From contig MHAF01000098.1 of NCBI GenBank assembly GCA_001802865.1, forward strand, positions 1 to 64,000: 64,000 bases of DNA, given 5' to 3'. The translations under genes and the position numbers were made by a program. The notes under the pieces are model-generated. The model had not been told where the DNA came from, did no database searches, and saw only the letters and a list, made by a program, of their open reading frames with translations. This document shows, one piece after another, positions 1 through 64,000 of this stretch. The first letter of the stretch is position 1; every line of letters starts with the position of its first letter. This DNA comes from Ignavibacteria bacterium RBG_16_34_14 (GTDB lineage: Bacteria > Bacteroidota > Ignavibacteria > Ignavibacteriales > Ignavibacteriaceae).

Positions 1-1798
1 CGTCGGCAGATAAAGTTGGTATTCCATAATTTCTCCAGAACTCATCAGGATTTTTAAGATGTTTCATAAGTGCTTCGGCTTTCTCCTTATCTGCAACACC
101 GGCCCACAATGCTAGAAAGGCAATTATTTCTTTCCTTTTCAGATCATTCGGTTTATTAAAAGTAAAGGAATGATTCTTCATATCTATATGATAATAAAAC
201 CCGGTTTCAGGATCCCACATATATTTATTTATTAAATCTGTCCTCTCCTTTGCATCATTCAGCCATTTATCGGCTTCATCATTTAATCCTAATTCTTTTG
301 TAATTGATGCAAGTGCCTTAGCTTCGCTTACCAGCATAAGATTACAGTCTACCGCATCAAAATTTTTCGGATCGCCCACTTCATCCCATACAGCAACTCT
401 TCCATCCCTTACACATTCAAGTACAGCATTAGCACCCCATTCGCAGAGTCCGTCGTTGTCCTTATCACGATTACTTACGAAATAATCATAAAACTTTTTA
501 CCCGATTCATAAGCCTCTTCAAGAAATTTTTTATCTTTTGTTACTTTATAAATTTCCCAATTCTGCCAGTTAAACCATGGAGCAGATGATGTATATTCTC
601 CACTCTCCGGAATTGTTTCATTAAGGTAAGGACCTGTTCTATAATTAATATATCCATCCTTCCACTGACGCTCCATAAAAACACGTTGAGAATTCATTGC
701 GCCGACCGGATCCATAAAAGAATAGACAAGCATCGTGAGACTTTCATGAAAAACCTGCCCGCCATAACCCCAGCCCCATCTAGGTTCGCGTGAAAAGACG
801 TAGTAATTGAAGTTGCACTCGCCTTCTGGAGGAAGCATACATTGCCTGATTAAAGAAAATGCATTCCAGTAAAGTGCTTCGTGGTTTTTATTTTCAAATT
901 TTATTTTTGGGATTCTGCTATAAATTTTCTCATTTTCTTTTATGTATTTATCCAGATCTACTGCAAGCAGATCATGGCATTGTTTAATCAAAACATTTTC
1001 ATCTTTTTCGGTTTCTATTACACCTCTTATAATTCTAAGATTAGTTGTTTCTCCTGCTGGAATTTTAAAAGTTTTTTGAAGGGAAATAACATTTGCTTCT
1101 CTGGATAATTCTTTCTTTAAATGTTTTGATTTTACATCACTCAAAAAAATATAACCACTTGTATCCTTTTCGTCATCAAATAATTGATAACTTCCCCAGC
1201 TATCTGCTTTTTCATTAAGAATAAATACGTCCTTCAAATCTTCTTTGAACGGAATATTATGCTCTTTCATCCAGCCATCCGGAAATTCTTTATGCTGAAG
1301 AATGAACCCGTCATTCCCGCTGGTAATATTTATATTAGAAAATTCCTTTTGATCATTTTGAAGGAAAGGATAAATATCTAAGCTGATATCAATAGAATTT
1401 TCATTTTTGACCTTCACATTTTGGATTGCAATCCGGGAACTGAATACTAAAAAGAAATTTTCTACCTTAATGTTTTTGAATGGATAATAATAAAATCTCA
1501 CCAAATCACTATAGGATGCAGTAATGACCGGAAGCTGATAGTATTGAGATAATTTTGAAATAATCTTTCCATCCGACTTAAAAATCATTCCCCAGTTACC
1601 TGCTTGTTTTACTTCAAAGTTTACTCCTTTATCCGGATCGAACCAAACCATTTGGTAGGCTTCGTTAACAATATATTCCGACCTGTCTATTGCAGCCGCA
1701 TAAGTAGTATATATCGGATCGTCCTGCCTCATACTCAGATTAGATAAATATTGTGCATTTGATGTACACACAAATATGACGAATAAAAAAATTAGCAT
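1..1798 (-). CDS. GH63-like (alpha/alpha)6-barrel glycosidase, secreted; C-terminus runs off the window
   Basis: Manual reverse-strand translation from CAT at 1796-1798: MLIFLFVIFVCTSNAQYLSNLSMRQDDPIYTTYAAAIDRSEYIVNEAYQMVWFDP...; contains ALYWNAFSLIRQCMLPPEGEC and GWGYGGQVFHESLTM; colinear with 10642..13761. Missing from the ORF track because there is no stop inside the window. Confidence 0.85.
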   Translation of the reverse strand, partial: MLIFLFVIFVCTSNAQYLSNLSMRQDDPIYTTYAAAIDRSEYIVNEAYQMVWFDPDKGVNFEVKQAGNWGMIFKSDGKIISKLSQYYQLPVITASYSDLVRFYYYPFKNIKVENFFLVFSSRIAIQNVKVKNENSIDISLDIYPFLQNDQKEFSNINITSGNDGFILQHKEFPDGWMKEHNIPFKEDLKDVFILNEKADSWGSYQLFDDEKDTSGYIFLSDVKSKHLKKELSREANVISLQKTFKIPAGETTNLRIIRGVIETEKDENVLIKQCHDLLAVDLDKYIKENEKIYSRIPKIKFENKNHEALYWNAFSLIRQCMLPPEGECNFNYYVFSREPRWGWGYGGQVFHESLTMLVYSFMDPVGAMNSQRVFMERQWKDGYINYRTGPYLNETIPESGEYTSSAPWFNWQNWEIYKVTKDKKFLEEAYESGKKFYDYFVSNRDKDNDGLCEWGANAVLECVRDGRVAVWDEVGDPKNFDAVDCNLMLVSEAKALASITKELGLNDEADKWLNDAKERTDLINKYMWDPETGFYYHIDMKNHSFTFNKPNDLKRKEIIAFLALWAGVADKEKAEALMKHLKNPDEFWRNYGIPTLSAD

Positions 1799-1902
1799 AA
1801 AAAAAATTTTAACATATTATTATTTAATTAGAATTATTTCTCTCTAAAGGTATTAATAACTCAGATTATTATTGAGCTTTGATTCCCTTGCAATTTTATT
1901 TC

Positions 1903-4900
1903 TTATAAATGTATCGTTATAACCTTTCTTAAATATTTACTATCACTTTTTTCAAAAATCACTCTGATTGAATAAATGTTCTCTTCGGATGATATTAATT
2001 CACCGTTGTCAACCGAATTAATTATTTTATCTCCCATAACTACTTTTAATATCTCCTCACTTCCGGATTTTCCTTCAACTTCGACAGTATAGATATTATT
2101 CTTCAAATCTGAAGAAATAATTCTGAATCCTTCAGAAGCGTCGCCCGGTTTTGGATTTGGAACAACGGGAAGAACGCTTATTCCACCCGAATGATAAATT
2201 TCCACAAGCAATTCTTTCTCAAGCTCCAAAAATAAATTCAGATAAACATTCTGCTTGCTGATTAACGGTTCTGGTTTGTATTCATTATTCTTTAAGATAA
2301 TCTTAACGAATTCCATTCCTTGCATAAAGTAAGGAGAAAATTCAATCTTTAATTGCTTATCACCTGTATGACTAAAGTAATAGGAAGTCTTCTTATCCTT
2401 TCTCATCATCTTCACATTGACTAGATGAGATCCTACTTTAATGTTTTCAATTTGTACCGAATCCCAGTCTGGGGGAAAACGTGGAGCAAACATTAATGTA
2501 TTTTCTAATGCCGACGCTCTAAGCCCCAACATCCCTTCAAGAATTGGCTGCAAGACCATCGTCTCAGACCAGCACTGATGAGGGCAAACACCGGAAGGCA
2601 AATACTCCGATCCATTTAATACTTCCTCAACATATCCTCTTGCCCAGTTTTCATAAACTTTAAGATTATTCATAATATGTGAAAAGCCCTGCAGGTAATT
2701 CCCATACTGGTATTCTGCAAGCGCAGTCCAACCAGTAAACAGAGGCCAAACACTTCCGTAATGATAACCCCGAGGATTAAACAAAGGAGACTGGTCACTC
2801 AAAATTCTAACACCCCAGTTAGTACTGAAACCATTTCCAGCATACACATCGAGAACAGCAGCAGCTTTTTCTTTATCAGCCAGATTAAAATAAAGAGGAA
2901 CAGCGGGCAGAATTGTTCTTTCTTGATTGTATGTATTATCAGGAAGTTTTCCATAATTGAAAAAGTGTGTCTTCCCGTTCCAGAAATCATTATTTACAAT
3001 CTTCATTACATTTTCGAAATCTTTCCTGTATTTATTTGCTTCACTTTCAAATCCCAATACATCAGCAATATATTCTGCTTGTCCCAGAGCTGCAGCCCAA
3101 CATCCTGCTAAGTAGAAGGTTGTTTTTGCACCGTAAAGACTTCCACCTTCAATCCAACCGTGACCAACATTTGTATTTTCAATAAGACGATCACCATCCG
3201 TATCTGTTGTGTAAAGAAAGTCAATCGCTTTTTTGATATTACTCCAACTATCACGAATAAAATCAATATCTCCCGACCACCTTAAATAATGCCCGGCAAG
3301 AATAATGTACAATGGTGTTGCGTCGGCAGCATCATAATGTACTGCACCGCTTGTTGTTAATTCATGAAATATCTTTCCAGACAAATCTTGATACTTTTGA
3401 TAAAATTGCAGAACTTCTTTCACTTTTTGAAAATCTCCATAATCAGAGATAGCCATTCCGCTCCACTGTCCGTCACGACCAAAATACCATGCATAACCCG
3501 GACGTCCGCTGATTGGTTGAGCGCCATCCCATCCTTTGGCTGTAGTTGAATATCCTGCAACAAGAGATTTTCCAATGCCGGGTGTGTTTACAAAAAATTT
3601 ATCAGTTCCAACCATTGCCCATCGGTAACCTTCATTAAATGTTGCATCGGGAGTTGTAATTATTAAACCGTTTGAAAGAAACTCGCGATAGTATTTAGTA
3701 GAATTGAGGTAAATTTTTTCTGGATTGCTTATTGCTTCAGAGTAAGATGCTAATGCGGATTTTTCACCTTCATTTGTTCCTACAACGATAATATCCATAT
3801 TATCATTCATTCCCAGATCGAAAGTAAAAAGTGCGGCGACCTGGAATTTGTCTGTAGGTTGTCCTTCAAAAGTAGTATCGCTCTTTGTAAAATCCTCAAA
3901 TTGTCCAGATAATTTTGATACTGGTTTTTTATTTGATCCGATTATCATTACAAGTTCATCATTCTGAGCTTTAATTATAAAAGAATTTAATTGCTCGCAC
4001 CATCCATAAAATATCGAGTCCGAAGTGTTTTGTGAATATGGCCACATAAACCTCATATTACTTTTAAACCGGATTACCAGTTGTCCCGGATAAACTCCCC
4101 GGTATTCATAATGGATTACTCCAACAGGATTTTCTCTGTCGGTAGTTATAATTTCTTTAACAAAGGCTCGTACAAATCTGTAGGTTCTTGTAAATGATTC
4201 AGGACGAACCTCGATCTGAGGTATCTGATCATTGAACCAGTATATGGTGTCTCTATATGAAAACTTTACACCAACTTCATAATCTCTTAAAGTCATAAAA
4301 GGATGGCTCCATATTTCCTCAATTCCTCCTTTTTCTTTTCCCATTATCATCATTCGCTCTCCTGTAATATCAAAATTATTCTCTGAAGCAAATTGCGAAT
4401 TTATCGTCAACGACTCGAGATTTCGATTCCAGATGTTTGCCGGAGGAATAACAATATTTTCAGATAAGTAAGTAAAGGGTAAGATTTGGAAAGGATTATA
4501 ATTCCAATAACGTGGAATCTCATTAAGGTTATTGCCAGTTAAATATTCCAAACAATTTTTTGTGAAGAGTTCCAGATGCTGTTTGTTTTGATTTTCAGGT
4601 GAATAATAAGTATAAGATCCAACTGCAATTATTTTACCTTTACCTAAAACATATTCAAGCACAAGCTTTGAATCTTCTTTTAGAGTAATGTATGCCCAGT
4701 CAACTGCAGCTACTTTTCCATTTGGAATTGAGTTTTTAAAAAAACCAACCTGTCGGTTTAATTGATCTTTTAACGGAGCCCAAATGTATGCGCCCCCGTA
4801 TAAATTATGAAATATGGGATGAGATTTAAAAGAGTGAAGCCCTAATTTTCTTCCATAACCTTCATCAAAAGCTTCAACATAATTTATTTGAGGATTTGCA

Positions 4901-5289
4901 GATTCCAATCCAAGCGGAACAACCAATTTCATAGCATCCAGAGTCAACAATAAGTTCCCCCCCATCTCTATAAATTTTTTAATGGAACTGATTACCTGAG
5001 ATTCGGTTTCTTCATTAGAAAAATCAACCGAATCGGGACGGTGGAACCAGATTACATTTATATCATTTAAATGTTCCGGATCTGATTTAATTTCTGAAAA
5101 AGTAATTGATCGTGTGTATCTAAAATTTTTCTGAAGAAAGCTAAAAGCCGCAGCTAATTCCTGATTATATTGAAAGTTTTTATCTCTGGTTAAAAACCCG
5201 ACTTTTATATTGGAAATATCCTGTTGAGCAGATATCTCAACAGAAAAGAATTCCAATAGAAATAAAATCAAAGTAATTATTTTAATCAT
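1903..5289 (-). CDS. Secreted glycoside hydrolase with amylo-alpha-1,6-glucosidase/GDE_C-like barrel
   Basis: 1128 aa ORF, signal peptide; HYGSVWPLFTGWTALAEYQYGNY...GVCPHQCWSETMVLQPILEGMLGL motif region; N-terminal ThuA/GATase-like segment. Confidence 0.75.
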   Translation of the reverse strand: MIKIITLILFLLEFFSVEISAQQDISNIKVGFLTRDKNFQYNQELAAAFSFLQKNFRYTRSITFSEIKSDPEHLNDINVIWFHRPDSVDFSNEETESQVISSIKKFIEMGGNLLLTLDAMKLVVPLGLESANPQINYVEAFDEGYGRKLGLHSFKSHPIFHNLYGGAYIWAPLKDQLNRQVGFFKNSIPNGKVAAVDWAYITLKEDSKLVLEYVLGKGKIIAVGSYTYYSPENQNKQHLELFTKNCLEYLTGNNLNEIPRYWNYNPFQILPFTYLSENIVIPPANIWNRNLESLTINSQFASENNFDITGERMMIMGKEKGGIEEIWSHPFMTLRDYEVGVKFSYRDTIYWFNDQIPQIEVRPESFTRTYRFVRAFVKEIITTDRENPVGVIHYEYRGVYPGQLVIRFKSNMRFMWPYSQNTSDSIFYGWCEQLNSFIIKAQNDELVMIIGSNKKPVSKLSGQFEDFTKSDTTFEGQPTDKFQVAALFTFDLGMNDNMDIIVVGTNEGEKSALASYSEAISNPEKIYLNSTKYYREFLSNGLIITTPDATFNEGYRWAMVGTDKFFVNTPGIGKSLVAGYSTTAKGWDGAQPISGRPGYAWYFGRDGQWSGMAISDYGDFQKVKEVLQFYQKYQDLSGKIFHELTTSGAVHYDAADATPLYIILAGHYLRWSGDIDFIRDSWSNIKKAIDFLYTTDTDGDRLIENTNVGHGWIEGGSLYGAKTTFYLAGCWAAALGQAEYIADVLGFESEANKYRKDFENVMKIVNNDFWNGKTHFFNYGKLPDNTYNQERTILPAVPLYFNLADKEKAAAVLDVYAGNGFSTNWGVRILSDQSPLFNPRGYHYGSVWPLFTGWTALAEYQYGNYLQGFSHIMNNLKVYENWARGYVEEVLNGSEYLPSGVCPHQCWSETMVLQPILEGMLGLRASALENTLMFAPRFPPDWDSVQIENIKVGSHLVNVKMMRKDKKTSYYFSHTGDKQLKIEFSPYFMQGMEFVKIILKNNEYKPEPLISKQNVYLNLFLELEKELLVEIYHSGGISVLPVVPNPKPGDASEGFRIISSDLKNNIYTVEVEGKSGSEEILKVVMGDKIINSVDNGELISSEENIYSIRVIFEKSDSKYLRKVITIHL

Positions 5290-5340
5290 TATGCTTATTC
5301 TTTTTTCTCTCTATTCACCGTATTTATAAAGAAAACTTTT

Positions 5341-5646
5341 CTATCTATGATTATTCTTAAAAAGATTATCACCTTCGTGGGATGTAAGATCGGAGATTGC
5401 TTCAAAGATTTGCTGCTCATTCATCCAGGGATTAATTCTTTTTATTGCATCTTCCAAATTCTTCTTCATTAAAACCTGTGTAAAATCTTCACGCTGAGTT
5501 TCTGAAGGTGTTTGTCCGGGGCTCATTTCATCGCGGATCACTTTCCATTTTAATCCCGGCATAGATTCCAGTTGTTTCAGAAAAGGTTCTTCTACATGAT
5601 TTTTCTCATATAGTTTTAACTGAATTGAAGTTCTATCGCTTAGCAT
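5341..5646 (-). pseudogene. Truncated N-terminus of type I restriction endonuclease R subunit (HsdR-like)
   Basis: 101 aa: MLSDRTSIQLKLYEKNHVEEPFLKQLESMPGLKW...QTPSETQREDFTQVLMKKNLEDAIKRINPWMNEQQIFEAISDLTS; resembles HsdR N-termini but stops before the helicase/nuclease region. TAATG overlap with the upstream gene. Confidence 0.6.
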
Positions 5647-8600
5647 TATTTGCCAAATATTTTATTGATAAGTTTGTCAATTTCCTTAATTGAGATTGCT
5701 CCTTTTATTGTTCCATCAGCTAACTTCTGTGGCTTGTCTTCCGTGATTATTAAGGTTCCGTTTTTTCCCTTCCCTTGACTCCATGGGATTATCTCATTAT
5801 CCAAATACCATTTATATTTTTCTTCCCACCTTTCTTTATACTCTTTGTCATATAGCATGCCGCAGTGTTCCCAGTAATAAACCTCACTAGTGTCAGTATT
5901 TTCAACAGTAAAATCAGGGAGTTTTTCAACTTCTTTAATAACTAACTTCTTTTCATAAATGGGTTCAATACCCTTATCAATTAATCGTTGATATATTAGT
6001 AATTCGCTTTTAGAACGAAGCATTTGTCCATCGCTTGCTTGTTGGATAAGATTTTTCTCAAGAAAATGATTATCAATCTCGACTAATTCTGGCTTTACAA
6101 AAAGATTTGTAATTCTGCTTAAAGTATCGGAATGTATTGGAGAAGAAAGCTCTTTAATCTCTAATCTACTTCCTTGGTACAAAACAATTACTCTTTCTTT
6201 TTGCCTGGTCAAAGCAGTATAAAGCATTTCCCGTGTAAGTAAAAAACATGGGTTGGGAATGATTAAAAAGACTTTTTTAAACTCACTACCTTGCGATTTA
6301 TGTACTGTTAATGCATATGCTAACTCAAGAGGAGGATCACTTTCTTCTTTGAAATCTTTACTTACAAAAGTATAAACAAAACCCTTCTGAGAGTTGAATT
6401 CTATTTCTACAAATTGCGGTTGTCCTTTATAGCTTGCATTTCTACGTTTAAATTGTCCAGTTACTATTCCTATCTCACCATTAGCTAAATACTCTAATGA
6501 ATCTTCTTTAGGATAAACACTCTTTCTTGAATGATTGCCAAGGTTTATTACTTTATCTCCATAAACTATTTGTTCGATGCCTAATGGCTTGGGAATTTTT
6601 CGTTCTGTTTTTTCATAACCATTATTGTATTTAATTTTTCTTCCGACCGTTGCATCTTCAATAGTAGTTTTTCTAAATAATTGATGAATTTTTCTGTTCA
6701 ATGCTTTGACACCAAATGGTTTTTCACGAACAGGAGAAAGTATCTGCCAATTTTCAACAGCATTTACAGATGGTTCTATTTTAAAATAATTCGCATCTTT
6801 AGTAGAATTAAAATAATGCCCATCCGAAGATCCTATTTCAATATTGAATTTGTTTATGTCTTCAAGATTACCAAGATCCAATTCTTTAACTAACACTTCT
6901 TCAAATTTTTCTTCAAAATCAGATTCATTCTTCCAACTTACTAATCGTAAATATTCTGCTTCTTGATTGGTTAGTATTTCTTGAAATATCTTGTCAGCTC
7001 CGGGTTCCAATGGTTCTCCACTAAACCACTCTGCAAGTTGTACATCTTGACGTTTTGATCCTCCATGTCTACGCTTAATTGTAAGTTCAGCATATCCTTT
7101 AGAAACACGAGGGAAAAGAGTCTCAACATTATCAGGTTTAAGATGATGAATTATATCAACAAATGGACGCCCGGGTCCTATGGGAGGAAGTTGACGATGG
7201 TCTCCAACTAAAATAAATCTTTTGGCGGTTTTCAAGCAATCTAATGCAGTAGCTAGCATTTCTTCAGTCAACATTGAGGATTCATCTAGTATAACTGTTT
7301 CATAAACATCTGTACAACATTTTTTGGATAGCTTGTAACGCTGTGTGTCAGTATCGTACCTATCATAATCCTTAAGAAACTGAGCTAAAGTTTTCGCGTT
7401 AACTTCAATATCTTTAGCAATCTCTTCCATCCTTACTCTTGCTTTACCAGTAGGTGCAAGTAGTAAAACTCCATTTTGTTGAATCTCGGGCAAAGAAGCC
7501 AGTGTTGTCAGTAGAGTTGTTTTTCCAGTACCTGCCGGTCCAATAAGCACAGAAAATCTTGACTCTGCAATCTCTTTAAGAGCAACAGCCTTTTCTATCC
7601 TAGCTTTTTCTTCCTGTTCATCAATTTCTCCTTTAGTAACCTCATCAAGTCTCTTTTTAAGTTGATGTTGCAAATTTCCAGTTATTGAAAGACGTTCTGC
7701 TTTTATTCTATCATTTACTTTTTGTCTTATAATTGAACCACATTGTGATAGATGAAGAAGTTGATACGCAACTTCACCATTTTTCATTTCTTCAATTGAA
7801 ATGAAATCAGAAAAATTTTCTTCAGCAATCTCATAGTAATCGCTATTAATGTTACATTTTGGTTCAATTGAGAGAGAGCGAATTTGCTTAATCAATTCTT
7901 TTCGTGGAAGGAGAGTATGTCCTTGATAAGAAACTTTGGTCAATTGTTGTATTGTTAATGCACGAATCCTATCTGAATGTAATGGATCTTTATATAAAAT
8001 ATTCTGAGGAAGCAAGTCTTTAGGAATTTTTTTAATGAACATTCCCATATCTATGGTCTCAAAAGATACAGGTTCAGTCGTATAACGAGTAAGTTCATAT
8101 ATCAGATAAGGATTCTTGATAAGAGCTTCATCTTTTTCTGATATTCCCGCTTCTTCACGTTCTTCATTTACAAAGAGGATTGTAGCTTGTTCAACTGTTA
8201 GATCGAAACGACTTAGCAAATAAAGTAAATCAAGTTTTACGGATTTTCTTTCTAATAATTTTTTGTAAAGTTTTTTTGATTGTTCAGGAATCAATTCTGC
8301 TATTTCAGGAGAAAGGATACTTTTAGAATTATTTAATGCTTTTTCAAATACTTTCCAGGGATTATCATTTTCATTTTTTAGATTGTTAATTATTTCTGCT
8401 GCGATAAAATGTCCTTTTTCAATTCCAAATGCAGTTAATGCAGCTCCCATTCCTGGATAATGGCCTCGCAATTTTTCAATAGATATCAATTCATTATGTA
8501 TCCACCGAATAATTTTATTGTGATGTTTCCCGATGCCTAAATCTCTTGCCATTTCAATTGATTTCACACAAGCAAGTAACACCTGAATAGCTGAGTCATT

Positions 8601-9461
8601 TGTAACATGTTCGGAAGCATAAGAAAACTCAAATTGTTTTTCATTCGGAACAAGGACAGCTAATTGTGAAGGATCAAAGGCTGAATGCTCTTTTTGATAT
8701 TCAATCGCATCATGATAGGGCAAAAGAAATCCATCCTCAAAATTTGGTCGGACAGAATGAAGTATCATATATTCCCAATAAGCGGCACTAAATTTTTTGT
8801 TTGAACCTTCATATTTATCAGACTCAATAATGTCTTTTATTCTAGCAACACCAATTATGACTCTTCCGGAAGTTTCAACAAATGGAACCTGTTTAGCATA
8901 GAAAAAAACTAAAGATGATTCCTTCTTTAAATGTTCAAAAAAACAGTTAAGCAAGTTTTTCTGATTTGAATATTCCTGAACCCATTTATCTTTATCAGTT
9001 TTACCATTTTTATTCCAATCTAATTGGGGTTCATGATCAGGATCATATTCAAGATCATATTTATCAATTAATTCCTTTGTATTTCTTTTTGATAGCCAGT
9101 AGTATGGTACAGCAGCTGCTGAATATGCCGGAAAGTGTACTGTGGTTTCTTTTAGGTTTCCATGCGATCCGGGAGATGACACACTATAAGGATGAGTAAT
9201 TTTTCTATCGAATCCAAAATTAGCCATAAATGTTCCCCGTTCTGATACACAAACAGGAAAATGAGATTCCTCAAGATTCTTGATTGATTGATTAGCAAAA
9301 GATGATTCCTTTTCGTCATTCCTATTTTTAGAACAATTTTTTAATATTAAACAAGCTCCATTATTTTTAGGATCATTACATACGGTTCCATTCCAAGCAT
9401 TATCATGCCAAGGTACTCGAATGGACAAATGTCTAATTGGGTATATGGGGTTATGTTTCAT
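5646..9461 (-). CDS. RecD-like ATP-dependent DNA helicase with N-terminal domain of unknown function and C-terminal PD-(D/E)XK-like domain
   Basis: 1271 aa; Walker A GPAGTGKTTLL, LDESSML, GDHRQLPPIGPG, ALTVHKSQGSEF, LYTALTRQKE; C-terminus SKSELLIYQRL...LPDFTVEN...YYWEHCGML. Confidence 0.85.
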   Translation of the reverse strand: MKHNPIYPIRHLSIRVPWHDNAWNGTVCNDPKNNGACLILKNCSKNRNDEKESSFANQSIKNLEESHFPVCVSERGTFMANFGFDRKITHPYSVSSPGSHGNLKETTVHFPAYSAAAVPYYWLSKRNTKELIDKYDLEYDPDHEPQLDWNKNGKTDKDKWVQEYSNQKNLLNCFFEHLKKESSLVFFYAKQVPFVETSGRVIIGVARIKDIIESDKYEGSNKKFSAAYWEYMILHSVRPNFEDGFLLPYHDAIEYQKEHSAFDPSQLAVLVPNEKQFEFSYASEHVTNDSAIQVLLACVKSIEMARDLGIGKHHNKIIRWIHNELISIEKLRGHYPGMGAALTAFGIEKGHFIAAEIINNLKNENDNPWKVFEKALNNSKSILSPEIAELIPEQSKKLYKKLLERKSVKLDLLYLLSRFDLTVEQATILFVNEEREEAGISEKDEALIKNPYLIYELTRYTTEPVSFETIDMGMFIKKIPKDLLPQNILYKDPLHSDRIRALTIQQLTKVSYQGHTLLPRKELIKQIRSLSIEPKCNINSDYYEIAEENFSDFISIEEMKNGEVAYQLLHLSQCGSIIRQKVNDRIKAERLSITGNLQHQLKKRLDEVTKGEIDEQEEKARIEKAVALKEIAESRFSVLIGPAGTGKTTLLTTLASLPEIQQNGVLLLAPTGKARVRMEEIAKDIEVNAKTLAQFLKDYDRYDTDTQRYKLSKKCCTDVYETVILDESSMLTEEMLATALDCLKTAKRFILVGDHRQLPPIGPGRPFVDIIHHLKPDNVETLFPRVSKGYAELTIKRRHGGSKRQDVQLAEWFSGEPLEPGADKIFQEILTNQEAEYLRLVSWKNESDFEEKFEEVLVKELDLGNLEDINKFNIEIGSSDGHYFNSTKDANYFKIEPSVNAVENWQILSPVREKPFGVKALNRKIHQLFRKTTIEDATVGRKIKYNNGYEKTERKIPKPLGIEQIVYGDKVINLGNHSRKSVYPKEDSLEYLANGEIGIVTGQFKRRNASYKGQPQFVEIEFNSQKGFVYTFVSKDFKEESDPPLELAYALTVHKSQGSEFKKVFLIIPNPCFLLTREMLYTALTRQKERVIVLYQGSRLEIKELSSPIHSDTLSRITNLFVKPELVEIDNHFLEKNLIQQASDGQMLRSKSELLIYQRLIDKGIEPIYEKKLVIKEVEKLPDFTVENTDTSEVYYWEHCGMLYDKEYKERWEEKYKWYLDNEIIPWSQGKGKNGTLIITEDKPQKLADGTIKGAISIKEIDKLINKIFGK

Positions 9462-9605
9462 TTATTTTTTCCCTTTCTACTTTCACTCTTACCCTCCCGC
9501 TTAACAAATCCTGCGTTAAGCCGGTCTTGATTAAGTAGAGTTTGATAAAATATATAGTTTCTATTCCTTCACATTTATAACGAAAACTTTTTTATTAAGA
9601 AAAGA

Positions 9606-10625
9606 TCATTTTAACTTTTCACCATCTTCACTATACGAGTTAAAGTTAAAGACATACTCCCACCAGTTGTTTAGATGTCCATCTTCATTTATCCCGGCTG
9701 CTTTTGGAAGATGAGAAAACCACCATTTCAAATAATTTCTATGGTAGTCCGGTCCACCCCAGGTTTCACACGAAATAATACTTTTCTTACCAATTAGATC
9801 AGGATAATTCAACCAGTCATTTGCACTGCTTTCAACTTCCCGCGGGTTATTGTAATCATAATCTTTAGCCGCATTGGGGGGCCAATGGCAGGTTCCAACA
9901 GCAGCAATTCCGCTTGACTGAGCAAAGTTCGCAGCAAACCTTGCCCAATTTGTGGTAAGCTTATCAACTTCCCATCCGCCATAAAAATGTTCCATTGTCG
10001 CTTCGGTACGATGACACAAATCGTGCAGCATTTCAGCAACACCACGCTCGTAACTGAAGCCCATTATAGCGAATGCTTTGCTCGTTTTTATCTTTTCATA
10101 CACACCACCATTGATATAGAATGCACCGGGACCAGCCATTGCAGATTCCCAGAATCCCATAAATGGAGCACCAAATATCCAAAGCTCATCTATTTCATTA
10201 TTATCTATTTTTTCGATAATGTCATAATCATCTATTATCTTTGCATAATCTGAACCGTCAGGCTGATGACATGTTTCCCTGTTATTCCAGCACTCAAGGA
10301 ATGATTCCGGAGTGTAAACAAATCCATCCTCTTTAACCGGAAAAAGATCTTCATCAAGCCAATCAACTATTTTATAATTGATGTAACCACCGCTCACTTC
10401 TCTAACATTGTTAATGTATTCTTCAGCCAATTCTTTTGGATTATTCCAGTTAAGAGCTTCATTTAATCTTTTATTTTCCTTTTGAGGAATGAACGGATTG
10501 AAGTTAATTACCATCACTTTAACCGTTATTGGTTTATTTCCATATTCATACCCTTGTGCGCTAACAGAAACTATTGAGGAAACAAGTAGAAATAATGTTA
10601 AGATATTTTTATTTAATATTTTCAT
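9606..10625 (-). CDS. Secreted protein of uncharacterised ERGVAExLHxxxHR family, no T9SS tail
   Basis: 339 aa, signal peptide; YERGVAEMLHDLCHRTE; paralogous to the C-terminal half of 13758..15797. Confidence 0.7.
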   Translation of the reverse strand: MKILNKNILTLFLLVSSIVSVSAQGYEYGNKPITVKVMVINFNPFIPQKENKRLNEALNWNNPKELAEEYINNVREVSGGYINYKIVDWLDEDLFPVKEDGFVYTPESFLECWNNRETCHQPDGSDYAKIIDDYDIIEKIDNNEIDELWIFGAPFMGFWESAMAGPGAFYINGGVYEKIKTSKAFAIMGFSYERGVAEMLHDLCHRTEATMEHFYGGWEVDKLTTNWARFAANFAQSSGIAAVGTCHWPPNAAKDYDYNNPREVESSANDWLNYPDLIGKKSIISCETWGGPDYHRNYLKWWFSHLPKAAGINEDGHLNNWWEYVFNFNSYSEDGEKLK

Positions 10626-10641
10626 ACGCGGATCAGAAAAA

Positions 10642-13600
10642 TCATTTTAAAAGAATCATTTTTTTTGTTTGTCTAAAATCACCTGATTGAATCGTACAAA
10701 AGTACATTCCGCTTACAAGGTTTTCAGCATTAAATACTATTGTGGTTTCACCTGCAGGTTTTTCTTCATTAAGCAAAACCTTAACTTCTCTTCCAAGAAC
10801 ATCAAATACTTTTAAAGTTACATTCTCGAGTTGTTCTAATGAAAATTTTATAGTTGTAGAAAGGTTGAATGGATTCGGATAATTCTGATATAATTCAAAC
10901 TGTACAAGTGTTTGATTATCTCTTGTAATAACACCAGATACATTATCCAAATCAATTAACATTCTTGCAACAATCCCCGTCCAGATATAAGTGTGAAGCC
11001 AGGAGTCGGATGGTCTTCTAGCATCACAATAATATGATTCATAAAAATCGTGGTAATCTTTTAGGACCTGAATCACACCATCGAACAGTCTCTCTGCTAA
11101 AGTTTTTGCTTCATTGATGTATTCATAATAAAGCAGACCTTTAAAGTTGAAGTAATCCCATTCCGGATAAACCGAATGAGCGTCATACCCGTCATAGGGA
11201 TCATTGTGAGCTAACAGGGGTATTCCATACGGTCTTCCAAATGTAAATTCATTCATTATTTCTTGCCTTAAATAGTTCGCCTCCTCCGGATTTGCTAAAC
11301 CTGACCATAATGGAAGTAGTCCTATTTGCTCTTTTCTTTTAAGATCATTCGTGGTCAGATATGTAAATGAGTGATCTCCTTTCATTACATGATAATAGAA
11401 TTTTGTCTGATCATCCCACATAAATGAATTTATTAAATTAGCCCGATCCTGAGCCCATTGTTGCCACAGTATTGATTCATCTTCTTTTCCCAGGATTGCA
11501 GCAATCTTTGATAAAGATTTTGCTTCCACTACCAGTTCGCAATTTAGGTCAAGTGCTTCAACTTTATTTGCGCTATGAGGATCCGACCAACCGCCCAGTA
11601 AATCCCAGATCACGTTATAATCCCGCACAGATTCCCAGAATGCATGCCCGCCCCACTCACATAATCCGTCTGCATCGTCATCACGTTCATTTATCCAGAA
11701 GTTGTAAAACTCTACTCCTTTGTAGTACATCTCGCTAAGGAATGATGTATCCTTACTGATTTTAAAAATTTCAAGATTCTCAAAACTAAACCAGGGTGCA
11801 CTTGAAGAATACTCTCCGGCAAGAAAATTAACCTCATTAAGATAAGGACCGGTTCGATATGGTATATATCCCTGAGGCCATTCCGGTCGTGTATTCATTC
11901 TTTCAGAAAAAACTCGCTGAGAATTCTGCGCACTCTCGGGATCCATAAAAGCGTAAGCAAGCATAGAGAGATTCTCATGAAAAACTTGTCCGGCATGTCC
12001 CCAACCCCAGGTGGGTTCTCTTGAATACACATTATAATTATAAGAACATTCTCCTTCGGGAGGAAGCATACACTGCCTTATCAAAGAGAACGCACCCCAG
12101 TACATCATCTCCTCATCAGGATCTGCCAACGTTAATTCTGGTATCTTACTGTATAACTCTTCATCATCATATACAAATTGTTCAAGATCAACTGCTTTCA
12201 GATTTCTGCAAGCTGAGACTAAACTATCAACACTGCTTTCTGCTTCCCCTACTCCTCTGATTATTCTTAAGTTAGAAAATGAATTCGCAGAAATGTTTAA
12301 GTTCTTTTGCATTGCCGCAACTTTTATTTCTCCGGCTGGGATGATATTATAAAGTGTGTTATTTACTGCATCAGAAAAAAATAATCTTGAATCATTCACG
12401 CTTCCTACTTCAATTGAATGCCCGCTAATTTCTCCGGCATTATTTTCAGCAATTACCACATATCCGTATAAGCTATCCGGATTAACTGTCCAATCCCAAT
12501 ATCCACCGCTATTTATTTGATCAGCCAAAAGATCATATCGTCCGGGAGTAGATGAAGTCCGGCGATAAACTGAATAAAGAATACCGGGGACATAGGTCCA
12601 GGAAATTACCGCAACAGTATTATTCTGTGAAAAAGTGGCATCAACATTTTCCGGAATTTGTGGTGAGAAATACGGTTCTAAAAAAATATCCAGATATACA
12701 CCTTCGGGTGAAGGTAGCGAAGGAATTATTCCATATCCGTTACCCTGTTCTATCGTAGCTGTACAGGTGAACACTACCCGAAATGAATCACCTTCTGATA
12801 TCGGAGGATTTTTAAAATTACCAAGTTCACAACTCTGAAAACCATTACCCGGTATGTTCGGATCAGAATCCCCCCACTTCGGAGCTTCCTCTGTAAGGAT
12901 TTCAGAATTTGAACCATTGTGATAAATCACCTGCTGCGCTTCAGGTGGTGTATGCATACAAAGTGAATCATCGGATTGAAATACTTTTCCCCACTCGACA
13001 CAATAATTATCACTATCAAAATCCCTAAATCCCGGAGGTGGAATGACGCCCAAATCCGAATATGCCCCGAAAGAATTTGCAGGCGAATCAATAAGGTATG
13101 CATCATTCAGATCTTCCTGATAAGGAACCTGGTGCCCTAATGTCCAACCATCCGGTCTTTCTTTATGCTGAAAAGTAAATCCATCCCCTTCATCCAAAAA
13201 AGAGATGTTGCTGATTGTATCGTTCGAATGATAGAAAAGGGGATAAACACTGAGTTCAACATTCTCATTCCCTTCGTTAGAAATTTTTATATCTTCAATA
13301 GCAATCCGGCTGCTATAGACCAGAAAAAATATTTCTACCCGTATTCCTTCGTAAGGATAAAAATAATATTTAACAAGATCGCAGTATGATGTGGTAATTA
13401 CTGGTTCAGAATAAAATTGATCCAGTTGATAACGAATTTCATTATTTAATTTGAATGCAAAACATAGATTACCGCCGGTATCGGTTTTAAAATTAATCCC
13501 ATCAGAAGGATCATACCAGATAAACCTGTAACCTTCATCTACAATAAATTCAGAACGATCCATTGCTGCGGCGTATGTTGTGAATAGCGGAGAATCTTTT

Positions 13601-13761
13601 GTAGCGTGAAGATTAGAAAGAAAGTTTTGCGCGTTTGTTGATGAAAATAATGATGCCGCAGTTAGCATTAATAATAAAACCTTACATTCCATCATTATCT
13701 TAACAATAAATCTTTGGGTGAGCTTTCTCTCCAAATAATATTTAATATAAACCGGGATCAT
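10642..13761 (-). CDS. GH63-like secreted glycosidase with inserted module + Fn3-like domain and T9SS sorting domain
   Basis: 1039 aa; shares LIRQCMLPPEGEC with 1..1798; tail NYPNPFNLSTTIKF...SGMYFCTIQSGDFRQTKKMILLK. True start probably at the internal MMECKVLL. Confidence 0.85.
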   Translation of the reverse strand: MIPVYIKYYLERKLTQRFIVKIMMECKVLLLMLTAASLFSSTNAQNFLSNLHATKDSPLFTTYAAAMDRSEFIVDEGYRFIWYDPSDGINFKTDTGGNLCFAFKLNNEIRYQLDQFYSEPVITTSYCDLVKYYFYPYEGIRVEIFFLVYSSRIAIEDIKISNEGNENVELSVYPLFYHSNDTISNISFLDEGDGFTFQHKERPDGWTLGHQVPYQEDLNDAYLIDSPANSFGAYSDLGVIPPPGFRDFDSDNYCVEWGKVFQSDDSLCMHTPPEAQQVIYHNGSNSEILTEEAPKWGDSDPNIPGNGFQSCELGNFKNPPISEGDSFRVVFTCTATIEQGNGYGIIPSLPSPEGVYLDIFLEPYFSPQIPENVDATFSQNNTVAVISWTYVPGILYSVYRRTSSTPGRYDLLADQINSGGYWDWTVNPDSLYGYVVIAENNAGEISGHSIEVGSVNDSRLFFSDAVNNTLYNIIPAGEIKVAAMQKNLNISANSFSNLRIIRGVGEAESSVDSLVSACRNLKAVDLEQFVYDDEELYSKIPELTLADPDEEMMYWGAFSLIRQCMLPPEGECSYNYNVYSREPTWGWGHAGQVFHENLSMLAYAFMDPESAQNSQRVFSERMNTRPEWPQGYIPYRTGPYLNEVNFLAGEYSSSAPWFSFENLEIFKISKDTSFLSEMYYKGVEFYNFWINERDDDADGLCEWGGHAFWESVRDYNVIWDLLGGWSDPHSANKVEALDLNCELVVEAKSLSKIAAILGKEDESILWQQWAQDRANLINSFMWDDQTKFYYHVMKGDHSFTYLTTNDLKRKEQIGLLPLWSGLANPEEANYLRQEIMNEFTFGRPYGIPLLAHNDPYDGYDAHSVYPEWDYFNFKGLLYYEYINEAKTLAERLFDGVIQVLKDYHDFYESYYCDARRPSDSWLHTYIWTGIVARMLIDLDNVSGVITRDNQTLVQFELYQNYPNPFNLSTTIKFSLEQLENVTLKVFDVLGREVKVLLNEEKPAGETTIVFNAENLVSGMYFCTIQSGDFRQTKKMILLK

Positions 13762-15797
13762 TTCAGTAGAATCATTTTTTTTGTCTGATGAAATCCGCTA
13801 GTGGTCAATCTGTAAAAATATATACCACTTGCCAGTCCTTTCGCATTAAAGAGTATTTGATACGTGCCCGGAGATTTTTCTTCATTTAAAAGAACCGATA
13901 CTTCTCTCCCAAGTATATCATAGATTTTCAATGACACCAGTCCGTATTCCGCGATAGTAAAAGCTATTGTTGTAGAAGGATTAAAAGGATTTGGATAATT
14001 CTGAGATAAAAAATAATCTTGTATTAACGGATTACGTTGATCTTTCACACTAAGAGGTGGAGTATTGTTAGCAAGTTCAAGCGCTTCATAATAGTCGACA
14101 GCGTAATGCCACCAGTTATTCAGTATTGAGTCGGTCACTCCTTTATATCTGGGAAGATGATTAAACCACCAGATCATATAGCTTCTTTGTGAGCAGTTCC
14201 ATTCGAGGCAGTTAACAGTTCTCGTCTCATTAAATAAATAAGGATATCTTTTCCAGTTATCAGCATAAGTAGTAACATATCGTACGTTGGAATAATCATA
14301 ATCTGAGGTACCGTTAACAGGATAATGAATATTTCCAATATGTCCTTTTCCACCCAGAACCAGATCTATCGAAGTAAATTTTTCCCAGTTGTTCAGCTCG
14401 GGCTGTGTTAAGTCCCATCTTTTATAAGCATGCCACAATGCACTCTCGAAACGATGACCAACACTATGCAAAGCTTCCGCAACTCCACGTTCATAATTCC
14501 AGCCCATAACAGATAAAGTTTTTTCTAAGCCGGGATGCGGCAACGGAGGTGAGTTCCACCAGAAAGCACCTGGCCCCATCAGTTGTGATTCATACATTCC
14601 ACCGAAAGGGAAACAATAAACCCAGACTTCATCTATCTCACCGTTGTTTCGCTTAGTATCGAGATCATAGTAATCAACCATTGTATTGTAATCATAATGA
14701 ATTCTTCCTTCGACCTCAGCTATGAATTTTAATTCTTCGTAAAGTGTTTGGGAGTTCTGAAAGTAATATGCAATCTGATCAATAGTCATAAAAGAGCTGT
14801 CCAGTACAGTAAATATCTCCTGATCATTATGTGTTTCGACGACTTCAAAAATCATTACACTATCACTGGCTGCATTTAAATCATTCCTCACCTGTTCGGT
14901 AAGATAAAATGGGTCAGGCCAGCTCCAATGTTCATGGATTCTCTTGTTACCAAATTGATATATAATGGGATCATGTATTACGAGAGCAACTTTAACAACT
15001 TTCGTTTCTGCTTTTTCGGATTCAAAATCGGCAAGGACCCTTGCTGTTACATAACCGGAAATAGAATTACTTTCGGTTGCTACAGTGATTGTTGTAACAC
15101 CCAGATTGACACCAGTAAGGTATCCACCATCATCGATCGTTGCAACCGAAGGATCCGATGATGACCAGACTAACGGTTCAGTAAATTCATAGTTATAAAG
15201 ATTATTATATTCATCAACCGGTTGGGCTTTAAGCTTTAAAGTAGCTCCGGGAATTACTTTAGGAGGGTATGGCAGAGTAACTAAAGAGGTTAATGTAATA
15301 CTTTTCTCAATCGTCCATTCCCCGATATAAATACTTGAGTCTGCAGTTGTAGCTAAAAGTCTGATGACTTTGACATTTTGTTCTTGAATAGTGAGTGAAT
15401 CCCAGGTGAAGAAATTATAATTTCTGTTGTCAACCAGTAATTGATATGAACCGGTATGATTAATCAGGTCATCATAAGTATTGGAAATTTCGAGACTCCA
15501 ACTGCCATTATTCCAGAAGAAGACTTTCGTTTTGGAAAAAATTATTTCTTCACTTGAGATAAGAATTATAGAAAGAGAATCCGATCCTATAATTCCGGCA
15601 TCAGTATAAGGATTACCGTCGAATACTTTTTCTATGGAACCAATATTAAACTGAGGGTTTACTTCGACCTGAATTGTACCGCTATCTATTTTCGAAATTA
15701 TATCAATCGGATCGCTAATTACAATTTGAGCAAACCCTGTTGAAAAAGTAAATAATACACTTATAAAAATATTACGCAAGATCATTTTGAAATTCAT
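13758..15797 (-). CDS. Secreted protein: Big2-like domain, ERGVAExLHxxxHR domain, T9SS sorting domain
   Basis: 679 aa; SSDPSVATIDDGGYLTGVNLGVTTITV (Big2-like); NYERGVAEALHSVGHRFES; NYPNPFNPSTTIAF tail. Confidence 0.75.
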   Translation of the reverse strand: MNFKMILRNIFISVLFTFSTGFAQIVISDPIDIISKIDSGTIQVEVNPQFNIGSIEKVFDGNPYTDAGIIGSDSLSIILISSEEIIFSKTKVFFWNNGSWSLEISNTYDDLINHTGSYQLLVDNRNYNFFTWDSLTIQEQNVKVIRLLATTADSSIYIGEWTIEKSITLTSLVTLPYPPKVIPGATLKLKAQPVDEYNNLYNYEFTEPLVWSSSDPSVATIDDGGYLTGVNLGVTTITVATESNSISGYVTARVLADFESEKAETKVVKVALVIHDPIIYQFGNKRIHEHWSWPDPFYLTEQVRNDLNAASDSVMIFEVVETHNDQEIFTVLDSSFMTIDQIAYYFQNSQTLYEELKFIAEVEGRIHYDYNTMVDYYDLDTKRNNGEIDEVWVYCFPFGGMYESQLMGPGAFWWNSPPLPHPGLEKTLSVMGWNYERGVAEALHSVGHRFESALWHAYKRWDLTQPELNNWEKFTSIDLVLGGKGHIGNIHYPVNGTSDYDYSNVRYVTTYADNWKRYPYLFNETRTVNCLEWNCSQRSYMIWWFNHLPRYKGVTDSILNNWWHYAVDYYEALELANNTPPLSVKDQRNPLIQDYFLSQNYPNPFNPSTTIAFTIAEYGLVSLKIYDILGREVSVLLNEEKSPGTYQILFNAKGLASGIYFYRLTTSGFHQTKKMILLK

Positions 15798-15815
15798 ATT
15801 TGTCTTCCTTCTCTT

Positions 15816-15906
15816 CTACCTGATTAAGATCATTTTCTTTGCAAGAATAATATTGCCACTCTCAAACCTGTAAAAGTAACACCTGAGGCAATAGATTTAA
15901 TTTCAT
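15816..15906 (-). pseudogene. Collapsed remnant of a third tandem paralog: start region fused to a T9SS tail
   Basis: Minus strand ATGAAATTAAATCTATT followed by out-of-frame YFYRFESGNIILAKKMILIR*; flanking sequence matches the upstream region of 15945..18695. Confidence 0.7.
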
Positions 15907-15944
15907 TGCAATTCACACCTCTAGAAAGAATTCATCAAAATCAT

Positions 15945-18695
15945 TTATCTTAAAAGCATCATCTTCCTGGTTATAATTTTATCACTGCTTTCCAGTCTGT
16001 AAAAATATACTCCCGATGACACATCTATATTTTGATTATCCTTTCCATCCCAATAAACTGAATATTTACCAATAGTTTCATACTCATCAACGAGGGTCTT
16101 TATTTCACGTCCTAATAGATCGTAAACCTTAATTTTTACATTCGATACTTCGGGAATTTGGTAAGCGATTTTAGTCAGTGGGTTGAACGGATTAGGAAAA
16201 TTCTGCAACAAATTAAAATCTTTAACAACGAATATCTCTTCATCCTCAACTGCTGTGGTGCTGCCTAAATAAAAATAAGCAAAACTGTATTGGTCGAAAG
16301 TTGTTGCATACTCCGAGGGCTGATTATTTACTTTTGAATAATATACGTTCAAACCGATCTGATCTGCAGTGTTAAGATTTAATCCTGCAAACTCTGTTTT
16401 CGGAATTGCTATTTCAACCTGAATAACCGGAAAAACAAGATTAACTTTTAGATTAACACTTAAAGGATTTATTACTCTGCGGTTAAAATGAGATTGATAC
16501 GCGGGATCATCATCCCACATACCTCCACCGCCACTGTACACCCTGACTTCTTCACTTGCATCCCAGGATCTAAAGTAAGTGAAAGTACCGTTGGAAATAT
16601 TTATTTCCATCATCGTATTACCGTTTCCCCACCACCAACCGTCAGACTGAAAGTCAAATGAGATTTGAGGAAGGCCAACGTTAGATAAATACATTCCGAG
16701 ATAAAGCGAATCCGAAGTATAACTCAAGTATAACTTAGGAGAATATTCGTAATTTGTGTACACGACTGTATCGTTGAAAACGACCCAATTATTATCTATC
16801 ACTCCATCCATTAATGGTGCAAAATTCGGTACCACGTTTTTCATTGGATACCGCGGATAATCGTCTTCTCCATCTATTAAACCATCCCCATCTGAATCGA
16901 TATTATTAGGATTGCTTCCACTGAATGTTCCATTAAAAGCTTCTTCTCTGTCCGAAAGTCCATCATCATCTGTATCCGCCTTATCAGTTCTACTATTAAA
17001 TATTTCTTCATTGAGAACTAAAAGCGATTCATTATCGGGCAATTCATCATTATCGGCATCGACTGCTTCATAAATATTTCCCCAATTTTCCAGGAGTTGT
17101 TCATAAGTATCAAAAGTTTTGAACATCTTTGCCTGAAAATCATAATGCTCTCCACAGGCGACCGGGAATTCCCAAGGAATATCGCCATGATACATTTGAG
17201 GTTGTCCATTCACTCTGTAAAGATCGTCAATAGCATGCTGCACTTCGTGGACGAAAAGCCAAATTAATCCATATTTTATATCTGGAGAAAATCCAGGATA
17301 TTTAACATCTGTTCCCACGGGCCATTGAACATGAGAGAATCCCGTTTGCCTTATAGGTCCGGGTAAAGGAAGATATTGAACACCGTAAGACCAGTACCCA
17401 TTTACTCCTCTTGTTATTCTAAAAATGATATCGTGTTGCGTATTCATTACACCTCTTTCAGCCAAATGATTGGCAGTAAGCATCATACTGCCCCAGAAAT
17501 CTTCAGGATTAAATGCCACATAATCGTCAATGATGTAATAAAAATATTCCACATTTAGCTTGAAATAAGAATTACGCCAGTAGAAAAGTTTTCCAAGTTC
17601 CAATGCATTCTTCATCTGAAAAATTTCGGTATCACTTATTGTGCCCCCATTCGTATTCTTATAAATAACAACTGCAATTTTTAAATTTGCATAAGAATAG
17701 AAACCTGATGTTGAAGTTAAAGTCATCACTGATTCTTCAGCCGAAGAAGCAATCTCAGTTTCGGAATCATATCTTGCTTTAATTTTATAGATATAAGTTT
17801 CACCAGTGTTAAGCCTTGAATCAATAAAAGTTGTGTCCAGCTCGTTATAAAACGGATTCCCGAAAGTCATTCCCTCTTGCCTGCGATAAATATTATAACC
17901 CACAATGGTCTGCTGCGGATTATTGTATGAATTCCACTTAATAATAGTATTTGTAGCATAGGGGGTAATTGTTACTCCTGTAATTGTCCCCATCAATTCA
18001 TTTACTTCTTCTGAATGAGAACTTTTAATTCCCTGCTGGTTAATTGCATAAATGATATATCCGTATTTTTGATCGGGTGAGCCGGTTATATCAGTAAAAG
18101 TATTTCCGAAAATATTAACAGCTATTCGTTCATAAAGGTTTCTTGGTCTGCCATCAGGTATAGAATCCTGGAAGGATTTACGGTAAATGTCATAGACTAT
18201 TCCAGGCTCAGCATTCCAGTTTAATATTCTATCATTGTTTGTTCTGTTAAGTGTTAAATTCTGCGGTGGTAATGGAAGATTTACAGGTATAAGAGTATTA
18301 GTTAATGGGAATCTTACCCAGGGTAATGCATCTACAGAATCCACGATAGTTCCCTGTTCACCAGTTGCATTACAGGTAAAGCTTGCATAAACTTTATCCC
18401 CGACTTGTAATTGGGGATTTATAAAAAGAGCCAGCTCTACTCCAAAGGTACCATTACCAGTAATATTAGGATCGGATAATAGATCAAATCTCGGTGCATT
18501 TTCAATTAAAATTTTGTCTTCATTATTGTTAAGGAAAACAGTAAAAGCAGTTTGTGGCGGAATGTGCGGGCAATAAGTATTATTTGAATGGTAAACAAAA
18601 TTTTTAAAGTAGATTGAATCACTTCCTGATGCCGCAGTAGAAATAACAGATAAACTTACAAGAAGACTCATTATAAATAACAGATTTAATTTCAT
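15945..18695 (-). CDS. Secreted putative zinc metallopeptidase with Fn3-like, Ca-binding repeats, CBM9-like domain, T9SS tail
   Basis: 916 aa; LIWLFVHEVQHAIDD (HExxH); DTDDDGLSDREEAFNG..DSDGDGLIDGEDD; NFPNPFNPLTKIAYQIPE...SGVYFYRLESSDKIITRKMMLLR. Confidence 0.75.
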   Translation of the reverse strand: MKLNLLFIMSLLVSLSVISTAASGSDSIYFKNFVYHSNNTYCPHIPPQTAFTVFLNNNEDKILIENAPRFDLLSDPNITGNGTFGVELALFINPQLQVGDKVYASFTCNATGEQGTIVDSVDALPWVRFPLTNTLIPVNLPLPPQNLTLNRTNNDRILNWNAEPGIVYDIYRKSFQDSIPDGRPRNLYERIAVNIFGNTFTDITGSPDQKYGYIIYAINQQGIKSSHSEEVNELMGTITGVTITPYATNTIIKWNSYNNPQQTIVGYNIYRRQEGMTFGNPFYNELDTTFIDSRLNTGETYIYKIKARYDSETEIASSAEESVMTLTSTSGFYSYANLKIAVVIYKNTNGGTISDTEIFQMKNALELGKLFYWRNSYFKLNVEYFYYIIDDYVAFNPEDFWGSMMLTANHLAERGVMNTQHDIIFRITRGVNGYWSYGVQYLPLPGPIRQTGFSHVQWPVGTDVKYPGFSPDIKYGLIWLFVHEVQHAIDDLYRVNGQPQMYHGDIPWEFPVACGEHYDFQAKMFKTFDTYEQLLENWGNIYEAVDADNDELPDNESLLVLNEEIFNSRTDKADTDDDGLSDREEAFNGTFSGSNPNNIDSDGDGLIDGEDDYPRYPMKNVVPNFAPLMDGVIDNNWVVFNDTVVYTNYEYSPKLYLSYTSDSLYLGMYLSNVGLPQISFDFQSDGWWWGNGNTMMEINISNGTFTYFRSWDASEEVRVYSGGGGMWDDDPAYQSHFNRRVINPLSVNLKVNLVFPVIQVEIAIPKTEFAGLNLNTADQIGLNVYYSKVNNQPSEYATTFDQYSFAYFYLGSTTAVEDEEIFVVKDFNLLQNFPNPFNPLTKIAYQIPEVSNVKIKVYDLLGREIKTLVDEYETIGKYSVYWDGKDNQNIDVSSGVYFYRLESSDKIITRKMMLLR

Positions 18696-18733
18696 CGCGA
18701 TTCAAGCCTCTAAAAAAGATTTATTAATATCAT

Positions 18734-21154
18734 TTATCTTAAAAGAATCATCTTCTTTGTTAATATGTTTGAATTACTTTCCAGCCGATAAAAATATACT
18801 CCTGAAGGTACATTCATGCTATGACTATCCTTCCCATCCCAGTAAACAGAATATTTTCCTGCATTATTGAATTCATTAACCAGGATTTTTATTTCACGTC
18901 CTAGTAAATCGTAAACTTTAATTTTAACATTCGATGCTTCGGGAATTTGGTAAACTATCTTTGTAACCGGATTGAAAGGATTCGGATAATTCTGCTCAAG
19001 CACAAATTTGTCAGGTGTTTTATTTTTTTCTTCAATGTCCGAAGGATTAATTAAACGCACGGTTACTTCTTCGTTACCTAATAAAGTATTTCCCCTCCAG
19101 TATTCAAAATTAAATGATGAAACTTCCAAAAATGTATAACCTATTAATCCATCCTTCTCAACCCGGATTATTGCAATTACATTCGATCTCCCATAATCAT
19201 GCTCTATCGTACCGTCAACATCGAACGGACATCTGCCTACAGCAACCTGTCCGAGTGAATCAGTTTGCAATTCTATAATATCAGGAATATCATCATAATA
19301 TTTACCATACCATTCACCAGCCTGACCTTCCGACTGATAAATTTCAATTGATGCATTAGTCAGAAGTTCTCCTGATTCATTTTTAACAGTAAGAAAGTTT
19401 TCCTGAGGGAGGTCCTGCAAAAATACTCCAATGTTGTTAGGAGCATTATAATTTCCATAAGTAGCCCGGTGTCCTGCAATCAGATTCATTGCAACCGCAG
19501 AATAATGATCTACGTATGTATACTGACCATTCATCAGTCCGTGAATTGGAGTATGATATACACCTCCACCCACCATGGGCATATAAGGTGTACCAACTAT
19601 CAATTGACCATTCTCCATTATAGCAACAGTGTTACCTGAGCCATCATCATTCACATCGAATCCATAAACATCGATGAGATAACGAGCATGCCCGAGTTCA
19701 TGCATTAAAGAACCTTCAAAGTAAAATGGATTACTCATACTTGGAGAACTATGGTTAGAATAAAATCCACCGCTAAGAAGATCTTCCGGAAACCCCCATT
19801 GTAAGTCAATTGTTCTGTCATTCAGGTTTGGAGTATTGGTGGCTAAACCTCCAGCAAGGGGCAAAGCACCATCGGGAACAACGTGAATGTCATCAATTCT
19901 GATCCGGTCTAATACTCCGCTAGGAGTTTCCGGGAAAATGGCGTCGGCAAACATTTGATTCCAGATTTTTACATGCCTCTGCGCCCAATCTTCCCAGCAA
20001 TTGGAATGAACATTTAGATATTGTTGGTACTGATGGAAATAGTCAAAAACACTTTGTTCTACATAAAATCCGGCACTAATGGCGTTAGTGTAAATTAACA
20101 GCTCGTTATTCAACTCTTCTTCTTCCTGAATTATATCATTTGGATCGAGAATAAACTTTAATTCATGTCTGTCAAACGTCCAGATCCAGGGATAATTCAC
20201 AGTTGTATCACTCTGTGCAAACATTGGTACTGTTCCCGAATCAACCTCCACTCCGTCAAACAGCCATTTATAGGGTACAGCGGAATAATCTTCTTCAGCC
20301 CAATTTCTTATTTTTGCCTGCCATATAACGGTATCACCGATTGCAGGCCATCCTTCAACAGCAGGATTTGGACTTCCCCATATGTAATCTATCCGCGGAA
20401 GCCTTGCAATAAAACCAATCGTCAAATCAGTTCCCGGTGCAGGGTCTTCATTTGCTTCCCCGGAGTGAGAGCTTTTTATTCCGTTTGAATTAACAGCGTA
20501 GACAATATAACCGTAATTTTTATTCAGTTCAGCTGTTGTATCAGTAAAACTTCCGGAAGAAAGATTCTCTGCGATCCTGTGGTAAAGCATTCTGCACTCT
20601 CCGTTGGGTAGAGTTTCCTGGTACGTGCGGCGATAAATAGTATAAGTTAATCCAGCAACAAAATCCCAGCTCACAGTACGATAGCCGTTTAAAGAATCAA
20701 TAACCAGATTTAAATTTTCAGGAGGCGAAGAAAAATCCACTACATTAAGATACAGGGAGAGAGGAAAACGAGCCCAAGGTACAGCAGTACAGTAATCGCT
20801 TAGCGTTCCCTGCTGCTCCGTTGCATTATCTGTAAATCTTATATAAGCACTATCTCCAACTTGTAGAGAAGGATTAATAAAATTACCAAGTTCAACGCCA
20901 AAGGTACCATTGCCGGAAATATTTGGATCCGCACCTATTTCCCATCTGGGAGCGTTTTCTATTAGAATTCTACTTTCATCATTATTCAGATATGCAGTGA
21001 AAGTGGCAGTAGGATTAGTGTGATAGCAGAATGATCCATTAGAATGATACACAAAATTTTTAAAATAGCTGGATGGATTATTCTGTGAAAAAGATACTGA
21101 ATTTGTTACCGTGCAGATTATAGTTACAACTAAGATAATTTTACCAATTTTCAT
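18734..21154 (-). CDS. Secreted putative zinc metallopeptidase with CARDB-like region and T9SS tail
   Basis: 806 aa; EGSLMHELGHARYLIDVYG (HExxH); N-terminus paralogous to 15945..18695; NYPNPFNPVTKIVYQIPE tail. Confidence 0.75.
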   Translation of the reverse strand: MKIGKIILVVTIICTVTNSVSFSQNNPSSYFKNFVYHSNGSFCYHTNPTATFTAYLNNDESRILIENAPRWEIGADPNISGNGTFGVELGNFINPSLQVGDSAYIRFTDNATEQQGTLSDYCTAVPWARFPLSLYLNVVDFSSPPENLNLVIDSLNGYRTVSWDFVAGLTYTIYRRTYQETLPNGECRMLYHRIAENLSSGSFTDTTAELNKNYGYIVYAVNSNGIKSSHSGEANEDPAPGTDLTIGFIARLPRIDYIWGSPNPAVEGWPAIGDTVIWQAKIRNWAEEDYSAVPYKWLFDGVEVDSGTVPMFAQSDTTVNYPWIWTFDRHELKFILDPNDIIQEEEELNNELLIYTNAISAGFYVEQSVFDYFHQYQQYLNVHSNCWEDWAQRHVKIWNQMFADAIFPETPSGVLDRIRIDDIHVVPDGALPLAGGLATNTPNLNDRTIDLQWGFPEDLLSGGFYSNHSSPSMSNPFYFEGSLMHELGHARYLIDVYGFDVNDDGSGNTVAIMENGQLIVGTPYMPMVGGGVYHTPIHGLMNGQYTYVDHYSAVAMNLIAGHRATYGNYNAPNNIGVFLQDLPQENFLTVKNESGELLTNASIEIYQSEGQAGEWYGKYYDDIPDIIELQTDSLGQVAVGRCPFDVDGTIEHDYGRSNVIAIIRVEKDGLIGYTFLEVSSFNFEYWRGNTLLGNEEVTVRLINPSDIEEKNKTPDKFVLEQNYPNPFNPVTKIVYQIPEASNVKIKVYDLLGREIKILVNEFNNAGKYSVYWDGKDSHSMNVPSGVYFYRLESNSNILTKKMILLR

Positions 21155-21208
21155 TGTGACTGCGGTTTTTGTTATGCCTGTTCTTTAACATTCACTTTAC
21201 TTTCTTCC

Positions 21209-22171
21209 TTATTCAAACAAAACACCAACACCAACCCTATGCGAAGCACCGAGTATTCCTAATTTACTGTATGAATAATCAACCCTGGATCCAATGCCGC
21301 TTATACCCAGTTTGAATCCAACTCCAAAAGAATAAGTAGCAACATCATAATTTATTTTATACCCGCCTCTTGCAAAGAACATATTATCATAACCCCACTC
21401 AAGACCTACCTGCGTTAATGGTTGTCCGTCATTTGGTTTAATAGCCGCAAAACTAAATAGAACTTTCTGCACTTCACTTTCGATAACATTTATTCCAGCT
21501 CCGAATGTAAAATTAGTTGGAAGAGGATATGACTCGTTAACGAACTGAACATTAGATCCGAAGTTAGATATCTGCATAGCAAATTTAAATCCACGGAAAT
21601 CAGAGACGTACATGGTACTAATATCAACAGCCACAGCATCTGCAGAAAATCCCGGGAAGAGAGAAAGATTTATATATCCAACAGAAAGACCAACTGTAAC
21701 GCGATCGGTAAAGAAGCGGGAGTATGAGAGAGCAAACTTATAATTACCGGAATAAAAAGTTTCACCCGTGCCATCAGGTTGAAGAGGAGTTCTTACTTTC
21801 ATTTCATCGGTATAAAGACCTGTAACAGCTATACCGAAAGTTCCGATATCATCAAATGTATGCGCTGCTGCAGCAAAATCATGATTTATTCCAGCAAACC
21901 AGAAATTATGATTGAATACAATATCAGTTCCTTCAATCCACGCGAGTGATGCAGCGTTATAGTAAGTTCCTTCGGCTCCTTCAACAATTGCTATATAAGC
22001 ATCGCCCATTGCTGTACCCCGGGGGCTAACCCCGATTTTCAGAAATTGAGCATCTGTACTACCAGGACGAGAGTATTGCGCTATCAGTATCGGAGAAAGG
22101 AACATAAATAAAATTAGTATCAGTCTATTCATCATAAAGTACCTGCTTTTGTTTAGCTTTTTAAACTTCAA
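21209..22171 (-). CDS. PorV/PorQ-like outer membrane protein
   Basis: 320 aa; STDAQFLKIGVSPRGTAMGDAYIAIVEGAEGTYYNAASLAWIEGTDIVFNHNFWFAGINHDFAA, typical of the PorV/PorQ family. Probable start at internal MMNRLILILFM. Confidence 0.75.
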   Translation of the reverse strand: MKFKKLNKSRYFMMNRLILILFMFLSPILIAQYSRPGSTDAQFLKIGVSPRGTAMGDAYIAIVEGAEGTYYNAASLAWIEGTDIVFNHNFWFAGINHDFAAAAHTFDDIGTFGIAVTGLYTDEMKVRTPLQPDGTGETFYSGNYKFALSYSRFFTDRVTVGLSVGYINLSLFPGFSADAVAVDISTMYVSDFRGFKFAMQISNFGSNVQFVNESYPLPTNFTFGAGINVIESEVQKVLFSFAAIKPNDGQPLTQVGLEWGYDNMFFARGGYKINYDVATYSFGVGFKLGISGIGSRVDYSYSKLGILGASHRVGVGVLFE

Positions 22172-22188
22172 ATCTTTTTTATAAATAT

Positions 22189-23976
22189 TTATTTTATGAT
22201 TACAAACTTTCCAATCTGGGCTTGTCCGTTATTAGTATCCTCAATAGTAAAGAGATATATCCCGCTGGAAACTGTCTGACCGACATCTGAAGTTAAATTC
22301 CAGTCTTCGTAACCCTTGGATGGGTTATCATGAAGAATAGTTGCAACAAGATCACCGGCAAGAGTAAAGATTTTAATTTCACAGCTGATAGGGAGATTTA
22401 TGAATTGAATTCTTCTATCCTGTTCCATCCATCTATCACGGGTACCTGTAGGTTTTTCCCACTGCGGATCATAATCCTGGTAAGCAATGTCCCCGCGATA
22501 AGGATTTGGAACAACAGCTACTTCACCCACCGTTTGTGGCGGGGCAGTGCCTGGAATAACCTGTTTTGCATTTACATAAATACTAGATTCTTGTGATGGA
22601 AAATCTATTACTGTATCTTCTTTCGAATATGCTGTTACTGAATAATAATAGTCAAAGTTGTTCAGCAGTCCTTTATCAATATATTCGTGCTCAAGTCCTG
22701 TATTATATCCATAACCGTCATTGGGCAAATCGTACTCACCAAGCAGCGTCCACGGGCCAGCGGCACTTCTTGTGCTTTTATAAATTCTATATCCCTCAAA
22801 AGGTTGCTGTGAGCTATCTGCACGATAAGGATCAATATAGGTTTCAGGATTAATATCTCCGGGTTGAGCATCCCATTTTAGAATTACTTCATGATTTCTG
22901 GCTTTAATTCTTAGTGGAGGCAGAGGAGGTGGTGAAGGAACTTTAAAGTCTTGTCCCACCAGCCAATCCAAACGATCAACATTCTTTAATATCCCTTCTT
23001 CACCTTCACCAAATAATACAGCAACGAAGAAACTAAGTGTATCGCCGGCATACATATCAACGGGGCCGAAAGAAATTATAAATTGCGAACCGATAGGATC
23101 CTGTTGATTTTCCATAATTACACCTGAAGCCATTTGCTCATAACGTAATGCATCTTGTCCCGGAGGAGCTCCCAATCCCTGACCGGGATACCAGTTGAAC
23201 GTCCAGCGCAATGAATCAGAAGGAATATTTTCCGGTGGAAAGATTTGAACACCGATTGGGCTATATGCTGTACCATCAAAATGTCCCGGATCGTCAACTG
23301 AAACACCAAATTTTTTATCTGAGTAATAAACCGAATAGTCATCGAGAGCAAAATCCCATCCGCTTCCCCTGTAACCGACATTACCATCGAGCCAATATGC
23401 TACGTAAACATTGTCCAGATCATAGTTAGTTGAAATCACCTTAAAATTAAATATCAGCATTTCATCGAGCGGTTCAGAAGCCCAGCTATAGCTATTCTGA
23501 ATTACATCCAGATAAAGAGGATGATGATCGGGGATTGTCCTAATATTATAATCACTGTAGCGGCAAATTAAATCCTGATCAGAAACTCCTACATAACCTT
23601 GCCAATAAGGAATATCAACAGTATCATTTTTATTTACAATCCAGATTGTATCCCAGGGTTCATCCGTCGGGTAGAATTCAAAATTGGAATTCCAGCTTGT
23701 AGTAACAGACACTAATGTATCAGATCCGAAAATTGCACCAACCCATATACCGCCTTCACCAATGTGCTCTTCATGACTTTCTCTCGGGAATTCACTATAA
23801 ATCAAACCCGGATAATCTACATTTGCCTGCCAAAGTGTACCCATATTAGTAACTAACTGCCTAACTTCGCCAATATTATGGAGTTTCCAGTCAAGATTTG
23901 TTCTTTGTCCAAATGTGGATGAGAGACACAAAAATAAATAGATTAATACTAAATTTTTTAAAAGTTTATAAATCAT
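22189..23976 (-). CDS. Secreted Fn3-containing protein with variant C-terminal sorting-like domain (tandem paralog 1)
   Basis: 595 aa; LDWKLHNIGEVRQLVTNMGTLW; VVPNPYRGD...RDRWMEQDRRIQFINLP...SSGIYLFTIEDTNNGQAQIGKFVIIK. Confidence 0.7.
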   Translation of the reverse strand: MIYKLLKNLVLIYLFLCLSSTFGQRTNLDWKLHNIGEVRQLVTNMGTLWQANVDYPGLIYSEFPRESHEEHIGEGGIWVGAIFGSDTLVSVTTSWNSNFEFYPTDEPWDTIWIVNKNDTVDIPYWQGYVGVSDQDLICRYSDYNIRTIPDHHPLYLDVIQNSYSWASEPLDEMLIFNFKVISTNYDLDNVYVAYWLDGNVGYRGSGWDFALDDYSVYYSDKKFGVSVDDPGHFDGTAYSPIGVQIFPPENIPSDSLRWTFNWYPGQGLGAPPGQDALRYEQMASGVIMENQQDPIGSQFIISFGPVDMYAGDTLSFFVAVLFGEGEEGILKNVDRLDWLVGQDFKVPSPPPLPPLRIKARNHEVILKWDAQPGDINPETYIDPYRADSSQQPFEGYRIYKSTRSAAGPWTLLGEYDLPNDGYGYNTGLEHEYIDKGLLNNFDYYYSVTAYSKEDTVIDFPSQESSIYVNAKQVIPGTAPPQTVGEVAVVPNPYRGDIAYQDYDPQWEKPTGTRDRWMEQDRRIQFINLPISCEIKIFTLAGDLVATILHDNPSKGYEDWNLTSDVGQTVSSGIYLFTIEDTNNGQAQIGKFVIIK

Positions 23977-23982
23977 AAAATT

Positions 23983-25806
23983 TTATTTTATTATTACGAA
24001 TTTATCTATCTGAGTATTTCCATTTCGCTTATCCTGAACTGCATAAAGATAAAGTCCACTGGAGATTGCCTGACCAACATCAGAAGTCAGGTTCCAATCT
24101 TCATATCCTTTAGCAGGATCGTTATGATATAGCTTTGCAACAATGTCCCCGGCCAAAGTAAAAATTATAATTTCACATTCAGCAGGAAGATTTATGAATT
24201 GAATTCTCCTATCCTGCTCCATCCATCTTTCACGTGAGCCAGTTGGTTTTTCCCATTGGGGATTATAAGTATAATAAGCTTCATCTCCCCGGTAAGGATT
24301 TGGAACAACAGCTACTTTTCCAACAGTTTCAGGAGGAGTAGTTCCCGGAACTACCGTATGACTGTTAGCTGAAATACTTGATTCCAGAGGAGGAAAGTTT
24401 ATCACTTTGTCCGGTTTTGAAAATGCCGTTACTGAATAGTAATAATCAACATTGTTAAGTAATCCAACATCAGTATATTCGTACTCAATCCCTGTGTTTG
24501 AACCATAATCATCTTCCGGAATATCGAATTCTGCAAGCAGTGTCCAAGGACCCGCTTGACTTTGCGTACTCTTATATACTCTATATCCTTCAAATGGTTT
24601 AAACAAGCTGTCGGCACGATAAGGATCGGTATAATCTTCAGGATTTATTTCGCCCGGCTCAGGATACCAGTTGAGATTTACCTGTTTATTATCAGTAAAC
24701 ACCTTAAGAGGCGGAGATGGTGGAGCGGAAGGTATTTTATAATCTTTTGCCCGTACAACATTCAACACTCTTTCATTATCTTCAATGCCTTGTATTCCCT
24801 TTCCAAGAATAATCGCAACACTAAAATTAAGGGTATCATCTTTTTCTAAATGGTATGGACCTAAAGAAACAATATGTTTGGTTCCATCACCTGTGCTTAC
24901 CTGATTTTCCATCACAACCCGGCGAGTCATATCTCTCCATCGGTCGTCATTAGTATGTGGAATTCCCTGTTGCTGGCCGTTATACCAGATAAAAGTCAAT
25001 GAGCTGTCTCTTCCCGGCGGTATTGGTGGAAAGTAATTTCTCTGTCCAATAGGACCGATAGCAGTACCATCTTCACCACCGGGAAGGTCGGTACTAATTG
25101 CCATAGTTTTATCACGCTCAAAATAAGTTTCATCATCAAGACCGAAAGCATCGGTTTCTCCGTAACCGACATTCCCGTTCATCCAGTTTGTGATATAAAC
25201 ACTATCAAGATCATAATGCTTGGAGATAATGTAATAATTAACAACGATAATCTCATCAAGCGGCGGCGAACCCCATGAATAACTTACCTGCACAACTTCA
25301 AGGTATAATGGAATGTGATCTGCTTTCCGTAAACTAACCGGATTATAATCATTGTACCGGCAAATAAAATCCTCATCGGAAACTCCCACGTAATTTTGCC
25401 AATAAGGATTTACCGGATCACCTATATTTACAGTATCGCCTCGGTGAACAACCCACATTGTATCCCACGATTCATCGGAAGGCCAGAATTCTCCTTCCTC
25501 ACCACGAACAACAGATACCAATGGCTGTCCATTAACTTTTGCACCTATCCATGGGCCAGCTTCTGTAATATGCTCCTCCCGGCTTCCCGGCGGGTACTCG
25601 CAATTAATGAGTCCGGGAAAATCAAATGTCGCATCATTCTTTGCATTTAACCAGCCGGTGTTTGTAACGACCTGACGAACCTTTCCTATATCATGTAATT
25701 TCCAGTCGAGTGTAACTGTTTGAGCATTAATTACTGCATATTCAAATAACATCATAACTATTATTGAATATTTATACTTAAAGGAACTTCTCATATTACC
25801 AATCAA
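23983..25806 (-). CDS. Secreted Fn3-containing protein with variant C-terminal sorting-like domain (tandem paralog 2)
   Basis: 607 aa, colinear with 22189..23976 (LDWKLHDIGKVRQVVTNTGWL...ERWMEQDRRIQFINLPAECEIIIFTLAGDIV...KFVIIK). Confidence 0.7.
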   Translation of the reverse strand: MIGNMRSSFKYKYSIIVMMLFEYAVINAQTVTLDWKLHDIGKVRQVVTNTGWLNAKNDATFDFPGLINCEYPPGSREEHITEAGPWIGAKVNGQPLVSVVRGEEGEFWPSDESWDTMWVVHRGDTVNIGDPVNPYWQNYVGVSDEDFICRYNDYNPVSLRKADHIPLYLEVVQVSYSWGSPPLDEIIVVNYYIISKHYDLDSVYITNWMNGNVGYGETDAFGLDDETYFERDKTMAISTDLPGGEDGTAIGPIGQRNYFPPIPPGRDSSLTFIWYNGQQQGIPHTNDDRWRDMTRRVVMENQVSTGDGTKHIVSLGPYHLEKDDTLNFSVAIILGKGIQGIEDNERVLNVVRAKDYKIPSAPPSPPLKVFTDNKQVNLNWYPEPGEINPEDYTDPYRADSLFKPFEGYRVYKSTQSQAGPWTLLAEFDIPEDDYGSNTGIEYEYTDVGLLNNVDYYYSVTAFSKPDKVINFPPLESSISANSHTVVPGTTPPETVGKVAVVPNPYRGDEAYYTYNPQWEKPTGSRERWMEQDRRIQFINLPAECEIIIFTLAGDIVAKLYHNDPAKGYEDWNLTSDVGQAISSGLYLYAVQDKRNGNTQIDKFVIIK

Positions 25807-28666
25807 TTCTTAATCCTACTTTTACATAACGACCAGTAGAATAGAGGAAAGGATTCATTAACCGAAACATTGTGTACCAATCGTAATACTGATTAGTACC
25901 AGGTTGAATGTCTCCATATTTATATCCTTTACCTGTGTAATTATTAAAGCCAAGACCACCGCTTACAGTTTGAATATTGTTCTGATTGAATAGATTGAAG
26001 ATATCTAACTCCGCAGAGAGTCTTAAACCAAAAACTCTAAACCCTTTACTTATTTTCAGATCTGTATTTGATGAAGACGGACTTGTTTTTGTGTTTTCAA
26101 GTTTTTGTGCTTCCGCAGGATCAAAAGTGAATGGAGTATAAGGTAATCCTGAAGAATATCTTGCAAGTATGGTGATATTCCAATCATCAGGCAATTCAAG
26201 ACCAAATAAATTAAGATGTTCATTTTCTGGTGATGTTAGACCTCCCTGGAAAATAATCTGATGACGTACATCCCATGAAGCTCTTCGTTCACGAATCGGA
26301 TAGGGAAAATCATTCAATGAACGAATATAATCTTCAAATGCGGATGAAGAATAAACATCCGCCCATTGCACCGTATAAATTAATTCTGCAGAATAGAAAT
26401 CGGAATAACGTTTGGTTAACTGAAATTCAAGCCCTCTTGCTCTTCCATAGCTCTTGTTATCAAATAACTCAACAGGAATACCAAGCGCTGCTTTTAATTG
26501 TGTAGTTCCAACCTGATGAGAAATATCTTTAGTATAACTTTTTATATCAATAGCAAAATCATTAAAGATTTGATGCGTGAATCCAAATTCATAAAGGATC
26601 GTTCTTTCATAATCAAGATGGGGATTTCCGGTTGTTCCGCCGCTGTATGGATCCCTATAGAAAAATTGCATTTCAGGAATTTGAAAGAAATGACCATACG
26701 AGAAGAATACAACAGTTCGTTCAGTAATAGGGAAGGAAATACCAAAACGAGGACTAAATTTATATTTGAATTTTGTCCAGTTTGATTCCAGACCTGTTGC
26801 AGCTTCCCACTGCTCTTTCCATTCTTTGCCATTGACTGTTGAACCGAGATAAAACCAATCAAAACGAAAACCTCCATTTATTATCAGGAATTCTTTCTCA
26901 AATTTATTCTGAATGTATACACTACCAGTCATCGGATATGTATGGAATACCCAACGGTTTCTGCTGAATTCACTAAATGATCCGGGAGGTGCTATAGGTG
27001 GAGGTGTTGTTGTGTCTCTTTGGAAAGCCCATTCACCATAATCTGATAATTGTACACCACCATGCTGGATATCAACATAATTAATATCATTATATTGAAA
27101 TTCAAATCCTGTCTTTATTAAGTGTTCAGGATGAATCTGTGAAGTAATGTCTCCTTTTAATGTTAAAGTTTTAGTATTATCATCTCTCCATATACTGTTA
27201 TAACCCTGTGAATCGAAAAATCCTGTGAGCGGATCTATCTGTGGGGGTTTAATCTCACTTTTGAATGAATCAGGAACAAAGCTGTAGTTATTTGAAAATT
27301 TTTTCCATTGGCTGTACGAATATTCTTGTCCATCTTTATAAAATCTCCAGTAATCGGAAGAATTTTTACCAAATAATGAACCTTGAAGATTAACACCAAG
27401 ATAACCAATATTTATCGAGTAATAAGTTGAAGGGGACAAAACATGATTAAGAGTCACAGATATATTATTATTATCTCTGGAATATGAAGGAAGATTATTG
27501 GGGTTGTATAACCAAAGCCAGTCGAAATCGCTCCAATCTTTAAAAGATCCCATATAACTAAGAACAGTTCTAAATGAGGGGGTTATTTCCCAGGTAAGCT
27601 TACCGGTTATACTGGATATATTATCTTGTCTTTCCTTAATATTAAATCCAAAGAAACTTATATCGTCTCTTCTCCTATTATTATTGTACGCAGTGTTTGT
27701 TAAAGATCCATTCAGAGATAGAAAATAAAATAACTTTCCTGGAGCGTTTATTCCGAGTTGAGGTAAAAGATACCTTGTAAAAGGTTCGGGCCCACCCATA
27801 TAGAAAGTCAGGTAATCTGTGTTGTATGTAGTTGCAAATATTTTTAATTGATCTGTACGGTATTCAATACCGCCCGTAAAATTCTCGTTGCCGGAACGTG
27901 TAGTTATATTAACGACACCTGATTGTGCCTGTCCGTATTCTGCATTAAAAGCACCTGTAAGTAATTCAACTTCGTCAACTACGTTGACATCCAGATCGAG
28001 CACACTTCTTCCACCGTAAATGGGATGAGTAACAGGAATGCCATCAATAAGGAATAATATTTCACCGCCTCTTCCACCGCGGATGTGAACATCCTTAACA
28101 CTCTGATCCCTAATCTGTAGTTGTATACCTTCTGTCAGCCGCAAGTTTTGCGGATCTACGCCGAGAATAGTTCCCCCCTGAAGTTTAAATATATCACTTG
28201 TGTTTTCGAATCCGGGTAATTCGTCCATTGATTCACGTGAGATAGTTTTGCGTGTAGAAGTGATATCTTTCTGAACCATCTTCTGTTCTGCAACAACTGT
28301 AATTGTCGGCGTTTCAATAACCGTTGATTCCAACTGGATATTCACTATAGTAGTCAAATCTGATTTTACTTTTATACCTGTTATTGTTAAAGAGTGATAA
28401 CCTATTGCAGAGGCCTTGAGTTCATAAGTTCCGGAAGGAATATTAATAATGTAATATCTGCCTTCTTCATCGGCGGCACCACCCATTGTTGTTCCTACAA
28501 GGATAATGTTTACTCCGAGTAAGTTTTCTCCGGTTTGCTTATCAGTTACGCGCCCGGATATCTTACCTGTTTCACCTGCAATTAAATGTGTTGTGCAGAA
28601 AACAACTACAACAAACATTAAATAAATGTTCTGTAGTATCTTCAATACTAATATCTCTTTTTGCAT
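25796..28666 (-). CDS. TonB-dependent receptor with carboxypeptidase-regulatory-like N-terminal domain
   Basis: 956 aa; GKISGRVTDKQTGENLLGVNIILVGTTMGGAADEEGRYYIINIPSGTYELKAS; plug LRLTEGIQLQIRDQSVKDVHIRGGRGGEILFLIDGIPV; C-terminal beta-barrel strands. Confidence 0.9.
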   Translation of the reverse strand: MQKEILVLKILQNIYLMFVVVVFCTTHLIAGETGKISGRVTDKQTGENLLGVNIILVGTTMGGAADEEGRYYIINIPSGTYELKASAIGYHSLTITGIKVKSDLTTIVNIQLESTVIETPTITVVAEQKMVQKDITSTRKTISRESMDELPGFENTSDIFKLQGGTILGVDPQNLRLTEGIQLQIRDQSVKDVHIRGGRGGEILFLIDGIPVTHPIYGGRSVLDLDVNVVDEVELLTGAFNAEYGQAQSGVVNITTRSGNENFTGGIEYRTDQLKIFATTYNTDYLTFYMGGPEPFTRYLLPQLGINAPGKLFYFLSLNGSLTNTAYNNNRRRDDISFFGFNIKERQDNISSITGKLTWEITPSFRTVLSYMGSFKDWSDFDWLWLYNPNNLPSYSRDNNNISVTLNHVLSPSTYYSINIGYLGVNLQGSLFGKNSSDYWRFYKDGQEYSYSQWKKFSNNYSFVPDSFKSEIKPPQIDPLTGFFDSQGYNSIWRDDNTKTLTLKGDITSQIHPEHLIKTGFEFQYNDINYVDIQHGGVQLSDYGEWAFQRDTTTPPPIAPPGSFSEFSRNRWVFHTYPMTGSVYIQNKFEKEFLIINGGFRFDWFYLGSTVNGKEWKEQWEAATGLESNWTKFKYKFSPRFGISFPITERTVVFFSYGHFFQIPEMQFFYRDPYSGGTTGNPHLDYERTILYEFGFTHQIFNDFAIDIKSYTKDISHQVGTTQLKAALGIPVELFDNKSYGRARGLEFQLTKRYSDFYSAELIYTVQWADVYSSSAFEDYIRSLNDFPYPIRERRASWDVRHQIIFQGGLTSPENEHLNLFGLELPDDWNITILARYSSGLPYTPFTFDPAEAQKLENTKTSPSSSNTDLKISKGFRVFGLRLSAELDIFNLFNQNNIQTVSGGLGFNNYTGKGYKYGDIQPGTNQYYDWYTMFRLMNPFLYSTGRYVKVGLRIDW

Positions 28667-28674
28667 AACAAGTC

Positions 28675-30162
28675 CTAATGAAGATTCAAACTTTGAATAA
28701 TTTCATTAATCATTACTATTGCATCATCTTTATTAATAAAAAACATAGGGAATCCGAGAATAACCGCATCGAAGCTGCTGCCGTAATAACGCAGCCCGCA
28801 TGCCTGCCCCCTATAATTAACATAACTGCTGTTATCAGCATTACCATAGGAATAAATTTTATCTGTAAATCCCGCAGGTTCGATAATGAGATTAATCTGT
28901 CCTAATCCCCATGAATCAGGGAATACAAAAGGGAAGTCTAATATCTTTGTGGAATCCACTCTTATATCCGAGTAATAGCTGCCGATACCATAGAAGCCAA
29001 TACAATCTCCCGGGGCAAGAACAGTTTCATCAACATTGATTATATGCAGATAATCGTGTACAAAAGAGCCGTCCGGAAATGCAACTGGAAAAGGATCATT
29101 CCATGCAAACGATTTAAGAATTCGCCAGCCGCTCATAAAAAACTTACCCCCAACATTAAGGTAATCTTCAATTACTTCTATGTTCTGCGGCAATTTATGA
29201 GGTTCGAATGAAGGAAGGTCATCCGCATGCCAAACAATTAATTGGTATTTTCCAAGAGTATCCCTTGGAGGTATTCCTCTTGTTTTAAAATCCCATGAAT
29301 CTTTTATTCCAAAAATAGCGGCATAAAAACTGTCAACAGCAGCATCAGTTGGTTGTACAACTCCATAAGGAAAATTGTTTTCGTCTGTTTCGTCAATAAT
29401 CAAAATACGATCTGTAAAGGTCGGCTGGACCAATTTTACTAAAACTGAATCACCAACAGGATCAACAAGATTTGTATTATCGCGGGATGTTGCTCTTAAG
29501 ATGTGAGTTCCACTTAATGGTGAAGAAAACTCAGATGGAGGAATGTAAATTAAGGTATCATTAGTCCAATGCCAGTCACCATTATCAACAGCCCAGGCAT
29601 ATTGAACAATAGCACCTCCCTCATCGAGATCTCTTGCAGTGTAAATAAGCTTTATTCCCTGCCACCAATCAGTTACTTGATCAAGTGTATAATACTCTTT
29701 ATTTGTTTCGGGTGAAACTATCTCAGTGATTGGGAATATTGTTTTATATGTATAGATAATTTTTTCTGCCGGAGTAGGATCCACATCCCCACTATTGTCT
29801 ACTGCTCTAACCTGAAAGACCTGTTTATTCAGGTTGTCATCTGAAAGAAATGCAATTGTAAGACTGGTTTCCTTTGTATCTTTCCATTCCTGTACCAAAG
29901 AATCGTTCATTGTTAGATGGTAGGTAACATACCTGTATTGATAGCCAGCAACATAACCATCATTATCTTCACCATCCCAGTGAAATGTCTGAAGCGCAAA
30001 TAAAGTATCGTTATCACGTGGAATGTTTGCAATTGTAGTATTTGGTGTTTCATTGGGATTGGGCGGTTCAGTCGGTCTTTCACAATAATTAAATAAAATC
30101 GCTGAGATAAGTAGTAAAAAAAATTTCCTCAAGAAATGCTGTATATTAAAATCTATTTTCAT
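28675..30162 (-). CDS. Secreted lipoprotein, uncharacterised
   Basis: 495 aa; signal with lipobox-like ILFNYC ERPTEPPNPNETPNTTI; Fn3/Ig-like repeats. Confidence 0.6.
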   Translation of the reverse strand: MKIDFNIQHFLRKFFLLLISAILFNYCERPTEPPNPNETPNTTIANIPRDNDTLFALQTFHWDGEDNDGYVAGYQYRYVTYHLTMNDSLVQEWKDTKETSLTIAFLSDDNLNKQVFQVRAVDNSGDVDPTPAEKIIYTYKTIFPITEIVSPETNKEYYTLDQVTDWWQGIKLIYTARDLDEGGAIVQYAWAVDNGDWHWTNDTLIYIPPSEFSSPLSGTHILRATSRDNTNLVDPVGDSVLVKLVQPTFTDRILIIDETDENNFPYGVVQPTDAAVDSFYAAIFGIKDSWDFKTRGIPPRDTLGKYQLIVWHADDLPSFEPHKLPQNIEVIEDYLNVGGKFFMSGWRILKSFAWNDPFPVAFPDGSFVHDYLHIINVDETVLAPGDCIGFYGIGSYYSDIRVDSTKILDFPFVFPDSWGLGQINLIIEPAGFTDKIYSYGNADNSSYVNYRGQACGLRYYGSSFDAVILGFPMFFINKDDAIVMINEIIQSLNLH

Positions 30163-30173
30163 TCTCAGTCTTC

Positions 30174-30794
30174 TTAAAAATAATGTACACCGGTAATCTT
30201 CATTTTTCTATAGAAACGATAGACATCCCTGTATCTGGTAATTGATTTAAACGGACTAATTTGAACATCAATCTGGGTCACCCGATTTTCATCTACTTTA
30301 AAATCTTGTGGAAATGATACAAGGAGTTTTTCCCCCGGCGGCAGCTCAACAGGATTTTGAAATACTTTCCCTGATAAAGCAACTATTGTAAGCTTATAAT
30401 CACTGGCTGCATTCACCCCAAATTCTAAACTGGTGTAATTTCCCGGAGGAATAAGTGATTCGAAAATTGTGTATTGTTTATAATCACCGAGACTGTCCAT
30501 TGCAAGAATATTATAAAGGGCATCTTCCTGTCTGTAACTTGTTGTCGTTCGGTAAAGAACAGCAAAATTTTTCTCCTGATAAACTCTGCCCTGGAAAATT
30601 TTTAACATGAAAAGAGCGGTATATCGTTGATTTACTGTAAATGTATCACTCCTCTCCACCAGCATTGTATCTGCAGGATCAGATTGCAGTGTAATTCTCA
30701 AAATTCCCGCAGATGGTGAATTTTCAACGCCTGTTTCGCAGCCAGAGATCAAATAGATTGAAATTATAACAAATGTATAAATCAAACATCGCAT
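30174..30794 (-). CDS. Lipoprotein, uncharacterised
   Basis: 206 aa; IYLISGC lipobox; directly downstream of and co-oriented with the secreted gene cluster. Confidence 0.6.
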   Translation of the reverse strand: MRCLIYTFVIISIYLISGCETGVENSPSAGILRITLQSDPADTMLVERSDTFTVNQRYTALFMLKIFQGRVYQEKNFAVLYRTTTSYRQEDALYNILAMDSLGDYKQYTIFESLIPPGNYTSLEFGVNAASDYKLTIVALSGKVFQNPVELPPGEKLLVSFPQDFKVDENRVTQIDVQISPFKSITRYRDVYRFYRKMKITGVHYF

Positions 30795-30835
30795 TTATTT
30801 CTTTCCTGACTCTTTAACAAGATTTTTAAACAATA

Positions 30836-30857
30836 AGAGCCGGTATAATCCGGCTCT
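30836..30857 (-). terminator. Intrinsic-terminator-like hairpin after the LamG gene
   Basis: AGAGCCGG-TATAAT-CCGGCTCT, 8-bp perfect stem; U-rich CTTATTGTTT follows on the minus strand. Confidence 0.6.
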
Positions 30858-30871
30858 TTGCGATCAAGCAG

Positions 30872-32962
30872 TTATTTTAAAAATACTAACTTGCGTGCAA
30901 TTACAACATCTTTAGAAGTCAGTTTATAAAAATAAACACCACTCGATACTCGTCCTCCTGCATCATTATCACCATTCCATCCAACTTTATGTTTACCAAC
31001 GTACATATCTTCATCAAACAATGTTTTCACTTTGTTCCCCAGGATATCATATATTTCAATTTTTATACGTTGTGCTTTCGGAACAGTATATTCAATAACA
31101 GTTGATGGATTGAACGGATTTGGGAAATTCTGCGAAAGGGTGAATGTTTCAGGTAATGGAGTATTGCTATCATCCACACTTAATGGCTCATTAACAGCTT
31201 CAGAATTGTTGAATACTTTTACTTCGTCAATTTTACCTTCAAAACCTCTTATACCTTCAACATTACCTCCATTACCAATCCTTAAAGGAACATTTGGTTG
31301 AATAGGAGGCATGTTTAACAGATTAGTTGTATCTGCAACTTCAAGACTCTGATTGTTAGCATCAAAGAGTTCGATGGAAGCCATTGTTGAGTCCCTCTTA
31401 AAAACAACGCGATACCAGGCACCAGTTGTTATCTCTGTAGTTAAAGTTAATTCGAGATACTGATCTAATGTCGGAGTATCAATTAAATACCTGCCTCTAA
31501 GTACTGGCGTACCTTCGAACCTGATTTCATAGTTATTTTGAAACCAATTACCATAAGCAATAGGTCGATTTATCAGACGAATAAATTGCTTTATTGAATC
31601 GGCTTTGAACCATAAATCTACGTTAAAATCTAAAGAAGTAAGGAAGGGTGAGTCAACTTCAAGAAAACTGGAGTCTTTATTCGTTGCAACATCGGATTGC
31701 ATGAGAATTGAATAATTACCTGCTGATGCATCACTAGAGTAAACAAAAGGTCTTGGTGAAGTTACGGGATTATGAAAAGAAGATTTATCTATTGGAGTGC
31801 CGCTTCCCTCTTCAAAATCTAGATAGAGTGTCATCATATTATTTTTATAGATAGCTAATTGCAGATTACCATTTGCTTCTACAGGATACCTTGCCGTTAT
31901 TCCATTATTATCAGTTGCTGAAACGTAGTAATCTATTATTGTCCCTAACGGCTGCTGTGGTATTGCACCAGACCAATCATTTCCACTAATGTTGCTCATC
32001 GTGGCGGTTTGCCATGTAGTACCAGCATCAATACTATAATAAATTGAAGCCGTCGAGATACTGCCGTTGGGGTCATAGGCAAAAATATTAGCATCTACAG
32101 GATAAGAAGTGACACTAAATAATTGATTTGTTAATTCCGTTACACCGGTTATAATTGGTGGAACTTCAAAGTTCCTTAGAATATTACTAATTCGGATTTC
32201 ATCAACAAAACCATCCAACCAGGAATCAGCCCCTCCACCAGCAAACCCGATATAAACAGGTTGACTTGTTGATATCGGTGGGTTATCAAGAATTGGATCG
32301 TATGAAGCTGTAGTAAAAGAAGTTAGTTGGCGCTGAGAATTATGTATCATCTGAATAAGAATGTTGCGGGTTGTGTCACGAATAAATGTTAAATGGTACC
32401 ACGCACCCGGATTCATTGCATTATCCGGCGAATTAACCTGCGGCCAGCGATCCTGTCCTTCAACATTATAACCTGTGGAGAAAAATCTTGTGCTTCCCCA
32501 CAATTCTACAAAGTAGTTAGGTCTCCAGAACACTTCATCACCGGTTTTAATGACAAGTCTTGGAACCCAGCGATGATCACCCGAAGTCTGTCCGAAAGTA
32601 AAAATATTTATCCAACCTTCAATCGTCCAGCTTCCAGTAAGATCGAGGTAAGAAGTATCAGCAACAGTAACATAAGATGAATCAGAAAGGGCATCATTTG
32701 TTAACCTTAAGCACTGTCCCATTCCAGCACCAAGAGGACTAGTCAAATATGTCAATCCATTAGGATTATTTGAATGTCCGACACCATCAGCAGAAAATTG
32801 GGATTCATTATTAAGGTTACTATCAAAGTGGAGCAGAAGCATTGTGCTGTTATCAGCGGTGTAGGGTCCCCCAATAGGTTCCTGAGCATATGGAAAGTCA
32901 AAGCACAGTAAAGCACATAAAGATATAAGAAGAAGTTTTGGAAGATGTAATAATGACTTCAT
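30872..32962 (-). CDS. Secreted protein with two LamG/concanavalin-like domains and T9SS tail
   Basis: 696 aa; NSTMLLLHFDSNLNNES..., DLTGSWTIEGWINIF, WLDGFVDEIRISNILR; NFPNPFNPSTVIEYTVPKAQRIKIEIYDILGNKV tail. Confidence 0.8.
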   Translation of the reverse strand: MKSLLHLPKLLLISLCALLCFDFPYAQEPIGGPYTADNSTMLLLHFDSNLNNESQFSADGVGHSNNPNGLTYLTSPLGAGMGQCLRLTNDALSDSSYVTVADTSYLDLTGSWTIEGWINIFTFGQTSGDHRWVPRLVIKTGDEVFWRPNYFVELWGSTRFFSTGYNVEGQDRWPQVNSPDNAMNPGAWYHLTFIRDTTRNILIQMIHNSQRQLTSFTTASYDPILDNPPISTSQPVYIGFAGGGADSWLDGFVDEIRISNILRNFEVPPIITGVTELTNQLFSVTSYPVDANIFAYDPNGSISTASIYYSIDAGTTWQTATMSNISGNDWSGAIPQQPLGTIIDYYVSATDNNGITARYPVEANGNLQLAIYKNNMMTLYLDFEEGSGTPIDKSSFHNPVTSPRPFVYSSDASAGNYSILMQSDVATNKDSSFLEVDSPFLTSLDFNVDLWFKADSIKQFIRLINRPIAYGNWFQNNYEIRFEGTPVLRGRYLIDTPTLDQYLELTLTTEITTGAWYRVVFKRDSTMASIELFDANNQSLEVADTTNLLNMPPIQPNVPLRIGNGGNVEGIRGFEGKIDEVKVFNNSEAVNEPLSVDDSNTPLPETFTLSQNFPNPFNPSTVIEYTVPKAQRIKIEIYDILGNKVKTLFDEDMYVGKHKVGWNGDNDAGGRVSSGVYFYKLTSKDVVIARKLVFLK

Positions 32963-33464
32963 TTCATTCTCCTTTTGTTTCTTAATAATAATTTTAATTA
33001 GTTAAATAACCTAATTACCTCCATCTTTTTTTAACAAGAAAGATTTTTACTATTCTGCTAAATAAATATTACTTCCATGGATTGTTTAAAACATTATTGG
33101 ATAAATGTCAAGATTCTATAAGCCCTTTTTGAAAAATTTTAACTTAGGTCTAATCCGGATATAATTTTAAAAAACACGTCACCGGGACGGCTTTTTTGTT
33201 TATAAGAACCTACCGTGAATTTAATTGAACTCTCATACTATTTTCAGAAGGAAGAAGCGTCACGGGAATATCTTCGTCAGAAAGATATTCTGATAACATT
33301 TATTAATTGTCCTTTTTGTACTTCAAAAAAGTTGGTAATATAGGACGATATACAATGAAATATTATAAATGAAGATTACACCTCAGCAATTGAATCCCTT
33401 CCGTTTTTTTAATATTAAATTAAACACTAATTTTGGATTACAAAAAATATTCATTCTAAGATAT

Positions 33465-35999
33465 TCAATATTTTCGCTTAATTGAGTTTATGTCTACAGA
33501 TGCTTCTTTAAGCCCATAAGATTTTACAATTAATTTTATTTTACCTGGTTCATCTGTCGATTGAATAATCGCGAGGCATAAACCGTTAAAAGCATTACGC
33601 TGATTTATTTTATATGAATTATGATCTTGCGGATTTCCATTATCAACGCCGATAATTTTCCCTTTGCCTTCAATAATAAATTTTACCAGGTTATTTGCAG
33701 TTGGAACAATATTGCCATCTGCATCAACAATCTGTACCTCAATATGAACAATATCTTGAGCATTAGCAGTTAAAGTATCATCGTCAATGATTAATCGCAA
33801 AGCCGCAGGCTCTTCCGCAGTTTTTATTTCTTTTGTGTAAACAATTTTTCCATCTTTCTTCCCAACCGCTTTTAATATTCCCGGTTCATAAGGAACATCC
33901 CATTGAAGATGTAAATCTGCTGTGGTAGGAAAAACCTGGGGATGTTCATATTTGTTCCAACCGCCAGATGTACCTTGCCTTGGAAATTCTAATCTTTTTT
34001 CACCAAACGATTTTCCGTTGAGAAAAAGTTCTACAGCATTGCAATTTGTATAACAAACAACTGGTATAACCTGACCCTCTTTGCCCTTCCAATTCCAATG
34101 AGGGAAAATATGAATCATTGGTTCTTCTGTCCACTGGCTTTGATAAAAATAAAATCCATCTTTAGGAAATCCGCAAAGATCCAAAACTCCAAAGCTTGCA
34201 TGTTTATTTGGCCAGACAGATTCGCCCAGATAATCTATTCCAGTCCACATAAAATCTCCAATAACATAATCATGCGTCCGGACAAATTTCCATAGCTGCT
34301 CTGCGTTAATCATCCAGAAATTATACGAGGGCAAAAACTTTTCTGATTCATTTCTTAAAGGATTTTTTTCATTCATCCAAAAGTTTATATCAGGATGTAT
34401 TGAAGAATTTTCACCAAAAGAATATTCACCACGAATTCCCCCACTGTTTGAAATGCTTTCCGTTCCAATCATCTTCCAATCGGGATGTTCGTGCCGATCA
34501 ATGCTGTAATATAATTCCCTTCTTTGATGCCACCTGTCAACATAATTATACCCAACTATATCAAGCATATTCATAAAATCCAAAGTTGTAGAACCACCGT
34601 CAGCAGCAATATTATCCAATCCTGATGTAACCGGTCTTGTCGGATCTTCACGATGACAAATATCCATTAGAGGTTTTAAAAGTTCATGTCCTTTTTCATC
34701 TTTCTGTTCCGGGATTTCATTACCAACACTCCACATTACAATTGATGGATGATTACGGTCCCGGTGAATCATTGCAGTAAGATCTTTCTCAGCCCATTCA
34801 TCGAAATATTCATGATAGCCATATTTTCTTTTACCATATTTCCATTCATCAAAAGCTTCATCCATAACAAGAATGCCTATTTTATCGCACAAATCCAAAA
34901 ATTCCGGTGCAGGAGGATTATGAGATGTTCGAATAGCATTACATCCCATCTCTTTTAGTTTTTTCAGACGGCGTTCCCAAACTCCAATTGGTACAGCAGC
35001 TCCAACACAACCGCCGTCATGATGCAGACAAACTCCATTCATCTTTACATGTTTTCCGTTAAGAAAGAAACCTTTGTCAACATCATATTCTATATGGCGG
35101 ATTCCAATATCAGTAGTTACGTTATCTATTTTTTTATCTCCATCATAAATAACAGATAACAACTTGTACAAATTTGGTTTTTCTAAAGACCATAATTCCG
35201 GTGAGGTAATTTTAAGCTGCTGATTAATCTCTGATGATTTTCCTTCATCTAAAGAAAAATCATTCTCTATTCGAGCAACTTCTTCTCCTTCATAATCAAA
35301 TAAAATATTTTGAAGTTTCCCTCTTCTTAAAATTTTATCTTTATTCTCAACCTTTATTTTAACCTCCACTGTTGCTGATTCTTGAGATACATATGGAGTT
35401 GTTACAAAAATTCCCCAATGTGCTATATGAAGTGGATAAGTTTTGACCAGCCATACGTGTCTGTAAATTCCTGATCCGGTATACCAGCGTGTATTTGGCT
35501 GTTTTGAATTATCAACTCTTACAGCAATAATGTTTTCTCCTTCAACAAGATATGGAGTTAATTCATAAAAAAAACTGCTGTATCCATAAGGATATCTTCC
35601 AAGATGATGACTATTTATCCAGACATCGCTATTCATATATACACCGTCAAACTCAATCCAGATATGTTTGTCTAAATCTTCTTTATTAATCTGGAAATGT
35701 TTCCTATACCAACCGATTCCTGTTGGAAGATAACCACCACTCCCTCCGGTTGGTTCATCTTTATTGTATTCGCCTTCGATACTCCAGTCGTGTGGAAGAT
35801 TTAATAAACGCCAGTTATTATCATCATTAGAAGTTTGTTCAGCACCCTGTTGATCTCCAAGCTGAAACCGCCAGTTGAAATCCATTAACAATTTCTGCCG
35901 GTTTGACTCACTGTTTTGAGCAAATAAACTCCAGCAAAAGAATCCAACGAATATAAAAATGATATGACAGAAAGTATTTTTAAGATGATTCATAATCAT
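33465..35999 (-). CDS. Glycoside hydrolase family 2, probable beta-galactosidase, secreted
   Basis: 844 aa; NLPHDWSIEGEY, SHHLGRYPYGYSSFFYELT, GVCLHHDGGCVGAAVP, RTSHNPPAPEFLDLCDKIG, MWSVGNEIPEQ. Confidence 0.85.
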   Translation of the reverse strand: MIMNHLKNTFCHIIFIFVGFFCWSLFAQNSESNRQKLLMDFNWRFQLGDQQGAEQTSNDDNNWRLLNLPHDWSIEGEYNKDEPTGGSGGYLPTGIGWYRKHFQINKEDLDKHIWIEFDGVYMNSDVWINSHHLGRYPYGYSSFFYELTPYLVEGENIIAVRVDNSKQPNTRWYTGSGIYRHVWLVKTYPLHIAHWGIFVTTPYVSQESATVEVKIKVENKDKILRRGKLQNILFDYEGEEVARIENDFSLDEGKSSEINQQLKITSPELWSLEKPNLYKLLSVIYDGDKKIDNVTTDIGIRHIEYDVDKGFFLNGKHVKMNGVCLHHDGGCVGAAVPIGVWERRLKKLKEMGCNAIRTSHNPPAPEFLDLCDKIGILVMDEAFDEWKYGKRKYGYHEYFDEWAEKDLTAMIHRDRNHPSIVMWSVGNEIPEQKDEKGHELLKPLMDICHREDPTRPVTSGLDNIAADGGSTTLDFMNMLDIVGYNYVDRWHQRRELYYSIDRHEHPDWKMIGTESISNSGGIRGEYSFGENSSIHPDINFWMNEKNPLRNESEKFLPSYNFWMINAEQLWKFVRTHDYVIGDFMWTGIDYLGESVWPNKHASFGVLDLCGFPKDGFYFYQSQWTEEPMIHIFPHWNWKGKEGQVIPVVCYTNCNAVELFLNGKSFGEKRLEFPRQGTSGGWNKYEHPQVFPTTADLHLQWDVPYEPGILKAVGKKDGKIVYTKEIKTAEEPAALRLIIDDDTLTANAQDIVHIEVQIVDADGNIVPTANNLVKFIIEGKGKIIGVDNGNPQDHNSYKINQRNAFNGLCLAIIQSTDEPGKIKLIVKSYGLKEASVDINSIKRKY

Positions 36000-36022
36000 T
36001 ACAGTTTTATAAAAGGATTATA

Positions 36023-36226
36023 TCACTCAACTATTACATTCTTATTTTTAATTATATAGATCAATCCCACTACAACCATTAAACCTCCCCACCAAATGTT
36101 GGGATATAATTCGCCTAAAACTGCATTCGTTTCAGCTGGGGAAATAAGCAGGTACAAACCAGTTAATAATAAAATGCTGCCAATAGTAAAAAGAATTAAT
36201 CCTACGAAATACCAGATTGGTTTCAT
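36023..36226 (-). CDS. Small membrane protein, two predicted hydrophobic segments
   Basis: 67 aa ORF between GH2 and symporter genes; hydrophobic stretches VGLILFTIGSILLLTGLYLLI and WWGGLMVVVGLIYII. Confidence 0.5.
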   Translation of the reverse strand: MKPIWYFVGLILFTIGSILLLTGLYLLISPAETNAVLGELYPNIWWGGLMVVVGLIYIIKNKNVIVE

Positions 36227-36238
36227 ATATTCTCCGTT

Positions 36239-37900
36239 TTACCAGTAATAAATATTAAGAATAATTAAAACTATTAAAGAAATAATTCCCCAGAATTCTG
36301 GTTTTTGAATCAACCTAAGATCCTTATCAATTGTTTCAGGAGTTAATCCTTTAACCAGACCAACTAATTCTTCTTTCGGTTTCTTTTTAGTAAAAAGGCT
36401 GATTAAAATAGTTGCAGAAAAACAAATTAACCAAGCCCACCAAGCACGCCAGAAATTTGCAGCCATATCAGATGAAACATCCGACATTGTTATTAAGCTT
36501 AAGCTTACCCATTGAAATTTAACTGCAAGATACATTATAATAGATGAGCCCATCCCTAATACTAATCCCCAGAATGCACCATTAGGAGTAATCCAGACAA
36601 CAAACATTCCTAGAAGCATTGTTGCAAACAACGGAGCGTTAACCCAAGAAAATATAGCCTGCATATAATCCATTATGCTTGGAAAACTTTTTGCCCAGTA
36701 AGCAGTTATTAAACTTATAAGCACACCAACTATAGTGGCTGCTCTTCCCATCCACAATAGATGAGCATCGGAAGCTTTTTTATTTATAACAGATTTATAA
36801 ATATCATAAGTCCAAACGGTATTGAAGGCACTGATATTTCCTGCTTGTCCAGCCATAAAACCTGCAAGCAGAGCCGTTACTCCCAATCCCACTAATCCAC
36901 TGGGATAATAGCGTGCTATTAAAAGGGGCAGCGCTGAATCATAATTAACCTGGCTTCCGTCTTTAAGTAATGCAAAGCCGCTGTTCGGATCATTTGCAAG
37001 TACAAGCGCAATTAAGCCGGCAAGAATAACTAAAAATGGCAAAGCCATTTTAAAGAATGAAGCGAGGATAGGAGTCATCCGGGCTGTTCTTAAATCTTTT
37101 GCAGAAAATGCTCTCTGCACTACAAGAAAATCTGTAGTCCAATATCCAAATGAAAGCACAAATCCTAAACCTAAAACTATTCCTCCCCAATGAATAAGCA
37201 TTCCGTTCTCAGCAGGATTACCTGAAGTTGACCATAGTGTATTGAACGATGCTGGAATCCGGCTGAATATTTCTTGTATACTTCCTATTTCCACTATACC
37301 TAAAATGGAAACAAGAAATAATCCAAACCATATTAAAAAGAATTGAATTATTTCCGTAAAAATGGCTGACATTAAACCGCTGAGAGTTACATATACGGCT
37401 ACGGTTACTGCCGATATCCACATACTTGCATCCCAATTCCACCCAAAAAAAGTATGAAGCACTAATGCCATAGCATATAGATTTATTCCTGAAACCAGGA
37501 CTGTCATTATACCAAATGCAATTCCATTCAGAACTCTTGTCTTCTCATCAAAACGAAGTTTAAGATAACCTGGAATGGATTTGATTTTACTGCTGTAATA
37601 AAATGGCATCATATAAATGCCTAGGAAAAGCATTGCGGGAATCGCCCCTATCCAATAGAAATGAGCAACATACATTCCATACTTAAAAGTATTTCCTGTC
37701 ATTCCCAATAATTCAAGAGCGCCAAGATTAGCAGATAAAAAAGCAAGTCCGGCAACCCAAGAACTGTTTCTTCTTCCCGCAAGAAAAAAATCTTCTTCGT
37801 TTTTTGTAAATTTTTTAAGATAAACACCTATACCAAGTACAAATGCAAAGTAGATTGCAATAATTATCCAGTCTACAAAGTTTAACCCTATTGTGTTCAT
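36239..37900 (-). CDS. Sodium:solute symporter (SSS family), probable sugar transporter
   Basis: 553 aa; DWIIIAIYFAFVLGIGVYLKKFTKNEEDFFLAGRRNSSWVAGLAFLSANLGALELLGM; multiple TM segments. Confidence 0.9.
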   Translation of the reverse strand: MNTIGLNFVDWIIIAIYFAFVLGIGVYLKKFTKNEEDFFLAGRRNSSWVAGLAFLSANLGALELLGMTGNTFKYGMYVAHFYWIGAIPAMLFLGIYMMPFYYSSKIKSIPGYLKLRFDEKTRVLNGIAFGIMTVLVSGINLYAMALVLHTFFGWNWDASMWISAVTVAVYVTLSGLMSAIFTEIIQFFLIWFGLFLVSILGIVEIGSIQEIFSRIPASFNTLWSTSGNPAENGMLIHWGGIVLGLGFVLSFGYWTTDFLVVQRAFSAKDLRTARMTPILASFFKMALPFLVILAGLIALVLANDPNSGFALLKDGSQVNYDSALPLLIARYYPSGLVGLGVTALLAGFMAGQAGNISAFNTVWTYDIYKSVINKKASDAHLLWMGRAATIVGVLISLITAYWAKSFPSIMDYMQAIFSWVNAPLFATMLLGMFVVWITPNGAFWGLVLGMGSSIIMYLAVKFQWVSLSLITMSDVSSDMAANFWRAWWAWLICFSATILISLFTKKKPKEELVGLVKGLTPETIDKDLRLIQKPEFWGIISLIVLIILNIYYW

Positions 37901-37923
37901 TTATTTTTCCTAATAAGAAATTG

Positions 37924-39204
37924 TTAAATGTTAGTTAAACAAACAGCACCATAATATCTTACTGATAAAATTTTAACTGAATCTTCATTAAAAACTCTGG
38001 ATATATAATCAATATATTCATCAACTAAATATTCCGGCAGAAATAATTGTATAGTTCCTGCAAATCCACCACCGTGAACTCGGCAAGCTCCTTTCCCTTT
38101 TTCTTTTATGAAAATGTCACTTAATGCTAATGCAATTGATATTTCCTGCTCTTCAAAATTATGAGGAGAATATATATTCTGAAGATATTTATAAGAAGAA
38201 TTTCCTGACTCATTAACTAAAGATAAAAATTCCTCAAAGTTATTTTCACTTAATGCTTCTACCTGTTTTTCAACTCTTTTATTCTCTTCAAGAAAGTGAA
38301 TTGAACGGAGGATTGCTCTGTCGCTAACTACCTTTCTTAGTGGTTTAATTTCCAGAAGCAATTTCTCAAGTGATATTTCAGAAAGGTATCCTTTATTAAA
38401 ATATTTCGCTACCTGTTTCATCTCTTCAGGAATTGCTGCATAATCTTCAGTTAAGTCAGCATGATTGGCTTCAGTTTGAACTATTATCATTTTATATCCT
38501 GCAGCAAGGAAATCAAAATCAATTTTTTTAATTATTGGTTTTTCAGGATTATAAAAATCTATCCCTATTATCCCGCCCGTTGCACAAGTTAGCTGATCCA
38601 TTAAGCCACAAGGTTTTCCGAAGTAGTTATTTTCTGCATACTTACCAATAATTGCAATCTCTTCAGTAGATATTTTCCCATCGTTATATAGATAATTAAA
38701 AATTGAACCAATCAAAACTTCAATAGTAGCTGATGAACTTAATCCCGAACCAATCATTACATCACTCGAGACAAATGCATTAAAACCTCCAGTAGAATAA
38801 CCAAATTTTTTCAATCCTGAAGCTATGCCTCTTATCAAAGCTTTAGTTGAAGCTTTTTCTTCTTCAACATAATCAGTACTTAATAAATTCACTGTAAAAG
38901 GCTCAATATTATTTTCAGAATATAAAACCACTTCATTATTATTATTTGGAGAGACTGCTGCTATTGAATCGAGATTAATACTTGCAGCTAAAACTTTTCC
39001 ATGATTGTGGTCGGTATGATTTCCGCTTATTTCAGTTCTGCCAGGTGAACTAAAAAATTTTACAGGTTTGATTCCAAATATTTTTTCAAAATTACTACTT
39101 AACTTTTTATATCTGTTTCTTTGATAAAAAAATATTTTTTCATCATTTACATAAAGATCTTTTAAAGCTATTTCAGGATTTGTAACAGGTAAATTTATAT
39201 TCAT
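37924..39204 (-). CDS. galK: Galactokinase
   Basis: 426 aa; SSPGRTEISGNHTDHNHGKVLAASINLD; VMIGSGLSSSATIEVLIG; GKGACRVHGGGFAGTIQLFLP (GHMP motifs). Confidence 0.9.
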   Translation of the reverse strand: MNINLPVTNPEIALKDLYVNDEKIFFYQRNRYKKLSSNFEKIFGIKPVKFFSSPGRTEISGNHTDHNHGKVLAASINLDSIAAVSPNNNNEVVLYSENNIEPFTVNLLSTDYVEEEKASTKALIRGIASGLKKFGYSTGGFNAFVSSDVMIGSGLSSSATIEVLIGSIFNYLYNDGKISTEEIAIIGKYAENNYFGKPCGLMDQLTCATGGIIGIDFYNPEKPIIKKIDFDFLAAGYKMIIVQTEANHADLTEDYAAIPEEMKQVAKYFNKGYLSEISLEKLLLEIKPLRKVVSDRAILRSIHFLEENKRVEKQVEALSENNFEEFLSLVNESGNSSYKYLQNIYSPHNFEEQEISIALALSDIFIKEKGKGACRVHGGGFAGTIQLFLPEYLVDEYIDYISRVFNEDSVKILSVRYYGAVCLTNI

Positions 39205-39213
39205 ATTTTAAAA

Positions 39214-40185
39214 TTATTGTTTAAGTAATGAAAATCCCATTGATACAGACCAGAATTCTTCGGGTTTCAAGATGATTAATCCCTCCCTGTTATTAAATGC
39301 ATCTATACTTGAAGTCATCGGTTCAACTGCAATGGAGTTTCTATCAGGAGGAATATAAAGGACCAGGTAATTATATTTATTTATTCCTGATTCATGCCAG
39401 ATTTTAAGTTTATAATCTGCGTTGTTAGGAATAATATAGATGAAGTTAATTTCATTATTTTCAGAATACCTGAACAGATTGTCCAATTTTTTATTTTTTA
39501 AATCTATATGATGATAAGATCCATTACTTAAAGAACTAACAATACCATTTGGAATATTATTTTGATCAAGTTCTAACTTCTCCATAGCATTAAACTCAAT
39601 TGAAAGATTATCAACATTTGTATCTAAAGCATAATAGGGATGCCATCCATCTGTAAATAAAATTTCTGAGTTGTTTAAATTAAAAACCTTTGTTGTTATA
39701 ATAACTTCTCCAGTTAATGTAAATTTATAAACCACAGATACTTTGAAACAAAATGGATATCCTTCCATTTTTTTTAATGATTCATATTCTAATTCAACTT
39801 CAGCATATTCTTTCAAAATATTTTTCGAAATGATATTAAACTTTGCATTATATAAAAAACCGTGACAAGCATTTCCTTCATCTTTATAATTTATAGGAAG
39901 CTCAAAATTCTGGTTATTAAAAGTATACTTTCCATTTCTAATCCTATTAGCAAAAGGGAACAGTTTTACATTATTAAAAATATCATCATTTGATATTAAG
40001 TTCTCATCTTTCAACTCTTTTAGAACCGGAATTAATGAATTACCAAAATTAAGAAACGCAGAATTTAATCTGGCTCCAAGATTTGGCAAAATACTGAGAA
40101 ATCCGCCGGTAATTTTATTTTTAATATTAATATGATGAAATAATGTATCTTGATTCTGTTCTGTTATTTGAAATTGGCTATTCAT
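39214..40185 (-). CDS. Aldose 1-epimerase family protein
   Basis: 323 aa; FPFANRIRNGKYTFNNQNFELPINYKDEGNACHGFLY; LFTDGWHPYY; next to galK. Confidence 0.75.
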   Translation of the reverse strand: MNSQFQITEQNQDTLFHHINIKNKITGGFLSILPNLGARLNSAFLNFGNSLIPVLKELKDENLISNDDIFNNVKLFPFANRIRNGKYTFNNQNFELPINYKDEGNACHGFLYNAKFNIISKNILKEYAEVELEYESLKKMEGYPFCFKVSVVYKFTLTGEVIITTKVFNLNNSEILFTDGWHPYYALDTNVDNLSIEFNAMEKLELDQNNIPNGIVSSLSNGSYHHIDLKNKKLDNLFRYSENNEINFIYIIPNNADYKLKIWHESGINKYNYLVLYIPPDRNSIAVEPMTSSIDAFNNREGLIILKPEEFWSVSMGFSLLKQ

Positions 40186-42749
40186 TCTTGAGTCTTTATC
40201 AGGTAGATTTTTTTGAGTTTAATTCCATAATTATTCAATCCTTCATCCAATTCGGGTAATGGAATCGAAATCTGGATGGATTCAAGTTTTAGACTTTTAA
40301 TTTTGTTTGATTGTGGAATTGATTCAAACCAGTAAGGAAGAAAAGTTGGATAAGGTCTTGGTAATAATGCAAACTTAAATTTCTCCGGTTGAGATAAAGG
40401 TATAATTAAATTTTCATAACTGGTTTTAATCGGTATCGTTCTTTCAAATCCTGTAGTATTATCATAAAGAACTTTAACTGTAATGGAATCTAAATCTTCA
40501 GAAGTGCTTTTCATTTCAAGATTAAGTTTATCATTAACACCTGGCTTAATATTCTTTAGATACTCTCCAATATAAAACTGCATAGCTAACTCAGAAAATT
40601 TTTCTCTGACCTTGTTTATAACAACACTTAACTCCTGTTCATAATCCTCATCGAAAGTATAATCAATTCCGTATTGAACAAATCTCCAGATATTTGATGT
40701 AATTAAATTATCAGCATCCGTTTCAGGATTATAAACGAGAATTTTATCAGATGGGGGTAGAATAGAAAGCTTAAAAGATTCGCCAGGGTTGAACGACCAA
40801 AACTCAGGGGAAATATTTAATCTTCCGGGAAATGTAAGAATCTCGTTATCATTATTTATAGCTACAAAATAGTTTATCACTCCATTTAATAATATTTCCT
40901 TGGGAAGAATAAATTCATAAATAAAATCATCAGATTTTACAAATTGAATTTTTTGATAGTTTCGCCAGCCCGGTTTTGTTATATACACAGCAGGGTTAAG
41001 ATTTTCTTCTTTGCAATAAATTTCAATTACAATTTTCTTTTCTTCATTCTCATTAAAAGCCGAAGGTGTAAGATTTTTTATTTCGGTTGATTGAAAATCA
41101 TTAATAAATTCTCCATACTCCTTTATCATTTCAAAATCTGTATTACCTGTGCTATAATTAGTTATAGAAAAATTTTTATCATTTGTAATGAAGTAAACAC
41201 CGGGCTCAAGTTTAACAGTGTAATTAACAGCTGCTTGAAAATTTTCGTTATCAGAATAAATTTTAAAATCAGGGTTTAAATCAGGAAGATTAATTTTCAT
41301 TTTATGGGATTTCCAGAGCAGCTTTGCAACAAGTTCATCAAGTCCATTTCTGCCAAACGGGTTTTTAATCCAAACTGCGTCAGGAAATAACTCCAATTTC
41401 CAAACATTATTATTGACTTCATCTAAAAAATATGTTCCTCTTCCATCATAATTAATTAATTTAGAATTTCCATAGCCGGCAATATGTTTTAGTTGTTTAA
41501 TATCAACAGGGGATGTTTCATTATTGTTTGAATAATAAAATCTTTCCGAAGTATTAAGCAGACTGAGATTCATATTGTAATCAACCAACACGTTGCTCAT
41601 AATAACTGATGAATTATCAATTTTCTTTGGTGAAATCTCCTCTTTGTTAAAAAGATAAGCTGATATAAGAAAGCTTAACGCTTTTTGAGGTGTGTAAAGT
41701 AAATTCAAAAAATGAGTTGAATACTCTGAGTTGTATTGTGCGATTGAAGTAGGATCGTAGCAGAACATCGTTGCCCATTGCATTCCGGCTTCTTTAAAAC
41801 TGTGAGCCATAACGGGATACATATAAGATTTTCCAATATCAGCAGCATCAAATTCATAAACTATTTTAGCTTTATTTTTTATTTTCTCTGTATGATCCGG
41901 AAGCGGATAAGAAAGAACATTAGGAAGAAAATTTCCTTTTAGCTCACTGTATTTTACTAATCCAGTTGGATACCACTGAAATGAAATTCCTTCTATGTTT
42001 GATGAAGCAACCCCTTCCCACTGCTCTTTACCCGGATTCTCACTTATGTTAAAGAAGATTGGTTTTGTTATACCTACATCTCTTAAAGCTTTAACTGTAG
42101 TGTTCACGTAATTTGTAACACTATCTTTATTGAGAGAAAGATTTGGTTCGTTAAAAATTTCAAATCCAATTATGTAATCTTCATCCCTATAAGTTTTGCC
42201 TGTATAGGAATTTTTATGATTAACAAATTGTTTGAGATAATTTACGTGTGCCTTAAGAACTTCTGGTTTAGTTGTTGACTCTATCTTGGAATAGAAAGTT
42301 GAGAAGCCGGTTGTTTCGATATCAGGTTCGGGCCAGCCCGTTCCCCACCATGCAATCGGTGTAAGAATAATGTAAATATTATTTTCAATTAATTTTGAAA
42401 TCAAGTAATCCAGCAATTCAATATGTTCATTCTCAATCAGGTTTCCTTCTCTATCTGAAACTTCCCTGTCCCATACATGAATACGATAAGCATTTAACCC
42501 AAGTCTATTAAATTGCTGAATATCGAGATCAATAATTTCTTTGTGCGAAATGCTTTTATCTTTTAAAGCCCTGTATGAAAAAGCAAAAGGTGTTGAATAA
42601 TTTACACCAAAGAAATAAGCTTCTTCTTTATTTATGGTCCATCTCATTCTTCCGGATGAATCTACATAAATAAGATCCGACGAGCTTTGTGCAGAAATAT
42701 TCGGGAGAAAAAGAAATGAGAAGAACAATATTTTTAGTAAAAATTTCAT
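40182..42749 (-). CDS. Secreted clan GH-A glycoside hydrolase
   Basis: 855 aa; signal peptide; LNAYRIHVWDREVSDREGNLIENEHIELLDYLISKLIENNIYIILTPIAWW; IGFEIFNEPNLS; KIVYEFDAADIG. Confidence 0.7.
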   Translation of the reverse strand: MKFLLKILFFSFLFLPNISAQSSSDLIYVDSSGRMRWTINKEEAYFFGVNYSTPFAFSYRALKDKSISHKEIIDLDIQQFNRLGLNAYRIHVWDREVSDREGNLIENEHIELLDYLISKLIENNIYIILTPIAWWGTGWPEPDIETTGFSTFYSKIESTTKPEVLKAHVNYLKQFVNHKNSYTGKTYRDEDYIIGFEIFNEPNLSLNKDSVTNYVNTTVKALRDVGITKPIFFNISENPGKEQWEGVASSNIEGISFQWYPTGLVKYSELKGNFLPNVLSYPLPDHTEKIKNKAKIVYEFDAADIGKSYMYPVMAHSFKEAGMQWATMFCYDPTSIAQYNSEYSTHFLNLLYTPQKALSFLISAYLFNKEEISPKKIDNSSVIMSNVLVDYNMNLSLLNTSERFYYSNNNETSPVDIKQLKHIAGYGNSKLINYDGRGTYFLDEVNNNVWKLELFPDAVWIKNPFGRNGLDELVAKLLWKSHKMKINLPDLNPDFKIYSDNENFQAAVNYTVKLEPGVYFITNDKNFSITNYSTGNTDFEMIKEYGEFINDFQSTEIKNLTPSAFNENEEKKIVIEIYCKEENLNPAVYITKPGWRNYQKIQFVKSDDFIYEFILPKEILLNGVINYFVAINNDNEILTFPGRLNISPEFWSFNPGESFKLSILPPSDKILVYNPETDADNLITSNIWRFVQYGIDYTFDEDYEQELSVVINKVREKFSELAMQFYIGEYLKNIKPGVNDKLNLEMKSTSEDLDSITVKVLYDNTTGFERTIPIKTSYENLIIPLSQPEKFKFALLPRPYPTFLPYWFESIPQSNKIKSLKLESIQISIPLPELDEGLNNYGIKLKKIYLIKTQE

Positions 42750-44134
42750 TTAAGAAGAATTGCTTTAATGGAAGCCGATTTCTTTTCAGTAATTAGTATA
42801 ATTAAATAAATACCCGAAGGAAGAATATTATTATTTGCATCTCTGCCATTCCATCCTATTGAATTTTCACCAGCATTTTTTATTTCGTTAATCAAAATGT
42901 TGATCTCTTCACCAAGAGAGTTGTACACAACTAATTTTACATTCGTTTTCTGAAGCAATTCATAATTTATCCTTGTTACAGGATTAAAGGGATTGGGGTA
43001 ATTCTGATGTAATTTGAAATCTAAAATTTCATTTTCCAGATCATTAACAGATACAGGTTCATGAAATGCTGATAAAGAATTTAAAGCTTCCCCTTGAAAA
43101 TTAAATAATGTTAGATTTTCCCAGGGTGACCCGATAGGTTGCACTGAAATATATTCAGGAGCCCAATAAAATAACCCAAGACCTTTGTTGTTCGGTACAT
43201 TTTTAATAATCTCTATTAGATCATATAGAAAATTGAATTGCCCTTCTACCGTAGCTGAATATCCCTGGTGAAGCTGGGAGGAATTCCAGACAAAATTGTT
43301 ATGGTTATCGAAATATTCCAATGTCCATGGATATGCAGCCTCTGCAACAATTATCTCTTTATTGTATCTCGTTGCTAAGTCATTAAGATTCTGAGTTAAA
43401 TCAGATAATGTTCCATGCCACCACGGATAAAATGATTGACCAATTATATCAAATGGTACCTGGTAGGAATTTAAATTATCAAAAAACCATCTGCTGCCGT
43501 TATTGTCACCTCCCCGATCAATATGAATCAAAATTGGAATTGTTGAATCAGGAACTGCATCGAGCACTGCATTTCTCGCAGTCTTTAAAAGATTTGTAAA
43601 CTGCTGCCATTGTTGTGGTGTATTATATGAACCGCCAACTCTGCCTTCAGGCCAGAGAAATCCGCTTATGATTTCATTTCCAATTTGAACCATATCAGGC
43701 AAGGCATTTATTTCATCAAATGCCTGTATCACATTAAGAGTATAGGAATAAATACTATCTACTAATTCCTGATAAGAAAGAGACTGCCATGCAACAGGTT
43801 TATTTTGCTGACCTGGATCAGCCCAGCTGTCTGAGTAATGAAAATCCAGAAAAAATTTTAATCCATTCTGTTTTATTCTGCTTGCCATCTGAAGAGTGCT
43901 TGCAAGCCCACAATAACCATTTGCGGGTGAATGCCAGAGCCGAAGCCGTATGTAATTGATTTCATTCAGACTGAAAATTTCTAATGGATCGGTTTGTACT
44001 CCATTTATATTATATACTCCGCCTAAATCTTCTATCTGAGGAATGAAAGATACATCTGCACCTTTAATAAACTCAGAAGACTGGGCAAATAATAAAGAAT
44101 CTAAAAAAAATATTAAAAAGAAAAACTGTTTCAT
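42746..44134 (-). CDS. GH53 endo-beta-1,4-galactanase with T9SS tail
   Basis: 462 aa; FIKGADVSFIPQIEDLGGVY; NYIRLRLWHSPA; KFFLDFHYSDSWADPGQQNKPVAW; MVQIGNEIISGFLWPEG; NYPNPFNPVTRINYEL tail. Confidence 0.9.
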   Translation of the reverse strand: MKQFFFLIFFLDSLLFAQSSEFIKGADVSFIPQIEDLGGVYNINGVQTDPLEIFSLNEINYIRLRLWHSPANGYCGLASTLQMASRIKQNGLKFFLDFHYSDSWADPGQQNKPVAWQSLSYQELVDSIYSYTLNVIQAFDEINALPDMVQIGNEIISGFLWPEGRVGGSYNTPQQWQQFTNLLKTARNAVLDAVPDSTIPILIHIDRGGDNNGSRWFFDNLNSYQVPFDIIGQSFYPWWHGTLSDLTQNLNDLATRYNKEIIVAEAAYPWTLEYFDNHNNFVWNSSQLHQGYSATVEGQFNFLYDLIEIIKNVPNNKGLGLFYWAPEYISVQPIGSPWENLTLFNFQGEALNSLSAFHEPVSVNDLENEILDFKLHQNYPNPFNPVTRINYELLQKTNVKLVVYNSLGEEINILINEIKNAGENSIGWNGRDANNNILPSGIYLIILITEKKSASIKAILLK

Positions 44135-44251
44135 TAACTATTCGTATCACTGTTGTTAGTTATTCAATTCAATTCTATAACTCTCAATCAAGTAAAAATT
44201 TATTTCTTTCAAAAAATTATAGAAAAATAAATCAGTAAAAATATTTTGCAC

Positions 44252-45304
44252 TTATTTATTTTCATTAATTATCTTTAAAGAATAATGAACTGAATACATT
44301 TCTTTCAATATTTCGGCGCTTCTTTCAGGAGTTATATCTCGCTGAGGTTCACCAAGCATTTCATAACCAACCATAAATTTTTTAATTGTTGCAGACCTTA
44401 ACAACGGTGGATAAAAATGCATATGTAAATGCCATTCAGGATGTTCCAGGCCATCTGTTGGTGATTGATGAATTCCTGCTGAATAAGGAAATGATGTATT
44501 AAAAATATTATCATACTTTACAGTTGTAATTTTTAATATTTCTGCAAACAACTCTATTTCTTTTTCAACTAATTGTAGGATATTATTAATTTTTCTTTTA
44601 GAGATAATCATTGACTCAAAAGGCCAAACAGCCCAGAAAGGAACTAAAAGAATAAAACTATCGTTTTCAAAAATAATTCTCTCCTGTTTTTGTTTTTCAA
44701 GATTGATATAATCAGAAAGAAGCGAGGTATTTTTTTCTTTATAATATTGTAATTGATTAAACTGTTCTTTAAAAGGTTCATTCGGAATATTTTCCTGTGC
44801 CCAGATCTGTCCATGAGGATGAGAATTACTGCATCCCATAATCTCGCCTTTATTTTCAAAAATTTGCACGTAATTAATAAAAGGTTTGCTGCCAAGGAAT
44901 GAATATTCATCTTGCCAGGTGTTAACTACCTTTACGATTTCTCCCAGTTCAAGTTCAGCAAGAGTTAAATTATGTTTGGGGGAAAAGCAAACTACCCTGC
45001 AAATTCCACTTTCTGTTTGTGCTTTAATTAATCCGGATTCATTAATAAAAAAATTAGATTTATCTTTTTTTAGAGCGCTGAAGTCATTATCAAAAACAAA
45101 TGTAGAAGTGTAATTAGGATTGATATCTCCATTTGCACGAATATTTCCCGGACATAAGTAGCAATTATTTATGTATTCTGGGGTAAGATGAGTAAAGTAT
45201 TGTTCAACTTTTCCCTGCCAGGGTCTTTGTGTGCGATGAGGCGAAACAAGAATCCATTCCCCTGTTAAAGGATTAAATCTTCTATGACTTTCTTTTGGAA
45301 TCAT
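44252..45304 (-). CDS. galT: Galactose-1-phosphate uridylyltransferase
   Basis: 350 aa; RRFNPLTGEWILVSPHRTQRPWQGKVE; ENKGEIMGCSNSHPHGQIWA; HPEWHLHMHFYPPLLRS. Confidence 0.92.
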   Translation of the reverse strand: MIPKESHRRFNPLTGEWILVSPHRTQRPWQGKVEQYFTHLTPEYINNCYLCPGNIRANGDINPNYTSTFVFDNDFSALKKDKSNFFINESGLIKAQTESGICRVVCFSPKHNLTLAELELGEIVKVVNTWQDEYSFLGSKPFINYVQIFENKGEIMGCSNSHPHGQIWAQENIPNEPFKEQFNQLQYYKEKNTSLLSDYINLEKQKQERIIFENDSFILLVPFWAVWPFESMIISKRKINNILQLVEKEIELFAEILKITTVKYDNIFNTSFPYSAGIHQSPTDGLEHPEWHLHMHFYPPLLRSATIKKFMVGYEMLGEPQRDITPERSAEILKEMYSVHYSLKIINENK

Positions 45305-45451
45305 AATTTAACTTGCCAACGTTTGCAGGTATGTTTGTAAAAAAATATCAGGTTGATTCTCTGACTATAAATAAAGTATCTAATTTAATATCAGTATTTG
45401 AATTTGATCCATTCTGATCTTCAATCCCAGTAGGTAAGCCAAATAAAAACT

Positions 45452-45473
45452 TAGTGGAGGTGCGGGGAGTCGA
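45452..45473 (-). repeat. Fragment resembling tmRNA/tRNA-Ala 3' end (candidate att remnant)
   Basis: Reverse complement TCGACTCCCCGCACCTCCACTA resembles T-loop/T-stem plus acceptor 3' strand ending ...CUCCA(CCA); no upstream tmRNA/tRNA body seen. Confidence 0.45.
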
Positions 45474-45512
45474 TAATTTACTTCCAACTTATTTAATAAT
45501 AATAGCTTAATG

Positions 45513-45555
45513 AAGTTAATAATTTTTTCACACACATTTCACACATTATTAACTT
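45513..45555. promoter_or_regulatory. 11-bp perfect inverted repeat with 21-nt spacer in the divergent intergenic region
   Basis: AAGTTAATAAT-N21-ATTATTAACTT between galT (minus) and the TonB receptor remnant (plus). Confidence 0.45.
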
Positions 45556-45955
45556 TTTTAAAAACTTATTAAACTTATGAAATGTCAATTTAACTGGGAT
45601 GTTATGTGTTTCTAAAACTATTCCTTTCAATAATTTTTTCAAATTTTGTCAATAGGTTTGAAAACTCTCTTGACTCTAAAATAAAAAATTGCAGAGAGTC
45701 TAGGATTCTGTCATATTTAAATTTATGATAAAATTTCCAATGTTATAATATCAATTGATATTAAAATTATTCTAATATATGGTAGAAAATATATTTTTTT
45801 AAAAAGTTTTTGTTATAATGAATAATTCGAACTAATTTTCAAATTATTTAAAAATCAAAAATTTTTTTGTACACTCCTTGTTATCAGAAATTAAATCGTC
45901 TTTTTAAAATAAGATCATCTTAATTAATCATTATCAACCATACATAAGGAGTCTC

Positions 45956-48900
45956 ATGAAATCAAAACATTTACTGATCCTTCTTACAGTTATATTCCTC
46001 AATATTATTCTTCAGCAACAAGCCTTTCCTCAAGGTGTAGCAACGGCGGCACTTAGCGGTATCGTTTTAGATAAGGAAAATAATCCATTACCTGGTGCAA
46101 ACGTAATTGCAGTACATGTTCCTAGCAGAACACAATACGGTGCTTCCAGCAGAAATAACGAACAATTTAATATCCCCAATATGAAAATTGGAGGGCCCTA
46201 TACTGTAACGGGTTTCTTTTGTCGGCTATACCACAGGAGTTAAGGAAGATATTTTCCTTAATCTCGGACAGCAGCTAAGACTGGACTTCGAACTTTCTGA
46301 AGAAGCCGTGATAGGTGAAGAAGTTCTAGTTACAGCCGAAAGAAATGAGATTTTTAACAGTAACCGAACAGGCGCTGAAACATTTATAAAACCGAGAGAG
46401 GTTACTCTGCTGCCTTCAATCAAACGAAGCACAAGAGATCTAATAAGATTAGACCAACGTAACGATGGCAATTACAGTTTCGGTGGAAAAAACTGGCTAT
46501 TCAATAACATTTCACTTGACGGTTCATACTTTAATAACTCATTCGGTCTGGATGATCCTGCACCGGGCGGGCAAACAAATGCTGAACCTATCCCTTATGA
46601 TGCAGTTGAACAGGTTCAGGTTTCTGTTGCACCTTTTGATGTTAGAGAAGGAGGTTTTACTGGTGCCGGTATTAACACCGTAACTAAAAGCGGTTCAAAT
46701 CAATTAAAAGGTTCAATATATAGCTTCATTAGGAATGAAGCTTTTGTCGGCAACAAAGTCAACGGGCAGGATGTAATAGCTAATCCCGATTTAGTATTTA
46801 ATCAATTAGGTTTCAGTGTTGGCGGTCCTGTTCTTCAGAACAAACTTTTTTTCTTTCTTAACGCTGAATTAGAAAGACGAGAAGACCCGGGTACAAATTT
46901 TGCCGCCAGTCGCGGGTCTTCAGGTTTGGGTATATCCCGTGTTGAAGCCAGCGTAATGGATGCTATAAGAACACGTATGAAGGAAGTATACGGGTATGAA
47001 ACCGGTGAGTACGAAAATTATCTCCATCGGACAGAGAATGAAAAACTACTCCTTAAACTCGATTGGAATATTTACGATAACAATAATCTTATTTTTAGAT
47101 ACAATAGATTTGATGCCCGTCGTGATTTACCACCACATCCGTTTGTCCTTAGCGCAGGTGGACGTGGACCAAATGAAAACAGTCTGCCATTTCAAAATTC
47201 AGGTTACAAGATCAATAACAGATTGAATTCTTTTGCTCTTGAATTAAACTCAAAGGGCAACACTTTTTCTAACCGCTTCTTTACAAGTTATAACAGGTTC
47301 CGTGATAACCGTGACCCATTCAGCGAACCATTTCCAACTATTGAAATACTTGAAAATGGAATTACTTATACAACAATAGGCCTGGAACCATTTTCGGCAC
47401 ATAATATTTTAGATCAGGATGTATGGCAGGCAACAAATAATTTTAGCTATTTTTTGAATAATCATGTTGTAACAATAGGGGCAACATTCGAGTACTTTAG
47501 TTTCTTCAACTCATTCAACATATTCCGTAACGGAGTATTTTTCCTTCCTGATTTTCTTGACTTTATCGGTGACGCAAGATTTTCTTCTTTAGCTGATTTC
47601 TTTGCCCGTACTGATCCAGCTTTGCCAGACTCTGATCGCATTGATTTTAGAGGGATGATTGGATCCGGTCCATTCAAAGGAGAAAACATCGAAGTTGGTC
47701 AGCTTGCATTTTATGTCCAAGATGAATTTCTTATCTCATCTGTGTTTAATCTTAATATCGGTTTTCGAGTTGATCTTCCCTTCTATATTACAGAACCGGT
47801 AGATAATCCTTTTTCAAGAAGCTTAACTCTACTTGATGAAAATGATGACCCGGAAAAAGTGGATCAAAGTAAGCTTCCAAGTATTCAACCTTTGTATTCA
47901 CCACGCATTGGTTTTAACTGGGATATCAGTGGAGACAAATCTTCGCAACTAAGAGGTGGTACAGGTATTTTTACTGGACGTTTACCCTTTGTGTGGATTG
48001 GTAATGTTATCTCAAATCCTGGACAAAATAAAAATTTATATCCAGAACCCGGTGTTGGACAAATAGTTTCAAAGGATGAAGCTATTTTACAGCAATCGTT
48101 CGACCTGAATGCAATGGTTGATGATTTTAAATGGCCACAGGTTTGGACCACTAACAATGCTATTGACCACAAGCTTCCAGGGGATTTATTTGGTACAATT
48201 GAATTTATATACGGGAAAGATATTAATTCTATTTATGTAAGAAATGCTGATCTGGTTAAACCTGTTCGCTACTTGCCTGATGGAAGACCATATTTTGGCG
48301 GTGCTGGAGCAAATGAACTAAACGTTGATCCAAATAATGGAGGAAATGGAGTATACGTAATTGATAATGCCGATGAAGGCTATAACTACAGCATAACTGC
48401 TCAGTTGCGTAAAACTTTTGATTTCGGTCTGAGTTCATTTTTTTCTTATACTTTTCTTCAGGCAAAAAGCTTAATGAAATCTACAGAAATAGCAAGTGTT
48501 TTATTTGCAGAAAATCCGAACAAGGGTGATCCAAATAAACCGGAATTAAGTTATTCGGAATCCGACATAGATTTGTTGCCGGTGGTTCTTATAGACACGA
48601 ATGGTCAGAGAGCTGGGCGACAAGTTTCGGTCTTTTCGTCGAAGTAGCTGAAGGTAACAGATTTGAAGGAGCCGGCGGCAATAGATATTCGTATTTATAT
48701 GCCGGCGATGTTAACGGTGACGGAAGTACAACGAATGATTTAATTTATATTCCTTCGGATCAAAATGATATTTTTCTAGCGGACTATGTAAATTCAAGCG
48801 GTGTTACTGTAACAGTCGCGCAGCAATGGGCAGCATTAAATGAGTTTATTGAACAGGATGATTATCTGAAGGAAAATCGTGGTAAAATTGCAGATCGCTT

Positions 48901-49217
48901 TGGTGGAGTAAATCCATGGTTCAGTAATATTGATTTACGATTACTTCAGGATTTCGCACTTAACCTGGCAGGGAACAAACACACATTCCAATTGAGTATA
49001 GATATTCTAAACGTGGCAAATCTGGTTAATTCAGATTGGGGCGTTCGTCAAATTGCAAATTCAGCAGCTACCTCACCACTACAATTAGCTGGTTTCAATA
49101 CCGAGGGTGCCCCTATATTTAATTTCAAGGAAAACCGTTTCGAAAACTTTTACGGATGACCCGGGATTGAAATCCCGCTGGCAAATGCAGATTGAGTTGA
49201 GATATATATTTAATTAA
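45956..49217 (+). pseudogene. TonB-dependent receptor interrupted by three frameshifts
   Basis: Segments: MKSKHLLILLTV...GGPYTVT | VSFVGYTTGVKEDIFLNLG...ELSYSES | HRFVAGGSYRHEWSESWATSFGLFVEVAEGNRF...NRF | KTFTDDPGLKSRWQMQIELRYIFN*. Breaks near 46210, 48561 and 49142. Confidence 0.8.
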
Positions 49218-49242
49218 GTAAAAACCAATCTTAGTATTATAA

Positions 49243-49273
49243 CCGCTATGGGAAATGCCCATAGCAGTTTTTA
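49243..49273 (+). terminator. Rho-independent terminator downstream of the TonB receptor remnant
   Basis: GCTATGGG-AAATG-CCCATAGC (8-bp stem) followed by AGTTTTTATT. Confidence 0.75.
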
Positions 49274-49436
49274 TTATAAGGAAATTTTATGTTTCAGAAA
49301 TCAAACCGAGATAAAAATTTGCAGCATGCTTCACTTAATCGTTAGAGAACTGGGATTTCCAAATTCAGTCTTTGGATTTTTCACGTCTGTTAATACTATG
49401 CTTATTATTTTTAGATGTTCCATTGAAATGGCATAA

Positions 49437-49505
49437 AATATTGCTGTTATAGGCGCTACTGGTAATATTGGTAAAGTGATTACAGAACTTTTACTTGAAA
49501 AATGA
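49437..49505 (+). pseudogene. Remnant of NAD(P)-binding SDR/NmrA-like Rossmann N-terminus
   Basis: In-frame *NIAVIGATGNIGKVITELLLEK*; GATGNIG glycine-rich motif with no start codon. Confidence 0.5.
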
Positions 49506-49544
49506 GTAGAGATTTGTACTATTAGAATTGATTTTTTTACTTTA

Positions 49545-49874
49545 GTGAGTGATAAAGTTTATACAATCCTAATTGTCAAAAGTAATAATAACATAATTCT
49601 GGATATCCAGCATATTCTTTTATCTCATAAAAATTATATAACCGAAGTTGCTCATTCTGCTGTTGGTTTGATAACTTCTGTAAAAAAAATCATTCCTGGC
49701 TTAGTGATTTATCCTCTACTTATGGAAGATTCTAAAATAAATTTGGATTCATTAATTTATTTTCAAAATAAATTTAAATTTAGAATTATTTTTATAGCGG
49801 GCGATATGGAGTTAAAATATTATAAAAATAAAGTGAAATCAGCTTTAATATTTTTTCTAAAAAAAACTTTATAG
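49545..49874 (+). CDS. Degenerate response-regulator receiver-like protein
   Basis: 109 aa; YTILIVKSNNNIILDIQHIL...IPGLVIYPLLM...FRIIFIAGDMEL...LIFFLKKTL follows receiver topology without the phosphoacceptor Asp. Confidence 0.4.
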   Translation: MSDKVYTILIVKSNNNIILDIQHILLSHKNYITEVAHSAVGLITSVKKIIPGLVIYPLLMEDSKINLDSLIYFQNKFKFRIIFIAGDMELKYYKNKVKSALIFFLKKTL

Positions 49875-50110
49875 CTTGTTTGAGCTTATTTGCTCGGGCC
49901 GAAAAATCCTTGAATTAAGAATTTGTATATCCCTACTCCTCTCTCTGTCTTCTCCTTATTTCGACTACTTCTTGTAATAACACCATAATTTAGCATAATA
50001 AAAATAGCACACAAATCTGGCGACAAGGGGGCTACGCTTCTTTTAAGAGCAAGGTATAAAAGACCTTACACTTAGATATGCGATGAATGTAAAATTATTT
50101 TATACAATAA

Positions 50111-51073
50111 TTAAATTGAGAAAAATCCTTGAGCAGTTGTTTTTATTTTGTATAGACATCCCCCCGCTGTAATAAATAATATATTTGAGTATAAACCCCT
50201 TCCAAAAGTAAGGTTGCTAGGTACTTCAGGAAGCTTGAAAGAATCTATCTCTTTGCCTTCAACATTATATACTTTTATACATGGATTTATTTCATGACGA
50301 ACAGCAACATAAATATTTCCTTCTGAATCAATGGTTATTCCATCTGGACCTGACCCATCAAGGTAATTAATAAATATTTCTTTGGATATGACATTTGCTT
50401 TTTCATCCAATTGACATTTATAAATGGCCATCAATGGTTTATTCTCCTCATTGCCTTCAAAGTTGCACCCAACATAAAGTTTTTTTTGACCAGGCGAAAT
50501 TGTTATTCCATTTGGCATAGGAATATCAGAAATAATTAGTTGAACTGACCTATCTTTATCTATTTTATATACTCCCATGACAGGTTGCTCAATATTTTCA
50601 TAACCTATATAACGGGGATCCGTAAAATAAATACTCCCCATTGTATCAATAACAAGATCATTAGGTGAATTAAACGGATATTTCATAAATAATCCAGCAA
50701 GGATTTTACTTTTTCCGGTATTCAAATCTGTAATTGAAATTTTTCTTCCTCCAAAATCAGCTCCTTCACAAATTATCATTTCTCCATGCGAATTAAATTC
50801 AATTCCATTAGCCATACTGCTGGGTGAGCGATAAACAAATGCCTGATCAGTTTTTAAATCATATTTCCAAATAACTCCAGCTTGCATTTCTGTTTCTTCC
50901 GTAAATGTAAGATCACTAAAATAAATACAATCATCCGGACCTTGGGCAGGTCCTTCAGTAAAATATCCTTCACCAAAAAGTTTAATCAGAATAGCATCTT
51001 TAGGGAAGATATTCTTTTCCTGAGAATAGCAGATAAATTGAAGAATAAATATTAATATAAATTTCATAATCAT
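50111..51073 (-). CDS. SMP-30/gluconolactonase-like secreted protein
   Basis: 320 aa; FTEGPAQGPDDCIYFSD; GGRKISITDLNTGKSKILAGLFMKYPFNSPNDLVIDTMGSIYFTDPRY; GSGPDGITIDSEGNIYVA. Confidence 0.85.
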   Translation of the reverse strand: MIMKFILIFILQFICYSQEKNIFPKDAILIKLFGEGYFTEGPAQGPDDCIYFSDLTFTEETEMQAGVIWKYDLKTDQAFVYRSPSSMANGIEFNSHGEMIICEGADFGGRKISITDLNTGKSKILAGLFMKYPFNSPNDLVIDTMGSIYFTDPRYIGYENIEQPVMGVYKIDKDRSVQLIISDIPMPNGITISPGQKKLYVGCNFEGNEENKPLMAIYKCQLDEKANVISKEIFINYLDGSGPDGITIDSEGNIYVAVRHEINPCIKVYNVEGKEIDSFKLPEVPSNLTFGRGLYSNILFITAGGCLYKIKTTAQGFFSI

Positions 51074-51083
51074 CTATAAATAA

Positions 51084-51106
51084 AAAACCCCGCTAAGAGC
51101 GGGGCG
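51084..51106 (-). terminator. Rho-independent terminator after the PhyH-like gene
   Basis: Minus strand CCCCGCT-CTT-AGCGGGG followed by TTTTTTATT; 7-bp GC-rich stem at 51090-51106. Confidence 0.85.
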
Positions 51107-51120
51107 TAATTTAAAATAAA

Positions 51121-51879
51121 TTATTTAAGTCTTTCACCATTTTTCAAGAATGGTTCAGCTAATCCTTTTAACGAACCATCTGCTTCATAAATTAGTTCAG
51201 GAGAAAATTGTATTGCATAAGCTCTTCTCATCTTCTTAGTATTATTAGAACCTGATCTATGAAATGTTGTACTTGAAAAAACAACAACAGAACCAGCAGG
51301 GCAATTTGCCGGAATTCCTTTTTCTGGTCCGAAGTAACATTCTCTGTCGCTCGTTCCTGGAACAGGTTTATGCTCAATCTTCTCTCTTGTTCCTGCCAAT
51401 GAATATGGGAGTAAATAAACTGTCCCATTTTCTTCATTCACATCATCTAAAGGAATCCAGGCATTTACATAATATTTATGTTCATAATCAACATAACCCG
51501 AATCCTGATGCCATGTAAATTCCGCACCTTTTGGATCTGTTCCTTTCACAACAAACTGTTCCCAAAAAAGATAAGCATCATCTCCAATAGTTGCCTTACA
51601 AATTTCAGCCATTAAATCACTAAAAATTATTTCACCCAGCTGAGGACGATTTTGGGAAGCAAGAAAAACAAAATACCGGCTGTTTTTTCTGCTGAGATTT
51701 AATACATTAGTTCCCAGCTTATCCATTTCTTTATCCTGTTCTTTAATTAATTCCATACATTCCTTCCGGACTAAAGCCAGTTCTTCATCGGGAATTATAC
51801 TTTCAAGAATAAAAAAGCCATCTTGCCGATATTTTCTTTTGTGCTCTTCTGTTATTCCGAAATACGTTTTTACAGGCAT
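51121..51879 (-). CDS. Phytanoyl-CoA dioxygenase (PhyH) family Fe(II)/2OG oxygenase
   Basis: 252 aa; YRQDGFFILESIIPDEELALVRKE; EFTWHQDSGYVDYEHKYYVNAWIPLDDVNEENGTVYLLPYS (HxD); FHRSGSNNTKKMRRAYAIQFSP. Confidence 0.9.
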   Translation of the reverse strand: MPVKTYFGITEEHKRKYRQDGFFILESIIPDEELALVRKECMELIKEQDKEMDKLGTNVLNLSRKNSRYFVFLASQNRPQLGEIIFSDLMAEICKATIGDDAYLFWEQFVVKGTDPKGAEFTWHQDSGYVDYEHKYYVNAWIPLDDVNEENGTVYLLPYSLAGTREKIEHKPVPGTSDRECYFGPEKGIPANCPAGSVVVFSSTTFHRSGSNNTKKMRRAYAIQFSPELIYEADGSLKGLAEPFLKNGERLK

Positions 51880-51896
51880 ATTTTTTTCCTTTCTAT

Positions 51897-52832
51897 TTAT
51901 TTCAATCTTCTAAGTTTGGTTATTCTACCACCAATAATCCATTCAACTATATATAGATTATCTTCTTCATCAACAGCCATATCATGCGGGCTATTGAATT
52001 TCCCCTTCTGAATTAATTTTTTTGTATGATTAGGCCATCCTGGTAAATCACAAACCGACTCATTTCTTCCAAGGTAAGTAATCAGTTTATCATTTTCATC
52101 AAATATTGCTACCCTTGCACGAAGCTCTGGTATATAAAGTAAATTGTCTTTTATTACGCCTCCACAAGGAGAGATTAATATATTTTTACCAAAACTTCTT
52201 TTATAATTTCCTTCAGTATCATACACCTGAAATCTTTTATTTCCTCTGTCTGCAATATATAATTCCGGTTCGGGCTCCCTTGTATTGATAAAAATTGAAT
52301 GCGGGCATTTGAAGACACCAGCCTTTCCCTCTTCACCATTAATACTTTTAAGATAGATGCCTTCTTTACTATACCTATGAATAAGATTTGAACCATAACC
52401 ATCTGTTACCCAAATATCACCATTCCCGCCAAATCTCTCTTCAAAAACTGCAACCCAGGTAGGTGAGTATTCTTTTTCTTCATAAAGCTTTATCCGTGGT
52501 TTTTCAATCCTCAATAAAGTTTTTCCATTAATTGTTGTTTTAACAACTTCACAGGAATATTGATCTGTCAGCCAAAAATATTCCTTTCCGTTTTCTTCTG
52601 TCAAGGTCAAACCATGAGCGCCATTAAACCTATTCCCCCAGGAATTAATTAATTCTCCATTGGAATTAAAAATAAGAACAGCAGGATCAGCTTGATTAAA
52701 AACAGCAATATTTCCATTCTTTAAAACAACAATTCCATGGGTTCTTCCATTTTCTCTCCCACTTACCGTATCAGGAATTTTTGCCCAATTTTCTATCCAT
52801 TCATATTTAAAATTTCCTTCGCCTATTATCAT
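51897..52832 (-). CDS. NHL-repeat/six-bladed beta-propeller protein
   Basis: 311 aa; HGIVVLKNGNIAVFNQADPAVLIFNSNGELINSWG; CPHSIFINTREPEPELYIADRGNKRFQVYDTEGNYKRSFG; FNSPHDMAVDEEDNLYIVEW. Confidence 0.8.
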   Translation of the reverse strand: MIIGEGNFKYEWIENWAKIPDTVSGRENGRTHGIVVLKNGNIAVFNQADPAVLIFNSNGELINSWGNRFNGAHGLTLTEENGKEYFWLTDQYSCEVVKTTINGKTLLRIEKPRIKLYEEKEYSPTWVAVFEERFGGNGDIWVTDGYGSNLIHRYSKEGIYLKSINGEEGKAGVFKCPHSIFINTREPEPELYIADRGNKRFQVYDTEGNYKRSFGKNILISPCGGVIKDNLLYIPELRARVAIFDENDKLITYLGRNESVCDLPGWPNHTKKLIQKGKFNSPHDMAVDEEDNLYIVEWIIGGRITKLRRLK

Positions 52833-54148
52833 TTTTTATTTCCTTTTTTAACAGATTGAAGAAGTTTATTTGATTTTTCAGCCGCTTGCCCAAGAATAGT
52901 TTTTATATCCTGGTTTCCTATTATTGCTTTCTCAACAGCCTCAGCAATATTTTGATTTATTTCAACTCTGAAAAAATCTATAGATGCTCGAGCCATACTA
53001 ATCTCAATCTGATCAACAAAAGATTTCATTGCTGGATCGTTTTCCAGAAATTTTTTATAGCCAGGTAACTCAAGAACTGATTTTCTTATGGGAAGATAAC
53101 CGGACTCCTCAGAAAATTTTGCCTGAACATCTGGCCGAAGTATCCATTTGATAAATTTCCATGCTTCATCAGGATGCTTGCTTTGTTTAAAAACTGCAAG
53201 ATGTTCACCTGCCATGTAAGTAGCTCTTTTAACCGGGCCAGCCGGGAGATAAGTTACCCCCCATTCAAAATTTTTAATTTCTCTGAATTCGGGTAAATCC
53301 CAGGGACCATCCATTATCATCGCAATTGTTCCCGAAATAAAACCTAAATCGTGTGTAAGCGTAAAATTATAAAATTTCTCCGCTTCGAAAATTTTCTTCC
53401 ATAATGCTAAAGCTTGTACACCCGCATCACTATTAAATAAAACTTTAGTCTGATCTTCATTTATTTCTATACCGCCTGCCTGCCAGAGAAAAGGCGTCCA
53501 TTGCAAAACCATCCATACACTTAAAGGTCCCGAAGCCGGGAATGCAGGAATATAAAATCCGTATTGATCTATTTTGCCATCACCATCTTTATCTTTTGTA
53601 AGTTTCACAGCATAATCAAAAAGTTCATCCCAGTCTTTAGGAGGTTTCTCGGGATCAAGCCCAGACTCTTTAAATTTATTTTTATTATAGATTAAAGCAA
53701 GAGTTGTAGCTTCCATCGGCATAGAATAAAGTGTATCTCTCCATTTTGCAGATTGAAGTGATTGGGGAAAAATGTCCTTCATTTCTTCTTCATTTAAACC
53801 ATCAGGTCCATTTATAAAGTGATCCATCTTATAAATTGCATCAGCCCCAACAAGCTTGTGCAAAAAATCTGAATGAAGCCATGAAATATCCGGTGCTGTA
53901 TTACTTTGAATTGCTGTTATTAATTTCTGAATTAATGGATCGCCGCTGGGAACATATTGAGCAACTATTTTTATATCCGGGTTTTCTTTTTCATACCATT
54001 CAATAAGATCATTAAATGCAGGTATCGTTCGTGAAACAAAGCTGTGCCAGAAAGTAATTGTAATTTTCCCATTCTCACTTTTCTTTTTATCCGAACAACC
54101 TGAAAACGATATTACAACTGTTATAAAAAGAAGAAAGAATATTTTCAT
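52829..54148 (-). CDS. ABC transporter extracellular solute-binding lipoprotein (sugar type, family 1)
   Basis: 439 aa; lipobox VVISFSGC; KITITFWHSFVSRTIPAFNDLIEWYEKENPDIKIVAQYVPSG; KVLFNSDAGVQALALWKK. Confidence 0.88.
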   Translation of the reverse strand: MKIFFLLFITVVISFSGCSDKKKSENGKITITFWHSFVSRTIPAFNDLIEWYEKENPDIKIVAQYVPSGDPLIQKLITAIQSNTAPDISWLHSDFLHKLVGADAIYKMDHFINGPDGLNEEEMKDIFPQSLQSAKWRDTLYSMPMEATTLALIYNKNKFKESGLDPEKPPKDWDELFDYAVKLTKDKDGDGKIDQYGFYIPAFPASGPLSVWMVLQWTPFLWQAGGIEINEDQTKVLFNSDAGVQALALWKKIFEAEKFYNFTLTHDLGFISGTIAMIMDGPWDLPEFREIKNFEWGVTYLPAGPVKRATYMAGEHLAVFKQSKHPDEAWKFIKWILRPDVQAKFSEESGYLPIRKSVLELPGYKKFLENDPAMKSFVDQIEISMARASIDFFRVEINQNIAEAVEKAIIGNQDIKTILGQAAEKSNKLLQSVKKGNKK

Positions 54149-55026
54149 TTAAATACTGAAAAATAATTTTCAAAAAATTTACCTGCATTAACTGTAACCG
54201 CTATTTCGTGTTTGCCATTAGATACATGTTTCCATTTTGTTAATCCCCTCTCTTTTTTCTTTTCAAGTTCAATCTCAACTAAACCTTTTTCATATCCGCA
54301 AACATTCTTGTTAAATATTGCAACAGCTGCTAAAGGATCATGAAAAGTAATCCCATTCCATTCCTCAAACCATGCTTTGGAAAAATCAAGAACAGGTTTA
54401 AATAAATTATGATGAGAAAATTTTTCTTTAAACTCATTTTTTTTCATAATCACTTTTGAAGTTACATCCAATCCGAATGAACGATGAACTTTTATTTTGG
54501 AATTATAAACTATTGCTGATGCATGATAATCTCCCATTGCATTCCATTCTAACTTAGGGAGTTTTTTATCTTTCCTTAAAAAATTACCGCTCATGGAATA
54601 AAGTCCTTTTAACAAATAAGGAATTTCAGGATCTATTGAAAATAGCAGACCAATATTTGTTAATGGACCAATTGTTAATAAAATAATTTCGCCTGGATTT
54701 TTTCTTATAGTTGATCTTAGAAACTCAACTGCTTCTCCTTCAGGAAAATTATTTTTGTGTTCCCACCTTTTTAAAGCGCCAGCCTGTTTTGCACTTGTTT
54801 GAAGCTGTGGAATAATCAAAGGATTTTCTACCCCTGGATAAATTGGAATATCCTTCCCTGCAATTTTACAAAGCACACTTGCAAGCTTTGCCCGTTTAAC
54901 AGGTTCTGAAGTAACCGTTGTTATTCCAAACAATTCACATTCAGGATTTGCCAGCAGATAAGCAAGACAAACTGCATCATCAATATCGCTTCCGATATCT
55001 GTATCAAGTAAAATTTTTACTGCCAT
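54145..55026 (-). CDS. Inosine-uridine nucleoside N-ribohydrolase family protein
   Basis: 293 aa; KILLDTDIGSDIDDAVCLAYLLANPECELFGITTVT; LLTIGPLTNIGLLFSIDPEI; FHDPLAAVAIFN. Confidence 0.88.
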   Translation of the reverse strand: MAVKILLDTDIGSDIDDAVCLAYLLANPECELFGITTVTSEPVKRAKLASVLCKIAGKDIPIYPGVENPLIIPQLQTSAKQAGALKRWEHKNNFPEGEAVEFLRSTIRKNPGEIILLTIGPLTNIGLLFSIDPEIPYLLKGLYSMSGNFLRKDKKLPKLEWNAMGDYHASAIVYNSKIKVHRSFGLDVTSKVIMKKNEFKEKFSHHNLFKPVLDFSKAWFEEWNGITFHDPLAAVAIFNKNVCGYEKGLVEIELEKKKERGLTKWKHVSNGKHEIAVTVNAGKFFENYFSVFK

Positions 55027-55172
55027 TTTATTTTTTTGAATTAATCTTTGAAGATATAGCTTTAATGAATTCCGGATATTCCATAATTATAGATATGAAA
55101 TCTTTCGACTCCATTCTGTGTATAAAAGGATCGGCAACTTAAATATTCTTACCAATCTCATTAAACATATAT

Positions 55173-56717
55173 TTATTGCCTAAACTGCTTTTCAACTGCA
55201 GAACTAATTTTGTTAAAGGATCCTTTTAAGGATTGATAAAGATTTTTATATATATCATAATATTCCTCATACAATTTTACATTATCTGCTGCTGGTTTAG
55301 TACTTTCAGAAATCTTAATAGTTTTTTCACAAACTTCTTCTACACTTGAATACTCGCCTGTTCCAACCGCTGCAAGTAGTGCTGCACCATAAGGAGCCCC
55401 TTCAGTTGTTATTAATGTTACTATTTCAGTGTTAAAAACATTAGTAAGAATTTGCCTCCATAATTTACTCTTCGCTCCTCCACCTGAAATCCTGATTTCA
55501 GATATTCCGAGACCTAATCTTTTATTTAATTCTAAACAATCTTTAAGACTGTAAGCAACTCCTTCAAGTATTGACCTGATAAAATGTTTTTTATTATGCC
55601 TGATTGTAATTCCGGTAAAAGTTCCCTTAGCATCGGGATCAGGGTAAGGAGTTCTTTCGCCCGTTAAATAAGGAAGAAAGATTAAACCTTCACTCCCTGC
55701 AGGTATTTCTCCTGCCAGTTTAGTCAGCAGATCATAAACATTTATGTTTTTTTCAGCAGCTATTTGTTTTTCAGTTTCTCCAAAAATTTCTTTATACCAT
55801 TTTAAAGAACCAGCGGCAGAAAGTGTAACCCCCATTACATGCCATGCACCAGGAACTGCATGGCAAAAAGCATGAAGTTTACCTTCGGGTTCAATTGTTA
55901 AATTATTGGTATGAGAAAAAACAACTCCGGATGTTCCAAGTACAACAGATGTAATTCCATCTTTAACTGTACCGGTTCCAATACCGCCAGCTGCCTGGTC
56001 ACCTCCTCCTGCAACAATTGGAGTTTCGTAGTTGAGTCCGGTTTTTTCAGCAGCACTTTTTTTTATTTTTCCTGTTATTTCAATTGATTCATAAACTTCC
56101 GGCATCCAGGCTTTTTGAATATCCAACACTGAAAGGATTTCATCTGCCCAATTTCTTTTACCAACATTGAGAAGAGAAGTACCGGATGCATCAGAAACAT
56201 CGGTTGCAAACTCTCCAGTCAAGCAAAACCGGATATAATCTTTAGGAAGAAGTATGTGTTCAATTTTTTTGTAAACCTGCGTTTCATTTTTTTTAACCCA
56301 GAGTATTTTGGGTGCCGTAAATCCAGGTAAAACAGGATTACCCGTTATCCTTAGTAAATTATCAAATCCAAATAATGAAGTAATCTCTTCGCATTCTTTA
56401 ATAGTTCTCTGGTCATTCCACATTATGCAAGGACGAAGTACTTCTCCATCTTTATCAAGAAGAACCAGACCATGCATTTGCCCGGTTAATCCCATTCCTT
56501 TAACTTCCGAATTTTTAATCCCTGATTTTTTAAATATATCTTTAATAGAATTTTGTGTCGCTTTCCACCAATCTTCAGGATTTTGTTCCGACCAAAGAGG
56601 TTTCGGATTATACATTAAGTACTCTGAGGTTGCACTTGATATAACTTCACCGCTTGAATTAATAAGAATAGCTTTAGCTCCCGTAGTTCCAATGTCAAGC
56701 CCAAGATAATAGTTCAT
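55173..56717 (-). CDS. xylB: Xylulokinase-like FGGY sugar kinase
   Basis: 514 aa; YYLGLDIGTTGAKAILINSSGEVI; GMGLTGQMHGLVLLDKDGEVLRPCIMWNDQRT; GGGDQAAGGIGTGTVKDG; ISGGGAKSKLWRQILTNVF. Confidence 0.85.
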   Translation of the reverse strand: MNYYLGLDIGTTGAKAILINSSGEVISSATSEYLMYNPKPLWSEQNPEDWWKATQNSIKDIFKKSGIKNSEVKGMGLTGQMHGLVLLDKDGEVLRPCIMWNDQRTIKECEEITSLFGFDNLLRITGNPVLPGFTAPKILWVKKNETQVYKKIEHILLPKDYIRFCLTGEFATDVSDASGTSLLNVGKRNWADEILSVLDIQKAWMPEVYESIEITGKIKKSAAEKTGLNYETPIVAGGGDQAAGGIGTGTVKDGITSVVLGTSGVVFSHTNNLTIEPEGKLHAFCHAVPGAWHVMGVTLSAAGSLKWYKEIFGETEKQIAAEKNINVYDLLTKLAGEIPAGSEGLIFLPYLTGERTPYPDPDAKGTFTGITIRHNKKHFIRSILEGVAYSLKDCLELNKRLGLGISEIRISGGGAKSKLWRQILTNVFNTEIVTLITTEGAPYGAALLAAVGTGEYSSVEEVCEKTIKISESTKPAADNVKLYEEYYDIYKNLYQSLKGSFNKISSAVEKQFRQ

Positions 56718-56734
56718 TTACTGTACTTTAATTT

Positions 56735-57736
56735 CTATCTGTATTTATAATAATTAAAATCAACTTCATAATAAGATAGGATTGTTCTTCCCGGCATTGA
56801 TACTTTATCAAATCTCCTGTTGTCTTCGTCAGTAAGCTTAACTTTAAGCGCACCAAGATTATCAATAAGCTGATCCAAATTTTTCGGACCTATTATTGAA
56901 CTTGTTATTTCCGGTTTTTGAATTGTCCAGGATAATGCCAATTGAGCAGATGAACATTTTTTCTCTTTTGCAATCTCTTCAACAACATCGAGTACTTTGA
57001 AAGCTTCTTCAGTAAAATGATGATCAGCCCATTCATTACTATCTTTAAAACGGCTGTCAGCTGGTCTTTCTTTACCTCTTTTATATTTACCAGTTAGAAA
57101 TCCACCAGCAAGCGGAGCCCAGGGAAGAATTGCCAATCCAAAATTTTGTGCAACAGGAAATAATTCACGTTCAATCCTTCTATCCAGTAAATGATAAGGA
57201 GGCTGTTCTGAAATAAATCTATTTAAACCTAATTCCTTTGAAACCCAAATGGCATTCACTACCTGCCATGGAGCAAAAGTGCTTGTTCCAATATATCTTA
57301 CTTTACCTGATTTTATAAGATCATCAAATACTCTTAATGATTCATCTATGGCAATATCACTTTGCGGTCTGTGGAGCTGGTAAATATCTATATATTCTGT
57401 CTGCAATCTTTTTAATGAAGCATCGCATTGCGCTATAATATGTCTTCTGCTGATTCCACCGGCATTAGGGTCATTGTCTTTCATCATTCCATGAACTTTG
57501 GTTGCAATTATTACGCTGTCTCTTTTCCCATTTCGCTTTAATGCTTTCCCCAAATATTCCTCACTAATACCTCGCTGGTAAGCATTGGCTGTATCAAAAA
57601 AATTAATTCCTTCATCAATAGCTTTATCAACAATTTCCATAGAAAGTTTTTCATCAGCTTTTCTTCCAAACATCATGCAGCCAAGACAAAGCGGGCTAAC
57701 TTTTACCCCTGTTCTTCCAAGATTTCTATATTCCAT
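56735..57736 (-). CDS. Aldo/keto reductase
   Basis: 333 aa; MEYRNLGRTGVKVSPLCLGCMMFG; EGINFFDTANAYQRGISEEYLGKAL; EYIDIYQLHRPQSD. Confidence 0.9.
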   Translation of the reverse strand: MEYRNLGRTGVKVSPLCLGCMMFGRKADEKLSMEIVDKAIDEGINFFDTANAYQRGISEEYLGKALKRNGKRDSVIIATKVHGMMKDNDPNAGGISRRHIIAQCDASLKRLQTEYIDIYQLHRPQSDIAIDESLRVFDDLIKSGKVRYIGTSTFAPWQVVNAIWVSKELGLNRFISEQPPYHLLDRRIERELFPVAQNFGLAILPWAPLAGGFLTGKYKRGKERPADSRFKDSNEWADHHFTEEAFKVLDVVEEIAKEKKCSSAQLALSWTIQKPEITSSIIGPKNLDQLIDNLGALKVKLTDEDNRRFDKVSMPGRTILSYYEVDFNYYKYR

Positions 57737-58782
57737 TAATTCCCCTTCTTATAAAGATTTCTAAAATAATTTTCCATTTTTTCTTTTTTGAAAATATCAA
57801 AGTACCAGTAAGGATAAATTCTTGCCGGTGAACTAACTTCATCAAGTTGCTTAATTTCTTCTTCATTTAGTTCCCAATCACTTACTGCTATATTATCTAA
57901 AAGTTGTTTTTCATTTCTTGCACCGATTATGACAGAAGTAATTCCCGGTTTTCTTAAAGTATAATTTAGTGCAACCTGACTCATTGAAACTTTTCTTTCT
58001 TTAGAAATTTTTTCCATAACAGTTAAAATTTCTTCTCCTCTATTAACATTATAAGGAAGATGATGACCGGGTTTTACCAATCTTGTTCCTTTTGGCCATT
58101 TTTTTCCTTTACGGTATTTACCTGAAAGAATACCGCCATGCAGAGGGCTCCACACGATTATTCCAATCCCCTGATCAATACAAGGGGGGATTTGTTCATA
58201 TTCAAGATCCCGTCCAACTAAGGAATAATAAGCCTGTAGACTTGTAATTCTTTCCCAATTATTTTTCTCAGCAATTGCCTGAAGTTTCATTATCTGCCAG
58301 GCAAAAAAATTTGATATGCCTATATATCTGACTTTTCCTGATTTAACAAGTGTATCAAGAACACTCATAGTCTCTTCAAGCGGTGTCATAAAATCAAAAG
58401 AGTGAACCTGGTAAAGATCTATATAATCTGTTTTTAATCTCTTGAGACTTTCATCGCAAGCACGGATTAAATGTTGTCTTGAATGACCTTCACCATTTGG
58501 ACCATCCCACATTTTTCCTTCGCCTTTAGTTGCAATTACAACATTTTTTCTCTTACTGCCCAAAGCTTTTCCAAGCATTATTTCAGAAATTCCAAGTGAG
58601 TAAACATCGGCAGTATCAAAAAAATTTATTCCATTCTCAATTGCTATAGATGTTAATCTGTTTGCATCTTTCTGTTCCTGGTTGCCAAGATGAGTCCAAC
58701 CTTTTTTGCTCGTGAAAGTCATTACGCCGAAACAGATTTCAGAGACTTGTAAGCCTGATTTTCCTAGAAAACTGTATTTCAT
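57736..58782 (-). CDS. Aldo/keto reductase
   Basis: 348 aa; MKYSFLGKSGLQVSEICFGVMTF; NGINFFDTADVYSLGISEIMLGKALG; DYIDLYQVHSFD. Confidence 0.9.
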   Translation of the reverse strand: MKYSFLGKSGLQVSEICFGVMTFTSKKGWTHLGNQEQKDANRLTSIAIENGINFFDTADVYSLGISEIMLGKALGSKRKNVVIATKGEGKMWDGPNGEGHSRQHLIRACDESLKRLKTDYIDLYQVHSFDFMTPLEETMSVLDTLVKSGKVRYIGISNFFAWQIMKLQAIAEKNNWERITSLQAYYSLVGRDLEYEQIPPCIDQGIGIIVWSPLHGGILSGKYRKGKKWPKGTRLVKPGHHLPYNVNRGEEILTVMEKISKERKVSMSQVALNYTLRKPGITSVIIGARNEKQLLDNIAVSDWELNEEEIKQLDEVSSPARIYPYWYFDIFKKEKMENYFRNLYKKGN

Positions 58783-58795
58783 TTTTTTATTTTAT

Positions 58796-59401
58796 TTATT
58801 TTGAATGAGGGTGATTCCAAAGATGTCCTAATCTTTTTTTACCTTTCAGGCTCGTCTCAAACCATACTCCATGAATTTCTTCATTAACATTTATAAGATC
58901 ATGATGATCTCCCATTCTTGTTGCAAGTAAATAACCAGGCTTTAAATCATATTTTTCCCCTTCGGAAACTGCGAGTCCTGAACCTTTAAAGATAATCCAG
59001 TATTCATCACAATCATGAAAATGATTATCAAATTCTGTTTTTCTGTCATAGTTAACAGGATCACCTGCATTATACGGACTTTCACTATTATTAATTTTGA
59101 ATACACCGCAAGAACCAGTTTCATCTGACCAGCGACCACCAATATGAATTACGATGCAATCTTCTTCAGCCCTTATTCTTATTTCTGAACCGGGATTATT
59201 CAATTCCAGATAATCCTCTCTTTTTGCTTTCAAATTTTTCATATCCATAAATATTTCACAGGATCCTTCACCAATAAAAATTTTTTCTTTAATAGATTTC
59301 TGTATAAGAGATTTCACTTCACCTTTTTTAATTTCAAATGTTTCAATGAAATCGAGTTCACTCCATTCTGGTAAAGGATCAGAGCATTTTAAAAGAGGCA
59401 T
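58796..59401 (-). CDS. Cupin-domain protein
   Basis: 201 aa; FDNHFHDCDEYWIIFKGSGLAVSEGEKYDLKPGYLLATRMGDHHDLINV. Confidence 0.75.
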   Translation of the reverse strand: MPLLKCSDPLPEWSELDFIETFEIKKGEVKSLIQKSIKEKIFIGEGSCEIFMDMKNLKAKREDYLELNNPGSEIRIRAEEDCIVIHIGGRWSDETGSCGVFKINNSESPYNAGDPVNYDRKTEFDNHFHDCDEYWIIFKGSGLAVSEGEKYDLKPGYLLATRMGDHHDLINVNEEIHGVWFETSLKGKKRLGHLWNHPHSK

Positions 59402-59403
59402 TG

Positions 59404-60078
59404 TTATGCGGCTAATCCAATTAATCTTTTAACAAGTTGAACAGATTGTGCTGCATCTCTTGTAAAACCATCTGCATGAATTTCATCTGCAAATTTCTGG
59501 CTTGCTGCTGCACCACCAATTATAACTTTATTATTTAAACCATTAGCTCTTAATGCTTCAATAGAAATTCTCATATTCTCCATTGTAGTTGTTAGCAGAG
59601 CAGACATACCTATAATTGCATCAGGATATTTTTTTGCAGCTTCTATAAATTTTTCAGGTGGAGTATTTATTCCAAGATCAATAACTTCAAATCCACCTCC
59701 TTCAAGCATCATTCTTACAAGGTTTTTCCCGATATCATGCATATCTCCTTTAACAGTTCCAATAACAACTGTACCAATTTTTTTTGAATCTTCACTTTTT
59801 AATAATGGCTCTATTATTTGCATTCCCGATTTCATAGCCTGTGCTGAAAGAAGCATGTCTGGTACAAAATATTCTCCGGCTGAAAATTTACTCCCGACTA
59901 TTTCCATTCCTGCAATTAAAGATTCATTTAATATTTGTGAAGCAGGTATCATTTCATCAATTGCATTCTGAACAAGATCTTTTACTCCAGGTTTTCCAGC
60001 AAGATCAGGAGGATACTTTGCATTCGAATCTGTATGACCTCTAATAACATTTTCCTTTATTACTTCAATCAGGTTCAT
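59404..60078 (-). CDS. Methyltransferase corrinoid protein (MtaC/MtbC-like, B12-binding)
   Basis: 224 aa; GTVVIGTVKGDMHDIGKNLVRMMLEGGGFEVIDLGINTPPEKFIEA (DxHxxG cobalamin motif); N-terminal helical cap domain. Confidence 0.92.
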   Translation of the reverse strand: MNLIEVIKENVIRGHTDSNAKYPPDLAGKPGVKDLVQNAIDEMIPASQILNESLIAGMEIVGSKFSAGEYFVPDMLLSAQAMKSGMQIIEPLLKSEDSKKIGTVVIGTVKGDMHDIGKNLVRMMLEGGGFEVIDLGINTPPEKFIEAAKKYPDAIIGMSALLTTTMENMRISIEALRANGLNNKVIIGGAAASQKFADEIHADGFTRDAAQSVQLVKRLIGLAA

Positions 60079-60111
60079 TTATTTCCTCTTTAGGTTTTTT
60101 CAATCTTTAAT

Positions 60112-61497
60112 TTAGATATCATATTCTGCCGGCAAAAATTTATCTGCATAAATACCATTTTTCATCTTTTTAATTAAATTAATTTCATCTCCTGGAATTT
60201 CATCAAACTGCATTGAAAGTATATCCAGCCAGCGAAGTTCCATTTCATTTAATTTAATTTCTTTTTTATCTGAAGCATCTCTTAGCAGTTTTAGGGTTTC
60301 ATCAACTGCGCATAAAGTCATTTTATAAGGAGAATCTTCCTGAATAATTTTTTGAGACAAACTAATTATGATTTCGGGCTTTAGAATATATGCCTGCGGA
60401 TCTAACCCTGCATCACTCTCAACCATTAGATTTCTATATTTTAGTGTAAACTCATTCCCATTTTTCAATGCAAGATTCATTAACCTGCAATCATAAATAA
60501 GCTGTTCGAGTGAGACAACAGGGGCATAAGCACTAAGCAGCTTTACATTCTGTACCGATTCATTACTCCAAAGATCGGCTGCTGCAGAAGCAATATTGCC
60601 CAAATAACTAAGATGAGCACAAGCACTGGTTTTTCCTTCCATTGAAATTGGAATACCTGTTATTGCTTTTATGTACGGACCTTCGTATGCACAATCTTTG
60701 CTAGGTCCAATTGCACCAGCTAAATAAGCCTGAAGGCTGCGAACAACTGTTGCAACACGTATTACTGCAGCAAGAGTTTTAGGAATCATTCCCTTATCTG
60801 CAAGAATCATTGCAGTGTTTGCAAATGCACATCCAGTGTCACCTGCAGGAATAACATTATGATTCTTTGAAATATCAACAACTCTTTCCCATAAATACTG
60901 CATATCTTTTACAGCAAGAATTCCAAGAGAAAAAATGATTCCCGATAAATCTGCATTTACTAATGCATCATCATGAACTTCTTTTCCACCTGTTGATTCT
61001 ATTGACAACATATCAGCGCCAGCTTGTGCACATAGTTCAAAAGACCGGAACATATTAACTGTTAATTCACCACTTCTCATCAATGGAGGACGGTTGGTAT
61101 CTCTTATATCTACAGGAGTTACCCGTAATGCAGATTTTAATCCCGATTTTTTATAAAACACATCCAAATTTTCAGAAAGTATTTTTGTTATCTCTGCTCC
61201 CCATTCTGGATTCATTGTCATTGGCGGAAGTAATTCGAATTCAACAACTAATGCCGGAGTTTTTAATTCAATTGCTCTTTTGCAAACTTCACCAATAATT
61301 TCCGTGTAAATAGATTTAACTTCTTTCCAGGTTGACTCATTTATTATTATTTGGGGGAGTGTGAAATTTATTTCCGGATAAACTACCCCATTTCCTATTT
61401 CAAATCCTCTTTGACATTTTACTGGTTTTGGAGCCAGTCCGAAAAATAATTCATCAGGATTTGATATTATTAATTTTTTTTCTACTGTAGAAATCAT
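60112..61497 (-). CDS. Methanol:corrinoid methyltransferase (MtaB-like)
   Basis: ORF 60112..61527; likely start MISTVEKK at 61497. SIESTGGKEVHDDAL, PAGDTGCAFANTAM, GPSKDCAYEGPYIKAITGIPISMEGKTSACAHLSYLGN carry the Glu/Cys/Cys candidate Zn ligands of MtaB. Confidence 0.88.
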   Translation of the reverse strand: MISTVEKKLIISNPDELFFGLAPKPVKCQRGFEIGNGVVYPEINFTLPQIIINESTWKEVKSIYTEIIGEVCKRAIELKTPALVVEFELLPPMTMNPEWGAEITKILSENLDVFYKKSGLKSALRVTPVDIRDTNRPPLMRSGELTVNMFRSFELCAQAGADMLSIESTGGKEVHDDALVNADLSGIIFSLGILAVKDMQYLWERVVDISKNHNVIPAGDTGCAFANTAMILADKGMIPKTLAAVIRVATVVRSLQAYLAGAIGPSKDCAYEGPYIKAITGIPISMEGKTSACAHLSYLGNIASAAADLWSNESVQNVKLLSAYAPVVSLEQLIYDCRLMNLALKNGNEFTLKYRNLMVESDAGLDPQAYILKPEIIISLSQKIIQEDSPYKMTLCAVDETLKLLRDASDKKEIKLNEMELRWLDILSMQFDEIPGDEINLIKKMKNGIYADKFLPAEYDI

Positions 61498-61498
61498 T

Positions 61499-62701
61499 TT
61501 AAATATATTTTGCCAGCAATGGAGCATCAGGATTTATATCGGGACCAAAAAACTTAATTATGTGAAGATCTTCCTTACCTGTATTTTCTATAATTAAAGG
61601 ATTTACAGCAGCATCATAACAAATTAATAATTCATCTTTATCAAAATTTCCACCTGCTTCAATATCGATTCCTGCAAATTTTCCTTTTCCTTTCCAAACA
61701 AGAATATTATAAACCCCTTTATCTGTCGAAATAAATTTTCCATTTGGGTGAACAATTAATTTTTTGCCGCTGAATTTGTTTGTATTATAAAAAATCCAAT
61801 ATTCCTCACCGCTATTTGTTTTTGTTTCTTCAATTAGGATTGGTGGAGTATGCCGGTTCTCATAAAAATAAGGATCCCCGCTTGTTTCCCAATCAATCAT
61901 TTCAAGAATTATTCTTTCACCATGTTTTTCTCTGTCTTCTTTTCTAACATCTTTAAATAACAGATCTTTATTAATAATCTTCCCTCCAACCTTTGCCTGC
62001 ATCATTGTAAATACATCTGAATCTTCCTGAAGTTCGATCGTTAATGCAGAACCGGGTGCATGAAGAACTCCTGATGGTATATGGAAGCCATCATCGGGCA
62101 TAAGTTTAAATGCTCTTGCATATTGAAGAATCGAATCGTCCTTCCACTCAAGCATAGGTTTTAGCAGCAGTTCATATTTTTTTTCATTTGTTATAAAAGG
62201 GTGAACACCAAAAAAAGTATCGGCTTCTTTCCCCATTTCTAATCCTTCGGGAAAATAGTAAGCTTCGTCCTTGGAATTCCTTCCTACTAATTGAGCATGA
62301 TGCTGCATTTGGTGAATGTGATATGGAAGTCTGAATTCGTAATCAAAAATTTTTGCGAGCCTGTTCAATCCTCTATGAGTTTTGGAATAATTTTCCCCTA
62401 AAATTAATTCAGGCACTACATCTACTGCATTTTTCAAGGTGATTTCAAATTCAGAGTTAATATTAAGAAAGCTTAAACCTTCATTTGGTACTCCAAATTT
62501 ATTATCTGCTTTGGTAGTTGAACCAATCCATCTTTCACAAATTCCTCCTCGTTCACCGAGGTTATATTGTTCTTCCGGCAATCCTAATCTTTTTCCGGGA
62601 GGTAGAAAATCTCTCGCAACCCATGCTGGTTTAAGCCGCAGTATACCGTTTGATTTTTCTATTTCTCTAATAACAAATGATTTTAATTTTTCATTTTCCA
62701 T
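61499..62701 (-). CDS. Class I phosphomannose-isomerase-like cupin protein
   Basis: 400 aa; YHIHQMQHHAQLVGRNSKDEAYYFPEG; FHIPSGVLHAPGSALTIELQEDSDVFTMMQ. Confidence 0.7.
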   Translation of the reverse strand: MENEKLKSFVIREIEKSNGILRLKPAWVARDFLPPGKRLGLPEEQYNLGERGGICERWIGSTTKADNKFGVPNEGLSFLNINSEFEITLKNAVDVVPELILGENYSKTHRGLNRLAKIFDYEFRLPYHIHQMQHHAQLVGRNSKDEAYYFPEGLEMGKEADTFFGVHPFITNEKKYELLLKPMLEWKDDSILQYARAFKLMPDDGFHIPSGVLHAPGSALTIELQEDSDVFTMMQAKVGGKIINKDLLFKDVRKEDREKHGERIILEMIDWETSGDPYFYENRHTPPILIEETKTNSGEEYWIFYNTNKFSGKKLIVHPNGKFISTDKGVYNILVWKGKGKFAGIDIEAGGNFDKDELLICYDAAVNPLIIENTGKEDLHIIKFFGPDINPDAPLLAKYI

Positions 62702-62708
62702 TTTTGTT

Positions 62709-64000
62709 TCAGTTTACTTGCCAATTTAAAGTGGATTTATAACTTTTAGTGCTGATATAATTGATCAGGTTATTAAACAAAATTTTTGCGAAAGGATCAT
62801 TGGAATAATTTTTTGCAATTGGAAAAGTGCAAAAAATTATTCTACCTTTATTATACTGCATTTGAACAATGTAACCAGAATTTAAATGAAGCCATCCAAC
62901 AAACATTCCGGCTAAAACATCAGAAAAATTTGCTTTTGGAATTCCTGTTATTACCCACTCCGGGGATGTTTGCGTAGTTTCAAATCCAAAACTTTTTGAA
63001 AACGAAATATTTTGAAAAACTTCACTTTCACTTCTCATCCAATTTAAATTTGAAGCCCAATTTCCATCATACCATTCTGTGGTTCTGCTTAATAACTTTA
63101 TAGGAAAAGAGTCAGGCAGAACCGTATTACTATCTGCTAAACATATTAAATTGGAACCGTTTGATATTAATGACAAAATTTCGTCATCAACCAGATTTGA
63201 TACAATTAAAGTACTGGAATCATTTATTACATAATTTTCTTTTAATTGATCCGCAAAATCATTTAACGAGTATTTAGGATGAAACTTAATTTCTTTTGAC
63301 AAGATTTTGTTATCAGGATAAATAAAAAGTTCGATAAAATTTTTAGACAATATTTTCCCATCTTCTACTAGTTCAAATTCAATCTTTTCCTTAGCCGAAA
63401 TACTTTTGTATGGTAATTTGAACTTTAAAGATTGAATTTGAATCACATCTCCTCTCTTTATTTCCGGCACATTAATTATCCCTGATTTCCCATTACTGAT
63501 TTTCCATTTAAGCTTTGTGTTTTTAAAATTTTTATTGCTGAAATGAGAAATGAATAATTCTATTTCAGCTTCTTCTGAAACCAAATAATTATATTTTACA
63601 GGTCTTGGAATAATAACATCCTGCTGTTGAATCAGAGGAAGATCATCAGAATAAATTTTGAAATTTCTCCACATATCAAGAAGACCGTTACATTCCCAGT
63701 TTAAATCAGTAAATTCTGTAATAACATAACCCTGTATCTCTGTATTCATCCTTATTGTCTCAATTTCATATTTAAGCGCAGTAAACTGCGCAAGCTGTGA
63801 TTCTTCGGCAAGATCATTATATGAATTAAATATTTCATCATATTTATAATCAGAGAATCTTTTAATAAAATCTTTGGGAAGCGAAACGTCAATATCAATG
63901 AACTGTCTTTCAATCCACCATGGTAATTGCTCAGAAAGTTTTGGAAGTCCCCAGTTACCGAATTCAGAAATCAATAAAGGTTCATTCCCGGTTTCCCTGG
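62709..64000 (-). CDS. GH2-like glycoside hydrolase, C-terminal part (N-terminus beyond the window)
   Basis: ORF open to the window edge: RETGNEPLLISEFGNWGLPK (track start is an internal TTG at 63974); VITEFTDLNWECNGLLDMWRNFK. Confidence 0.7.
   Translation of the reverse strand, partial: RETGNEPLLISEFGNWGLPKLSEQLPWWIERQFIDIDVSLPKDFIKRFSDYKYDEIFNSYNDLAEESQLAQFTALKYEIETIRMNTEIQGYVITEFTDLNWECNGLLDMWRNFKIYSDDLPLIQQQDVIIPRPVKYNYLVSEEAEIELFISHFSNKNFKNTKLKWKISNGKSGIINVPEIKRGDVIQIQSLKFKLPYKSISAKEKIEFELVEDGKILSKNFIELFIYPDNKILSKEIKFHPKYSLNDFADQLKENYVINDSSTLIVSNLVDDEILSLISNGSNLICLADSNTVLPDSFPIKLLSRTTEWYDGNWASNLNWMRSESEVFQNISFSKSFGFETTQTSPEWVITGIPKANFSDVLAGMFVGWLHLNSGYIVQMQYNKGRIIFCTFPIAKNYSNDPFAKILFNNLINYISTKSYKSTLNWQVN

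Follow-up and report, generated by a model that had tools for sequence, protein, structure and literature searches.

A candidate new domain family, paired with Fn3, in secreted glycosidases and peptidases of an Ignavibacteria sugar-utilisation locus

A shared domain pair in a GH63-like enzyme and two zincin-like proteins

We analysed a 64,000-nucleotide stretch (the window) of Ignavibacteria bacterium RBG_16_34_14, a MAG of 78.6% completeness, in which it forms the start of contig MHAF01000098.1. Four of its genes, all real ORFs on the minus strand, concern us most: two GH63-like enzymes, G (2..1798) and A (10642..13761), and two zincin-like proteins, B (15945..18695) and C (18734..21154). G, recognised from its ORF, by BLASTP against A and in a tree, is cut by the contig end. 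Enzyme A carries a T9SS sorting tail (10654-10881) and was placed in GH63 by a family profile matching Escherichia coli YgjK (E 3e-30) and by relatives that exceed the PF03200 gathering score of 22.4, A itself staying under it at 18.3 bits. The two enzymes share an N-terminal beta-sandwich followed by an (alpha/alpha) barrel, and Glu908 of A aligns with YgjK Glu727, the catalytic base, in a profile alignment that left the region of the GH63 general acid (Asp) unaligned. Unlike YgjK, to which the match is limited to the catalytic parts, A holds an additional module and an Fn3 domain within its N-domain.

BLASTP of G against A returned two colinear blocks, pairing G 1-204 with A 30-234 (45%) and G 217-597 with A 460-851 (50%), and exposed ~222 extra residues in A (aa 236-458; 12388..13056, minus strand) that replace a short loop of the N-terminal beta-sandwich domain. 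An earlier note on this DNA had described the two enzymes as colinear except for one segment of the second, placed at 12400-13050; the blocks bear out the description, and the position is correct to a few codons. The module, whose presence elsewhere in G would have told against the note's reading of a possibly new binding module, is absent from the 599 visible residues of G, which include the whole N-domain, the last ~100 or more residues lying beyond the contig end.

The extra segment recurs at the start of both zincin-like proteins, as the note had also stated. The insert of A matches the N-terminus of C with 38% identity over 204 aa (E 5e-30), and B matches C with 48% over the first 246 aa, spanning signal peptide, module and Fn3 (E 2e-70). 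What had been called a single ~200-aa module is indeed a shared segment, but one better described as a ~115-aa module followed by an Fn3 domain of ~90 aa. On the minus strand, the module copies occupy 12652..13005 (copy 1, in A, a GH63 of type I; profile E 1.9e-42, and 38% identical to copy 3 over module and Fn3), 18264..18617 (copy 2, N-terminus of B; E 5.6e-45) and 20720..21073 (copy 3, N-terminus of C; E 1.4e-48), and a search of this organism's own 78.6%-complete MAG found these three only. The Fn3-like domains lie at approximately 12394..12663 after copy 1 (aligned, with invariant W and YRR, and matching the PDB Fn3 chain 3mpc by profile), at 17991..18272 after copy 2, where a second Fn3 follows (alignment and profile), and at 20444..20731 after copy 3 (alignment, profile and structure match), in agreement with the Fn3-like domain that had been noted behind each module. 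By sequence and by fold, this second half of the pair is an ordinary Fn3: its profile resembles the Fn3 domains of Clostridium thermocellum (3mpc, 5g56), its structure resembles 3mpc (TM 0.76), and no notable difference from known Fn3 domains was seen.

Alignment and Pfam matches trace B from its module through two Fn3 domains, a zincin-like domain, TSP3-like repeats and a CBM9/DOMON-like domain (recognised by eye) to a T9SS tail, and C from its module through Fn3, CARDB and a zincin-like domain to a T9SS tail. The zincin-like motif HEVQH of B (17235-17249, minus strand) belongs to a set of residues invariant in nine homologues (H483, E484, H487, D490, E516, D519), and the HELGH of C (19688-19702, minus strand) to one invariant in six (H485, E486, H489, D495, Y497); these HExxH motifs uphold the label 'peptidase-like' given to both hosts. 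The catalytic regions of B and C matched nothing in Pfam, NCBIfam or the PDB and no described peptidase family, and the two zincin-like domains (HE[VF]QHxxD; HELGHxxxLID-Y) are candidate undescribed metallopeptidase families. A, B and C are T9SS cargo, with C-terminal sorting domains scoring above the cut-offs of both PF18962 (Pfam) and TIGR04183.

Upstream of the module genes, on the same strand (21209..30794), lie a PorV-like outer-membrane protein, the T9SS-tailed proteins P1 and P2 (all three named by eye from the sequence) and a TonB-dependent receptor, together with the genes Q1 and Q2. Many relatives have homologues of these companions next to their module genes, for the most part in an unchanged order. 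Pfam matches then place at 33465..45304 (minus strand) a GH2 enzyme, a Na/sugar symporter, a galactokinase, an aldose epimerase, a GH5-like enzyme, a GH53 endo-beta-1,4-galactanase and a galactose-1-P uridylyltransferase.

Other genes of the window deserve mention in their own right. The paralogous secreted proteins E (9606-10625) and D (13758-15797) share a YERGVAE..LH..xHRxE segment with a possible H-x3-H metal site; their common domain falls into no Pfam family, and its homologues recur in the loci L063-L065, L111 and L115. A further enzyme, GHx (1903-5289), joins a DUF4960 N-terminus to a catalytic region that matches MGH1-like, GH116/DUF608 and GDE_C models together, and its homologues recur beside module genes. 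Amid the sugar-utilisation genes, 5646-9461 encodes a 1271-aa RecD/AAA-type helicase-like ORF with no secretion signal discernible by eye.

Distribution, fold and conservation of the module

A pattern scan of a genome collection turned up nine relatives, from Ignavibacteria, Bacteroidota, Calditrichota, Neomarinimicrobiota, WOR-3 and KSB1. Profile searches through complete sets of genome sequences then returned matches in 7 of 396 genomes of the window's own phylum (one of them by chance), 13 of 40 of the Calditrichota-type group, 8 of 199 of the Neomarinimicrobiota-type group (again one by chance) and 2 of 147 of the WOR-3 group; matches in genomes G086 and G522 were discarded as chance, since they fell in unrelated proteins (a repeat protein and an acyl-CoA synthetase-like protein). 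With duplicates removed, the analysed set comprised 62 module copies from Ignavibacteria, Bacteroidota, Calditrichota/KSB1, Neomarinimicrobiota and WOR-3. Their hosts are GH63-like enzymes (28 copies), zincin B (16), zincin C or C2 (12) and C25-type peptidases (6), and an Fn3 domain follows the module in every one of the 62.

Most of the loci concerned are of the T9SS/TonB-dependent sugar-utilisation type, and some include genes of galactose catabolism; GalK/GalT/GalM/SSF, GH127, GH2 or GH172 (DUF2961) were found in some of the related ones. About a dozen of the regions examined hold a GH63 copy no more than 20 kb from a peptidase copy. Proteins of ~940 aa ending in an FGE-sulfatase (formylglycine-generating enzyme-like) domain adjoin module-bearing GH63 genes in L061 (3328-6144) and L067 (5827-8640).

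A second subfamily of module-bearing GH63 enzymes, type II (loci L053, L056, L061, L065, L067, L105 and L109), lacks a T9SS sorting tail and accompanies the surface-type GH63 in some genomes. These proteins are probably periplasmic.

Compared with Pfam, NCBIfam and PDB sequences, the module matched no family, and a literature search found no paper on either module or locus. It is most likely a new, undescribed domain family of ~115 aa. The best Pfam lead, Lectin_like (PF18560), was not significant and was rejected: 3 of 47 members scanned gave a match, with a best E of 0.0047, and the module of genome G097 reached only 16 bits against a curated cut-off of 27. Alignment by hhalign of the module profile with true PF18560 domains from the same genomes gave probabilities of 3-11%. 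The two are alike in being beta-rich accessory domains on peptidases (cysteine proteases in the case of PF18560) and in a similar-looking G-x-L...GD-F hairpin, yet the module stays below the cut-off and is not a member. Separate C1A-like cysteine proteases with a PF18560 domain and a T9SS tail occur in four Calditrichota/Neomarinimicrobiota genomes (L122-L125).

In functional kind, the module resembles the CBMs of CAZy, being a non-catalytic beta-sandwich carried by secreted glycosidases in a modular, Fn3-spaced arrangement. It differs from them in sitting on peptidases too, and in that none of the CBM-type Pfam models was matched when 47 members were scanned. The possibly new binding module of the earlier note is a plausible reading, and it came through the search for a matching Pfam family.

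AlphaFold2 modelled the module and Fn3 of C with a mean pLDDT of 90.8, providing the confident structure prediction that had been suggested as a check: a seven-strand beta-sandwich precedes the Fn3 domain. The module is hence a discrete non-catalytic domain with its own predicted fold, placed within enzymes or N-terminal to them. Foldseek with the pair returned mostly generic Fn3/Ig-type and cytokine-receptor folds, as two-domain matches, and no specific relative of the module; since the matches are generic, we assign the fold class alone. A full-length GH63 model had a mean pLDDT of 54, so that the position of the insert within the N-domain is backed by strand order alone.

Conservation centres on the motif ILTExAPRWxxxDPNIxGxGxxGxELGNF...GD. 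Of 29 module positions conserved in more than 70% of copies, 22 fall outside strands, among them E40, A42, P43, R/K44, W45, N52, G57, L63-F66, G74 and D75. A cysteine pair (17/83), present in 53 of the 62 copies, probably forms a disulfide. An EF-hand-like calcium loop in DPNIxGxG...E was considered by eye and rejected for its wrong spacing.

In two of three host families, the module matches the catalytic domain in conservation. Identities in GH63 type I are 64% for the module, 63% for the catalytic domain and 39% for Fn3, and in zincin B 52%, 53% and 36%, respectively. GH63 type II shows 48% for the module, 56% for Fn3 and 67% for the catalytic domain, the module here being least conserved. 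Because the module is constrained like the catalytic domain while the Fn3 drifts, it would have a function beyond spacing in most hosts.

Evolutionary history of the module

All module-bearing GH63 enzymes compared carry the module at an identical site, which in homologues lacking it is taken up by a short loop, and they form one side of the GH63 tree (support 96/88; built without L106, a broken gene that distorts the tree). The GH63 modules make up a deep group of their own in the module tree, joined by two deep WOR-3 zincin copies; the C25 modules form a separate group (100/94), and those of B, C and C2 are intermixed.

Modules of B and of C/C2 share 61.6% identity within the same genome versus 49.2% across genomes, an excess of 8.3 points after row- and column-centring that none of 2,000 permutations equalled. 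Their Fn3 domains showed a weaker same-genome effect (p 0.03). The same permutation test, over four comparisons in all, gave no concerted evolution between B and GH63 modules (p 0.88, 0.86). In composition, GC3 is 0.28 in the insert and 0.30 in its host gene A, with no sign of recent transfer.

Given the trees, the insertion site and the same-genome identity test, the GH63 insertion goes back to a single ancient event at one position and has since been passed down in several phyla, and exchange or homogenisation is supported only between the adjacent metallopeptidases B and C/C2. Of the proposal that the pair moves between unrelated enzymes within one locus, the old spread to four host kinds and the zincin-zincin exchange therefore stand, but movement between GH63 and peptidases does not. 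A recent hop of the module within this locus was likewise rejected, with the insertion site common to other phyla, the trees and GC3 all against it.

Possible roles of the module

The analysis establishes the module's family, the class of its fold, its conservation and domain architecture, its site of insertion, its genomic surroundings and its evolution; ligand binding, the nature of the ligand as a glycan or glycoprotein, and its identity are what we infer. The reading we put first, at slightly short of an even chance, is substrate targeting: the module would bind a common target, the Fn3 would serve as linker, and the catalytic domains would act on sugars or backbone. Under this scheme, Ignavibacteria and related phyla of the FCB group would use a beta-sandwich accessory domain with its own putative binding site, joined through an Fn3 spacer to enzymes that a sugar-utilisation locus encodes for secretion, to direct each of these enzymes to one shared substrate or surface. 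In GH63 enzymes the domain would descend from a single ancient insertion into the loop of the N-terminal beta-sandwich; as the N-terminal domain of the adjacent zincins, it would be homogenised between neighbouring genes.

In favour of targeting, all hosts found are secreted degradative enzymes, of four kinds, and concerted evolution of the zincin modules within a genome is what one would expect if they served one target. The sugar-utilisation genes around the hosts, the constraint on the module at the level of the catalytic part, its conserved positions outside strands and its cysteine pair speak for the same reading. Against it, the type II module is less conserved than its Fn3 and catalytic parts, and no known sugar-binding family is similar beyond the non-significant PF18560. 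Concerted evolution with the peptidase modules does not extend to the GH63 modules, which may therefore bind something different.

As to the target, the locus in the window may serve galactose or galactan utilisation, and members of GH172, which occurs in related loci, act on alpha-D-arabinofuranosides (PMC10115798). The neighbouring genes therefore make a galactose- and/or arabinose-bearing glycoconjugate a plausible target, and the presence of peptidases hints at a glycoprotein. The likeliest candidate, as deduced from the neighbours only, would be a glycoprotein or proteoglycan bearing galactose and/or arabinose, which at the cell surface would come under joint attack from glycosidases (GH63-like enzymes and their neighbours) and peptidases (the two zincin families and the C25 type). 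The full version of this account, in which one new family recognising a glycoprotein or proteoglycan is common to glycosidases and three unrelated peptidase families, sugars and backbone are stripped together, and gene conversion matches the modules of neighbouring peptidases, is possible but doubtful.

The main rival to targeting is docking, in which the module would attach exported enzymes to another product of the locus (the PorV-like protein, P1/P2 or the TonB-dependent receptor) or to the cell's own surface polysaccharide and so build a multi-enzyme complex at the surface. Module genes, those of the zincins above all, do adjoin the PorV-like/P1/P2/TonB-dependent receptor genes, and one species-specific partner would fit the concerted modules of neighbouring zincins. 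We nevertheless regard docking as rather unlikely: T9SS tails confer export and attachment, so these are already provided for; several module loci, on short contigs, have no PorV, P1 or TonB-dependent receptor gene nearby; and a secretion or anchoring role is made less likely by GH63 type II, probably periplasmic, which keeps the module without a T9SS tail.

A role within the enzyme itself seems unlikely. The module lies inside the GH63 N-domain and, in the peptidases, immediately behind the signal peptide, positions from which it could shape or cap an active-site entrance, or act as N-terminal chaperone or prodomain, and so regulate the enzyme. Prodomains rich in beta structure stand at the N-terminus of gingipain-type C25 peptidases, and conservation equal to that of the catalytic domain in GH63 type I and zincin B would suit such a function. 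A fold-specific intramolecular contact is nonetheless hard to reconcile with one cassette on four non-homologous catalytic domains, always with its Fn3 spacer.

An inert Ig-like spacer that adds only length would explain why Foldseek matched generic two-domain Fn3/Ig-type folds and little else, but is improbable in view of the strongly conserved loops and of constraint that equals the catalytic domain's in two host families while the adjoining Fn3 drifts much faster. That the insertion is an artefact of assembly, or arose by recent recombination in this MAG alone, is conceivable for a single contig of a draft genome but refuted by relatives with the identical insertion site in independent genomes of several phyla, by a homologue of 89% identity from a second Ignavibacteria MAG (L007) and by the matching GC3 of insert and host.

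Returning to substrate targeting, accessory domains common to glycosidases and peptidases point to a shared substrate, and the module marks a conserved sugar-utilisation system in the poorly cultured Ignavibacteria, Calditrichota, Neomarinimicrobiota and WOR-3, accompanied by two zincin families that have no Pfam entry. Its homogenisation between adjacent, unrelated peptidases provides one tested, useful case of concerted domain evolution. If glycoprotein binding is true, the module would offer a handle on the diet of these bacteria as well as a new binding-domain family.
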